Part shown: piece after piece, positions 1 through 64,000 of the stretch | Position numbering within the stretch: position 1 is the first letter of the stretch | Layout: each line of letters begins with the position of its first letter | Assembly (NCBI GenBank): GCA_949752745.1 | Contig: OX457026.1 | Coordinates: 37,676,723-37,740,722 of the forward strand | DNA length: 64,000 bases | Reading direction: 5' to 3' | DNA from: Protula sp. h YS-2021 | Taxonomy: Eukaryota > Annelida > Polychaeta > Sabellida > Serpulidae | Notes under the pieces: model-generated | Database searches by the model: none | Seen by the model: the letters and a program-made list of their open reading frames with translations, nothing else | What the model was told of the DNA's origin: nothing | Translations under genes and position numbers: made by a program

Positions 1-1300
1 CTACAAATGTGAATAGCTTACTGGTGCTTTAAATAAAACCGCTACATTCAACGAAATCCACTACAAAATAGTAATCGAGCTCTTCTTCTCCCTTCTCATG
101 CCCTACAAGAAATCCACTACATTAGATCAAATCCGCTACAAATTTCAAAAAGTTACACGTTCTTCAAATAAAGTCGCTACATTCAACGAAATCCACTACA
201 AAATAGAAATCAACCTCTTCTCTCTTCTCATGCCCTGCAGGAAATCCACTACATTTGATCAAAACCGCTACAAATGTGAATAACTTACTGGTGCTTTAAA
301 TAAAACCGCTACATTCAACGAAATCCACTACAAAATAGTAATCGAGCTCTTCTTCTCCCTTCTCATGCCCTACAAGAAATCCACTACATTTGATCAAATC
401 CGCTACAAATTTCAAAAAGTTACACGTTCTTCAAATAAAGTCGCTACATTCAACGAAATCCACTACAAAATAGAAATCAACCTCTTCTCTCTTCTCATGC
501 CCTGCAGGAAATCCACTACATTTGATCAAAACCGCTACAAATGAGAAATAATTTACTCGTACTTTGAAATAAAGTCGCTATATTCAAGAAAATCATAATT
601 AAACTCCTCGGGTAACATCTCATGCCCTACAAGAAATCCACTACATTTGATCAAAACCGCTACAAATTTCAAAAAGTTACACGTTCTTCAAATAAAGTCG
701 CTACATTCAACGAAATCCACTACAAAATAGAAATCAACCTCTTCTCCCTTCTCAAGCCCTACAGGAAATCCACTACATTTGATGAAAACCGCTACAAATG
801 TGAGTAACTTACTGGTACTTTAAATAAAACCGCTACACTCAACGAAATCCTCTAGAAAATCAACCTCTTCTCCCTTCTCATGCCCTGCAAGAAATCCACT
901 TCATTTGACCAATACCGCTACAAATTTCAAACAGTTACAGGTGCTTAAAATAAAGATGCAACTAACTTACTGGTACTTAAAATAAAGTATCTTCATTCAA
1001 CAAAATCCACTACAAAATAGAAATCGAACTCTTCTCCCTTCTCATGCTCTACATAAATCCACTAAATTTGATCAAAATCGCCACAAATTTCAAAAAGTTA
1101 CAGAAGGTTAAAATGAAACAGAAACATTCAACGAAATCGACCAGAACATCATAATCTAGATCTTCAGCTAAGTTCTGTTCCTTCCATGTAATTCACTGCA
1201 GTTGATCAAAACCACTGAAAATTTCATTGAATTACTGGTGCTTAAAAGAAAACCGCTACATTAAACGAATTCCACTACAACACTAGAAACGAGATCATCG
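1..1300. repeat. ~133-bp tandem satellite, decaying rightwards
   Basis: The motif CAACGAAATCCACTACAAA recurs at about 49, 184, 316, 451 and 709, with degraded forms near 840, 997 and 1117. The spacing is 132-135 bp. Neighbouring monomers alternate in type (one containing GGTGCTTTAAATAAA, the other CACGTTCTTCAAATAAA), so the clean part has a two-monomer higher-order unit of ~267 bp. The array runs off the left edge and fades by ~1.3 kb. Short open frames in it are repeat artefacts, not genes. Confidence 0.9.
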
Positions 1301-4300
1301 AAATTGACATCTTGGATGACAGAAATCTACTGTAAAATAATGATCTAATTCTTGGTATACTATTCCAGTTACTAATTTTTTTTCAGAAGTTAAAGGAAAT
1401 TAAAGCCGCTAACTCCATTTGATGTCTTGCGTGAAAACGGTGCACGTCACTAGTTTCTTATGCCTTGAATGAATTCGCTACAGACAAACTATCATTTCAA
1501 ATTAAAAATGTAGCTCTTTAGCTCCTCTCCTCGGCTCTTTGCATGTTATCACTTCCCTTTTAATAAGCATGCTCAATCCACATCATTATTTTTCAGAACT
1601 TTAGCATACTAAAATTTTCCATCAACATTACAAATCAGATGATGTCTATATAACGAGGCTGGTTACACAGCATCGTAACTCTAGGGAATTTATATTTAAT
1701 AACTTTGAAGGAAACATTTACAAAAGAGCGTACCGATCAACCGTTTGTTTCTATTGCCGTGCTGCTACCAGAGAGTGCCAGTTCCCTGCATAAGAAATCG
1801 TTATGCACGCACCCCGTGGGAGTCGAACCCACCACAGCAAACAGCGATCTCACAATACGATATCACGCCACGCTCAAACGCAGACTTATGAAAAATATTT
1901 CAGATAGACTGAGTCTCTCTGTAGTGATAATGTTTTATTTTACATGTAGCTAAACTGTGCAGAACTGCTGACTTATGTAAAAACGGCACACAAGCACAAC
2001 GTCGCAGTAATTCGCTGCGTCACACGCAGATAGAACTGTTAAGCAGTGTCACACAACAAGCAGACTTTTAAACCGTCCTATTTAATATTTGGACAACTCG
2101 CCCAATTACCAACTCAGTCCATGGCCAAAGACGACTCGGCCTAACACGGCTCGTTCAAAACTACCAACTTAACCCAAGACGTTTTTACCGAAATTGTTTT
2201 CCAAACAGGAGTTGTTGGGGTGCCTTTTATGGAAGAAGTGTTAGTACATTTTCCATTGTCCATGATGCATGTGTTAGGTAAGCAAACAACTTCTAACTGT
2301 GAATGACATGAGATTATTACACATAAATTAAAAAAAAATTAAAATAAACTTTTTATCGGGGGTCTGGACAAGTCGGCACTGAATGAGTCGGCAACACACA
2401 TTGCCGATACTTTTTGGGTAAGTTGGCTTTTAAATCCAGCACCAAACATTAAATATTTGTACACACCATTTTAATTGTTGACAAAAATTCTTACGGTTCC
2501 CATCACAATTTTATAATCTCGGCACCCAAAACCTCAGGTTTTATTGCAATTAAATGCAACTCTTTCTCATAATAATAACAGGATTGTTTTTTTATAAAAA
2601 AAATTATAATTAAATTATAATGTACTCTATGATTTTAAGATGAAAGATGCTTTGTTCACAACTACGACAGAATTCTTTTGACACATTTATGCGCCTTGTC
2701 ATCATGAGATCACAGGTTTGATTGCACATCAAGGAAGCTCAAGTGCCAACTTTGATTCAAATGGATAGTAATAATTGACCTGAACGTGAACGAACTGCGG
2801 ATGAATTGCAATCTGTGCCAGGGTACACCAACACCTGCACAACATTATTTTAAGAACCAAGTGTTAAGAGTGGAAAAATTTTAAAGAACCAAGTGTAAAT
2901 ATTATTAAAGTGTCATGTTTGCCGTGTAAAATGACCCATTATCACCATAACACATTAATTGTACGGCGATTTGTATTTGTATCCGCACCATAAACCGTAG
3001 AATGGTGTTAAATGGATATTGTAATACTTGATCTATGTGAGATGCAGACTGCTTTCGATAATGAAAAACAAATCATTGCTTTTCCTTCGCTTATCTGTGC
3101 ACATGAGCTTCGGTGGGGGTGGGAGAGGATCAATAGCAGTCGGCAGCAGGTTTCGACAGTACCAGCGGCAGTGTTAGTAGCTGCAACTACTAGAGTGTTT
3201 GCCAAGAATGTCTCTAATCCGTGTGCTTGCAAAACGAAGAGGTTGCATAAAAACACCATGTGAGCGCCTTCGGAATTTGAAGTCAATTTTTCTTGGGTGG
3301 GGGAGGGTGGAGATGGATAGATATGTTGAAGCTAACTAATAAAAATTTTACACATCTGAACAAACACAGGTCGACAGCACGCAGTAGAAAGGATGGATTT
3401 GGAGCAAGTGTGGCAGCGTAGCAGGCGGCGTATCTACAACACGGGGAAGGTACAGGGAATAAATTTTGGGGTTAATATAAAGCAAAAACTGTGTAAGACT
3501 GTACGGCGGAACCGCTACCCCAAAAACGAAACAAGACATGTACCGTGTTCCAGCTTTCCTAATTCAATGAAACCTTACCGATATACAAAGATATGTTTTT
3601 TCTGTCCTGATCAAATAACCCTGCAAGACTCAGAAAAAAGGTGCGCGATCAAGGCAAGTTAACAAAGAGGCCCGGACAAAACGGTGCAAATCAAGGTTGC
3701 GGACGGACACGAGGCGTTTCTATACATCCCACACCCCCTCCCCCCTCCCCCCTCCCCACCCACGGTAGTGCGACAGGGGATAAAAAGAGATGAAACCGGA
3801 TTAATCAGTGTTGGTTTGAGTGCCAATATGTGATGTCGTCACAAATGGCCTTCTCAATATTCTTTAATACCTGCCGTTCATGACCTACGGCTAAAAAATT
3901 CAGTGGTCACTGTTCTGCTGAGCACTAGTTTATTTCACTACACGTGATCACTTTTGAAAGTGCAAGAAACAGTGCATTTAATTCATGTATTTCCTTCACA
4001 TTCAGTCATCACAAACAGATATTGGTTTATTGGTTATTCGGTAAAATGGGGTGGCCTTTGCAGGCCAGGACGCTGCTTGTTTTCGATCTGACCGTGTGAT
4101 GCCGCAAGGAATAAGCGGAATGAATTCAATGAATCTGTACCAGCCAAAACGTTCCGATATCACAAGTAATGTTCTTGTCTGCCAGTCCTCCTTTCATCCT
4201 AAAATATCTTCAAGTTGCAAAGCGAGACCAGAATATGGCCCATAACGGTACAGCAGGTCGCATACACTCATCACACGCACAACTCCTTGCTCTGCATAGT

Positions 4301-4429
4301 CGTTTCTCAAGTAGAAGCTCATGTTTGCGGCTACTACTTTGATGTTATATTGCTCTTAAGTGCTTATATACTTAGTCAAATGAATCTGAGTATACAGGGC
4401 TTGCATGCTTTAACCAGTTACATTGCTTG
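1301..4429. other. Intergenic, no recognisable gene
   Basis: I see only short ORFs with no recognisable protein character. There are scattered motifs of the type GGACAACTCGCCC (near 2090) and GGACAAGTCGGC (near 2370), probably debris of a transposon. A C-rich run lies at ~3729-3760. Confidence 0.6.
1812..1880 (-). other. tRNA-like fragment (B-box), probably SINE debris
   Basis: On the minus strand, 1834-1815 reads GTGGTGGGTTCGACTCCCAC. This contains a tRNA T-loop / pol III B-box core (GGTTCGACTCC) with a plausible T-stem. I could not build a convincing D-arm, anticodon arm or acceptor stem upstream, so it is not called as a tRNA gene. Confidence 0.3.
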
Positions 4430-4489
4430 ATTTTAAATGCAGCTAAACCTCCAACCAATCCGCATGCTTCTCACATCTCAGCAGTGAAT

Positions 4490-4835
4490 GGGGGCGGGCT
4501 GATGAGCTACAGCTTGTGCAGGAGCAGATGCGCAAAGCAAATAAAGTTTCCCAATCAGTCACTGAAAACACAGTTGATGCTAGTTATCATCGGAGTTTTT
4601 ATCAGGATACTAGGTTTTTATTTGAGGATATTGGTACTTAATCTGTCTAGAGCATAATTATAGCGAAAGCACCGCTATTTCGTGAAGTTAACGGGATAAC
4701 CGAGGTCAAAAGGAAGGGAAGTTATGTAGAGGGATTAAACTTCACTGTAGAAATTGTGCGAAATGTTGTGAGATCAACAGAAGCAGCAGGACCAGTGATA
4801 AATATGAGGAAACCAAATAAAAACACAAAGTAAGT
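4490..4835 (+). pseudogene. Protein-like fragment upstream of the ATPase-PHD gene
   Basis: Two adjoining stretches look like old exon sequence. The first, 4497-4640, reads as a helical peptide beginning ADELQLVQEQMRKANK and ends at a TAA. The second, about 4661-4828, reads IIAKAPLFREVNGITEVKRK... and runs to a good donor (AAA|GTAAGT) at ~4829. I do not recognise a family. The orientation and position fit a 5' part of the ATPase-PHD gene that starts before 5.6 kb, but chance cannot be excluded. Confidence 0.25.
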
Positions 4836-5068
4836 TTAATATTTGTCATTTACATTCGGGGTCGAGTTACTTGGTCGCAGAAAATTATGACATTTCTCTC
4901 TTGTTATTTTTTTCATTTACTTCTAATTTTAAATTATTTTTTCATCTATCCAATTTGTATGATGTCATCGAACTTGCTCATATAACCTCGTGCAAAGGCT
5001 GCGAGAGGAAATATTTTTTTTCTTCTTTTTTTAAGTAACGGTTGACTAATGCAAGTCTTTTTACTTGT

Positions 5069-5502
5069 TCGGGTCGGTGTAGGTCATTTGCTCACCGGCA
5101 TGTTGTAAAAACGGTCGTTTGCTCACCGGCATGGTGTAAAAACGGTCGTTTGCTCACCACCTAAATTTTATTGCTCTTGAGTTTAGTCATTTACTAAAAT
5201 TAATTTCGCTGCTAAAACCATTTATTTCATATTTTTTCACTAAATTTATCGTTGCACAGAAAGATCCTATTACAGTTATCTCAATTGGGTTGTATTTCTT
5301 ATGCAAGAGAGCAATCGTTTGCATGTTTTGTCTAAAAACTGAACAGCCGATGTTCTAAGATATAAAATCGGAGTTCAGTTATTGATATCGTTCGGAAAAA
5401 GTTGAAGATAATGTCAAAAAAAAAAAAAACGAAATGAAATTTTGGTGGTGAGCAAACAGGCGTTTCTTCGCTGAGGTGGTGAACAAACGACCGGTGACCC
5501 GA
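5069..5502. mobile_element. MITE-like element with imperfect TIRs
   Basis: The left end TCGGGTCGGTG...TTTGCTCACC and the right end, reverse-complemented, TCGGGTCACCGGTCGTTTGTT are imperfect terminal inverted repeats of ~28 bp. The subterminal motif CGGTCGTTTGCTCACC repeats twice on the left. The element is 434 bp and non-coding, with no clear target-site duplication. A related end sequence occurs near 59184. Confidence 0.6.
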
Positions 5503-7027
5503 TCCCTGTTCAGGTTCACTGGTGTTGGTGAGGACTGGCCACTCTAGTTTTGTTTATTTTTGAAACTTTTACAATGAGTTATGATTGGAACGAAGCTTTT
5601 CTATCAGTGTTAAGAAAACAGCAAATGGTTATTGGAGAATTCTTGGTTTAGTCAGAGACATTTGTTTTTGTTTATTCAAACACGAAACTAAAAAGGTGCC
5701 GAATTGAACTGTATGATGTGAACATGAACTCATGGTGTGTTTGCACTGGTCTTCACTGTGAAATACCATACATCAGTACTCCCGTTAAAATGGTTTCTAG
5801 CGTTTATGAAACGCTAAAATTAAACGATGTCGTTTCTTTTTTTCTTTTCTGGTATTCGTAGGACTGGGCGACTCCTTGCAAAAACACTCTGTCAAAAAGA
5901 CAGATTGCAAGGCAATCTCATAAACACGTTCAAAGTATGTGGTCTAATTGTGTCACTCAGCAACAGCGAGCTCGACAAATTTTGGAGTGAGAAGTTTGCC
6001 ACATATTATTCCGAGTACAACACACGATTTGGGTAAGGACAATTTCTCAAGAAATATATGGTACAGGCAAATTGTCAAACCAGGCATTCAAAAGTTAATC
6101 AGCCCTTTCTGGTAAACTACCTAGTAAATACAATTTCAGGCAAATATCAAGCTTTGGAGCCTTGAAACCAGGCAATTTAACTGTAAGGAAACGGTATTCG
6201 TAGCATTGCTTAATTCAGCAGACTTTATACCTGTGAAAACTTAAATGTAAGCACCTGTTATACATCATAAATTAATGAGGCAAAATAAAGCACAGTGAAC
6301 TTGTTAGATAGACAATCAACCCTTTTTATTATCTCTTGGAAGAGGAGAAAGCTCCCCCAAAACAAAGCTGTTAATTTCTCGCGTTTAACAGGTTTGTACA
6401 TGATGGTATGGAAAGGTGTTACTTTCTCGCGTATAACAGGTTTGCACATGATGATCTGGAGAGCACAGGTCGCGTTGGGTGGTATGGCAAAACCTACATC
6501 CTTAACATCAACTTACAACTGACGAGAAAGGGTAAAGCAATTCCACCGGAAGAGCAATAGTAAGTTAATGTTGGCATATCGAGGAGCAGCTATTGAACAG
6601 TGCTACATTTTATGACGTGACTGATACTTTTGTTGCTAAACTACAAGCCTGGTATCTGCCAATACCTGTTTTAACAGCAATCTGTAAATGAGACGAATAA
6701 AACTTTGACTAGACATTTTTATTACAAATGCACAAACTCAAATATATTACAGCTGGTACCTATCACCAGAACTTGTCGGAACATTCCTGTTTCGATACAC
6801 CAAGAAGTTCAGGGAGCAGAGCCCATTATCGATTTGTATGAAGCATTGCGACGATGCCTGCCACCACCTGCATTCCTTAGTGCTATACTGTTGGGTGGTG
6901 CGTTGACATTTATTTATGAGTATTTATGAGGCAGGAAAGGACTAGAGTAAACCTTGATCGTTAACATTAAAAAATGAAACAGTAAATAATAAATAAAATA
7001 AAACAGCGGAAAGGGCTGAAGTAACTT

Positions 7028-7065
7028 GTAATGTATAACACAGTTTGTACTGTGTTATACATTAC
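7028..7065. other. Perfect 16-bp inverted repeat (hairpin)
   Basis: GTAATGTATAACACAG (7028-7043) and its exact reverse complement (7050-7065) flank a 6-base loop, TTTGTA. It lies in an intron of the ATPase-PHD pseudogene. Its function is unknown; it could be a palindromic insertion scar. Confidence 0.8.
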
Positions 7066-8249
7066 TGGCCTTTGATAACGAAATTAAAAATGCCCTTTTT
7101 GACAAAAGCCGAGTTACCCTAATGTTATAAAGTAACACATAGTTCTTCTTTTTCTCTTTTTTAACTTGGGATGGGAAGGATGAAAAGGAAGTCTTAGAGT
7201 TAATTTGTCTACTTAATGATTAATGTTCCGTTCAGCGGCAATGGTAAGCAAGAGTACTTGGAAACTGCCATTTCTGTAAAAATGTAATTATATAATTCCA
7301 CAGGACACGCTCTAGCAGCCCTCCACTACAATGCTCTGAAGAAGCGTTACCACCAAACTGCTGTCCTGGTGTTATGCGGGCAGCCGAATACGTACAAGAC
7401 GCTTCTGAGCAAAGTAAGTATGTTGACGCCATAGTAGTAATAGTTTAAGTTGTCACAGTCACTTTTGTACATGTTTTAAACTTTTATTTAATTATTTCCA
7501 ACAGGTCTGCTTATCTCTAATTGGGAATCGTGACAGCGGTATATGCACGGAATTGACCGTAGCGAGAAGTACAGAGCTTCTTGGTGCGAGTCCTTTTATG
7601 TGTTCAATGACCCGATGAACACAGAAGTATTAGCTATGCTTATTTCTAAGGTAACTTCTACTGCCCATAATCCATTTAATTGTTATAATATTTTCAAAAA
7701 GAGAAAAAAATTTATTAAGTGCTTTAATTAGTGACTGTCAACAAATCAATGTACACTGGTGAAGCTGCTCTATGTTGTGCCCTTTTCATGTCCAACGATC
7801 TCGTGAATTAATATGTTTCTTTTTAAGTTAACCATGTTTCGTATAAATATTTGAAACAATTTTTAGGTACGTCATCTTTGCTGACAACTACCAAAGCAAT
7901 GAGAATTGGCATGGAGTTGCATGTGCCGCTTTCTCCCGTAATAAAAAAATATCTTTGCAGACTTTCGAGGACGGGAAGACTTCAAACTGCACAAAGGAAA
8001 CAGTAACAAACACCGCGCCGCTTGTCACCTGTAACGGTTTTTTGCTGAAGCCGTTACAAGCCCACGGCATGAGAGAACTAAGCAGAATTTGTGTCTTGCC
8101 CCTGACGGTTGAAGCAGAAAGAAACCTACCACCAAATTTAGATGCGCTCATGAAAAGGGATAGGAATCCTTCAACGTCTGGGGCGGAAACTGAACTCTCT
8201 CCCTGTGGAAGACGCTTATCAAGAAATTCGACGACAGTTACCAGAAGGG

Positions 8250-8757
8250 GAATCGGGTCAAAGGCTCGCTATGTCTCACAGCATCCTACTTTCCCTTAGA
8301 AATTTGGTAATTAGAGCTCTGCCGGTATACATTCGAAATATAGGGGTTTCCCATCACACTCATACATAATGCAATATGTTGCTTTTCTTCTCTTATTTCA
8401 GTTTGTTGGAAAACTGAAGTTAGGCGTCACCATGGCAGATTTACTCTCTTTTTTTAAGAAACGATCTTACCTTGTGGTACAATGGCTCATCAGATTCCAA
8501 GTCGGGAATCGGGCCAAAAGCTCGCTATGTCGTATGACATCCTAGTTTCGCTGGGAAATTTGGTAAACAGAGCTCTGTCGGTATACAATCGCAATATAGG
8601 GGTTTTCCATCACTCGTACATACTGCAATGTGTTGCTTTTCTTCTTTTATTTCGGTTTGCTGGAAAACTGAAGCTAGGGGTCACAATGGCAGACTTGCTC
8701 TCTTTTTTTGAAGAAACTGTCTTGCCATGTGGTGTAATGGCTCACCAGATTCCGATG
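8250..8757 (+). repeat. Tandem ~256-bp exon-intron-exon duplication
   Basis: Two copies start at GAATCGGG (8250 and 8506). Each holds the end of one exon (LAMS...NL, donor GTAA), a short intron and the start of the next exon (GKLKLGVTMADLLSFF). Copy 1 keeps a TTTCAG acceptor but has lost one base in its second exon. Copy 2 keeps the reading frame through to LGAE and the GTAAG donor at ~8823, but its acceptor reads TTTCGG, with the AG lost. Confidence 0.85.
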
Positions 8758-11155
8758 GAGAATGCGCACGAGAGCAACGCTTTCAACATGATTGAGCAAG
8801 CAATCACAGTCCTGGGAGCTGAGGTAAGAACATGGTTTCAACATATTCGAACTTAAAGCTAGCCATCTGTGATGCGACGAAAAATCTTAGAAAACCAAAA
8901 GGAGTGTAGTTAAAGTTACGGACCAGTTGGCGTATCAGTGGATGATAGGAAAGGAATTTTGACACCTGACTTGTTTTCCAGATAAGCAACTATATGAAGT
9001 TGTGCCGCCACCGTTTCAAAGGTGCAGATGTCAAACAGGACTCGTGGACACGATGTCCAGCAGACAAACGCAAAATGTATTTGACGGCAAGGTTATAAAG
9101 TATGTGTCAGTCAAGCTGTGCCATCCGATAAATAGTTATTGAAATGTCAATATTTAGCAGAAATAGACCTAGTAGCAGTCACAACAAAGTATGACCGGCT
9201 AGAACATCTTGACCATTACGCGAAAACTTGCATTTCTGTTTAATATTATCTCCACGGTTACTGGAAATGTAACTATGTCCAGTATAATACGACTTAACTG
9301 CTCGCACCTATTTTGGAAACAGGAAGGAGTTGCGGCTGCTAGGAGTAGATGTGAGCAGCAGCATTCGCTTCAGAAAACAAGTCGTCAATGCAAGCTGCAT
9401 CCCGACAGCATTCATGCCTGAGGAACTAGTAACAAAGATTCGAGAAGGTGTGTAGTATCTGCATAAGCCTTACACAGAGAAATCAAGTCTGTGACGATTA
9501 AACACTAAGTGAGTTATGTTTAATGTTTGCAGTTCTCGCAAAGCAGGATGACGATAATGGTGCTATAAGGTGTGACACCGAAGGAGACGTCACCGCAATT
9601 CAAACAACTCACAGAAAAGAATCCAGACGCAAGAAGGCGATCCGTGAAATAGAAGGTAATGACATGCAAGACTTACTAAAATATCCGGTAATCCATGCGG
9701 TTATTTGTCAGGCAAACGTCATACTTCAGATAATATGTATTTTCTTAACATTCATTGTATTAAGCATGTTTGTTTAGGCAATACAACATGGAACGATAAT
9801 ATACTCAGTGACTTGCGTTTCTGTTTGAAGCTCGCGAAAAGGAAGACGACAACAGTGACAAGCCGTGTAGTGATGCCGATGCCGTAAACGTCACGGCGAA
9901 CAGTGAACAGTCAACGAAACCCCAGGCGACATGCGAGATTGAAGGTGATGACGTTTAACACATAACGGAACTGTCTGGCAAACGCTACGATTACATTTCC
10001 TACTTAAAATGTTGTATTTAGTATAAAAGCTAGATATAATGATCACTATGAGGACTGTTTGTAAGACATGCATATAACATGTCACGAGCATTAGTTTATG
10101 GTCATTTCATAATTGAATGTTGTTAATCAGCAGGTCATGAAAAGCAGAACGCCAGTACAACCGTAAGAAGAAACGAAGATGACGTATCGCCGAACTCACA
10201 AGGTTGGTTTTGGATGCGGACGCACTGCTTAATTCTTAGACACACGGGCGTCAATTCTGGTTTAGTATTTGACTCGGGGGTGGGGGCTGAGAAACATGAA
10301 CTTTTTTCGAAACATGTCATATAATCTACTTTTGTACCAGAATCTTAGCATATCATTTTACACATGCGGTAATGTTGCCCTCTACATCACTTTCATATTT
10401 GTTAACAGGAGCGATAGAAACATCAGGCACAGTCTTTGCAACGCTAGTCACGTCACAGTCTGTGGCTGACACGGTATTATCAACTCGCCGAAGAGTTACC
10501 AAGAAGGTGGATAAAGCTGATTGCTGCTGTACATGTGCAACCGACAGGCATGGACAATGGATTCAATGTTCACGATGCCTCAATTGGCATCACACTTCGT
10601 GTGTTGGCATAGACAGCGAGGAAGTCAAGAAATTCGAAGGCCGGGCGCGTTGGTACTGTGAGAAATGTCGTCCATCAGGAAGCAAATGAACCAAAAGGAC
10701 TTTTGAAAAAGCACATTGAAAAGCGATATGTGAGCCTGTGGCACGTTTTTTGTGTGTATTTACTCTCCGAGAATGCCAGGAACTATTTTACGTGTTTTGG
10801 TTGCCATTTCATCTTGGACTTTCTCGTAAACTAAAAAGTAATTTCTTCGTGGGATAAGAGTTCGCAAGTGTTTAAAAAATAACATGCTGTGCATTCTTCA
10901 AGATTTTAAGGAAAATGTATTTATAACAAGTAACAGATGCTCGATTTTATGTAAGGTGCCGCTTTTATATTTCTTTTACACTTGAAAAACAACAATGAGC
11001 GCAAAAGACCTTTTTCGTGGATTGACGCTTCGCGAAGAAATATGGTGAAAGCAGCATATCATCTTTGAGCAGAAACCTAGTATTTCTGATATGCAAAACA
11101 ATTGTTAATTTCCCTTAAGATACTTCTTTTAAACCTCAAACTTATGGTAACGCAG

Positions 11156-11223
11156 AATAAAATAGAGACACATTAGAAAAATACAAAGCATTTATTTAAG
11201 AAATTGTGATAGCGAGGTTTATT
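11156..11223. promoter_or_regulatory. Convergent poly(A) signals between the two element genes
   Basis: AATAAA on the plus strand at 11156-11161 lies 467 bp beyond the ATPase-PHD stop. AATAAA on the minus strand lies at 11196-11191 and again at 11223-11218, 250-290 bp beyond the KDZ stop. They are the nearest canonical signals seen for either gene. Use is inferred, not shown. Confidence 0.35.
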
Positions 11224-11476
11224 TTGCGATGGTTATACTGTGGTTTTTCTCTGACATCTATATGTCGTTTGCGCATCTAATTTGCGAATTTTATTTTTTT
11301 CATATGTATAATATTCGACATATGTTTCACACAATAGTTCCATTACATAAACACGGTGAAGGCAATTTGGTAAACCAACTGCTGTGTAAAGTGGAATAAA
11401 CGTGGAAGAATGCTTGAGAGGTACATGTAATGGCATAATGAAAGTAAAGTTAAGGGGTTTTGACTGAACAGTTCGT

Positions 11477-14400
11477 CTATGCTTTTCGTGCGCCAGGAAG
11501 TAATGGTTTTTTGCCATGTGAGTAGCGCTGTGCGGTGTACTCATTCCTCCTGCGAACAGGGCGGTGCAAATAAAACAAGTGGTGAACTTTCGTCATTGAA
11601 CACACTATCTTTTTATATCGTCCCAACCACACAGCAGCTTGTGTGTTGCTGCTACCTTTCAGTTCAGGATACATTTCAAATATGTTGTCCGTATGTAGGT
11701 CCGTGTGGCAGTAATGATCCGTGTGAGTTTTTATGTGCAAGGCATCGATGACTTTGTTGATTGTCAGCCACATTTTGTTGTATGGAACAGGCAGTGGAAG
11801 CTCTACTTGTGAGGCCCGAGTCTTTAAGAGCTGACACATGTTATCATATGCTAGCCATATACTTTTCCAAGTGCTAGGTGCAGTGTCTTGTAAAGTGCAG
11901 AAAAGCCAGGAAACCAGGAAGAGAAACAGTTGCCCATATGATTCAGACCTTATAATGGACAAATAATATCGTCATGTATATATAAAGCAATATGCTGACA
12001 TACATATATCTAAATATAGAATGTTAAATGTTTGACATTGCTTCTGTATTGTATTCGTTAAGTTTGTTGTTAAGTTTACTTCTTAATAAAACACTAGATT
12101 AATCCGGATGGTTGTGTTGAAATAGTTGTTTTCCAAATAGCGCGATTAGTCAATACTCATCCAAGCTATGCACACCTGTAGAGTGGTGTCCACATGTCAA
12201 TATGACCCCCAGCTCTGACAACAAAAATGTGTCCACGAGACATCTGACGTAGAGTGTTACGTTCCCCAAGATCTTTGTTACACCTAGATTGTGTGTTTTG
12301 CCCACTGGAGCCAATTGCCTTCACTGCCTCCGTGTGGGCCTTGATCAAAGCTTGACCACCTGAACATATTGTAGCTTTCCTTTTCGTAATTACAAGTAAT
12401 CAGTTATATTTTAACAGGAAAATAAATATTAACCATGATCATCCAGGAAACTGAGTGCACTTTGGCGTTCGGTGTGGTCCATACATGTCGCGTTAATAGA
12501 ACAGTCGTCCAAAACTTGGTTTTTACCTGCAAACACAACAACTATGGTTAATAAAAGTTAATAAAAAGCTAATAAAAATGCGACAAAAAGACAGCATAAA
12601 AATGCAATGAAGTTAGTAGAACTCTACCTGCACAATATGTGATAAATTCTCTTAGTTTGGTCGGGATCCCTTCATCAGCCATCATTCTGCAATGGGTTTT
12701 ACAGAATACCGTGCCAGGCATGGGTTGCGCAGTGCAGACATCCGGTAGATTGGTCATCGGTATGCCATCGATACAAGTCTGTTTTGTAAAAAAAAAACAC
12801 GCTAAAAATCAGCGTTTGAGCATAAAATGCGGAAGTTTAACAATAGCAATTCATTACAAAGCATCAATGTATAATTCGCTGAAACATCTTACATTAAAAT
12901 GCCGCTAAGTACTGAGAGAATGAGTGTTTACCTTGACAGAGAACATACAATGTGGAAGCTGTAATTTCCAGATACCGTCTGCCACGAACAGTTTCCCACA
13001 GCCTAGAAGAGGATAAGAAATATTAACTTACACTATTTCGGTGTTCATTTTAACTCTTTCTACTCCATTTATTTTACCTAAATTCAGTCAATTAAATTAA
13101 TGAACACGTAAGGAAAGAATGAGTACCTCGCGCCTAGCATTCAGCTGTGCACCACTTTTCTGGATGTTCGTAAGGCCTATCCCTGCCAAAATTATCTATT
13201 GCATCCATGCACCTTTCAAGGTCAGTGTCCGATCTGAATGCATAATCCATGCCGGTTTGACGGAGCTCAGATTCAACTTCCCCCCACCAGAAAGCGGAGG
13301 CCCATGTGCGCCTGTCGATCGCTGTGTGAACATACAAAACAAAAACCTTAAATCTGCCTACACAAATAATGGGTGAAAGTTCAATTATTTTACTTCTCAC
13401 TCGCCAAGGTAGTGATGTATATAAAAATTTACCATTACTCGACGGGATTTGAAAGGCATGTGTGTAAGCTTCTGCAATACCTTCGAATGACACCCAACAG
13501 TGTTGCCTAAAATAAACGTTTGTGTTCTTTATTTTCATGGCATGGGTTTGGTTTTATGCAATATTCTAGATAACTACAAATAACTGAAACACCAGCGGGA
13601 GCCTACTGCGTAAAACATTATTTAGTTCAGTATTTTTTAAAATGGGCATTGTAAAAATTTTGAAAAGCTTGAAAGGAAGACAAAACTCTGAACTACTAAC
13701 GCGAGACTCCACTGCCAGTTGAATAGTTTTCTCTCAAAATATGTGTTATCGTTTGCCGCTACAGCTGGTCTCTCTTCACTATAGAAACGATAGCCTGTGG
13801 TGGTGTTACCAAATTTGTCGAACCTAAAATTCCTCCTGCATGACCGGCATTTCAGTGTCACCTGATAACGAGAAAATTTGATAAGAGTGAATTGATAACA
13901 GAAATGATAATTGTTGTCTTAAATATTATTGTTCACAATGAAGTATTTTTGTATTCCATCGGTTATACTTATATTGTTCAAGAAATATTGTGATAGTTCC
14001 TTACCAAATTTTTGACGAGTATTTCGCTATTGGCACAAACGTACTTTACGCTGTAAGGCTTGTTGGACAGAGAAAGCGCAGTCTCGCACAGATGACACAC
14101 ACCTATGTGAAGAAAGATGGAACTTAACAGTTTTGGAATGACGGATATTACAGATCTTTCGAAAAAGATCATAACAGCAGCTAAATGAAATTACAGAAAT
14201 TGGGTATGAAGAAGCGATCATTGAAAGGATGTACATTTAAAAATTATCACCTTCAGGTGGTCCAATTAAATGCATGTTCTTGGGGTCGTCGGCTTCAACA
14301 TTAATATGCGGACCAAGAAGTTTGTGAACGTCTTCATCCAGTGTGACTAATTATGCCTTCACAATGTCAGGCCAAGACTGGGGTAGACGTTTAAGTGCGC

Positions 14401-14960
14401 TCAGGTATTCATCAACCTGGTAAGATAAAAGAGGCAAGACTTAAGAATTTTGTATAGAATCAAATATAAATCTTTCAGAAAATAACCAAATAGAACTGGC
14501 TCTCCGTTTTTACGTTTTCGGTGAGCAGCTGTTTCGAGTTATAAATTTACTGACTTATCGCTTTGCCAGTTGTACAGTGGTTCAGTTGCATGTTGTATGG
14601 TTTTCCTAATATTAGTCCTCACCCGATTTCTTCCATATCTTAAAAATGCTACAGCAAATGCCACATCGCCGTCTTCTATGTCTGCATTGTTGAGAGCTCG
14701 CAGTGCGTCTACATGAGACAGTATCTTAAAAACAACCCAAAACTATAAATAAAATTACTGCAAAACTACTTGGAAATGAACTTTGCAACTTTCTGTTTTG
14801 TCGATTTTGGAGAGTGGTTTAAGTGAAGAAACATTTACCTGCCTCATGTGTATTTGTCCATAACTTTGCTTTCCATTTTCCCTTTGTAAATAAATAATGA
14901 ATGATACGAATGAACGGATGACCCGCTAATCGCTGTTCCGCTTCAGTTATTATACAGTGT
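11477..14960 (-). pseudogene. KDZ (Kyakuja-Dileera-Zisupton) family transposase gene, near-complete
   Basis: This is a 12-exon minus-strand gene whose junctions all fit in phase: ~14960-14839, 14708-14623, 14416-14251, 14102-14005, 13861-13701, 13506-13433, 13321-13127, 13002-12932, 12778-12628, 12526-12434, 12359-12176 and 11948-11477 (stop TAG). The product is about 620 aa. Family-typical stretches in order are: GPPEGVCHLCE with paired Cys; CRSCRRNFRFDKFGN; FYSEERPAVAAND; WVSFEGIAEAYTHAF; RRTWASAFWWGE; IDNFGRDRPYEHPEKWC; CGKLFVADGIWKL; a Cys/His-rich segment (VFCKTHCR); GGHIDMWTPLYRSES; LAYDNMCQLLKTRA; KVIDALHIKTHTD; and WLGRYKKIVCSMTKVHHLFY near the C-terminus. Two in-frame nonsense codons, TAA at 14353-14351 and TAG at 13136-13134, are the only breaks seen, so it is a young pseudogene. 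The exact 5' start is uncertain because an in-frame stop lies just upstream of ~14960. It is named from memory of conserved family motifs; no search was run. Confidence 0.87.
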
Positions 14961-15100
14961 CAACGTCGGTCTGTGCGCCCAACTCATTCCGGTTTACCCA
15001 AAAGCTTTGTATTTTTAGGCCGCAATAGAATGCAGAATGCGTAACGTCATTTTGACATTTATTTTGATTTAGCCATGCCAATGCAGCCAGAAAAATGCTA

Positions 15101-15443
15101 GCAGGGTCAAAATGGCACTGGCCAAGACGACCAGGCCCAAAAATTGCCCTAAAAGTTTTGGAGGGAATAAAATGGGACCGATAAAAATGCTGACAAATTA
15201 TTGGTGAATAAATATATGAAACTCATTTATGGAGAATACTTACATTTTACTCAGTGTTACTTTGCTCTGTTATATGTGTTTCAATCAATGCTACTTGATT
15301 GCCACCCAGTGCTCAGGGGTACGCAGTGCTCAATTTGTCAACATTTTTTATCGATGCCATCTGCCCCCCTCTAACACTTTGTCGGATCAGGAGTAGGACC
15401 ATTTTGGGCGAGACAATTTGGCCAGTGTCATTTGGCCCCCTGC
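15101..15443. mobile_element. MITE-like element, TIR GCAGGG...CACTGGCCAA
   Basis: The left end GCAGGGTCAAAATGGCACTG and the reverse complement of the right end, GCAGGGGGCCAAATGACACT, form imperfect TIRs of ~45 bp. Both continue into GGCCAA and ...GCCCAAAA. The element is 343 bp and non-coding. It lies just outside the 5' end of the KDZ gene. No certain target-site duplication was found. Confidence 0.6.
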
Positions 15444-16975
15444 AGTCCCCCCCCCCTTGCATTTTTTCGGGCCATTTTCACCTGGATTCTTTAGAAACGC
15501 ACCCGTTTTTACCACCTGCTTGTCAATTATATTCGTGAAAATTAAGTTCATTCATGCCCTTCATGACCCGATGACACAAAAGAAATTGTGACTAACAATG
15601 GCCACTATTCTTTATGACTGGGAAAAAGTAATAAAACACGTTCTTACATCTAGTTTGTGCCATTGAGTGGAAGTGTACAGCAAAGTTTTTTTAGACAGGC
15701 TCTTATTGTTTAAAGGCCCTTATCATAGGATCACAAACCCTTAGGTCGGCCCTTGGATGTTTTATTTTTACCACAACAGATCAAAACATGTGTCATGGCA
15801 TGTGTATTTTCAGCTCTATGGTTTAAGTGATTCAAATTTCGCCAGCAATTTATTGGCTGGATGCAAAGAAACAAAGATAACGATCAAACTGATGTTAAAA
15901 ACCTGAAATAACAACGTTTTATTGTAGAATCAACTTTATAGAAGTTGATGAACTTGAACCCACTAGGACGGAAATAGAAACAAAGAAAATTGTTGAATAA
16001 CTGTTGAATGAAATAAAATGCAAATTTTTGTGGGATCCAGAGGGATGAATACGGTATTCAGATTCAATCAGTGAGTTTGGCGCGAAGCCTTTGAATGCTA
16101 TCGTGAATGTGTACATGGGTTCGAGTTATTTGCCAGAGGCCATGACACCTTTAGACGAAAGGTATTCAAAATGCATTCAAAGATGAAGGGAAGCCATTGT
16201 GCTATTCGCGTGAATGTGATTCAGGATGAAAGAACAGATCGATTATTATCATCATGATACTGATAGGTATAGGACAAGAACTGTAAAGTAAATTCATTAA
16301 CACGAGCCTTCTCCTTTTGACAGCACCATTCATTGTCAGATATTATGTTTCAAATGTTAAGGAAAAGAATGCTTCAACTACGTTTATAGCCTAAATTCCG
16401 ATTATTTTCTACCGAAATTGCATTATATAAATATAGGAACGTATATGACAGGTTTCCACTTTTCGCCAAAAAAATCAAGGAAATTCCAGGACTGAAACAA
16501 TATTCCAGGACTTTAAGCGACAAGTTTCCACCCCTTTTCACACTCTATACAATATGATAACAGGTCGTACTCAACCATAAAGATTATCACTATATTCATT
16601 TTCTAAAGGAAAAACTCATTCAGAAAACAAAAAAATTACCACTTTAAAAATAAATATAATTATTTAGATATATACATTAAGGGATGCTTTTAATTATTTA
16701 TTTTCACTTATTACCTCTATCTCTCTTGTGTCATCGATAATAACCATCCTTGTGATAACGTCAAATAAAATAGTGGAATTAAATTTGCCAAATCAGGGTC
16801 AGACATCAGCAATCGCCCACACAAGTGCAAAGCGTTGACCGGTGTTTGTTTGTGCACCAATGCCTTCCATTTGTTGAAATACACAAACCCGTACGGAAGA
16901 AATGATCAATATTTCACCAACAAATGACCCACGCGAGACTGACACACACACCCACAGAACCTACAAACACTATGC

Positions 16976-17080
16976 AGTGTTGCCACGTAGTCATCAAGAA
17001 AAAAAGGATAAAACCGGATAAAAAGGATAAATTTGAGAAAAAAAAGTATAAAAAAACATTAATGTTAATCATATTGTATC
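16976..17080. mobile_element. Fragment of a CAGTGTTGCCACG-ended element
   Basis: CAGTGTTGCCACG is followed by A-rich GGATAAAACCGGATAAAAAG repeats. The terminus matches the end of the 2.1-kb element at 38611-40733 (CAGTGTTGCCAC). No matching right end was found, so this is probably a truncated relative. Confidence 0.4.
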
Positions 17081-18445
17081 ATTTTTTTGTAATTTATAGT
17101 GCTCGTTTTCACAGCGATTAATCATATTTGCGTACATGATTGTACTTTACAAATTTATAAAGAAATTGTGCATAAAGAACCATTTTGAAAATTGGCTACT
17201 TAATATTTTTAAATACCCGTATTTAGCCAATGTCCGGTAACGAGATGTCCGGTTATGAGGTGTCTGGATACCTCCCTAGGGACATGCAACTCAAAAGTAT
17301 ACCTTGAATATATTTGAATCATTCAAGAAATAAAAGAATACTGTTTAATTATTATGTGTAATATCATAAACGTGTCAACGAAGAGTGAAACAGAGAAACG
17401 TGTGGAACATAAACGGAGAAAAAAAATGTTTGGACTTTAAAGTTGTAAGACATAAAAAGGAGCATTTTAATTAATCAAACTGAAGATGGAATTTTGACAC
17501 ATTTGCACATACTTAAGGAAAACCTCTCCATATATTACATAACAGCCACGCCATCGGGTTAAGCTACGAAATATATTTCAACCAGTTTTCCAACTCAGTG
17601 AGAAACAAAGGAGAATACCACGCCGTCGGGTTATTCACGAATGTTCTCAAAGATTCGCGCGATGTGCAAACACGCAAAATGGGTTAAAATGTTTGACTTA
17701 GATATCATATAACTTACTCCTGTTTATTTCTTAAAGCTTCATGAGTAAGCGATTTAAGACTTTTGTGAAGTAAAAATATTTCCTGAAGACATGCTACCAA
17801 ATACATTTCGAATATGAAAACTGCATCGGCTGTAACTAAACGGTTGACCAGAAATGAGAAATTCTGATTTGACTCGTGTCAATTTTGCATTTTTTTTATT
17901 ATTATCTTTTTTGGCGGCATGTTTTAGGATGGCTCACATATGCAACACTTTGATTTAACAACAGTAGGCACCGCAAGAACATTGCTTCTAGATAATAATA
18001 ATTATGGTTATTTACACCCAACCATACCAACATCGGAAAGGGGAAGGAGGCACTCACGTAAACTTCCGAAATACCAAGCCACCTCCTCTGTGGGAAACGC
18101 AGAGTACTCAATGAAAATTAACCCACATTTTTAACGACATTGGTAATAGGAGAGATCAGCCTGTTTTTTTTGGGGGGGGGACACTTAGCAACTCCAAATT
18201 GTACAGCAATGCCTTCTATTTGTTGAAATACACGAAAACGTACGAAGAAATAATCAGTATTTCACCCAGATACACAAATTACGCCAATAAAATTAATTCA
18301 TGTTATACTTTCCTTTTACTTATTTACTTATTTAGGGTGGGTGATAGAAAGAGGGCGAATACAGTTATTTTTTCTTACGTTCATTGCTTGGAGCTATCAT
18401 GTATGTGTGAGCCGAATGTTTAGATTATGAGGGAGGGGGGGGGGG

Positions 18446-18525
18446 CGTTGTTTCAAAAGTGCCATATTTTACAGTTCCATATTTTTCAGTGCCATTTTTT
18501 CCGGTGCCATTTTTTACGGACACCG
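18446..18525. repeat. 15-16 bp minisatellite, four units
   Basis: Units of the form GTGCCATTTTTTNCG recur at about 18460, 18475, 18491 and 18506, after a run of G at 18434-18444. Non-coding. Confidence 0.7.
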
Positions 18526-18730
18526 AACTCCTCTACTTCTCAAATCGCGAGTTTTTTTTTACACGCACGGCAACGCATATCACACGAAGTAACCCCCAAA
18601 ACCCATTGTGACAAAATGTAGCTTTTATTTTTAAGTTTAGTATTTTTTGTCATAGTTAGAGGCCTAAACCCTTTTTTTCTGAAGTCGGTCTATGTACGAA
18701 GAAATAACCGATGAATTTTTAAGTTAAGTT

Positions 18731-20180
18731 CAGGATTGGTATGATTTAAATCAGTTGATTTAAAACATGATTTAAATCATGATTTAAATCAACGTAAAAA
18801 ATTACGATTTTTGATTTTTTTGCTTTTTTTTTCTTTTATTTAAAATGTGTGTCATTCTGACTGTGTTCACTGAAGGCACTTGGAGACGCCTGAGTTTAAA
18901 CAAGGCGTGAAAATGCGAAATGTTTTCTCAAGGGATGTTTGCTTAAGAGTAGGGTTGTGAAAAAAGGGTAACTTAGACAACTTATCAAGAAATTGTTAAT
19001 CGTTAATTGCTAACTGCAAATTCAGGGCACGAAATTCACCACTTCTACCTTGTGGCCCTCCCGGCTCAAGGTCCAGATTTCTTGGGGCCGGGCCGAAAAT
19101 CCTGGGGCCCGGATAGATTTAGGCTATATATTAGAAAAATCACCATATTCCCATAAAAAGTAATTTATTTTTCTTAACTATCCGTATACATGATACAATT
19201 GTCTTCAGTTTGTCTTTCTATTGTTTTTATTATATTGTGACACCGAGTTCTTCCCACACCCCTATTTTCTCTTTGATATCCTCATTTGTTTCAATGCCGT
19301 GGACCGTTTTTTCATGAACGAAAGGACGTCGAACTCGAACAAAGCCCTCCATAGATTGTTTCAGAAAAAGTGCTTACCTATATGAGTACATTTTTGGTTG
19401 AAGACAAATCTTTTATTTTTATGATTAACATAGGCCTTTCCGAAAATAAATCGTGGGGCCCACCGGGCCCCAAGCCCCGAAAATCGTAGGGCCCGGCCGG
19501 AAATCATGGGGCCACGGGGCCCAGCTAATTTCAAAAAAGCGCAAGCGCAAGCGTTATATGTGCAAGTTGTCGAGAACGTTACCATCCAACATATGTGGTG
19601 GTGATCACAGAAAACTTTGTGTGTGAATTGTGTTAATTGTAAAAAAAAAAAACATCAAGAATTATGTTTAGCGGGAAGGGGGGAGGGGGGTCTGTGGGAA
19701 ACTTGCAAATTAGTTCAAAAGTAGTTCAAAAGTAGCTGTTGCGGCTGGGTGGAACGATTTTTTCAACAGCGGTTAACACAAAAAAAAAAACGGTTACTGT
19801 GGCATAGTCAGCTTGAGATTCTTCAAAAAACGTGAGAAAAAATTCTCTTTTACTTAAATTAAATGTATTTAAATGTATGAGCTGTCAGATAAATAAAATG
19901 TGACGTTTACAGTTTTGTATACAAAGGATTAAGAGACTCATTCTGGCCCGGGACTCGATACGAACTGCACCAGGTGCAGTCCGAAATGCGTGCACTCAAT
20001 TCAGCCTGGTACAAGAGAGTGTTACGAGTCTTCAATTAACTGTTAAAAGGTGGTGATTTGGATATTTTGCCTGTTTTTTTTTCAGTTTGATTTAAATCAA
20101 AAACATCAAAAAAATCAGATTTAAATACAAAAAATAAAAAATCCTGATTTTTTTATAAATCGGATTGTTTTCCAGCCCTA
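18731..20180. mobile_element. Non-autonomous hAT-like element (TTTAAATCA type)
   Basis: The left end CAGGATTGGTATGATTTAAA and the reverse complement of the right end, TAGGGCTGGAAAACAATCCG, are TIR-like. Both flanks have subterminal GATTTAAATCA palindromes, a usual feature of some hAT families. The flanking octamers GTTAAGTT (18723-18730) and GTTAAGGG (20181-20188) match at 6 of 8, consistent with an aged 8-bp target duplication. The element is 1450 bp, has no transposase, and contains a second nested element. Confidence 0.7.
19022..19545. mobile_element. Nested GC-rich miniature element
   Basis: The left end is CAGGGCACGAAATTCACC followed by GTGGCCCTCCCGG. The reverse complement of the right end is GAAATTAGCTGGGCCCCGTG. 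Both lead into repeated GGGGCCGGGCC / CGAAAATC units. It lies wholly inside the element at 18731-20180, so it inserted later. The open frame over it (minus, 19585-19361) is a by-product of the GC-rich repeats. Confidence 0.5.
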
Positions 20181-20483
20181 GTTAAGGGACGTTCGTGAAT
20201 CCTGGACCATAGCATTAGACATGACCATATCATTGGTACTGTGCGTGGTCTGGTAAGAAATATCGCCCACATGACAGTTAACCAAATAATTATTTGAATA
20301 CTAGATATATAAATACCAGTTTGTGCTCTGCCGTACTCTTCTTCGAGTCTTGAATAATGGTGTCAATGTTTGGTCTCTTCGTACGCGGCATTGTCAAGAT
20401 TTAAGAAGTAATATGTGTCTTTGAGAACTAGTGTGCATTCCTCGAGGTATCCGCAATGTATCACACGTGGGCAGACTATCAGA

Positions 20484-20692
20484 CAATGACGTAATATGCA
20501 AGTGCGAGACACTGACGTAATGAATATTCACAAGTACTATTTTTAGTGAAAGTCACGTTTTCAGCAGTAATATCCTTTCCCGGCAATTATACGGTGACGT
20601 AATATGGAACTGACGTAATGATAGACAAGTACTATTTTTTTCAGTGAAAGTCACTTTTTCACCAGTTATATGCGTTCCCGGTAATTATACCA
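20484..20692. repeat. ~105-bp tandem duplication rich in TGACGTAAT
   Basis: Two copies (about 20484-20590 and 20591-20692) share TGACGTAATATG, TGACGTAATGA, ACAAGTACTATTTTT, AGTGAAAGTCAC and TTCCCGG(C/T)AATTATAC. TGACGTAA occurs four times and resembles CREB/ATF half-sites; no function is implied. Confidence 0.75.
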
Positions 20693-20884
20693 CAGTTTCG
20701 CTATTTTACGGCATTGAATAATCCAAAGGAACATGCGAAAACTGCTTAAATTTTAGGAAAACATACCTAAAAGGAAAATTTACCATCAATCTCTTACTAA
20801 GCACTACATGCTGCGGATATCCGCAAAAAAATAACTAAGCAGACAAAAACAACAGTAGCTAAAAAAAATTGTGGTAAAGCGGGT

Positions 20885-21262
20885 GGAGGGGTGGCCTTGT
20901 GCGAAGCACAGGATTAAGCAACGACGCAGAACGTGTCTAGGGGTTTGCCTCACATCAAGGGATTAAGTGCACCGTGTCTGCATTGCGAGTAAACACGAGT
21001 TGTAAAAAGACTTGCAGGGAAGGAGAGGCAACATCACACCACCCGTTTCAGTACTCAGCCCGTTATATTTCCAGTAATACTCCAGAGTAAAGGTGGCAGT
21101 AGGGAGGGGGTGTCTGTGCAAAGCACAGGATTAAGCAACGACGCAGAACGTGTCTAGAGGCTGCCTCATATCTAAGGATTAAGTGTACCGTGTCTGCATG
21201 CGAGTAAACATGAGTTCTAAAAAGCCTTGCAGGGAAGGAGGGGGCTTTTATTAGGAAAGGAT
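20885..21262. repeat. ~217-bp direct duplication
   Basis: AGCACAGGATTAAGCAACGA starts at 20905 and again at 21122. Both copies continue with CGCAGAACGTGTCTAG, GGATTAAGTG, ACCGTGTCTGCAT, GCGAGTAAACA and CTTGCAGGGAAGGAG. Non-coding. Confidence 0.8.
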
Positions 21263-21475
21263 TTTTTCAGGTCTTTATGTTAACTCCAAATAGAAGCCCA
21301 GGGGCTTCTATTGGGAAACAGTTTCCTAATAAGAGCCCCGGGGCTTTTATATGGGGGGAGCTTCTTTTCGGAAATTCCCGGTAGATTTGTCAGATGAGGG
21401 ATGAGGGATTTCCTGGTGTTTCTTTTTGTCGAAATGTAGCGGATTTTCCGGGGAAGCAGTAGGGATTTCCCTGTA

Positions 21476-21750
21476 AATGTAGTGGCTTTTGCCAATTGAA
21501 GCGCTTCACACATAAGGCAGAAGGGACTTTTTATGTAAATGTTGTGGATTCTGCCAATTGTAGTGCTTCACACATAAGGCAGAAGGAATTTCCCTGTAAT
21601 GTGGTGGATTTGGCCAATTGTAGTGCTTCACACATAAGACAGAAGAGATTTCCCTGTAAATGTAGCGGATTTGGCCAATTGTAGCGCTTCACAGAAAAGG
21701 CATCTGGGATTTCCCGGAGTCAGCCAATTGTAGCGCTACATACAGGATGG
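21476..21750. repeat. ~61-bp tandem repeat, 4-5 units
   Basis: GCCAATTG(T/A)AG(C/T)GCTTCACA recurs about every 61 bp (CTTCACA near 21504, 21566, 21626 and 21687), with a final partial unit at ~21725. The unit also contains GATTTCCCTGTAAATGTAG. Just upstream, 21240-21360, GGGGCTT(C/T)TAT motifs occur in both orientations. Confidence 0.8.
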
Positions 21751-21785
21751 GGTGTTTCCCAGTGGCATAAATCTTGACACAACTC

Positions 21786-22100
21786 TGAACTAGTGCACTC
21801 TGAAATTTATCGATCGGTTCCCACGCTCTAAACTAGTGCACTCTGGAATTTATCGATCGTTTTCCCACACTCTGAACTAGTGCACTCTGAAATTTATCGA
21901 TCGGTTCCAACACTCTGAACTAGTGCACTCTGAAATTTATCGATCGTTTTCCCACACTCCGAACTAGTGCACTCTGAAATTTATCGATCGGTTCCCATAC
22001 TCTGAACTAGTGCACTCTGAAATTTATCGATCGTTTTCCCACACTCTGAACTAGTGCACTCTGAAATTTATCGATCGGTTCCCACGCTCTGAACTACTTT
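21786..22100. repeat. ~44-bp satellite with alternating unit types
   Basis: ACTAGTGCACTCTG recurs at 21788, 21832, 21876, 21919, 21963, 22006 and 22050, with a broken copy at 22092. The period is 43-44 bp. Units end alternately in CGATCGGTTCCCA and CGATCGTTTTCCCA, so the real repeat is an ~87-bp dimer. Confidence 0.9.
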
Positions 22101-22191
22101 TCCACTACTATAACATAGGGGTTTTTGGACCAGACATGAATGTGTGCATTATAGCCTTATATGGCATGTTTTCACAAAACATTCTTGTTCA

Positions 22192-22282
22192 GTTCGGAAT
22201 AGCTCAGTTGGTAGAGCGTGGGACTCCTGGTCGGACCCATGCTGGGAAGGTTGGTGGTTCGAGCCCGGGTATGGACAGCCTA
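22192..22282 (+). repeat. tRNA-derived SINE head
   Basis: An A-box, TAGCTCAGTTGGTAGAGC (about 22199), is followed 50-60 bp later by a B-box, GGTTCGAGCCC (22255-22265). This is the spacing of an internal pol III promoter in a tRNA. The acceptor stem does not pair, the anticodon region is disturbed and the T-stem is weak. It is therefore best read as a tRNA-derived SINE head or tRNA pseudogene, not a functional tRNA. Tandem non-tRNA sequence follows. Confidence 0.6.
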
Positions 22283-22328
22283 ACCCCAAACCATAGAGTG
22301 CATTATGAATGTGTATTATGAAGGTATG

Positions 22329-22870
22329 ATAGACAGAGAGTAGAAGGGACGTCTCCTAGGGATCTGACGTCAGTATGACGTCACAAGTGGCGTGGAACAC
22401 CCATGGGGGTTCTGGACCAATAGAATGTTCTAGGAAAAAGTGGCGTGGAACTCTCGTTTCCTCATGATAGACAGATGGTAGAAAGGACGTCTCCTAGGGG
22501 TCTGACGTCATTATGATGTCAAAAAGTGGTCTGGAAGTCTTGTTAGGGTTAGGGTCACATGACCGATGAGTGACAGGTCACGTGACTAATGACGTCATGA
22601 TGATTGACAGGTGACTTAGGGTTATGCTGCTTAGGACTGTCTTAGTACGATGTCATGACGTCATAACGTCATTATGAAGTCATGATAACGTCATTATAAC
22701 GTTATGATGATGATGTCATGATGACGTCATTATATCGTCATGATGGCGTCATTGACATGGGCGCGCGCTCTATCAATCACCTTTGGCAGTATCCCCGTGG
22801 GTGTTCTAAACCATCTGCTCCAGAACCCCCATGGGTGTTCTGGCTCACCCTATGACGTCAGTATGACGTC
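22329..22870. repeat. TGACGTCA-rich repeat region
   Basis: A ~138-bp unit (ATAGACAGA...GGACGTCTCCTAGG... CTGACGTCA) is present at ~22329 and ~22466. It is followed by many TGACGTCA or near-matches (22369, 22381, 22504, 22590, 22656 and others to 22867). The phrase ACCCCCATGGGTGTTCTGG appears in both orientations (about 22399 and 22824). The element is unclassified. TTAGGGTTAGGG at ~22546 is only two units. Confidence 0.6.
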
Positions 22871-22963
22871 ACTTCCTGATCCAGAAGACCCGTTTTCCTC
22901 CTACTCGTTTCCGTCTGGGCTATTCCTGTATGAACGCTACCCAGCGTTTAGGAGAAGTGAAAT

Positions 22964-23341
22964 TTGCTGCGCTCTTTCAGATCCAGAGCGGCGAAAGGAT
23001 GGCGGTTGGAGGCGATTGAGCATGCGCACTTTGAGCGAGCTACGCGCTTCAATCTATGCCTGGGGCGGGGTCACCCTTCAAGGCAGGAAGAGGACCAGTA
23101 CCCGTTTTGGGTCATGTACTACGCCAATACCGATAACTCCACATGCGGACAATGTGGGTGTTGGCTGAAAGAAGACCGGTGCATGGGCACACAAGGCCCG
23201 CACATGCTGTGTACACCATGCGCTTGTTACATCACCATGCTTCTAAAAACAGACATTGCTGTTCCAGCTGTAGACTGTGCAGTTATGACCAAATATTTCA
23301 TTTTCAATGGCGATCAATGTAAAGACAACAGAGGACACTAA
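22964..23341 (+). CDS. Putative ORF with GATA-like zinc finger, unrecognised
   Basis: The frame is open for 125 codons and ends at TAA 23339-23341. It has no ATG at its start (it opens at TTG), so it may be an exon or a fragment. The notable part is at 23134-23241: CGQCGCWLKEDRCMGTQG followed by PHMLCTPCACY. This is a Cys-x2-Cys-x18-Cys-x2-Cys pattern whose second half resembles the LCNACGLY end of GATA-type zinc fingers. The upstream peptide (EDQYPFWVMYYANTDNSTC) looks like real coding sequence in composition. An overlapping ORF in another frame (22740-23168) is less convincing. It lies among repeats with no neighbouring exons recognised. It could be a captured gene piece or a transposon protein. 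Confidence 0.35.
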   Translation: MLRSFRSRAAKGWRLEAIEHAHFERATRFNLCLGRGHPSRQEEDQYPFWVMYYANTDNSTCGQCGCWLKEDRCMGTQGPHMLCTPCACYITMLLKTDIAVPAVDCAVMTKYFIFNGDQCKDNRGH

Positions 23342-23539
23342 CCGCGTCATCTTTAACTAAAAAAATCTACGGTCTTTTGACAAGGCCACCAACTGATATG
23401 GAATGAATGCAAGCTGTTGTCGTAGTTATATAACTGCTGATGTATGAATGTTGATGGATGTTTTTTTTTTCTCGATAGTAAAGGAAACTGTTGGATTTCC
23501 AAATGATATTGTATTTCTTGAAACTTGCAGATTTCTCTT

Positions 23540-23900
23540 TTTTCTGACTCATTGGAGGTTTAAGATAGTAAAGGCTTTTGGTTTTATCCAGAAGTCCCAC
23601 CCATGAGACTTCTAGATAAATCCAATGTTTTTTTGTTTTTGTTTGTTTGTGTTTTATTTATTTTTTCTGACTCATTGGAGGTTCAAGATAGCAAAGGCTT
23701 TTGATTTTATACAGGAGTTCCGTGAGACCTCTGGATAGATCCAATCGTTTTTTCTGCTTTTGTTTTGTTTTGATTTTTCTTTGTTTCTTTTTTTCTGACC
23801 CATTGGAGGTTCAAAATAGCAAAGGCTTTTGATTTTATTCAGAAGCCAATGAGACTTCTGGATAAATTTAAAGGTTCAAGATAATAAAGGAGACATTGGA
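23540..23900. repeat. ~126-bp tandem repeat, about 3 units
   Basis: CTGACTCATTGGAGGTT(T/C)AAGATAG(T/C)AAAGGC recurs at about 23543, 23668 and 23796, with a partial unit near 23871. T-rich (TTTG)n spacers separate the units. Paired GAGAC(T/C)TCT...GGATA boxes lie in each unit. Non-coding. Confidence 0.75.
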
Positions 23901-24290
23901 TATATCCCGAGGTCCCCTAGGACATCTGGATATATCCAAAACTCTTCTTTTCTCTCTACTTATGCCATAATTTGAATTTTTCCTGTCTGGGGGTCCAGAA
24001 ATGAAAAATTATCAGATTGATCTGAGGCGTAAAACTATGTCAAAATCTGAATGTCCCGCCTGAGGGGGCCCTCTGTCATCTTAACATATTACTAAACAAG
24101 TTCAGTCAAGGCAATGTGAGCCAACTGGAGACATTCTGTCGTCGGACCGTGGGAATGTTCTATCGTAGGAATAGCGGCAAGATCAATCGTGGGAACGTGG
24201 AATGATTGACAGTACTATAGGGCGGTATAGAAACACATACAGCAATGCAAGCGACAATAAACATGTTTCTGAGTGATCGGTCAGCCAACA

Positions 24291-24309
24291 GGGGGGGGGG
24301 GGGGGGGGG
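24291..24309. repeat. Homopolymer G run
   Basis: 19 consecutive G. The length is likely to be variable and sequencing-sensitive. Confidence 0.9.
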
Positions 24310-24599
24310 CTCCAACAGAATATCCCCCTAAAAATACTGATAGTATAGTATAGTTTGATTTGATGTATTCACACCACTAGATTGCTAATAGCCATATCCT
24401 GTCGATTTTTCCGCAAAGTTCAAGGACGAATTTGTTGTGTTTTGTGCCACGTTAAAAACATCCGCATATCTGTCAATTTCCACGTGCTTATCACCCAGCA
24501 CCATAATTTTTAACACAGTAGTTGAAGAAGCATAACTGGAGTGTTAATTTAAGACAAAAACAGTCCCAGGTAAATCCATTGACGAACAAGACGGGAGCT

Positions 24600-25318
24600 A
24601 TAAGCCAAATCACACTTTGGGCGTTCCCAATAAAAATGCGCAAAAATTCCTGCGTTTCGAATAAAATAACCGGGTAAAAAATGAAAGAAATGATAGAGAG
24701 ATTTCGCCTAAATGTCAAATTTCTCTTGCACCAAAGAGCAATCGGGTTTTTAACAACCCGTTTGATATTTTAAAAACTTATTAAAAGTTTTAGCAAATGG
24801 TTTCAAGTTTCATTTTCTTTTATGTTCCGAGTATGAGCTGTTTTTGCGATATTTCTTCCATATTTTTCTATCATTTCTTTCATTTCTTTACCCGGTTCCG
24901 ACGCAGTCGAAATTAAAAATTCTTGCGCATTTTATTCGAAACACCGAAAGTGTGATTTGGCTTATCGCCACTAGTCAAATCACACTGGGTGTTCCGAATA
25001 AAATGCGCAAGAATTTTGAATTTCGACTGCGAGGGAATCACGTAAAAATGAAAGAAATTATAGGAAAAATATGGAAAAAATATCGCAAAAACAACTCATA
25101 CTTGGAAAATAAAAGAAATTGAAACTTGAAACTATTTGTTAAAACGTTTAATAAATTTTTCAAATAGTATAAAATCCGATTGCTCTTTGGTGCAAGAGAG
25201 ATTTGACATTTATGCGAGATCTATCATTTCATTCATTTTTTACCCGGTTATTTTTTATTCGACACGCAAAATTTTTGCGGATTTTTATTGGGAATGCCCA
25301 AAGTGTGATTTGGCTTAT
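24600..25318. mobile_element. 0.72-kb inverted repeat of two head-to-head miniature elements
   Basis: The left arm 24600-24965 and right arm 24974-25318 are near-complementary along their length, with a centre at about 24970. Each arm also begins and ends with ATAAGCCAAATCACAC / GTGTGATTTGGCTTAT, so each looks like one ~360-bp element with ~70-bp TIRs. The whole appears as two copies joined in inverse orientation. Internal landmarks include TTGGTGCAAGAGA and AACCGGGTAAAAAATGAA. Non-coding; open frames across it are artefacts. Confidence 0.8.
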
Positions 25319-25539
25319 CATGGAGGCATCGCCACCTTCTTAATCGACATGTCTGTTGATGCTCTTTGAAAGCAACCCCTCCCCCCTCCGGGTCTCTCTG
25401 ACTAAAAGAACATCTCTCTGTCAGAGCTTCATATGTTCTTAGGCACGAATCGTGCATACTAGTCGCAATTATTCAAACATTTACAGAAAGTCCCATGCCC
25501 AATATACTCATTTTGTCAAACAGGCACAATTTTTAATAG

Positions 25540-25742
25540 CAGGGTTGAGACTTCGTAAAATTTTCTGGTCGCTCTCCGGGCGACCAGCTTTAAAAAGTTA
25601 GTCGTCCGGCACAAAAGTTAGTCACCCGACGCAATTGTTTACAAAATTTACCTGAAAATACTCAGAAAAAAAGTTAGTCGCCACTCGGGCGACCAACTCG
25701 AAAAAGTTGGTCGCCACGGGCGACCGCGATATCTCAACCCTG
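25540..25742. mobile_element. GTCGCC-type miniature element, short copy
   Basis: The ends CAGGGTTGAGA and TCTCAACCCTG are perfect 11-bp TIRs. Subterminal repeats of GGCGACCA/AAGTTAGTCG face each other. The flanks show AATAG on both sides (25535-25539 and 25743-25747), a likely 5-bp target duplication. Relatives are at 34259-34370, 49911-50681 and 54014-54062. Confidence 0.8.
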
Positions 25743-26166
25743 AATAGGATGTATGTCTTTAATTCTTCATCTGTATGGTGTCAAATTTATACTGGGATGT
25801 AGGAAAAGTTATTTATGACATCATTAATAGACATTTTTTCCAACCCAAAATGAGCTCCAAACCTAGTTGCAACAAGAGGCTCACATCTTCAATTCCTCGC
25901 ACGGCAAGTCAACTTCACTCATTTTGAGGGCCCGCTCTTTAGAATTAGCTAAAAGCCCTAACAAAATAATGGACTCTAAACCACCGGGACCCCTTCATGC
26001 AAACCCCCCGGTTCTAGATAGGACAAATTGATTGCTTTAGTGAAGAAACAAGAAAAATAGCGTTAATTGCACTACTTTTATATGTCTTCATGACAATATT
26101 TTCATGAGCAGCATTTTCTCTCTAGAAATGCTCTGTTCCATATGCGTACACGACAGTGTTTTTATT

Positions 26167-26654
26167 AGGCCCAAACCCTTCGGATTGGAGCCTATAGGTT
26201 TGGGGTGTCCGTCTTTCCGTCCGTCTGTCCGTCATCGCTTTTTTTTTGTACACTCCATTGGGGCCCTTCGGATTGGCGCCTATAGGTTTGGGGTGTCCGT
26301 CCGTCCCGTCATCGCTTATTTCTTCACGCCATATCTCCGGTTCTTTTGCTTGTAGAGCATTGATAGTTAGTTTAAATGAAAGATCTCGACCTTCAGATGT
26401 GCATTTTCATACTTTTGATCAGATTTGGTCATACGGAAGTGGTCAGAATTACAAAAAAATTGGGCGATAATTCGGGTTTTACAGAAATATGTTTGTACAC
26501 GCTATATCTCCAGTTACATTAGACGTACAGCATTGGTGTTAGGCTGAAATGAAAGGTCTCCACCTGTACATGTGCCTTTTGGTACTTTTGATCAGATTTG
26601 GTCATCCGGAAGTGGTCAAATTTACCCCTTTGAATTTGGGGGCGGTTGGGGCCT
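26167..26654. mobile_element. AGGCCC-ended element, short copy
   Basis: It begins AGGCCCAAACCCTTCGGATT and ends GGGGGCGGTTGGGGCCT, whose reverse complement (AGGCCCCAACCGCCCCC) forms a TIR with the start. Inside are GGGGTGTCCGTC with a TCCGTC microsatellite, a second start-like copy at 26260, and two ~155-bp units containing GAAAG(A/G)TCTC(G/C)ACC and GATCAGATTTGGTCA. It belongs to the same family as 61656-62947. Confidence 0.7.
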
Positions 26655-26734
26655 GCTCGTGTTTCACAAATACTTACTTGAATGCAATGTTTCCTAGGAG
26701 TTGTTTATCCGTGTAAACTCCAAGTGGAGATCAC

Positions 26735-26845
26735 CAGATCCCCTTTCATTACACAATTGCAATTTAGCATAAAAGAGACTTGAGAGAAGCATTGACTGCC
26801 GTTTAATATCGAGGTCCCTTTTCATTACACAATTGGAATTTAGCT
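26735..26845. repeat. Short direct repeat, 72 bp apart
   Basis: CCCTTTTCATTACACAATTG (26816) repeats the sequence at ~26741 (CCCTTTCATTACACAATTG). Both continue into (C/G)AATTTAGC. Non-coding. Confidence 0.7.
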
Positions 26846-27589
26846 TCGTTGATAAATCGTAAGGCCTGGTGCATATTGATGCAGAACATGAACGTGTATA
26901 TGGTACATGTACAACGATGTATTACTACTTTCTGCCAGGATTGCATGATAGAGTCATGACTCCGTTATTGAGTTGCGGAAGCTGACGGTACCTTTTTACT
27001 TCTTTGAAAAAAAGTGTCGCAGATAATAGTGGCGAGAGTTGAAAAATATAAGTAAGCTTACGCACACCCAGATGAATTGTGGGTGAGTCGAAATAGTCCA
27101 GCATCCGGTCGTTTAATGAGTAAACCACGCCTTATGGTTATTTGATTTATAAATGAAAAGATGAAAATTCCAGGGAACTTCAAAACGTCATGGATGCATC
27201 TGGTGGTTGTAAGTTCTACATGCACAGACATTTCGGTTTTTTTGTGGCAGCACTTAGTTTGTTTTTTTTTGTTTTTTTTTTTTTGGCTTCAGTTTTTTTT
27301 TTCAATTAAGTGAAAACATTGAGACAAGGTGCAGACAGAACTAGGCAGTCAGCCATATGACCAGTAGAGTAAACAGAGAAGAGCCAAAACTTGGTGTGGG
27401 GGCGGGGGTGGTCTCTGGTGCCGTAGGCGCACGCCACCCTCTGATGTTCTGGACAAGATAATTCTAACCTATTCACTGTATTTTGTGCAGTTGAAGCTGA
27501 TAGATTTCCTTTTTTGCCAGGATTACGTAAGTTATCCTGACTATGTAATCGCATCTTGGTACCTCTACGTAGCCAAGAAATATTAGAAA

Positions 27590-28200
27590 AGTCACCTGTC
27601 ATGTAACCCGTGTTATCTCAGTAATGGCCGGAGACTGTTGATTCCGCCCTTATGTTCGGAGTGCACCTCGTATGAGCAATTACATTCGTGATCTGAGTAT
27701 AGACATACATTTTCAAAATCAAACGTCACGTGGCCTGTGTTATCTCGGAAAACGTTAGAGAACGAGCGATTTTAAACTCATTTCTTGATTCCACCACGTT
27801 TCTAGTTACATTGCTTCGTGGTTTACACTTTGACCTACATTTTTGAGGGCACCGATCACGTAACATGTGGTATCTGGATGACCATTAGAGATTTTGGCCT
27901 CATTTTCAGACCCCACCCTTTGTGCGGATTTACATTGGGATAACTTCACGATCTGAATTTTGACCTGCATTTTCCAGGTCAAGCTCTACGTGACCTGTGT
28001 TATCTGGGAAACCGTTAGAGATTTTTACCTCGTTTTCGTACTCTCTGTCTTCTCTACAGTAACAATTTTCGGTTTGCATATAATAGAGAAGCATAAAACT
28101 TTAGGTCAAGGTCACATATACAGTAAAAATGAAAAACAATAGTTATCTCGGAAACCGTTTAGAATTGTGACTGTATTTTGTTTTCCAGCCCCTCTCTACG
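27590..28200. repeat. ~130-bp tandem repeat, about 5 units
   Basis: The phrase CACGTGACCTGTGTTATCTC(G)GGAAAACCGTTAGAGA, in variable form, recurs at about 27596, 27727, 27857, 27988 and 28140. Interspersed ATTTTGACCTGCATTTTC and GGA(T)TTACAT segments also recur. It belongs to the general class of ~150-bp tandem arrays seen across this window. No gene. Confidence 0.75.
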
Positions 28201-29166
28201 GACTTACGTAATTTAAAAAAAATCATAAAAAAATGATTTGCAGTAATGGTTTCTTATCGCTTCCATTTGCTTGTAGTCATTAAATTAATCCTGGCCCAGT
28301 ACAGGTTTCTGTTCAATTTTATTTTTGAAATCGCCGAAAAATCTGCACCTCGTCGAAAATGGGTAAAAATATGCACATTTTGAGGATCGTTAGAACCCCT
28401 TGAATTTAACCATGCAAGTTCTGATGAACTATAAGGCCCAGCTTTCTGAACCACCAAACAGCAAAATATGTATACAGTCAAAATTATTTAAATGCATGGC
28501 TGTTTTTCCGAACAATTTTTTGTACCTTTATCCGGTTTATTTTAAACGTCAAACCACGACGTTTGATTTAAAATTGGTATGCAATTAACCAGATTATGTG
28601 TTTAATCGCTATGCAATTACAGTAAGCAATTTTGTATGTGTTACATATGTGCATTGCCGTATTGCTTTAAAATCGGTTAGAAATTGGTGAATCGCCACTT
28701 AGACATTTTGCATCGAGATTTGAGATTTTGCCATTGATAAACATTGTTACGTTGGAAAGGCAAAAATCATGTTTGAACGTATTGGGAATTTTGAAAAAAG
28801 GGTCGGACACATATTTCCTCTTTCTTAAGCAAGAAGTGTAAAAGAAGCATGTCTCTAGAGATTTGGGAAGCGGAAGAATTTCATTATACCATCTCACCAT
28901 TTTGCACTCATGTGTAGGTGCAAATGTGTACTTGGTACGCTGATTTTGAAGTTCTAATTTGTAGTCAAACATGGGTCTGGTAAAGAACTTCGCGTCCAAC
29001 TTCTCAGGATGAAATTCTCTTTTCGTTCGAAAATATGTGTCTTATTTATGTATTAAATATCTTTCTGGCTGAATATATTTTCTTTATTCATTTATTTTTT
29101 TTATTTATATATTGTTTTCAATATTTTTCAGACTGGTAGGAATAGTTAAGAAACCACAGGAATAAA
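28201..29166. other. Upstream region of ArfGAP1
   Basis: I see no coding homology. A 110-codon open frame on the minus strand (28999-28667) has no recognisable motifs. A possible acceptor, TTTTTCAG, at ~29131 precedes the start codon by 36 bp, so an upstream non-coding exon is possible. No clear core promoter can be named. Confidence 0.45.
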
Positions 29167-32100
29167 ATGGCAAGTCCTCGGTCCAGGCGAGTCCTCAAGG
29201 ATTTAAAAGTAGAAAGCGAAAACAAGGTAAACAAACTTAAGTACTTTGTAGCACTTTCATCAATATGACTTGTATTGACTTTTTGCCGCAATAAAGATTG
29301 TTTTTATTTAAACGATTTTTTTCTTTCTTTCTTTCCATTACTCTGCGGATTTTGTTGTTCACAGAGCTGTTTTGAGTGCGGTGCTCACAACCCTCAGTGG
29401 GTCAGCGTGACATACGGGGTATGGATCTGTTTGGAATGCTCAGGGAAGCACAGAGGCCTAGGGGTTCACTTGAGGTGACATTTGTTTATTTGTGGAGTAG
29501 TATAGTTGGGTATATCTTTATTTATTAACTAGTGTAGTTACTTCTTCTACTGGGATGTTCACGGCTGAACAAACGGGTTTAAATTTTGTGCTAGTTTTCA
29601 CAATTCGTAAGTAAAGACAGTGGCTGTGAAGTTTGTCTCTGGAAGGAATAAAAGTAAAAACACTAGTAAATAAACAAACGAAAGTAATACTGACTGTGGA
29701 GTTGGTTAAGTTACGACTGCAGCAGTGTGTTCAATATTGTAGCTTTGTTCGCTCCGTCACAATGGACAAATGGAAAGACAGCGAGCTAGAGAAAATGAAG
29801 GTTGGTGGAAATCGCAAAGCTCGGGTGTTCTTTGAGACACAAGAGGACTATGACGACAGCATGTCCGTTCAGCAGAAGTACAACACGCGCTGTGCCGCTC
29901 TTTACAGAGACAAGGTGCGGCCTGAACCTTTGTACAATATCCTCTGACACCATAAAGGAAGATTGAGAGCCTTGTGAAATATCTTATCCCAGTATCTTGA
30001 CGAAACCACAGTCCCGTTTTAGTGAAAACAGAGAAAGTCACGTATCCGAAACAGGGACCATCACCTGTAAAGTTTTTGTTGTGTTTTGGGTTTTTTAACC
30101 TGGGCACTTCTCATGCGCCTTTTGGACACATCGTTTTCTTCCGTCAGTTGACTTTTTTCTTTTTTTTTTTTTTGGGGGGGGGGGGGGGTTGGGGGCACAG
30201 GAGGAGTATTGGATGTTAAGTTCAGAAGTCTTCACATATGAGGATTTGCTGATGTATATGAGCCTTCAGGAAAATACCTTCTTCCCCCCCCCCCCCACCT
30301 CCACCCACAAACTATTTGGCACGTGGTCACGTTAAGAAATTTGTAGTGTAAGGCTGTGTAGATGCTGGAAGTAGTCGATGTTTGCTGAATCACTCAGATA
30401 TCTTTTCTGAGCATCTAAACCCCCAAAGCTTTAAGGGGCTTTCAGCGAACCCCAGCGACACTGCTGGTCTTACTTCGTTTTTTCGGTGTCGGAAAAACAT
30501 AACCGAAGTTACAACTCAATTTACAATTGTCCGTCAGTTTTAACAAGGCGAAAAGCACAGTTGATTTATACTTGACTCTAACAGCTGGGCAAAATAATAT
30601 AAATGTTTCTATTTCTTAGACATGTTCCTTTGAAGAGTAACAATTTCAGCTTTTGTAAATGCTGTTCCCTGCAGATAGCGACCGAAGCACAGGGAAAGTC
30701 TTGGTCGATAGACAGCTCACCAGCCAAAAAATACGTGCCGAGCAGCATAGGCTTGGGCCTGCGCGATACGGGCAGCCTAACGTCATCGCGGAGCTACCCG
30801 CGCTTGGATGCCGCCCATGGTGGGGGAGGAGGCATGCACAGCAGCGCCAGCTATTCCACTAACAACGCGAGCATGGAGGACGCGCTGGGCATGTCGAAGT
30901 GAGTGCTCCGTGAAGCCGCAGTGTGTAGCAATGATAGAACAAAGTGGATTGTAATTATGGCGGGGACGGCAGTAATCATGAAATGGGCGTTGGTAGTCAC
31001 GAAGGCTAATGTTCTAGTCATGAAGGGGTGGGGGTAATCATAGAGGGAACTATGCTAATCGTGAAGGGGGTGGTGATAAACATGGGTGGGACTATACCAA
31101 TCACGAAGGGGGTGGTGATAAGCATGCAGGGAACTATGCTAATCATGAAGGGGTCCTGATAAGCATGGGTGGGACTATGCTAGTAATGAAGAGGGCGGTG
31201 GTAGCATGGGTGGGATTATACTAATCATGGAGGGGGTGGTGATAAGCGTGCGTGGGACTATGCCAATCATGAAGAGGATGGTGGTAATCACGAAAGGAAC
31301 TGCCAGTCATGAAGGGGGTAGTGGTAAGCATGGTTGGGACTATGCTAATCATGAAGGGGGTGGTGGAAATCATGAAGGGAACTATGCCAATCATGAAGGG
31401 GGCTTTGATGCGCATGGATGGGGCTGTGCTAATCGTGAAGTGCCTTTTCGTAATGGAGGAGGTTATGTTAATCATGGAGGGGCGGCGATAATAACGGAGG
31501 AGACTGCTAATCAGGAAGTGGACTTTCGTAATCATAAAGGGGGCTGCTCTGTTCATGGAGGGGCGGAGCTTATATGGGAAGTAGTGCTAAACAAAGAACG
31601 GACGTTATTATCAAGACAAAAAACGGATTGCTGGAACCTAGATCTGTCGAGTTAAAAGAGGAAATGTAGAAACAATGAAAAGTGGAAAGAAATTTAACAG
31701 CAGAGTAAAGTAAGTTGTTTGTATCATGTTTAGTGCCTGATTTGTTACGTTATTACTGAGAAACCAGGTACTTTTGGGCGGTGGAGATTTCACAGTGAAC
31801 TTTCCTCTTTTCAGGGATGAAATTGCAAGACAGAAAGAAGACTTCTTTAGCCGTGTACAAGAGCAAAATGCGAACAGACCAGAGTATGTGTCATTTTATA
31901 GGTTACAACACTTTTTAATGCAGTTGTTACGGTTTGTCCACTTCTTTCTCTTCACTGTCCTCAACAGGGAACGTAAGTAGAAGAGTGTAGTCACTCCCGT
32001 GCCTGTCCGTCGGGACCCGTTAAGTCGGAAAGCATTTGAGCTATTATCAATAAACTGGAAAATTTCTTATGACCGCAGGCCCCCATCGTTGATTTGGACA

Positions 32101-35100
32101 GAGTTTCGTATAAATAGAAGTCAGTAAGGGTCAATGCAATTCTCGCCAAAATGTATGCACTTGCTGAGTGTATAAATATCTAGCTTAGAGTAACATTCAG
32201 TTCAATCTCAAGTTTAAGATGACCCCCAGGCCCCACCTTGAATTTTGATTGGCGTTTTCACTAAGCAGACGTCACCGAAATTGATGTATGCCTTGGCTGT
32301 GTAAACATGTCGCTTTTGTTGTGTTTTTTCCTCAGCAATCTTCCGCCAAGCCAGGGTGGGAAGTACGTGGGATTTGGGAGCACGCCAGTGAAGAAAGAAC
32401 CTGAGAACGATTACTGGAATTCTTTTTCTTCTGTAAGTACATTAGTACGATAACTGTTGTTTTATATCCATTGGGGGATGAATGATCCACTTCTATCCTC
32501 TATCCAAGTCAAGTCAGGTTGCACCCAAATTGGTCACGTCGTACCCAAATGTTGTGGTCAAATCGTACCCAGAAACAGTAATGCACAAAAAAAAGACAAC
32601 ATACATTTACTAAGCTGCTTTTATTATAAACACGGCCCTTTACAAGAATTCAATTTTAGTTTCATTTGCTCCAGTAAATCTATAACGTTTGTTTATTCCA
32701 CACAAATGTAGTGTCGGGGTATGCAGGTGCAATCATACGCATACATGCGCACACGTGGACGAACGGACAAGTCAACTTCTCTTCGATTTGGGTCATGCAG
32801 GTCATTAGAATAATAACCTGTGTACGGAATTGGTCGTGGTTCGGCCGCGATCTAATGACGGTTGCGTTGATGGTTGATCTTTGATTTGTTTATAGGGCTG
32901 GTCAAGTTTTGCTGCTGGAGCCACGAAAATCGCGTCGCAAGCTACTGATGCAGGGTCGAAATTCGCATCTAAGGCTTCCGAAAAGGTAACTAAAAGATTT
33001 GCTTGTAGTACAACTTTTGCTTGGATTTATGTTGCTGATATCAGTGAACCATTATTTGTATTTTTGTTTTCATTTGCTTGTAGTAATAAAGTTGTGTGTT
33101 ACTTCAAAACTAGTGTTAAAATAGAGAAAAAAACATGCACAGTATAAAATGTGTAGATGATTACTTCTTTTTATTTGTTCAGCTTTTCTGTTATCTCTTA
33201 TGTTTTGTTCATAGGGAATTTGGATGTATATGTACCATAGAAAGTAGACCACGAGATACACATTAGCATAGTGTGAGATCAAAGTGATTGATTTGCGGGT
33301 TCGCAACTGCGCTTTAAATGTGCACAAAAACTGCTCCATTCTTTTTCTGGTCATTTTTAAATCAAGATTGTTTCAAGCCAAATCTCTCAATGTGTCTATC
33401 AAAACTCAGCAGGGCTTTTCCCACTGATGGATTTGCCCAGAGTGGGAGATGAGGAAATTGCCTGAAAATTTCGCAGTTTAGCAATTCCATTTTACGGGAA
33501 ATTTTACTAAAAGCTCCGGCAGCGTGATCAAAACAGTTGCAAACTTTGCCACTTGCTTATTTTCTGTTGTTTACTTTGGATATGTGTCATAGGTCACCGA
33601 AGTGGCAAATCAAGCTGCCTCTAGAACGAAAGAGCTCTCTGAAACGGTGAACGAGAAGGTGAAGCGTTATGATGACTAGCGGGTTCGGGGCCTGGGGATA
33701 CGGTGGCGGCTACTACGGCATTTCGTTTCTTCTTATTTCGTTTCCCGTCACATTTCGAACAATGACAATTTGCAATGCTAAGATCAGAGAAACAGGGAAA
33801 GAGAGAGGGAAAAAACCAAAAAAAAAAAAAAAAACACGCACAAAAAAAAAAAGGCAGAGAAAAAAAAACGAAAGAAACAAATAATTGTGTTGATTTAAGT
33901 AAAAATATGTTTTTCCTGTGATTATTTTCAGTGTTGCATACTTATATAACAAAGGACAACGTTTAAAAAGATTGAGGTGGATGGGCTGACATCAAGAAAG
34001 ATATAGTTTTCATTTGAATTGTGTCCTAGCCTGCCTTCTCCTGTCATTGATTTGATAACTTTCTCAAGTAAATCTCGTAACTATAATCGTTTATTTCATG
34101 GTTATTGCTATATGAAACTATATAAATATATCTTTATGTGTTTATCAGTACCAAACAGGATCCTTATGGAAAGACTTTTCATCTTATTCAACTGGAATAG
34201 CAGCAAAGGTTAGTTTGTCATTGCGGTTTATAGTGCGGTAGAAGCGGCATGTCCATCCTAGGCTTGAGGCTTCGCAACATTTTCCGGTCGCACTCAGCGC
34301 CCTACAGTGTAAACTTGGTCGCCATATCGAGCATATCGACACCGATATCTCAACCCACTATCGTCCGTAGATATATGCGTACATAAAGGATTTGGGCACT
34401 TTTCAGACGTCAGAACACTAAGGCTTTCAAATTGGATGTGAGTGTTGTGTCTGCAGCCTTCAGCCTATCGCATTATGGGGAATCCAAACAAAATGTCTGT
34501 ACTTGTTCAAGTTCCATATCTCCTCGGTCGAAACTTCTTTCAATTTTGGTGATACGAAAAAGAGTCGTAGCTTTATTTTACCTCCATGTTAAATATAGTC
34601 GGTCGTTTAAATTAACATAGAATTATTGCCGTTTCCGCTGGTCGAATTGAGCCTGTACGATCGTGAAAGGTTATTGGTCATCTCTTTCTACTTCAACCTG
34701 CTCTCAGCCCCGTCGTCTTTGTTCTGTGCGAAATAGCGGAGAATGTAAAGTCACATGATAGTAAATGGTTCGTCCAGTGACTTTTGTTTGGATTTAAAAA
34801 ATTAAATCTGGTAAACTAAAGAGCATTTTGGCTAATTAGCCTTCTGTTTTGCACTTTTAGGTACAAAATTCAACTACAAAGGGGTGGAAAAACATGACGA
34901 ACTTGTTCGCGGACTCCAGCTATCAGGACCTGGACGGTGGCCCAAGCGAGGGATCCTCATTATTCCAAGGGCCTGCCGAGTCCAGGTGACCATTGCAGAA
35001 GTTTCACTCCAGCCTCGTTATCATGTTTTCCCATAGAAGGAAAATATATATATATATATATATATTGTACTTTCTGTGTGTGTATGTAGTGTGTGCGTAG

Positions 35101-37100
35101 TGTGTCTATTGTAGACACTTCATTTTATTAACACTCGAGAACGAGACGTCAAATGAGCTTCAAACTTGGGAGGATTATGCCTTGGGTTGGTCCGCCGGTT
35201 GAGATTGTATTTGACGTAAATTGGACAAGGTCTGACGTCATATGACGTCAAAACGTGACAGGTGAGTCATGACTGCAAAACGAAACGTCGGATTAGCTTC
35301 ATACTTGGTAGGATATATGCTGTCGGTGGATCCAACGGCTCGTATAGTATTTGGCTTATGACAAGCAACTCACCATTTTGGCACTTATCTGTCCCCTCCC
35401 CCCCCCCCCCCCCACACCGAGGTGAGTTATCTATGCATAGTTATGAAGGCTGCCTTTCTAGTGCTGTTTGGCTCATGAAAATTTGGGACCATCTTCAAGA
35501 CTCGAATAAAAAGATGCGCAATTCAACCTGTTTGTGGTGCTCACTTTCTAGACCCGGATGCAAATGAAGTACAGTAAAATTTGTTTAGAGAACCCATCTT
35601 CAAGACCCAGATAAAAGACGCACAGCAAAATCTGTTTTCGGTGACCATCTTGCAGAATCGGACAAAATATACAGTAACCCTGCTGGTCTGACCATCTAAA
35701 GGCGCGGATAAAAAAAGAAAATAAATACTTACAGTAAAACGTCTGAAGGGAACATCTTCCCGACCTGGATAAAAAGAAATACAGTAAAATCTGTTTGCGG
35801 CTGCTTTCTATACCCGGATAAAAAGAACGTAGAGTATAAACCCAGTTTCATAGTGACCACATTCCACATTGCTACACCTGCACCCGGACGTGTATAGAAA
35901 TTGAGGATTAAGATACCCACAACTCATACCCCCCCCCCCCTCCTCCCCTTCAGATATGAGATAACAGAATTGTCAAAATAACCTCGTAAACCGCGGGTGA
36001 GGCAAGCGGTGGAGAAGGGAGGACTGTCGGGGGAAATATTTGTTTTTGTTTGCAAAAACAAAACGGCAATAGCTGGCTAATACCTATGTTATATATGTTT
36101 GGTTACACTGGTGTTGGTGTGCAGTAGTCGCTCTAGTTTAGAGCTGTGAGATCTCGATCTCTTGCATCCCACATTGTCCCATATGATTTATCGTTTGTTT
36201 GCATTTTACCGGGCAAGTATAATAAACGCCCGTCTGATTTTGTACCTCCATAATTATAATTTCATCAGTTTAGATTTCAAATGATTGTACATAGCATTTG
36301 GTGGCTATGTAACAAGAGGTTTAATTATTTAGTGTTCAAGGCAGCATATTGATCAACTAACTCAAACGCCTCTGGATTTGTTCCTTATCGATAATATTGA
36401 ACATTTTTGCAATGCCTCTTAATCATTGTAGATGTAAGAAGCCAAATTATTTACATTGATTGCGGTGAGATTCTTTCATGCAAGGAACCATCAAAGCAGT
36501 TACAATCTGAACTAAAACTCTATAAATGTACCCAGAGAATGAGTCCGAACCAATGTTGTTGTGTTTTGAATGTTTAGGGGATACTCTCATTTGGAAGATA
36601 GAGACGAGTGTTCGGCAAGCACACAGCGGCAAGATTCCTGGTCAGGCTGGAACGACGAGGGCTGGGGAAGTGAGCAATCGAAAGCTCCGCCAAAGGCTAA
36701 AAACGACAAGTCGCTAAAAACGACTCAACGCAGTCAGGATGACTGGGAGAACTGGAGCAACGCCACACCAGTAAAGAAGGAAGAGGACTCGGAGAATGAG
36801 CTGGAGAAGTGGCTCAATGATGACAACTGGGGCAGCAGCGTCGGGTCTAATGGCGATGGGGGCAAGAAGAAATCGAGTAAGTCTAAGTCACAGTCATCGA
36901 AGAAATCGTCCACAAAAGTGAGCACTCCGCAAGAACCCGCTGTGGATAACTTGATAGACTTTGGAAATGACGATTCAGCGACGAATAACGAAGGCTGGGA
37001 GACAGAAAAGTGGGCCACAGAAGACGATGACTGGCAGACGTTAGAGCTGGACAATTCTAGTCACAACGCGAAAAGCGCTAAAAGCAGTAAAGCTGATTGA
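29167..37100 (+). CDS. ARFGAP1: ADP-ribosylation factor GTPase-activating protein 1
   Basis: This protein stimulates GTP hydrolysis on Arf1 at the Golgi and so controls COPI coat dynamics. Eleven coding exons join in exact phase to 531 codons plus stop: 29167-29226, 29365-29474, 29743-29914, 30675-30898, 31815-31883, 32336-32432, 32896-32985, 33593-33658, 34149-34208, 34861-34985 and 36578-37100. The GAP domain (residues ~1-120) has the zinc finger Cys22-x2-Cys25-x16-Cys42-x2-Cys45 and the catalytic arginine Arg50 in GKHRGLG, followed by [12 protein letters not shown]. Then come [12 protein letters not shown] and two Ser/Thr/Gly-rich curvature-sensing ALPS-like segments, [17 protein letters not shown] (~239-255) and [15 protein letters not shown]...GWKNMTNLF (~302-335). 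The acidic, Trp-rich C-terminus has repeated DDW/DGW-like motifs. Its length is somewhat above that of vertebrate ARFGAP1. Exon 5 starts three bases before a GATGAA that looks like a codon start but is not one. Introns 4 and 10 carry minisatellites. Confidence 0.96.
30160..30300. repeat. Poly-T/poly-G and poly-C runs in ArfGAP1 intron 3
   Basis: A T run joined to a G run lies at ~30159-30190 and a C run at ~30283-30296. Simple sequence only. Confidence 0.85.
30955..31575. repeat. ~42-bp minisatellite in ArfGAP1 intron 4
   Basis: Units resemble AATCATGAAGGGGGTGGTG then GTAAGCATGGGTGGGACTAT, ~42 bp long and 13-15 in number. Some units are halves. Because 42 is a multiple of three, stop-free frames persist on both strands (plus 31206-31655 and minus 31556-31221). 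The peptides are pure repeat and lack splice support, so they are not called as genes. Confidence 0.85.
32495..32590. repeat. Fragment of the GTCGTACCCAA element family
   Basis: GTTGCACCCAAATTGGTCAC, GTCGTACCCAAATG and ATCGTACCCAGAA repeat in line, matching the end repeats of the miniature element at 45015-45318. No opposite end is clear. It lies in ArfGAP1 intron 6. Confidence 0.5.
34259..34370. mobile_element. Degraded GTCGCC-type miniature element
   Basis: GGCTTGAGGCTTCGCAACAT, TTCCGGTCGCAC, TTGGTCGCCATATCG and ATATCTCAACCCA mirror the ends and interior of 25540-25742. It lies in ArfGAP1 intron 9. Confidence 0.55.
35046..35066. repeat. (TA)n microsatellite
   Basis: About ten TA units in ArfGAP1 intron 10, just before a GTGTGTATGTAGTGTGTGCG stretch. 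Confidence 0.85.
35138..35375. repeat. ~135-bp tandem duplication with TGACGTCA
   Basis: The unit GAACGAGACGTCAAATGAGC...TTCAAACTTGGGAGGAT...GCC recurs at 35143 and in diverged form at 35278 (AAACGAAACGTCGGATTAGC...TTCATACTTGGTAGGAT). Between them lies TCTGACGTCATATGACGTCA. It may be related to 22329-22870. Confidence 0.65.
35485..35860. repeat. ~58-bp tandem repeat, about 6-7 units
   Basis: The consensus is GACCATCTTCAAGACCCGGA then TAAAAAGA(N)GCACAGTAAAATCTGTTTGCGG. Units begin near 35488, 35589, 35646, 35688, 35748 and 35806, with variable spacing. It lies in ArfGAP1 intron 10 and is bordered by C runs (~35398-35414 and ~35930-35941). Confidence 0.75.
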
Positions 37101-38114
37101 ATAGAAAACACGAAATAATTTGTCAAAAGTAGTATGAATTTAGGAAAATCCTTCGTTTTGTACAGTATTTGAGAGTTTGATTTATTAATGGGCACTTGAC
37201 CATTCCGTAAAATCATTTACTTCAGTCACTGAATAGAAAGTTGTCTGTTGGGATACGGATGACTTTAGGGTAATCGCGAGCATTTAGTTCAGGTAAAGCC
37301 ACTTTGGCAAGTGCGTTCTGTTTGTCAGTTTGGAATACTACCAAGTACTCAAGCACACAACTAAGACCCAGAGGGGGGTGGGGGTGGGGGGGGGGATAGA
37401 CGGTGAAAAACAGTATATCTGTCCTAAACCGTATTATCTGTTTGAAGAACATCCTCCAACACAAAAGTATGGTAGTCTGCTGACTCACTTGTTGTGACAC
37501 CGCTTTAGTTCTTCGGAATTCTATTTCAAGTGAATAGTTGTTATTTTGTTGGGGGAAATATTGATTAAATGTCGCATCAATTTGTTTAATCCGTGCACAT
37601 AGCTGCGAGCTGAAAATACGAGTTAAATACTGTTAAAAATAGTCAGTTTTAAGGCAACAGCGTTGACCAGCTTGTGCGGCCTTAGGGAGTTATTAAAATA
37701 TGGCAGGCTGACAGTATACGAGTAGGCGCAAGGGTGTTCCATTCCATGTATTGTGTGTTCTGTTTAAATATATGTGGCGTGGCAGTGTTGACCACTGCTG
37801 TAATATCTGTGTATAGAAGTATGGGAGATTTGAAATAATGTAGCGGAGTGAGGTGCACTCTGGGTAAAATGTGCTATGCCTGAGTCTCATTAGTCAATTT
37901 AGTCTGCAGTTTGTTTTGTAGAAAAGAGTGTACTTTGCCGTTGTGCACTATAATATTTGTATAGTTGGTACTGTGTCGTATAGAGATATATAAAACTGCT
38001 GTTTTCATGTTTTTGTTTGACTTGATCAGTCAAGAGCAGGTTTCTGTGAAAAAGTTTTTTTTAAAATTGCTTGCATGAAGCAGACGGAGATGTTGTTCCG
38101 AAGAGAGGAATAAA
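37101..38114 (+). promoter_or_regulatory. ArfGAP1 3' untranslated region with poly(A) signal
   Basis: AATAAA at 38109-38114 is the first canonical signal on this strand after the stop. It implies a ~1-kb 3' UTR. No other gene is seen here. A G-rich run lies at 37372-37394. Confidence 0.45.
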
Positions 38115-38610
38115 ATGGATAGCAGAAAAAAACTCACTTATTCAAGACACGTAAGTTCTACTACTGGTGTGGATTGAAAGTTATAGTTTGCTAAAAAATA
38201 TATTTTTTGTTGGTTTTAAGTTTCCATGAAGTACACAACAACTTTGGAATCATAGCAAATGCTTCGGAGTCTTATGTTGTGGCTCAAAGCGATATCCTCA
38301 ATCAGATACAACAGGAATATCGTGCTCATCTTAACCCCGTTTTACACATCAGATTTCGATGGTGGCAAAGTATAGAGACACTGTCGGTTTATTGGGAAAT
38401 AGGTTACTACTAAGATTTGCTCGTCATACAAGACGAAACAGCCATGTCGTTTTTTACATTGCATTTGCTCAGATGTTTCGTTGAACTGATTACTGAAGTG
38501 TTATTTCGAAATGAAAATTTGGGCCCTCTTTGTGAGGAGAATTGTACTGTGTCAACTCGGATTGGTTACTCGAGTTGTCCAAGGACAGGTTTCTCTAGGA
38601 ATTCTGCTAG

Positions 38611-40733
38611 CAGTGTTGCCACACCGTCCTGCTTTTTGCAGATGTCCTGCTTTTTTTTGCATTTTCGGTAAACGTCCTGCTTTTGTCCTGCTTTTGAGCT
38701 AAAAAGGGCAAATGTCCTGCTTTTGTCCTGCTTTTAGCAAAATTGTGAAATCTCGCCCAGCTTTTATCCTGCTTTTATAATTCATTATTTAGTTCAAGAT
38801 CAGATATTTTTTTGACGCCTTCGGCGCCTCTGCCTTGATTTTTTCAGTGTTTGTACAGAACGTGACTATTAGCAGGGTTTGGTGGATCGTTCTTTTTTTT
38901 TTTTTTAAAGATTTAGTCTTTATTTTCGCATCGTTCTTTTTTTTTCCTCAAGACGTACTTTTTTCTACAAGCGTTCTTTATTGTTCTTTTTTAAGCCCCA
39001 GCTTCTTTCAGAAGCAGGGGCTATAACAGTTGTTGAAAGTATGTGCGAATAATCGCTTTTACGGTGAAAAATCGTATATTATCCCAGGATTCTAGCCTAG
39101 ATGTCTTGAAATTTTTGCGGAAGGTAGGGCGCATGTGTCCACCTGGCTATTACTTTTTTGGCGATTCGCCAAAAATTGGCGAAAACATTAGCGAAAAACC
39201 AATTTTTTTTCGTAAAGTCTTAACTACTTCTAGGAAATGAATCTTACTGTTTTGAAAGTTTCAGATAAGTTAGCAGGCTTTTCCTACTACCTAGCTATTA
39301 CTTTTTTTTGGTGGTTGGCCAATAACTGACGAAAAAAAATTTCTGTAAAATCTTTACTAACTGCTGAACAATAGTCTTGCCGTGTTGGAATTTAAAGTGA
39401 AGGTTGCAGGTGTTACCACCTACCTGACTGTAACTTCTTTAGCGAGTCGCCAAAAATATTGGCGAATATTTTCGTACCGTCTTAACCATTTCCAGGAAAG
39501 TAATCTTACTGTCTTGAAATTTTAAGTGAAGGTAGCAGGCGTTACTCCTTCCCTTTTGGTGATTGGCCAAAAATTTTGTCGAAAACAAAATTAAGTAAAA
39601 CCTTAACTAACTGCTGGAAAATATGTTACTGTGTAGAAATTTAAAGTAAAGGTAGCAGGAGATACCACCGAGCCAGGTGTTACTTTTATTGGTGATTCAC
39701 CAAACATTGGCGAAAATTTTGGAGAAACACCAAAAATATAAGTAAAATCTTAACTAACGGCTGGAAAGCAATCTTACTGTCTTCAGATTTTAAGTAAAGT
39801 CGCAGGAGTTACCACCTACCTGGCTGTACCTTTTTGTGGCGATTTGGCAAAAATTGGCAAAAATATTGGCAAAAAGCGAAATTTTGTTTTAAAATCTTAA
39901 TTCCTTCTAGGAAAGTAATCTTACTGTCTTTAAATTTTAAGTGAGAAGAGCAAGCGTTTCTACATATCTGGCTATTACTTTTTTTTTGTGATTGGTCAAA
40001 AATTGGCGAAAGTTCTGGCCAAAAAAAACAAAATTTTTCAGTAAAATCTTAACTAACTGCTGGAAAATAATCCTACTGTCTTGAAATTTTAGATGAAGGT
40101 AGGAGTTACTACTTATCTGGCTATTACTTATTTTGGCGATTCGCCAAAAATTGACGAAAACCCAACAAATTTTCGGTAAAATCTTGACGGGCTCCAGGAA
40201 AATAGTTCAGGTCTTGAAATTTTACGTAAAATTTGCTGACCTTCCTACCTACCTGTGCTGGTACAATTTTTGGTGATTGGAACAAAAATTGGCGAAAATT
40301 TTGGCTAAAATCTAAAAAACGAAATTCCATAAATTCTGAGCTAACCCCAGTAAAATAGTATTACTGCTTTGAAATTTTAAGTAACGGTAGTAATCAATAT
40401 TACCTAACTGGCTACGAATGTTTAGTGATTGGCAAAAAATCGGCGGATTTTTTGACGAAAAAGAAAATTTTATGGTGAGGGATTTTTACTATTTGTGACG
40501 TTTGCATTCCCGTCGTCATGAAAATTGTAAGTAAAGTTTTAATTTTTGAACTCCAGAATTAAGTGCAGTTTTCCTTTATGTTCTGGCGCTGCCCATACGT
40601 GGTTATATCGAGTTAAGTCACTTTTTAAACTAAAATATTGCGTCCTGCTTTTGTCCTGCTTTTTTTAAAAAATTCGTCCTGCTTTTGGCAGGACAGCGTC
40701 CTGCTTTTAGCTTAAAAGGGCGTGGTAACACTG
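38611..40733. mobile_element. CAGTGTTGCCAC-ended element with internal tandem array
   Basis: The left end CAGTGTTGCCACACC and the reverse complement of the right end, CAGTGTTACCACGCCC, are TIRs. Both sides carry subterminal copies of GTCCTGCTTTTGTCCTGCTT, in opposite orientation. The interior (about 39050-40480) is ~10 units of ~143 bp with the landmarks TTGGCGATTCGCCAAAAATT, GTAAAATCTTAACTAACTGC and CTTACTGTCTTGAAATTTTA. There is no transposase. The flanks TGCTAG / TGCTGG hint at a 6-bp target duplication. Confidence 0.75.
38994..39022. other. Inverted repeat inside the 38.6-40.7 kb element
   Basis: AGCCCCAGCTTCT and AGAAGCAGGGGCT form a 13-bp stem with one mismatch and a 3-base loop. Confidence 0.7.
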
Positions 40734-43700
40734 TGCTGGTCTCATTGGCAGTCTATGAATTAATTGCATTTTTATGAATTACAATTAAAAGTAATTACAA
40801 TCTTTCACTTGCACTTTATTGCAATTTCGTTTCTTGCAGTCGAAATAAACAACCATCTCTCCCGCTTGCCTCAAGTTGCGATGTCATTGATTGCAATTAC
40901 AACTTATATCTTTCTCTGCCGCCCATATTCTGTTGCTCTTTCACGGATTGCGCTTATCGCAGTCCTTTCTTTTATGTAAAAAAATCAGCAGTTTTACACA
41001 CACATATATTAAATAACTTTAAAAAAGATGTCAGTCGTTGTTTTTAAGAAAAGAAGTAAGGTTTTTTTGTCATAGATAAGTACTAACAACAATTCAAAAA
41101 CCTGAAGGCAAAACATGCATGAGAAATCATGAAAATGGTGTATAAAATGTAACCCAAAAAAAAAGTATGGTGAGTTGGTATACCAATTCAGGCGAGTTGG
41201 AATTATGGTGACTTGTCCTGATCACCCCCCCCCCCCCCTCACCTGCCCCCCCCCCCCCTTCCCTGTATTGCCCGCCGGGAAACAAATTCTTATTATCCGG
41301 CGTCTAATAAGTTATTGAATGTTTCTTCTGTTGTATAAGCTGTCAAACTGCAGCAGCCGACCTGATTTATGACATGGGCTGCTCTTTAAGCCAGTCAGCA
41401 AGGGTCTTGGTCTTCGTATAGTATTAAGAGGATAGGTTACATGCACTTTTTGCCACAATGGCAGGTGAGGTTTAAGTGTTAGCTGTTTAAAACAAGTATG
41501 TTTTGGCGAAGTGTTCATTCAACGTACAACCAATTATTGTCCTGACCTAGACTGTCTTGTTTGGAAAAAAGTGTCGAGAAAACTTAATGTAGCACACAGT
41601 CTGTTGTCTGGTGAGAGTAATGGCGTTTGGTGGAATTGTTACGAGTGGAGTACAATTGTACTGTATTTTACCCTCCTACAATTTCGGTTCCTCAAGCAGA
41701 AGTCTGTATTTTCTGATTTGAGAGTTCAAATATTCGGATAACGTATAAATAAATGTGTATTTATTGCCGTTTTATAAAGGATCTAATAACTCAAAATGGC
41801 TTCTCGCCGTGTGGTTTTACATGCAAAATTCGGGGACGCAATTATACTCAATGGTCGTCTACAATAAATTATAAAGGATAAAGTATTATTTTTGTTCTTT
41901 TTTTCTCTTCTTTTTTTTTACTCATCTACGACAAGAAATCTTTAAAATTCCCAGTTTTAGAACCAGTAAATATTGGAATTATACTTTTTCAGCCAAGATG
42001 CATATCACGCACATCTGTTTGTCGCCTGTCCACCTGCTTGTTCACCTTTAGAAAATAAATAACATCTTTTATTCCTATTGTTCTGGAAAGAATTACCCAT
42101 GAATTACCCATTAGAATTAGTCTCCCCGACAGGGGGGGGGGGGCGCAGTGTTTTGTAGGTTCTGTGGGTATGTTGACGTGTTTGTGTGTGCAAGTCTGTT
42201 GTGAACAAAATGTTATGCACAAGATATCTCAGAAACTAATTTCAATCGATTTCAAACTCAGTCTGTTTGTTCCTTTGATAGGTCGGACGCTTCTGTCAAC
42301 CTTTAAGCATATTTTAATAAAACCATCAAATAAGAAGAAATTAAATAGGTCTCAAGTGAAAGTGTACGATACATCCCTGTACGCTGAAGTGCACTGGCCG
42401 TTCTACTTTTAGAACACCTCCATTCTTTCCTCTGTTTACTGTAATATATATGACAAGAATTCGTGCAATCAGAGAATACTTGCATTCCATGAAATTTCAA
42501 GCGTATTCGCTGTTACCGTCAAGGAATACATGAATTCCCTTAAACTTTCAGGTAGTACTCGCATTCCCAGAAATAAAGAGTACTTCACTATACGATGTCC
42601 TTGAACGCTTCAAAGAATTTATGTAAACTAAGCAAATATTGTCAATGAATACAAATATCATATCCCAAATAATACGGAAAACGAAGCAAATACTGTCATT
42701 CAACAGAAATATCATATCCCTAATAAGAAATAGCTATTGTACAGCTCTGAAATTTAGTTAGAAGTGTAACGGCATTAGATTCAAAACATGGTCGTTCAAA
42801 TTAGAAACGACCATTATACTCAGAAACAGTGGCTGGGGGGGGGGGGGGGGGGTGAGCAGATGACCATTTATTGAACATTGTTGTTAATGCTGGCAAATAT
42901 TTATGGTCAAATCAAAATAATATCACATATCACATATGTTAGTTAAAACATAGCTCTGTTTAACAACTTAATTCACGATGTTAAGTATTCAGCTTATAGA
43001 CAATGTTGTACCCAACAAGTTTTTTAAAAGGGAGTATGATCAGAAGTAATCGGACAGGATCTGTGATGTGAACAGCATTTTCGTGTTGCTCTTAAAGTTA
43101 TCAATTTATTTGGCTAGTTTTTATCGAACCGATTACAAAAATACTACGATTCCACCGAAGATCTGCCTGGGAGGAGGGAAGGGACCGGAGGGAAAGAAAG
43201 AAGAAAAGAGAGAAAGGAAAAAAAAGACATTAATGTAGCATGGGACTTTCTATGCTTCTGCGATAGGCAGAACTATAAATATTGCCTGCTAAACCGATAG
43301 AGGAAGAAAATGAAAAACATTCGTCTTGAGCGGGGCTTGAGCATCGTAGGCTAAGGCGTTACCGACTTCATCAGCCTACGATTGGCGATAAAATTGGTGA
43401 CGAAGTGGGAGAACAGTGTGATTTTTCTGAAGTTGGATCTTGTTTCCCCAACATGCTGGCCAAAAAAAAAAAAAAAGAAGGGTGGGCCTGATGCAGGTAC
43501 GTGAGGGGAACATTCCTTTAAGATGTCAATGTAGTCGGACCGGATTTGTAGTACGAGTAACATTTTTTGTGTTTTCTAAAAATTGGCCAATATATTGACC
43601 AATTTTATCAAAATCGACAAAACAAAATACAAGCTGTGTGGAGGATTTTTCAGGGAACATTCCTGCCATATTTCAAAACGATCGAACCAGAAATGTAGGA

Positions 43701-45014
43701 AGAGTAACATGTTTTAAAATTGTTTGCACATACATACACAGAAGTGGAGGAAAGATAACCCCGCAAGTGATAAGAAAAGTCCACCGAAGGTAGTCGGCTT
43801 GGCTCAAAATAGCAAGATAGAGGAACAGCCTTGTAAAATATTAGAACGATGGCTCTAAACCCTTGGAAGAGTACGTTTTAAGAACATTTTTAGATACGCA
43901 CATACAAACGACGCAAATAAAGCTTTGCTGAACCAGCCGATTTCAAGCCGGCTGGTCTAGAAACTCACCATAAACTGAAGTGGTTTGAGAATCAGTTTTG
44001 GTGGGTGCGTAGTTTAAAAATATAGAGCGACATAACCAACTCAACAGCGCTCGGCTGGAATGAAAAGCCACTTTATTATTTGCTGTATTTTATTTTCATA
44101 AAGAAAACATACTTAAATAATCAGCAGTTTTAAAATATTCACTAAAATGAATGAGCGAAACAAAAAACACCCTAAAGGCAGGGCAGGAACAAAGCAAAAC
44201 ATAAAGAAACACATGTGACCTTGTGGCAGCCAACGACAAGTTTACCAAGTGAGTATTTCAGCATATAACCAATTCATGTGTTACTTTCATTTACATTTTG
44301 CTTTACTGATCAAGTCAAGCCTAACGAAGTCTCTTCTCTTGTACCCGATTCACAAGCAGTTCCACCAAATACAACACTTTACAACAAAACAAATGCGACA
44401 ACTAGACTTACATGGCAACTTCTTTGAACACATCTGGTATTACATTTAAGTCAGAACAACACAAACGCCAAGTGTTATTAGATGTAACTCATACGCATCG
44501 GAATATTTTAAGTATGGCTATTAATAATCACAGAGGTTTAAACTGGAAACATTCCCAGTAATTTAATAAAATCACGGAAAGTATCCACTCGCCAGAACTA
44601 TCGTTGAGAGAATTTTCCTTTCCCTACCAGCGACCCTTTGCACTGCCGTGGGTGTTGGCATAACATGCTTCCCTACGCCAAGTTTTCCCAGCCCGTTTTG
44701 TCGTTTGATGAAACTTCTTTCATTTTGTCGAGTTTAACACGTTAACATTTGATTAAGTCTGATCTTGACACGTCACTTAACATTATACTGGCTCTATCAG
44801 TAAGTTCTTCTTCAAAACACTTTTATTCCTTTAAAGGCAGTTAGCACTATAAATAAACTATAAATAGCAAACCTATTTTCGACAAGTACAAAGAAATGCA
44901 ACAGTCGTCAAGTGCCATTTTTTATTTCACACCTGCACAGCTAACTACGCCCAGTTTATTGAAAATAGAACAGATTTAATAGATTCGGCCTTTCCCCCTC
45001 CACACCGGGACTGG
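40734..45014. other. Intergenic, repeats only
   Basis: No gene was recognised. It includes C runs (~41226-41260), a G run at 42133-42143 and another at 42836-42852. A ~0.3-kb single unit of the 48.5-49.3 kb tandem family lies at 42140-42415. Loosely repeated segments at 43330-43930 share GGGAACATTCCT, CCGGATTTGTAG/ACCAGAAATGTAG and GAGTAACAT(T/G)TTTT at ~200-bp spacing. Confidence 0.55.
42140..42415. repeat. Single-unit copy of the 48.5-49.7 kb repeat family
   Basis: AACAAAATGTTATGCACAAG, TATCTCAGAAA, CAAACTC.GT.TGTTCCTT and TCGGACGCTTCTGTCAACCT correspond in order to 48555-48650. GAAATTAAATAGGTCTCAAG with TGAAAGTGTACGA matches 49688-49715. Confidence 0.65.
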
Positions 45015-45318
45015 AGAAGTTGTACCCAAGACTAGTCGTACCCAAGACAGGTCGTACCCAAGACAGGTCGTACCCAAATTGGACAGGTCGTACCCAAACT
45101 CCCAGTGTATACAACCGAAAATAAACTGAGAAAATGTGTAAGTAAATTAATAAAAATATAAACAAATTACATAGAACGATATAATCATTCACCAATTTGT
45201 TACAAAGTAGAAGTACAAATACTTTCATAATTTTTTTTTTGTGGGTGCGACTTGTCCACAAAATTTTGGGTACGACCTGTCGAATTTGGGTGCGACCTGT
45301 CTTGGGTACGACTTGTCT
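45015..45318. mobile_element. GTCGTACCCAA-type miniature element
   Basis: The left end AGAAGTTGTACCCAAGAC and the reverse complement of the right end, AGACAAGTCGTACCCAAGAC, are TIRs. Four tandem GTCGTACCCAAGACAG units lie on the left and three inverted ones on the right. The element is 304 bp and non-coding. It lies beyond the 3' end of the MTFR1-like gene. Confidence 0.75.
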
Positions 45319-45944
45319 ATAAGCCTTCCACACATGCAAATTGAATTTGGCACCAATTGCTGTACACAATCTTGCATTTTTTCTTTACAAATTTTGTCAA
45401 CAAATAAAATAATGGACAGCATGATGTGGATTTTATCGACACCACTAAATCAGCACAGACTAGTTTGAATTCCATATCACGTTCAGGATTACACAGGCGC
45501 ACACGACCGATCACGTCATAACTGGTTATTCTGTCTAGATTCCAAACGTCAAAATAATCAATTCAAATCAGCAGAAGGAAATCACAACGTCACAGGACGT
45601 TTAAAAATGGCAGAATATCAACCGGAATAAAATAAAAACAACGAATTTGTAACCATAAACGATGGCGAAAAAATAGTGGTTAGTTTCTTCAGACATTTTG
45701 ACATTTGATTAGACCTTGGGGGCACCTTCCTGAAAATTCCCTTACCATATCGTATGAACGTTTGTTGATTTACGAATAATTTGCGTGTAAATTCATCTCC
45801 GAAGATATCTCAGACATTCTATAATCTACAAAGACAAAAACCAATTTACAATTGTTCCTTTTACAATGTTTGTGCGCGTTCATTTATTCACGCCAAGGCT
45901 TAAATGCTGATGTGACCTGCGAGGCTTCTCGCTTGGGGACGGCT

Positions 45945-48900
45945 CTAGGCGTTGATGTCTATGAGCGTTCTGACAACATTAGAGTGGCTATCATTAGCAC
46001 GTTTACGTGCCGGCTTCAGCAAATGTGGTCCAGGCTGCAAGATAAATTAAAACAGCTGTCTACTCAACTATTCATCCATAGCTATATAACAATCACATGC
46101 ATATACTAAAAAAAAAAGAACTAGCTATTTTTGAATTATTTTTTTTATCCTTTGTCTTGTCAAGACTTAATAAAATTTGAATTTAAAAGTGCAATACTAA
46201 TTTCATACATTTACATTTTTGGGAATTAGACATTAAGTTGCTTTGGAAGAAGGACTGACAAAGTGTATGTCTTTGAGAAACCAAACAAATAATACAAATG
46301 ACACGGTCAAACAACAATTACGTCTATAAGAGTTTAGAAATGAGCAACGGGTTAACAAAACGATGCCAAAAAACTTATAACAGCAGCGACCGACTACAAC
46401 AAGCAAAGACAGAGCTTAAATAAGTTATGATTCTCAGCAACCGTAACAGTTTAACTATATCTGCTCCGCTGATCGATCAAACTCTTTCTAAGACAAACTT
46501 ACTCTCTTCGTTACTTCGTTTCTGTCTTACTTGATTTCTAAACCGGTCTTTAATGTAACATATTGGAATTATAAATGATGCACGAAACATTCAAAAGAAA
46601 ATAAGGAACAAAAAAAAGTAAAATAAGCTCATGCTGCACAGTTTTACTAATAAGTGTAAATCCTGTCAGCGAACAGTTTTCTCAGTCTCCGTTAATTTAT
46701 CCTTTAATCTTTTCTAATAGTTTGAAATAGCAGACACTGTATGTACTTACTGGCGTTTCTGACCAAGACCTGTCCGAGTGATTGGGAGATTCTGGTGTAT
46801 TTTCCTTTTCTGGACTCGTATTTAAGCGTGCAAATGAGAACTTTCGCTTAAGCGCGTTGTGAATGAGCGAGGCAGCGTCATTCGAGTCCTCTCTCGCTTT
46901 GTCCCGAATAGGTGTGCCACCCGGCGATCTGTGTGCAGAGAGTAGTCATTAAGATGTGTCAGTATTTTTGAGCCAATGAAACTGATATATCAAAACAGCT
47001 GTGGCATTCAGAGGGTTTGCAAGTACTGCCAGGCCTACAGGCCCCGCACTAACGCCTGAGGGATAAAGCACAACCGGGCTGTATCGAATGTACGGCAATC
47101 TGACAGGGGTGCACATAAGAATTTTTCCACCTTCGCCAAGTTGGCGAAGGCCGTTCGGCTCACCTTCGCCAAATTAACCCTCTTACTAAAACTGTAACTT
47201 AATTTGTTTATTGCATCTAAACTATACATATTCTTAACTATATGGTCCAGTTTATGTCTTTATAGAACTACATCGGTAGTTATTCAATCCATCTTTGCGA
47301 AGGTGAATCTGTTCACCTTCGCCAAATGAATTTAACCTTCGCCATGGCGAAATGCGAAGGTCTTATGTGAACCCCTGATTCAATCTTACCTTGCTAACGA
47401 CGATGATTTCAACTTCACTTTCCCAATATCTTTCAAAACAGCAGACATATCGATCTGTTTTCCCGGGGCGGCCTTGGCTTTACTGATGGAGCCGCCCTTC
47501 TCTTTCTTTCGCTACAATAGACATGAGATCATGAAGTTAATTGGGCATTCTAGCACCTGCCGAGATAAACAAAGACCTCCTAAAACATTTGAACCTTTCT
47601 TTCGGGACTTGGTATACGATATGTTATTGAACATTTTCCGTTCTTGTTTTTTTTCCAAATCAACAAGAATTGAATGGAAATACTAATTCTTCTGTCGCTT
47701 GTGAAAACAACAAAATAAACTGCAATTTTAAAGTTACATATGCAGCTGCAGCTGCCTAAGGTTTGACAGTCTGAGCCGTCGAAATTGCCCCGTTTTACCG
47801 GCGTTAAAGTTTCAACGTAGAAATGCGGTCGTTAAAAACCCTGATAATGTGAAAAACGTTGCCATTTTATTTGATATGTTGACAATTTTTTTTTTCAATA
47901 TTAAATCGACTTTTCCGGGTATTACTTTAACGCTTAATGCCATGAATTTCGAGGGATGCAGTCCCGTATTTTCTGTTCTTTACCTCCGCTATGATCTCTT
48001 GCACTGACTTGTGATGCGCATTTATGGGAGCTGGTGGAGGAGGAGGAGGTGGTGGTGGTGGAGGGGGTGGTGGAGCTACCATGGGTGGGGGTGGGGGAGG
48101 CCCAGCATCACTGTTTAGCGGCAAGACACCTCCTAAAACAGAACGCACGCAAAAAAAGTTTAATTAAGATAAGTTACAGAGGTATATCTCCAAGAAAGCT
48201 TTGCCTTAAATCAATAAATTATAACTTACATCTTCAGGAGACTGCCGTATTCTCTTATAAATGCTTCAAAAGCTTACTTATTACCAAATCCCCTAAAAGA
48301 TTACACAAAATTCCGATAACGTACATCCCCGACAAAATACAGTACATTATTACTCGTGCAAGAACGACTTTTTAATTGAAACTTTTCTTTTCCACATGGA
48401 GCACTTTCACAAGATATCAACCACTCACGTGTTATTCATTTCACTTCACTGTTAACAGAATATTGTACTAAAAACCTATCATTGTGTCTCTCCAACCGAG
48501 GTTTGAGAGACACAATGATGTGTGTTCTGTGTGTCTTTATGTGTTTGGCTGTTAACAAAATGTTTTGTGCAAGGTATCTTGAAAAAAGTAAAGTTGGATA
48601 CACTTCAAACTTGTTTATTCCTTGTGTGGTTCGGACATTTCTATAAAGTTTTACCGCGTGTTAATACTAAGGAAGGTGTATAACGTCATTACGCAAACAT
48701 ATTGTGCGCAAAATGTCTTAGCCATTGAACGTCGGAGAACGTACAGACTTGGTGGCATTGTTGCTCGATAGATCCGAAAGATTCTGTCAAATTTTGTCAG
48801 AGTAAAACGAACGTGTATGGCATGTGGCGTAAAATACGTATATGTTATAAACAAGATCTTGTGTGAAAAATATCGAAAAGAAGAAAAAAAAGAAAAAAAA

Positions 48901-51900
48901 CGGAAAGTCGTATTTTACATGGCTATTCCTTTGGTCACTCGGACAGCTCTATACATTTCTGGCGCGTGTAGCGAAATCAAATAGGTATATGGCGTCACTG
49001 CGGAGGGATCTTATTTGCAAGATTTCTTGGCCACTGAACATTGGTAGTATTTGGGATTTGTTGGGATTGTTGCTTGGAAGGTTCCGAAGATTTTGTCACA
49101 TGTTGTTGGGAGTGAAACATGCGACGGCTCCATATGACGTCATTGCGTAAAAACAGTTATCTGTTGAGAAGCAAAGTATCTCGATAACAGACAAGCGGGT
49201 CAACTCCAAACTTTAGTCTATCCCAGAATAAGTCGAACGGTTTTTGTTAAACTTTAATCTAGTATAGAAAATTCAGGAACGCGTATGGCGCCGTAACATA
49301 AGGTTGTTACGTGACCTATTTTCCAGTCGCTGAATCTAACCACTCCTTCTCCATTTTGTCGACTCTTGCTATCTAAGCAGCGTGATTAAACTACGCTGGG
49401 TATTTCATTGCACTAATTATAAACAGTTTATCGGTTGAATAGTGTGGCATGCAGTTTTACTTAAGCAGTTGTACAGGACCCATTAAGTGGGGGTAGATTA
49501 AAGAAGATTTTGGACCATCATGGGTGCTGAACACGTGTTTTTTTTTTTTTTTTTTTTTGGGGGGGGGGGGGGGGGCTGAGTGGTTAAGGAGGTATCCCAT
49601 AATTAAAAAATGTTGTATATTACAAGTTATACCTTGACTTGGAATACCTTGACGGCCATTCCATATATTATTGTTTACAAAAACAAGAAATTAAAATGGG
49701 TCTCAATTGAAAGTCTACGAGAGATTCCTGTACACTAGTGTTCGGAAATGAGCCCCGACCGAACGGGCTCCGAGCGAAGACGTCGAGCCCCGGACCGAAA
49801 CCGCCCGCATTTCGGTTATTTCTTTCCCCAAATAAGTTTTTTTCCTATAGATAGATACACAGTGCATTTTCAGTAAGAACATTCATCTTGCTTGTGTTAT
49901 GCTCTCGGTTCAGGGTTGAGATTTCGCGGTCGCCCGGTCGCCCGTGGCGACCAACTTTTGGCTCGGGCGACCATCTTTTTCGAGTTGGTCGCCTGAGTGG
50001 CGACTAACTTTTTCTGAATATTTTCAGGTAAATACTGTTGATGATTTTAAACACCATTTTACGTGAAAATGACTTTTGTAGAAATTTTGCTTTCATATCG
50101 TTTTCATATTTGAAATAAATTTCGTCTGAAATAGTATTCAAAGTGAAAGGATATAAACAGTTAAGGATTATAAGTGCTTTCGAATCGGATAAAGGTATCT
50201 AAACAGATAAGGATTATAAGTGACTTCAAGTTGGATAAAAACATCAAAATGTGGAGGTACATAGAAGGTGCGAAAAAAAACCAGATATGAAACAGAAGAG
50301 AAGTGGAGAGCAAAGTTTGGAGAGCAGCAAGGAATAGGAGAAGTTCAAGCCACACAGGTAGATACACAGCGGCTGGAAATCAAAACACATGTGGCTATAC
50401 GAAGAAAATGACAAAATGTACTGTTCATATCGCGTCGAATTTTTTGGAAATATTCAAGTTGGACGGAAAAAGAATGCATTTGCACAGGAGGGTTGTTCTT
50501 CTGCAAAAAATGTTGTTGTTTTTTTTTCATTTGAAGCGGGCTAGACAAATTTTTACGAAAATTGCGCCGGGCGACTAACTTTTGTGCCGGACGACTAACT
50601 TTTGTGCCGGGCGACTAACTTTTGTGCCAGGCGACTAACTTTTGGAGGTCGACCACAAAATTTTACGATGTCTCAACCCTGCGGTCATTATTTGTTGGAT
50701 GTAAAACGAACCCTATTGCTCTTCAAACAGGCGTTGCGCATAATAAGTACCTTTTCAAACACAGGAGTTTCAAGTATATATGCGGTGTAGGTGCAACAAG
50801 CACAGTGAGGTGAAGCTTGAAATGGGGGATGGAAAGGGCAATTGAGAAGCCAATCAGTTTGTGTGCTCTGATGAGCAGGCATTAAGCGTACTGAGTAACA
50901 CTCACCTTTTAAAAAGTGCTGTTTATTTGTTGTTTATTTTTTGCCCCTTTTACATTATGCTTGTGATTACTATATTCTCCGAGAAGGCTTGCAAAAAGGG
51001 CAACTCACTGGTTCGAAAAAAAGTGTCATTCAAGGGGTTGATCAATCATTCGTTGTTAAAGAGACTGGGCGGACTTTCTTATAAAAAGGAAAAGGTAAAG
51101 CAGAAATTTTCTGCGACGAAAAACTAAAATGACACAACAGAATATGATTTGGGGGCACGAGAGTTGCTGTATGGCCCGGCAGGATACAGTTGAGGGTTTT
51201 TCGTCTGAAAACTCTCGGGCCCCGCGAGTCCCTATTGAACAAAATAATGCGAGCCCCGAATCGAAAATTTCGGCAAAATTGCGAATTCTACTGCACACTG
51301 ATGTTTTGTGTGCACTGATCACTGTAGTTTAGTTCGTGTCAAATCATTGTTTTGTATTGCACATGCAGCGAGCTGTAGATGTGATCTAAATTTGCATAAA
51401 GCATTGTGTAAAGCGTGACGTCACTACTAACCAGGCATCCATTGTTTTTTGGCCATTTGTTCTTGCGTCACAACTAAAACTGCTATTTGCTGTTGTAATC
51501 TGCAAAGGTAAACGCTGAGATGTTAAAACATGTCACACACAAACATCGTTCTTTTTCACGACTTTTCGAATATAAAATTAAATTTCGGTTGTATTAACAC
51601 AGAAATATGTTACTGCAGAATGTTTTCTTTTTTTTGTGTGAGTGTGATAGTGATCTGGGAAATATATTCCTGAAAAGCAAACTATAACAAGCCAGATATC
51701 CGGCTTTTAATATCTCATTCCTTTGCCCAAAATGAAAGCTTTGGCGCTTTTCTTGTACTTTGTGTCCTCGCAGCTTACCTTTTAACCTCTTCTTCCAGAG
51801 CGGATATTTTGCCCGTGGCCTCAGCCGCCTCGTTCTCTGTGACCTTGACCGGCGAGTGGCCGCTTGTAGAGCGCCCAGACACACAGCCAGTGCTGTAGCC

Positions 51901-54336
51901 AGACTCCGGCTGACTCTGCGATCCTGAACCCCGGGATTAAAATAAAATCACATGAATCAATGCTTCTTGATTTCAACATCCAGTGAAACAATCCATAAAT
52001 CGTTCAAAAACTTATTTGAAGTAATCTAGTTTTTAAGTAATAAGCGTCCATGGAAACTACAGACAAAGAGGAAAAGACGCGTGTTTTAACGCCGATGTTA
52101 ACTATGTAGAAGCAAACAATTCACTTAAAACAACGCTGCACATTTGGTAGCGCAGACTCACCACCGCAGCAGCACGACTTGGACATGAACCGGTGCTGTG
52201 CCCTGGCGGACGGCGCGATGGGTGTGGAATGCGTTACGTGAATTTCACTGTGATCCATGGTTGTGTTTCTGTGTTGTCGCTTCCTCCGAGTCTTACAATG
52301 GCAACTGGGAAAAACTTGAGATCTATAATAATAATAAAAAAAAATTTTGCTGAATATTGAAAAAAATAAAAAGAACAATACGCGCTGATAAATTACTGTA
52401 ACTTTATCAGGGACATGATTGCACAGTAACGCAGCTTTCTAAATATAAATCATCCACAGGTACACCAAACCTAAATGGGCTGTAATGTCGCAGTAAATAC
52501 AACAGTGTGACATAATATTGAGCATGCGAAGTGAATGAGAGCATACCTGTTTCGGATGCCGGGTTCACCGTAATCATGTATGAGCCAGGGCACGTCAGAG
52601 AGGTCGACGGGTATGGGGACATACCAGAATTGTTCTTGTTCACTTTTCTCGTGAGCAGACTCATCAGCCAGTGCGCTTATCAAGTCTTTCTGTAAAAGAA
52701 CATGAGTTTTGCCGCACAACTGGCTTTGAAAAGCAAATGAAGGAATTTGTGTATTACTTGATTCTCAGGCTGATATTGAGCTTTTACACAATCAACTATC
52801 AACTCGAGCCGCATTGCAAAAATGGCTTTGCAAAAAAAAAGAAAAAAAATTTACTACGACTCGAGGAGTACGTCTATCCCCCGTGGGGGATATGGTTTGT
52901 GTAAGGCTGTTGCGTGTTGACTGCGCAAAAAAAAATTTACAAGTGGAAGGATGTAAGTCGACGTAGTGTCTAACATTTAGACGGATCAATCCATTAACCA
53001 GTATTCGCGTGAGACTGTCGTAGGTACGCTAAGTACAGCGCCGATTTTGAAAAATTCGCCATTTTGTCAAGTCCCATCCGGAAAATGCTTGATCACTGCA
53101 CTGCGGAAGGTGCCAGGGAGCCCGTGTGCAGAATTTGAAACGAATCCATTCATTTATGTGGCCTGTAGACGCGTGAGACTGCCGTATATATAAAGTCCAG
53201 TGCCAATTTTCAAATGTCCGCCATTTCGTCAATTTTTGGTCGATCCGGAAAATTCTTGGTCACTGCACTGCGGAAGGTTCCAGAGAAGCCGTGTACAAAA
53301 TTTGAAACGAATCCGTCTATTAATGTGGCATGAAGACGCGTGAGACTGCAGTATATACGCTACGTCCAGTGCCGATTTTCAAAAGTCCGCCATTTTGTCA
53401 ATTTTTGGCCGATCCGGAAAATTCTTGGTTACTGCACTGCGGAAGGTTCTAGAGAAGCCGTGTACAAAATTTGAAACGAATTTGCCTATTAATGTGGCTT
53501 GTAGACGCGTGAGACTGCCGTATATATAAAGCCCAGTGCCAATTTTCAAATGTCCGCCATTTCGTCAATTTTTGGCCGATTCGGAAAATTCTTGGTCACT
53601 GCACTGCGGAACGTTCCAGAGAAGCCGTGTACAAAATTTGAAACGAATCCGTCTATTAATGTGGCCTGTAGACGCGTGAGACTGCCGTATATACGCTACG
53701 TCCAGTGCCAATTTTCAAAACTCCGCCATTTTGTCAATTTTTGGCCGATCCGGAAAATTCTTGGTCACTGCCCTGCGGAAGGTTCCAGAGAAGCCGTGTA
53801 CCAAATTTGAAACGAATCCGTCTATTAATGTGGCCTGTAGGCGCGTGAGACTGAAGCGTGACAGACGGACAGACGGACAGACAGACGGACAGACCGAAAA
53901 GTTCAAAACTATATCCCTCCGTTTCACGGGGGATAAAAAAAAAAAACGTTCTTTACGTAAAGCCCAGATATTTTTTACATATGGGTTTATAACGCTTATT
54001 TCTTGTAAGTTGTAAGATTTTGCAGTCGCTTGGGTGACGACTAACTTTTCTCGACATTTCAAGGTAAACGAGTCGCACGATAATGCTTGTTATGAGCATC
54101 TGACTTTACAAAGTTATAGTTTACTCTAAAGCCTACGGTTATTAGGCGCTTCGGAGAAGAAAAACATGGAACTATATCTACTGTCGCCGAAAACGAAAAT
54201 CAGATCCCACTACGCAGCGCACAGATCTACTTACGCGAAAGTGGAGTCGGCCATCTGTTCCTTCCGGAAATAAGTGACTGATATAGCGTACAAGCCCGTA
54301 ACGCCCGGCTCTTTCTTTTTCTTCCATGTCATCCAT
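45945..54336 (-). CDS. MTFR1: Mitochondrial fission regulator 1 family protein
   Basis: MTFR1-family proteins act at mitochondria and influence fission and respiratory function. Nine minus-strand coding exons join in exact phase to 379 codons plus stop: 54336-54235, 52689-52547, 52304-52162, 51923-51779, 51499-51432, 48132-47984, 47511-47390, 46928-46751 and 46034-45945. The start is ATG in MDDMEEKERAGRYGLVR. A short coiled-coil spans the exon 4/5 junction (ENEAAEATGKISALEEEVKR then LQQQIAVLVVTQEQ), as in MTFR1. A proline-rich block (residues ~212-236) has an uninterrupted polyproline run. It is followed by VQEIIAE, DMSAVLKDIGKVKLK (~271-285), SPGGTPIRD (292-300), DAASLIHNALKRKF and the C-terminal GPHLLKPARKR. 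These are diagnostic of the family; MTFR1, MTFR1L and MTFR2 cannot be separated here. Oddities are a Cys cluster (KSCCCGG, ~126-132) and introns loaded with transposable elements. A possible poly(A) signal lies at 45888-45883. Confidence 0.92.
47104..47377. mobile_element. CTTCGCC-type miniature element beside an MTFR1 splice donor
   Basis: The left end CAGGGGTGCACATAAGA and the reverse complement of the right end, CAGGGGTTCACATAAGACC, are TIRs. The interior carries repeated CACCTTCGCCAA in both orientations. It is 274 bp and lies in intron 7 of the MTFR1-like gene; its edge is 12 bp from the splice donor of exon 7 (47390). Confidence 0.75.
48478..48519. other. Perfect 15-bp inverted repeat
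   Basis: ATCATTGTGTCTCTC (48478-48492) and GAGAGACACAATGAT (48505-48519) flank a 12-base loop. It lies at the edge of the 48.5-49.3 kb tandem repeat. Confidence 0.8.
48520..49300. repeat. ~150-170 bp tandem repeat, about 4 units, in an MTFR1 intron
   Basis: Each unit has a version of GCAAAATGTCTTAGCCATTGAAC, TTGGTGGCATTGTTGCTC, GAT(C)CGAAAGATTCTGTCA and ATATGGCGTCACTGCG. Units start near 48535, 48690, 48990 and 49150. A related single unit is at 42140-42415. Confidence 0.65.
49540..49575. repeat. Poly-T/poly-G run
   Basis: A ~20-base T run is joined to a ~17-base G run, similar in form to 30159-30190. Confidence 0.9.
49911..50681. mobile_element. GTCGCC-type element, long copy
   Basis: The ends CAGGGTTGAGATTTCG and TGTCTCAACCCTG are TIRs. 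The left side has GGCGACCAACTTTT and GGTCGCCTGAGTGGCGACTA. The right side has four tandem units of GGGCGACTAACTTTTGTGCC. The flanks CGGTT (49906-49910) and CGGTC (50682-50686) match at 4 of 5, supporting a 5-bp target duplication as in 25540-25742. It lies in MTFR1 intron 5. The interior has no transposase. Confidence 0.8.
52875..53936. mobile_element. TATCCCCCGT-ended element with internal ~168-bp tandem array
   Basis: The left end TATCCCCCGTGGGGGATATG and the reverse complement of the right end, TATCCCCCGTGAAACGGAGG, share a terminal ~10 bp and then GGGATAT. Inside are five ~168-bp units (CGCCATTTTGTCAA near 53059, 53221, 53390, 53557 and 53726). Each contains TTTGGCCGATCCGGAAAATT, CACTGCGGAAGGTTCCAGAG and GAAACGAATCCGTCTATTAA. 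A GACAGACGGACAGACGG microsatellite follows at the right. It lies in intron 1 of the MTFR1-like gene. Non-coding. Confidence 0.75.
54014..54062. repeat. Fragment of GTCGCC-type element
   Basis: CAGTCGCTTGGGTGACGACT, AACTTTTC and CATTTCAAGGTAAA match part of the left half of 49911-50681 in order. No ends are preserved. Confidence 0.4.
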
Positions 54337-55639
54337 CTACTATAAAGAGAAAATGAAAGCTTTTATCTCTATTACGACTTGCGTCCGCACATCTGTTCGG
54401 CCCTAAAGGTAGCAACCTAAGGCATTCACGCAACAACACACCCTCACCTGGCAAAAAATGGCAGATGGCAAGTCCGGCTGACCAAGTTTCCTGTTTGCTC
54501 GTGCCAAATATTCGATCGGCCGTTTCATTAGTTTATCCCGATTTTTTTTCAATCCAGATAATGAATCAAAAAGACTGTATCTTACTCTTTATGACCTTAC
54601 ATATATTTTGCATTATTACTGACTTGTTCCTTTTCTCTATTAGAAAAAAAGCAAATCTGAAATTAAAATATCGTGCATACAGAGAAAAAAAGTAACAGTG
54701 GTTACTGCGCGTGTGTTAATATTAATTTAAATGACATACACTTACAGAGAGGCTAACATGCGTCTCAAAGACGCAAGGCCAAAACAACACGACAAAACAA
54801 TTATAAAGAACAATGCGTATTGTGCACATGCCACTAGGCCCAATGATTTAATTAAGAAACAATGCGTTCATTAGTGTTACACTGGGAAACGTTTCATCCA
54901 ACAAACTGATGTAAATGTAATTCTTATCATATTATGACAGAGGAATAGTTCTAGGATGGGGTGTGAGCTGAATGTTATTAAACGGAAAGATATTTACACA
55001 GACAGCATTGTGATTCATTTGTGTTTACTTTCACTACAGGTCTCACTGGGGATTCTAAACGGCGTCGTCACAAAGGAACAAGCTTTTATCAGAACGTTTT
55101 TCTCACTTAACAAGTTTTAAGTGACAATAGTTTTTTTTTTCAGTACATAGCTCAGAATATTCTCTTATTAAATAGTGCAGAACTTCGTGGCCTGCCTTCT
55201 AGCATTAAACAGTGCTTCCTCTTTTACAGAACCACGTGGCCTGCTTTCTCGCACTACCTAGTGCCTACTCTTTGATAAACTTCATGACCTGTCTTCTTTC
55301 ATTACCCATCAGTTAAAACATAAAAGGAGACGCATGCGCTCATCAGGGGCCAGGTTATATAATTATCTACCATGTGAATCCGGAACAGTTATTTTGACGT
55401 TAAAAGAACGTATGTTCTGTTTTGCCAATTTTATGTACTGTTCAATTTCATGTTTCCCTCTTTGGACTTTTTTAAACGTTTACTTTGCACTTAAAAAAAT
55501 ACTTATTTAAAAAGAAACTTTTGTAATTGGTTTTAAGGTGCAATAATTATATTTCAATGAAGAAAGTTTGGAAATATTTTAGGTTTGACAAAGTTATTAA
55601 GGTTTAGAAGCTCCGATTCAGATCGCTCTTACTTTTACT
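54337..55639. other. Upstream of MTFR1-like gene, no gene recognised
   Basis: An acceptor (TTTATAG) at ~54340 just upstream of the ATG suggests a further non-coding 5' exon, not located. At 55180-55310 three ~65-bp units repeat (CAGAAC(T/C)(T/A)CGTGGCCTGC(C/T)TTCT...GCATTA). The rest is AT-rich with no recognisable structure. Confidence 0.5.
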
Positions 55640-56894
55640 CCATATATCTCTCTATCAGAGCCACGACGCTTTCTATTGTTCAACTAATGGGGTCAACTTA
55701 ATGTTTTGAGGAATCTCTCCTGCACATAGTTACCCTTATCCAAACAGATACTGGACGCTCATGTACAATATACCCTTTTTGTAAAGCAGGTACAATTTTT
55801 CATGGGCTGCACCTCTTTTATTTGTTAGACTGCAGAAAAGCTGGCTACCGCACTCAGCTGTCAAATTTGTGTTTGCCTTCCGGGTTTTAAATGTCCTGTG
55901 ACTAAGGCCCAGTTACCAAAAACTTAAAAGGGGGTTATGGATTATCTATAAAACATATACTCAGATAATTGAAAGAGGCATAATTGAGCATAAATTTATT
56001 CTGCACACCCGTAATATTGAACACATAATCTCTGCGATGCTTTTTAAATATAAACTTAAAAGTTTTGGTAACGTGCAAAATTCATTGCCACTTTTTTCAC
56101 GAAGTAACCAGGCTCCCTGTATGTAAACACATGTCAATCACTGTGGGAAACTTGTAGTTATTATCGTTCGAGGCACAGAACATCGTACTTGGTTAAATTA
56201 CAGATTGGTCTATCAGCTGCAGAAGACTATCATGACTAATAATAAGAATCTCATGGTGAAATAACCATCACAAACGCTGCTTTCACATTAACACAACACA
56301 TTTTCGGTTTTGTCAATTACGATGAGCTGTTCAATTTCATGTTTCTCACCTTGTAATCTTTTTTAAAGAAACCGTAACAAAGAAGTTGTATTTCATTGCC
56401 GTTGTACTTTTAGCATACGGTAATAACGACCTGTGGGTCGTTGCATTTCGCACAAAATCATCACAGTGCTGCCTCAAATTGAGCGCAGTTGACGTGTATA
56501 TCGTTGACGTGTGTATGGTTATATAGCCAGGAACTGGAGCAATAGGCCGATCATTCAGTAGCGACCCGCTTCTTGAAGCCAGTGTTAGATTTATATTTCC
56601 ACATTGCTGTGACATTTCGTACCAGTTGAATAGGGGCTATTCTATAGCTGGTTTCTTCTAAGCCGATTCGTACTTACGAGTTAAAGTTGTCGAAATTTTT
56701 TGCGTTTTGACTGAATTCGGTTGAAATAAGGTATAAAGAAATGATAGCAAGAACAGGCAAAAATCAACAAAATTACATTTCACCAGAAACATACTCATAC
56801 AATATGGCTGAAACCGACTAGCAAAATCAGTAGTCGACTAGTCGGACCTAATAGTCGCGACTAGTCGAAGGTTTATATATATATATATATATAT

Positions 56895-57575
56895 GGATTC
56901 CGGACAGAACCCCCCGGGACCAAACCCCCCGGGACCGAACCCCCCGCGCGCATAACCCCCTATGCCAAAACCCCCCATATGGACAGGACCAAACCCCCCT
57001 CCCCACTCCAACAATGATATTTGAACTTTTAAGCAGTATCGGATATACCGAGGACCAACAACACTATTGAAGGGTGGCACCGCAAAATGCAAGCTGCCGT
57101 TGCTGCTCAACACCCCAATCTATGGCGGTTCCTGGACATTCTTCGACGAGAACAGAGCCTAAACAATGTCACCATAAACCAAATTATAGGCGGTCACTTT
57201 CCAGAACCACGACGACAGCAAAGTGTCCAAACAGGAAATAGGAAAGCGCACATTGTTCGTGACTTTCGCAACAGAAACATCTTAGATTTTCTCAGAGGAA
57301 TAGCTCACAATATTCAGTTTTAAACCAACAGTGACTGTTGACATTAGTCAGTTGTAGTCATCGTAGTAAAACAGCTTTTGCAAAATGTTGTACAAATGAA
57401 CTACATCTCAAGTTATAAAATCATTATTCAATAAACGTGTGTTTAAATTTGACATATTATACTGGCTTTTTGAGAGAGGGGGTTTGGCCCGATCGGGGGG
57501 TTTTGGCGCGGGGGTTATGCGCGCGGGGGGTTGGGTTCCGAGAGGTTTAGTCCCGGGGGGTTCTGTCCTAGACCC
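56895..57575 (+). mobile_element. Nested MULE-derived mini-element, ~100-bp CCCCCC-rich TIRs
   Basis: The left terminus GGATTCCGGACAGAACCCCC and the reverse complement of the right terminus, GGGTCTAGGACAGAACCCCC, continue as matching TIRs for ~100 bp (CGGGACCAAACC, CGCGCGCATAACCCCC, GCCAAAACCCCCC). The flanks TATATATAT / TATAATATT could be an imperfect 9-bp target duplication, the usual size for MULEs. It contains the C-terminal part of a MULE transposase only. Confidence 0.85.
57048..57323 (+). pseudogene. MULE transposase, C-terminal fragment
   Basis: The frame is open to a TAA at 57321-57323 and contains PRTNNTIEGWHRKMQ (57048-57092). This matches the conserved (R)TNNAxEGWHxxxQ signature after the MULE DDE domain. 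It is followed by AQHPNLWRFLDILRREQSL and a C-terminus ending DFLRGIAHNIQF. The catalytic DDE region is absent. The peptide has no internal stops, so the element is recent, or was mobilised with this piece kept. It could be a deletion derivative moved by an intact MULE elsewhere. Confidence 0.75.
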
Positions 57576-57689
57576 TATAATATTTGTGTCATGTACGAGT
57601 GCATAACTAATTTACTTATTTACAAGAGTACACATTATTGCTTAAAAAATTATAACACTTGTTTATTTTGTAAACCTTTCGAGGTAGCT

Positions 57690-58330
57690 ACGAGAGCTAT
57701 GAGTGGTGAATATTTCCCAACTCTCTGCAGCGTATACCCAGTGTTGCACGGACTCTTAAACAATCATCTTATCGAGAAAGAAGATGAACCTTCTGCGATA
57801 AAGAGAGCGAAAAGGTGGTTCGAGAAGCACTCAAACGCCGTTTCCCTATTGACCATGAGTCGGACTTGATCCTGGTTGCGGGAACACTAAACCCGAATAT
57901 CAAAACCAGAGTTTTCACTGCGAATCAAAAACAACAAGTAACAGACTACCTCATTTCAAAATTTGACAGTTCTGAAAATTCATCAGCTGACATTGCAAAG
58001 CGAGTTAAATTGGATCACGATTTAAGCGATATGGAGTACTTGCTCGGTGATCTTTACTCGTGTGAACAAGACGATTCACTGGAGTCCAAAGTCAATATGT
58101 ATATACAAGAACCGCCTTCCCCTGTGGAACCTCTTGAATTCTGGAAGGCCAATATATAGAGAGTTCCAAAGTTAGCAAAGGTAGCACGCAGTATTTCATG
58201 CATACCAGCGATGTCCATCCCGTCGGAACGAATATTTTCCGTAGCAGGAAACACGGTGGTACCAAATCGTGCGAGTTTAGAACCGAACACAGTAGATGAA
58301 CTGGTATTCCTGCATTCCGCACTTTCGTAG
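57690..58330 (+). pseudogene. hAT transposase, C-terminal remnant with dimerisation domain
   Basis: The reading starts in one frame (AMSGEYFPTLCSVYPVLHG, from ~57698), shifts by one base near 57812, and continues as REALKRRFPIDHES. It then runs through an acidic linker to LEFWKANI, an in-frame TAG (58157-58159), and KLAKVARSISCIPAMSIPSE with RIFSVAGNTV and TVDELVFLHSAL to a TAG at 58328-58330. The SxPSERxFSxAG and LxFLHxxL motifs are the hAT C-terminal dimerisation domain (ZBED/Ac type). The DDE core's N-terminal part and the BED zinc finger are missing, so the copy is non-autonomous. One frameshift and one nonsense codon mark it as dead. Confidence 0.88.
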
Positions 58331-58918
58331 AGGGGTTTCATTAATGTGGCAAGTCTATAAAGGAGGAGGGAGCTTGTGCAGTGCCAAATGTGAAAGATAA
58401 ATCACTGCCAAACTTGGATATACCCTACCATGCGAGGAAGCTTCATATAAACTTTTTCGCACTTGAAAAACGTATACGTGGACATGAATTAGTTAGGATG
58501 TGTTATAGCTAAAAGACTGTTGAAATATATTTGTTTATTCTATACTAAAGTTTTATTTTGTTTACCATTCTATATTACAAGGAAAGAAACATGAAATTGA
58601 ACAGCACATCGTAATTGGCAAAATTGAAAATGTGGTCTATTAATGTGAAAACCGCCTGTGCAGTCATTATTCTCGGTATCTTTGTTCAGGGCCGTTTCAG
58701 GACCGGGGCCGTTCTGAAACGGCGCCGGTGCCATTTTGGGACCATATTCCAGGATTCAGAGGTCCCAAAACGGCGTCGCCGTTTTGAGACCGTCCGCGAT
58801 TCGGCACCATCGCCGTTTTAGGACCATTGTTACCAACACCGCACCGGTGCCGTTTTAGGACCAGGTTTAAATTATTTCATTTAAAACGTTATTGCAATTG
58901 CTGTTAAGATGCGGTAAG

Positions 58919-59170
58919 ATGGATAAATTTAAAGAAAAATGTGGCAAAAAAATTAAAGAACTTGAAAACTAAAAAACCTCCAAAGTTATCAGTCGTGAGA
59001 AATATGACAGGATAGTAAAAGTACTTAAGAATGGGGAAACAGGCAAACGTGTCAAGTCTCGAAAGGCTACGGAATGGTAACAATTCCAGACTTGGGCCTA
59101 CTTGATGTTTGATGAAAAACAAGAGTCAGAAATCTACTTCGAGTTGCTAGTACGGACACATTATTTGATG
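58919..59170 (+). pseudogene. Remnant resembling the N-terminus of KRBA2/SCAND3-like integrase proteins
   Basis: The start MDKFKEKCGKKIKELEN is followed by a stop, then KVISREKYDRIVKVLKNGET, a second stop, and a frame containing YLMFDEKQESEIY. The (S)REKYDRIVxxLK pattern resembles the N-terminal part of KRBA2-like proteins, which derive from Ginger-type DNA transposons carrying a retroviral-type integrase fold. The similarity is short and recalled from memory. No catalytic region remains. Confidence 0.35.
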
Positions 59171-59183
59171 TAGTTAACTCGGG

Positions 59184-59272
59184 TGTAGGTCGTTTTGCCA
59201 CCGACAACTTTGCCACCAACCATTTTGCCACCGACCACTTTGTCACCACGCCCCTACCCTTTTGCCACCAAA
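59184..59272. repeat. Short TTTGCCACCGACNA repeat
   Basis: Five units of (T)TTTGCCACC(G/A)ACNA at 16-18 bp spacing, opening with CTCGGGTGTAGGTCG. The opening resembles the left end of the miniature element at 5069 (TCGGGTCGGTGTAGGTC), so it may be one end of a related element whose other end is lost. Confidence 0.5.
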
Positions 59273-60420
59273 GACATATCGTGGAATAATGGATATTTAA
59301 TTGCTTATTTTTAGCAAAACAAAAGGCAAGGAAAAATGAAATAGTAATGCTTTATTGAACAATAACAGACTCAACAACGGCGCCTCCTACTTAATCCCCA
59401 AATGCTCCCCTAATCTACTGAAAGTTTCTACTCTGGGCCTGCTGAATCTGCTGCTTTCTGCAAATCAGTCTTAATCCCCTAATCTCCCAAGTAACTGTCC
59501 ATTTTCGGAGTACGATGTGCAGTCTGCCCTCACTAATAATCCCAAGGCTCACGCGTACACAGTGTTAATCCCCTTATCCCAAAAGTAATTGACAATTGCC
59601 GCTCGAGATAAAACATAAACATTGATATCAAGACATAAACAAATCAAAAAAGTTATCGAAAATAGTGTGACAGTGCAATCTAAATAAACGTTAAGAAAAA
59701 GTAAAATGTCCCTTTTATTTTGCTTCTTAAAATTGAACCGTAGTTTTAAAATGGCACATGCGCCGTCTCAAAACGGCGCATGTGCCATTTAATGACTCAG
59801 ATGGTCCCAAAACGGCCCCTCGCCGACTCAAAACGGCCAGGCCATTTTGGGACCAGCATCGGTCCTAAAACGGCGCTAGTGCCGTTTTAAAACGGCCCCG
59901 GTGCCGTCTTAAAACGGCGCCGGTCCCAAAACGGCGCGTAACATCTTCACAAACTAGAAGCCACACAAACCACCACGACATCCTTATTTTAGTTCAGGAT
60001 AATCTTCTGCAGCTAACAGACCAGTTTGTAATTTAACCAATTACGATGTGCTGTTCAATTTGAATGTTCTTTGCGTTGTAAATTTTCTTGGGTATTTTCT
60101 ATCAACTAGTCGACTACCGATTTTACTAGTCGACTATTATAAAATAGTCGACTATTTGGTTTCAGCCTTATCATACAAGTTGGCTAGTAAAGGGGCTGAA
60201 TAACCTGTGAAATACGTAGTTTTATCTACTCGTATACGAGTACGTAGTTATTATAGTTTTTAAAAGATCATGTGATGGCTTTTTATGTTCGAAAGTGTCC
60301 ATTTTGAAAGAATTTAAGAATTTGTTTTTTTTTTATCATTTCTTAACAATTTATCTAAAAAATGCAGTCGAAACGACACACTCATCGGAAAGATCCGAAA
60401 GCATGAATTGGCTTGTTTGA

Positions 60421-61109
60421 TTGGATGCGTACGGTGTGTACTGAGCGATAATAGCGGACCTGTAGTGCATACTGTAATTCTACGTGAATCACTTACTTCT
60501 ATGCGTTTTGTATTATCCTATAAATACATAAGTACGTGTTTGTTGGTTTTGTGCTCCCGAATGATGTGCTATTTGCTCTATTAGGTGTTTTTGTGCAAAC
60601 ATACAACTTAGGGCCCCCGACTCGAAAACTTGAATTAACTCGAAAACCATAAACATTGGAAGAATTACCAATCAACGTTCAGATTACAAATGTTTGTCCA
60701 ATAGAAATCGACGTTGCAGATGAAGAACAAAATTTAAATGGGCATGTAAACAACACGAAAGGTGATTAGCACTATATCCATGGTAGATTTGGTATTTATG
60801 TACGACAATCTTTTTTTTTCAGTTGAATAACGAGTCAGAAACTATTGCCAAATTATTAGATGCATGAGACATTTTTGAAGTGGGATGATTACAAGCAAAT
60901 ACTCTTATATCGCTCATATTAGACTCTGTGGAGGTGGGAGGCACACAAGACTAGTTGATACCATTCGCTCTCCACCTTCCTGTACGAGTATGATTTATAC
61001 GACTACTAGTATGTCCAGCTAGTTGTGGTTATTTAGCTCCAAGAAGCGACTCTCTACTGGGATCGGCTACCCGACTAGCTCCGAGTAGCTCTGACTTGTA
61101 TAACATCGT
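60421..61109. other. Spacer between the duplicated segments
   Basis: No gene or clear repeat is seen. Short runs of CTAGCTCC.GAGTAGCT occur near 61060-61100. Confidence 0.45.
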
Positions 61110-63520
61110 ACATCTCTCTGTCAGAGCTACGAAGCCTTCCATTGCTCCACTAATAGGGGTCAATTTCATATGTTCTGAGGCACGAATCCTGCCTACCAGC
61201 CCCTATTATTCAAACATCAACAGAAAGTGCATGCCCAATATGCCCTTTTTGTAAAACAGGCACAGTTTTTAGTGAGCTGTATATCTTTTACTTGTTCATA
61301 AAAGTGCAGAAAAGTTAGCTGCCGCATCCACCTGTCAAATGTTTGTTTACATTCTGGCCTTTAAATGTCACGTGACCAAATTCAAGGGACCGAAAATTTA
61401 AATAAAGTGGTTATAATTTATTTGTAAAATATATATTAAATAGTTGATAGATACAGAATTACGTATAAATTATTGTGTACACCCACAATATTTGACCTTT
61501 TATGTTTACGTTCTTTTTGAAATATCAATTTAAAAGGTTTTTGGTGGATAATTACAAAAATTATTGTTACTATTTCACGTAATAAAGTATGCTCCCTGTT
61601 TACAAACAAATGTCAATTATTGCGGGAGATTTGGGGTTATTTCCGTATTATTTTTAGGCCCCGACCCTACAGGGTTGGGGGCCTATAGACTTGGGGTGTC
61701 TGTCTGTCCATCTGTCCGTCTGTCTGTCCGTCATCGCTTTTTTGTACAAGCGATATCTCGAGAACGCAGAGGCCTAGAGACTTGATGTTGGGCTCATTTG
61801 AAAGGTCTCGACTTTTAGATGTGCCTTTTGGCCATTTTGGCCAAATTCAATCACGTGATCTTGGCCAAATTGGCCAAAAACGCAAAAATCGACTTGTGTT
61901 TGTACAGGCGATATCTCGAGAACGCAGAGGCCTAGACACTTGATATTGGGCTCATTTGAAAGGTCTCGACTTTTAGATGTGCCTTTTGGCCATTTTGGCC
62001 AAATTCAATCACGTGATCTTGGCCAAATTGGCCAAAAACGCAAAAATCGACTTGTGTTTGTACAGGCGATATCTCGAGAACGCAGAGGCCTAGAGACTTG
62101 ATGTTGGGCTCATTTGAAAGGTCTCGACTTGTAGATGTGCCTTTTGGGCCATTTTGGCCAAATTCGATCGCGTGATCTTGGCCAAATTGGCCAAAAACGC
62201 AAAAAATAGACTTGTGTTTGTACAGGCGATATGTCGAGAACGCAGAGGTCTAGAGATTTGATGTTAGGCTCATTTGAAATATCCCGTGTTGTAGATGTGC
62301 CTTTTGGCCATTTTGGCCGAATTCGATCACGTGATCTTGGCCAAATTGGCCTAAAATGCAAAAAATCGACTTGTGTTTGTACAGGCGATATCTCGTGAAA
62401 CGCAGAGGCCTAGAGACTTGATGTTGGGCTCATTTGAAAGGTCTCGACTTGTAGATGTGCCTTTTTGGCCATTTTGGTCAAATTCGATCACGTGCTCTTG
62501 GCCAAATTGGCCAAAAACGCAAAAAATCGACTTGTGTTTGTACAGGCGATATCTCGAGAACGCAGAGGCCTAGAGACTTGATGTTTGGCTCATTTGAAAG
62601 ACATTTTGGCCGAATTCGGTCACGTGATCTTGGCCAAATTGGCCAAAAAAACGCAAAAATCGACTTGTGTTTGTACAGGCGATATCTCGAGAACGCAGAG
62701 ACCTAGAGACTTGATGTTGGGCTCAATTGAAAAGTCTCGACTTGCAGATGTGCGTTTAGGCCATTTTGGCCAAATTCGGTCACGTGATCTGCTAAATTTT
62801 GGGGGTAAAAAAAGATTTTCCGCCAGCCAGTATCATTGTTTTTCAAAGTTTTGAGCAGAAGTAGGACATTTATTTTTCTTGGCCTAAACTGGCCAACAGG
62901 TTCAAAACCATAGACGACCCCTTACAATTTTGGGGGCGTTGGGGCCTGTTAGTGTTCACTGAATACTTGTCTTTTAAAGAAAGCGTAACACAGAAGTTGT
63001 ATATGATTACCGTTGTACTTTGAGGGCCTTTAGCAAATGCCAATAAAAACTTATGGGTCGTTGAATCTCACACAAACTAGCCACAGGGGTGCCTCAAAGC
63101 GAGCGCAGTTGACTTGCTTATCGTTATATAGCGAGGCTTTGAAGCGGTGCCTGAAAACTTTTTAGCGCACCGCTTCTTAGAGCTATTACCCGACAAACAT
63201 ATACAAGTTATCTGAGAAAGAGCTGGCTTGGAGCTAATCAATCAAAAACGTTTATTTTGCAAGAAATACATACAAAATAAAAAATGAATTTATGTAATAT
63301 AAAACTTAATATTAAAACTTCAATTGTCAATGTATACATTTATACCGTTTATCTCTTTAATTACTAAATTACTAAACTAATTTGAAAGTGTGCACGTTGA
63401 AAGAAAATTAGAATTTTGATTTTTTCCCTTATCGTTTCTTTATAATTTATCCCAATGAATCTGCAGTCGAAACGACACTTCCATCGGAAAGATCCGAAAG
63501 TACGAATTGGCTTATCTCTT
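61110..63520. repeat. Segmental duplication, copy B (interrupted by AGGCCCC element)
   Basis: It shares ordered blocks with copy A: CATCTCTCTGTCAGAGCTAC (61110), CCCTTTTTGTAAAACAGGCA (61243), GTGCAGAAAAGTTAGCTGCC (61305), ACACAGAAGTTGTATATGAT (62989), GAGCGCAGTTGACTTGC (63100) and GCAGTCGAAACGACACTTCC (63463). It lacks the hAT insertion of copy A but has its own insertion at 61656-62947. Confidence 0.75.
61656..62947. mobile_element. AGGCCCC-ended element with ~160-bp tandem array
   Basis: It begins AGGCCCCGACCCTACAGGGT and ends GGGGGCGTTGGGGCCT (reverse complement AGGCCCCAACGCCCCC). After GGGGTGTCTGTCTGTCC comes a TCTGTCCG microsatellite, then about seven units of ~160 bp. Each has TTTGTACAGGCGATATCTCG, AGAACGCAGAGGCCTAGAGA, CATTTGAAAGGTCTCGACTT and CACGTGATCTTGGCCAAATT. 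Open frames across it are repeat artefacts. It is a long copy of the family at 26167-26654. Confidence 0.8.
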
Positions 63521-64000
63521 GCTTTCCGTATGAAAAAAGTTCTTATGCCTCACATCGCTTAGTAGGCACACAGAGCAGAAACCATTATTTGCGTCAAAAT
63601 AAGCATATGTAAAAATTATGAAAAGAGGAAAATGGGCGGACACTTTATCTTCAATATACTTTAACATTGGGTCTGATTTAACCTTTTGGATGTCACTTCT
63701 TTTTAAAATGATAATCCATTCAAGTTTTCGTGCAATTACCTAATTTTTGTTCAAATCTTACAAGGTATTCGAAAAAAGCCGAACTGTTAGTTTAATACGC
63801 ATTTTGAAAGCTTCTGTGCAAAAGCACTTTCTTTTTCAATTTATTTTTAAAGATAAAAAGGCAGAAATTGAGAAATTTCTCCGAAATGTGAAGATTTGTA
63901 GCAGTGAGAAAATTTTGTTTTGCACTCATTAAGTAAGAGTTAAAATATGCCATTTTTCGTATGCTTATAAAATTAAATTGTCAGCTTCCAAAATTATTAA
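63521..64000. other. AT-rich tail, nothing recognised
   Basis: A 61-codon open frame (63747-63932) has no recognisable motif. No repeat or RNA feature is seen. Confidence 0.4.

Follow-up and report, generated by a model that had tools for sequence, protein, structure and literature searches.

The window analysed here, a stretch of 64,000 nucleotides from contig OX457026.1 of the serpulid Protula sp. h YS-2021, includes two broken, convergent genes that belong to a DNA transposon extending from -1511 to 21782 (length 23293, or 23.3 kb; position 1 is the first letter of the window). That it is a transposon is established by the ends its copies have in common, by target-site duplications and subterminal arrays, by copies that lack the genes, by the repeated occurrence of the two genes together and by coding constraint on one gene and, less strongly, on the other. 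It seems likely (we put the probability at about 0.7) that this is a decayed, large (about 19-23 kb), two-gene cut-and-paste element, in which a partner protein ending in a PHD finger acts with the transposase and picks the target chromatin. An earlier note, made from the letters of the window, had proposed a candidate two-gene transposon at 5574..14960; the proposal is supported by the recurrence of the pair and by ends lying beyond both genes, and the coordinates cover the genes but fall well short of the element.

The limits of the element come from alignment of copies. Similarity between the window copy and a collinear copy on C2 breaks off at identical points, and the common ends lie about 7 kb beyond each gene; this alignment rules out an element comprising the two genes alone, or one with an end between them (no ends were found at 10.7-11.2 kb, where the earlier note had located the possible failure of its idea). 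The copy occupies 1..21782 of the window, and its first 1511 bp lie to the left, at about 37675212-37676722 of C3. The family ends are GATACATG.. and CATTTGTG.., forming imperfect 20-bp terminal inverted repeats; the right terminal repeat (21763..21782; family end ...CTTGACACAAATG) lacks its last ATG in the window copy. Inside the left end is a plus-strand array of about 132-bp units (1..1290, extending leftward past the window; repeats detected at 1-955, and to about 1290 by copy comparison), the motif AAATCC[AG]CTACA occurring 33 times in -1511..1300. The right array (about 60-bp units, 21456..21715, minus strand) shares a motif with the left one in inverted orientation. A six-frame Pfam scan of 1001-6000 and 15001-19800 for another transposase gave one weak match (E 0.081).

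Right ends were located at 24 places in the genome. Twelve pairings of ends could be made within 30 kb, and eight of these have perfect 8-bp target-site duplications; the two-gene copy on C2, also among the twelve, matches at 7/8. The ends at C3:94, which are 133 kb apart, match at 8/8, and the 323 other end combinations reached at most 5/8, with a single exception involving a duplicated left end. The window copy, whose flanks are rearranged repeats, showed no duplication when one was looked for (1/8), and that of the C5 copy fails both ways. Shorter copies with intact ends and neither gene are found on C7 and at C4:90.99, and the C5 copy is non-autonomous, with pieces of the partner gene and no transposase. 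Eleven flanks of 100 bp each, examined for site preference, have GC contents of 0.29-0.45.

As the earlier note had described, the two genes are intron-rich, decaying and convergent, with the PHD-ending gene on the plus strand and the KDZ-like gene on the minus strand. Their stops are separated by 787 bp (10690..11476) containing opposed AATAAA signals, at 11156 (plus strand) and at 11191, 11218 and 11290 (minus strand). GT or AG is present at several exon borders, others being ambiguous. Decay is evident in stop codons and broken reading frames, and in the missing stretch of the transposase gene that would encode a conserved glutamate. Neither protein can be made from the window copy. Parts of both genes co-occur at five other loci, four of the five convergent and all four of those deleted or rearranged. 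The convergent neighbours that the earlier note had suggested seeking are at C2:74.03, at C4:71.82, at C3:94.32 and 94.33, which are mirror duplicates of each other and almost identical, and, as a remnant, at C4:102.0 Mb. At none of the recurrent convergent loci is a whole partner gene in place: the first exons are missing at C2, only the last three are present at C4:71, and at C3:94 the upstream exons are about 95 kb distant; among the copies examined, none has both genes whole. A query from outside the genome, a starfish relative of the transposase, gave 18 matches, every one of them within four loci that each have a PHD exon of the partner alongside. The viral contigs searched contained relatives of neither protein.

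The partner gene extends from 5574 (an approximate start) to 10689 on the plus strand, with its stop at 10687-10689. Its conserved coding pieces are 5688-5828, 5857-6033, 6438-6557, 6778-6900, 7303-7413, 7505-7650 and 7955-8152 in the first half, and 8175-8306, 8656-8823, 9042-9095, 9318-9449, 9532-9657 and 10408-10686 in the second. The last exon (10408..10689 with the stop; 93 aa) encodes the PHD finger that had been noticed at the outset, which is clear (PF00628, 30.2 bits against a cut-off of 24) and has the zinc-ligand spacing Cx2Cx10Cx2Cx4Hx2Cx18Cx2C, as read off the sequence, together with a pair of conserved tryptophans. The claim of a P-loop ATPase-like region turns out weaker than it was made. 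The exon at 7303..7413 (donor GTAAGT) encodes a Walker A-like GQPNTYKT, which across three copies (window, C3, C6) takes the form GQPN(T/A)(Y/H)KT, but the last glycine of the canonical GxxxxGK[ST] is missing, and in the C2 copy the exon is interrupted at this site. One of four partner sequences gave a sub-threshold Pfam match to DUF927 (E 0.025), and no ATPase family was matched in NCBIfam or among solved chains, so that a P-loop is only suggested. An exon-intron unit of about 255 bp is internally duplicated (8235..8753), likewise in the C2, C3 and C5 copies, and is single in C6 and C9. A search of a large protein set, which demands shared exact words and similar length, found no relatives. 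In two long comparisons the partner gave dN/dS values of 0.22 and 0.27, against 0.86-1.51 in shifted frames, and by this measure it has evolved under purifying selection; short comparisons with C4:71 and C4:102 gave 0.54-1.14, and the C3 halves 1.79, from 7 differences only.

The transposase gene occupies 11477..14724 on the minus strand (it may begin beyond 14724; stop 11477-11479), with upstream pieces at 14554-14724, 14240-14416 (containing an internal stop), 14005-14103, 13697-13861 and 13446-13502, and downstream pieces at 13137-13316, 12932-13003, 12626-12778, 12175-12366 and 11480-11944. Two exons (13697..14103) encode a CxC5 cysteine cluster. The window protein scores 21.7 bits against CxC5 and 13.2 bits against KDZ (PF18758), where the cut-offs are 26.9 and 26.6, and a KDZ profile search of the genome gave no match, the controls being equally silent. 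All six relatives (from Oculina, Patiria, Halichondria and Patella) match CxC5, of the CxC cluster group (PF18718 and kin), at E <= 10, one of them (P0002) at 45.3 bits, above the cut-off; none of the six matches PF18758 at E <= 10. The earlier assignment to the KDZ type therefore has indirect support from CxC5 in the relatives but not from the KDZ domain itself. Candidate DDE residues lie in DG.WKL, YDNMC and EQTFVWL, conserved among the relatives that cover those segments: the first Asp is proposed in VADGIWKL (12932..13003) and the second in YDNMC of the last exon (11480..11944), while the segment with the putative catalytic Glu, absent from the window, is present in C4:71 and C2. It is very probable that the CxC5/KDZ-like protein is the DDE transposase of the element. 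An AlphaFold2 model of P0002 had a mean pLDDT of 39.4. Coding constraint is less strongly shown than in the partner: dN/dS was 0.47 and 0.65, the latter (against C2) slightly under the shifted frames (0.89 and 0.79).

Could these loci be no transposon at all, but two neighbouring host genes multiplied by segmental duplications? Segmental copies do occur (the C3:94 mirror halves, and the identical flanks at C9:25.03/25.15 and C1:34.18/34.19), but the same ends are joined to unrelated flanks with 8-bp target-site duplications, because of which we regard this explanation as refuted. Scarcely more credible is a diverged RAG-like (RAG1L-RAG2L) transposon. The convergent pair, the terminal PHD finger of the partner, the terminal inverted repeats and the duplications all resemble RAG1L-RAG2L and TransibSU elements (PMC7204232; PMC4411706), but the available text of these reports describes a Transib-derived transposase, a Kelch propeller, duplications of 5 bp and terminal repeats of the CACT.. 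type, none of which is found here, and a zinc-ligand spacing in invertebrate RAG2L unlike the present one. At E <= 10 the partner had no Kelch or RAG2 match in Pfam and the transposase no Transib/RAG1-type match, and the transposase relatives have CxC5. Pfam does include models for Kelch and RAG2.

Other alternatives accept the transposon and concern the partner. It might be a passenger, a captured host gene with no role in movement, as the C5 type of copy (partner pieces without transposase) could suggest; this is improbable, since the partner is constrained between element copies and no host source was seen, all matches in the genome falling in element copies or pieces except a 29%-identical PHD at C4:29.3. 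A role in replication, repair or escape from silencing, with the PHD finger holding the protein on the element's own chromatin, we consider unlikely to a lesser degree. The sub-threshold DUF927 match is a helicase-like hint in its favour, and fungal KDZ-group elements with TET/JBP genes have been proposed, in the part of PMC12730594 available, to counter silencing. Nothing observed here distinguishes such roles from targeting, but the PHD-bearing partners of RAG-like elements are described in the accessible part of PMC7204232 as binding H3 tails.

In the targeting reading that we prefer, the transposase would act on the element ends and subterminal repeats, and the partner would work in trans with it, the C-terminal PHD finger docking the complex onto histone H3 tails, so that target chromatin is chosen, and the P-loop-like part perhaps aiding assembly or activation of the complex. 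The chromatin-reading ATPase, for targeting or remodelling, that the earlier note envisaged is likewise a proposal, its ATPase half being less well founded than the note made it. A comparable division of labour is seen in RAG2 beside RAG1 and in MuB and TnsC beside their transposases. Mu (with MuB) and Tn7 (with TnsC) have a P-loop partner beside a DDE transposase, and no PHD finger; the likeness is of a possible P-loop partner, no homology having been detected and the ATPase nature of the present protein being putative.

There is a close likeness to the KDZ (Kyakuja-Dileera-Zisupton) transposons, which have a CxC-type cysteine cluster, a multi-exon transposase and inverted repeats, and for which 8-bp duplications, as found here, are reported in Zisupton and one Dileera lineage (PMC12730594, in part). 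The differences are the PHD-ending partner, of which the available text on KDZ elements makes no mention, and the sub-threshold KDZ domain. As partners in this group, TET/JBP genes are reported in PMC12730594 and an F-box isoform in PMC12062965; neither a PHD nor an ATPase partner is mentioned for any KDZ-group element in the portions available of the open literature. Rehavkus is also a DNA transposon with a PHD finger, and with a minisatellite, but there, according to the available part of PMC6446971, the PHD lies within the transposase, in one ORF, and the duplications are of 9 bp.

The convergent arrangement of a transposase and a PHD partner is best known from the RAG1/RAG2 elements, the origin of the vertebrate antibody system. 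We read its occurrence here as an independent invention relative to RAG. More tentatively, and at somewhat less than an even chance, it may be a second invention of the RAG1/RAG2 type, in which a KDZ-like transposase needs a convergent PHD histone reader whose degenerate P-loop primes the complex. With a single lineage it is difficult to find out by experiment what purpose a histone reader served in the transposon from which RAG descends, and an unrelated lineage with such a pair provides an independent case; its ends are defined, and its gene-less copies are possible donors in a transposition assay. A histone reader would join the accessory functions reported, in the sources available, for the KDZ group, and if the more tentative reading, a second invention of the RAG1/RAG2 type, is right, PHD-guided target choice would be a recurrent property of large transposons and not a peculiarity of RAG.

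The earlier note on this DNA proposed a transposon carrying two decaying genes, and both their layout and their decay are borne out. A plus-strand multi-exon gene (~5574 to a stop at 10687–10689; here 'the partner') faces a minus-strand multi-exon transposase gene (from ~14724, perhaps from further upstream, to a stop at 11477–11479). The stops are 787 bp apart (~790 bp had been claimed), and opposed AATAAA signals lie between them, the nearest at 11156 (plus) and 11191 (minus). The partner is broken by stops and frame breaks, and the transposase gene by a stop at 14351–14353 and by the absence of a segment that holds a conserved glutamate in its relatives. Immediately upstream of the partner, a 31-bp tandem repeat (5082–5158 and 5433–5493) has a neighbourhood that recurs inverted 260 bp on.

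No copy boundary falls between the genes: the copy at C2:74.03 (contig and Mb position; the window is on C3) is collinear with window –1510 to 21782, in gapped pieces 76–90% identical outside tandem arrays, and similarity ends at both points. Common termini and inverted repeats, sought by comparing copies, were found. A 123-bp right-end query gave at least 56 matches, comprising 24 distinct right ends (22 of them extending to the last or last-but-one base) and inner repeats; a left-end query gave at least 21, some of which are paired fragments of a single end. With up to four (right) or three (left) substitutions allowed, the end motif is present in 21 of 24 right ends and all 16 left ends examined, with an ATG terminus in 19 of the 21 motif-bearing right ends (of the two that lack it, one is the window copy). 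The terminal sequences of the family are GATACATGTCAACATTTATG and, inverted, CATTTGTGTCAAGATTTATG, identical at 15 of 20 positions; GTAGCGCTAC is present ~45 bp in from each end and at no other point of the 72 kb scanned. At C1:34184423–34190858, two right ends with the same flank lie 6.2 kb apart, the last bases of the end being repeated once more in the flank.

Target-site duplications were sought in 12 same-strand pairings of ends within 30 kb. Identical 8-mers flank eight of the 12, and those of the two-gene C2 copy agree at 7/8, but the window copy has no such duplication (1/8), and neither of the two right ends paired with the C5 left end gives one (3/8 and 5/8). Outside these 12, the C3:94 pairing (ends 133 kb apart, 8/8) was admitted because its 8-mers agree. 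All of 323 other end combinations gave 5/8 or less, except one that used the second C3 left end, whose flank is the same. These duplications show that insertion involves an 8-bp stagger. At C5:17893693–17903128, one element's right end is followed directly by GATACATGTCAACATG, which resembles a left end, with another right end 4.3 kb on; these seem to be two abutting elements, or a target similar to the element end. Within C3:94184295–94344687, the ends that share an 8-bp duplication enclose both halves of the element, each duplicated as a near-identical mirror image, and the second left end is 27 kb upstream; this may be a real rearrangement or an assembly fold-back.

How often does the pair recur? 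The 863-Mb genome was searched with exon-joined queries for both genes and only the best candidates were scored, so locus counts are lower bounds. The partner was located at at least eight loci (window, C2:74.03, C3:94.23 with 94.33, C4:71.82, C4:102.0, C5:17.90, C6:27.7 and C9:4.80), excluding C4:29.3, where the PHD finger is only 29% identical, and the transposase gene at at least seven (window, C2:74.03, C3:94.32 with 94.33, C4:71.82, C4:102.0, C6:27.78 and a scrap at C2:14.90). At least six loci, including the window, have both, and the genes are convergent at C2, C3 and C4:71, with matched coding ends 0.68–0.80 kb apart. A whole partner adjoining the transposase was found at none of the other shared loci (C2, C3, C4:71, C4:102, C6): the C2 copy lacks window 5342–6884, including the partner's first exons; the C4:71 partner begins at window 9308; at C3, where parts occur twice in near-identical mirror-image form, the upstream exons are ~95 kb distant; C4:102 is a remnant after deletion; and the C6 pieces are scattered across 105 kb. 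A starfish relative of the transposase, used as an outside query, gave at least 18 matches; those listed are confined to four loci (window, C2:74, C3:94, C4:71), each adjoined by a partner PHD exon. At C6:27728310–27741539 the partner's middle exons are repeated in tandem (eight P-loop-exon copies, mostly 1.92–1.97 kb apart, many units being open and alike), with transposase scraps 40 kb beyond.

The transposase has six protein matches, in coral, starfish, sponge and limpet (E 8e-73 to 5e-96; P0002 and P0006, models of one coral gene, are counted separately). All six are hit by the CxC5 model at E ≤ 10 (P0002, 1.1e-11) and none by the KDZ model at that threshold, and the window copy scores below both cut-offs (CxC5, 21.7 against 26.9 bits; KDZ, 13.2 against 26.6). 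DG.WKL, YDNMC and EQTFVWL, common to the relatives covering those segments, are candidates for the D, D and E positions. Because the KDZ model has no match among the relatives, scores are sub-threshold and the D/D/E roles are putative, we call the transposase 'KDZ-like' rather than a filed KDZ member, which qualifies the earlier assignment.

The last exon of the partner encodes a PHD finger, as had been claimed; its closest solved chain is BPTF (E 6.6e-6). Two of four BPTF residues that we take to form the methyl-lysine cage align with tryptophans of the partner, both kept in the C2, C3 and C4:71 copies. Outside the PHD finger, searches of protein, profile and solved-chain sets gave no named relative beyond a sub-threshold DUF927 match (residues 143–277 of one partner query). 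This span includes a Walker A-like GQPNTYKT (256–263). The motif has Y or H in place of the glycine that should precede its lysine, making ATP hydrolysis doubtful.

Post-insertion decay pushes dN/dS values up. For the partner, 104 differences separate window and C3:94 over 628 codons (first/second/third codon position, 21/21/62), giving a dN/dS of 0.22 against 1.36 and 1.44 in shifted frames, and window against C2 gives 0.27 (shifted frames 0.86, 1.51). Pairwise values over more than 300 codons are 0.20–0.34, except between the C3 mirror halves (1.79 on seven differences); the short alignments against C4:71 and C4:102 yield 0.54–1.14. From the low values in long comparisons, the partner was therefore constrained while the family was moving. 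For the transposase, dN/dS is 0.47 against C3:94 (0.83, 1.95) and 0.65 against C2 (0.89, 0.79), and the case for constraint from the C2 comparison is weak.

Two copies with perfect duplications, retrieved whole, have neither gene: C7 (6.9 kb; window –1510..4474 and 20332..21782) and C4:90.99 (4.7 kb; –1510..2402, 17341..18678 and 20212..21782). The short copies C1:112, C2:40, C3:60 and C1:93 had no match to either protein in the genome search, a search for protein matches only. The left end is a 132-bp and the right end a 60-bp tandem array; AAATCC[AG]CTACA has 33 plus-strand occurrences within the leftmost 2.8 kb and two minus-strand ones within the rightmost 0.4 kb, with none in the other 68.8 kb scanned. 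Such inverted subterminal clusters resemble transposase-binding regions and may act as such. Around the window copy, the flanks (window 21782–24446; flank piece L070, 2960–6487) have long repeats in common, direct (96%) as well as inverted (95%), a 43-bp satellite among them; a tRNA-like stretch noticed by eye (~22200–22275) is not called by ARAGORN; and 24600–25318 is a large MITE-like fold-back (arms up to 96% complementary), similar sequence flanking a 0.45-kb element copy at C2:73787752–73788207.

Zisupton and a Dileera lineage are reported to make 8-bp duplications and Kyakuja 7-bp ones, and TET/JBP genes accompany KDZ-group elements in fungi (PMC12730594); the Zisupton of a nematode is multi-exonic with inverted repeats and no duplication detected (PMC9297572); one isoform of platyfish Zisupton has an F-box (PMC12062965); and Rehavkus has a PHD finger inside its transposase (PMC6446971). 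In the open-access literature searched, we found no KDZ-group element with a PHD or ATPase partner. The same layout is seen in RAG-like transposons, present also in molluscs and a nemertean, with convergent RAG1L and RAG2L, a Kelch-PHD partner and 5-bp duplications (PMC7204232; PMC4411706), but tests of the present element for RAG-like features of sequence and ends were all negative.

We suggest that the transposase, the putative enzyme of the system, would bind the ends and subterminal repeats, excise the element and join it with the 8-bp stagger, and that the partner, its PHD finger on histone tails, would recruit or activate the complex at chosen chromatin. The main rival reading is that the partner serves escape from silencing or replication instead of target choice. 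The gene-less copies, since they have intact ends and duplications, would be mobilised in trans.
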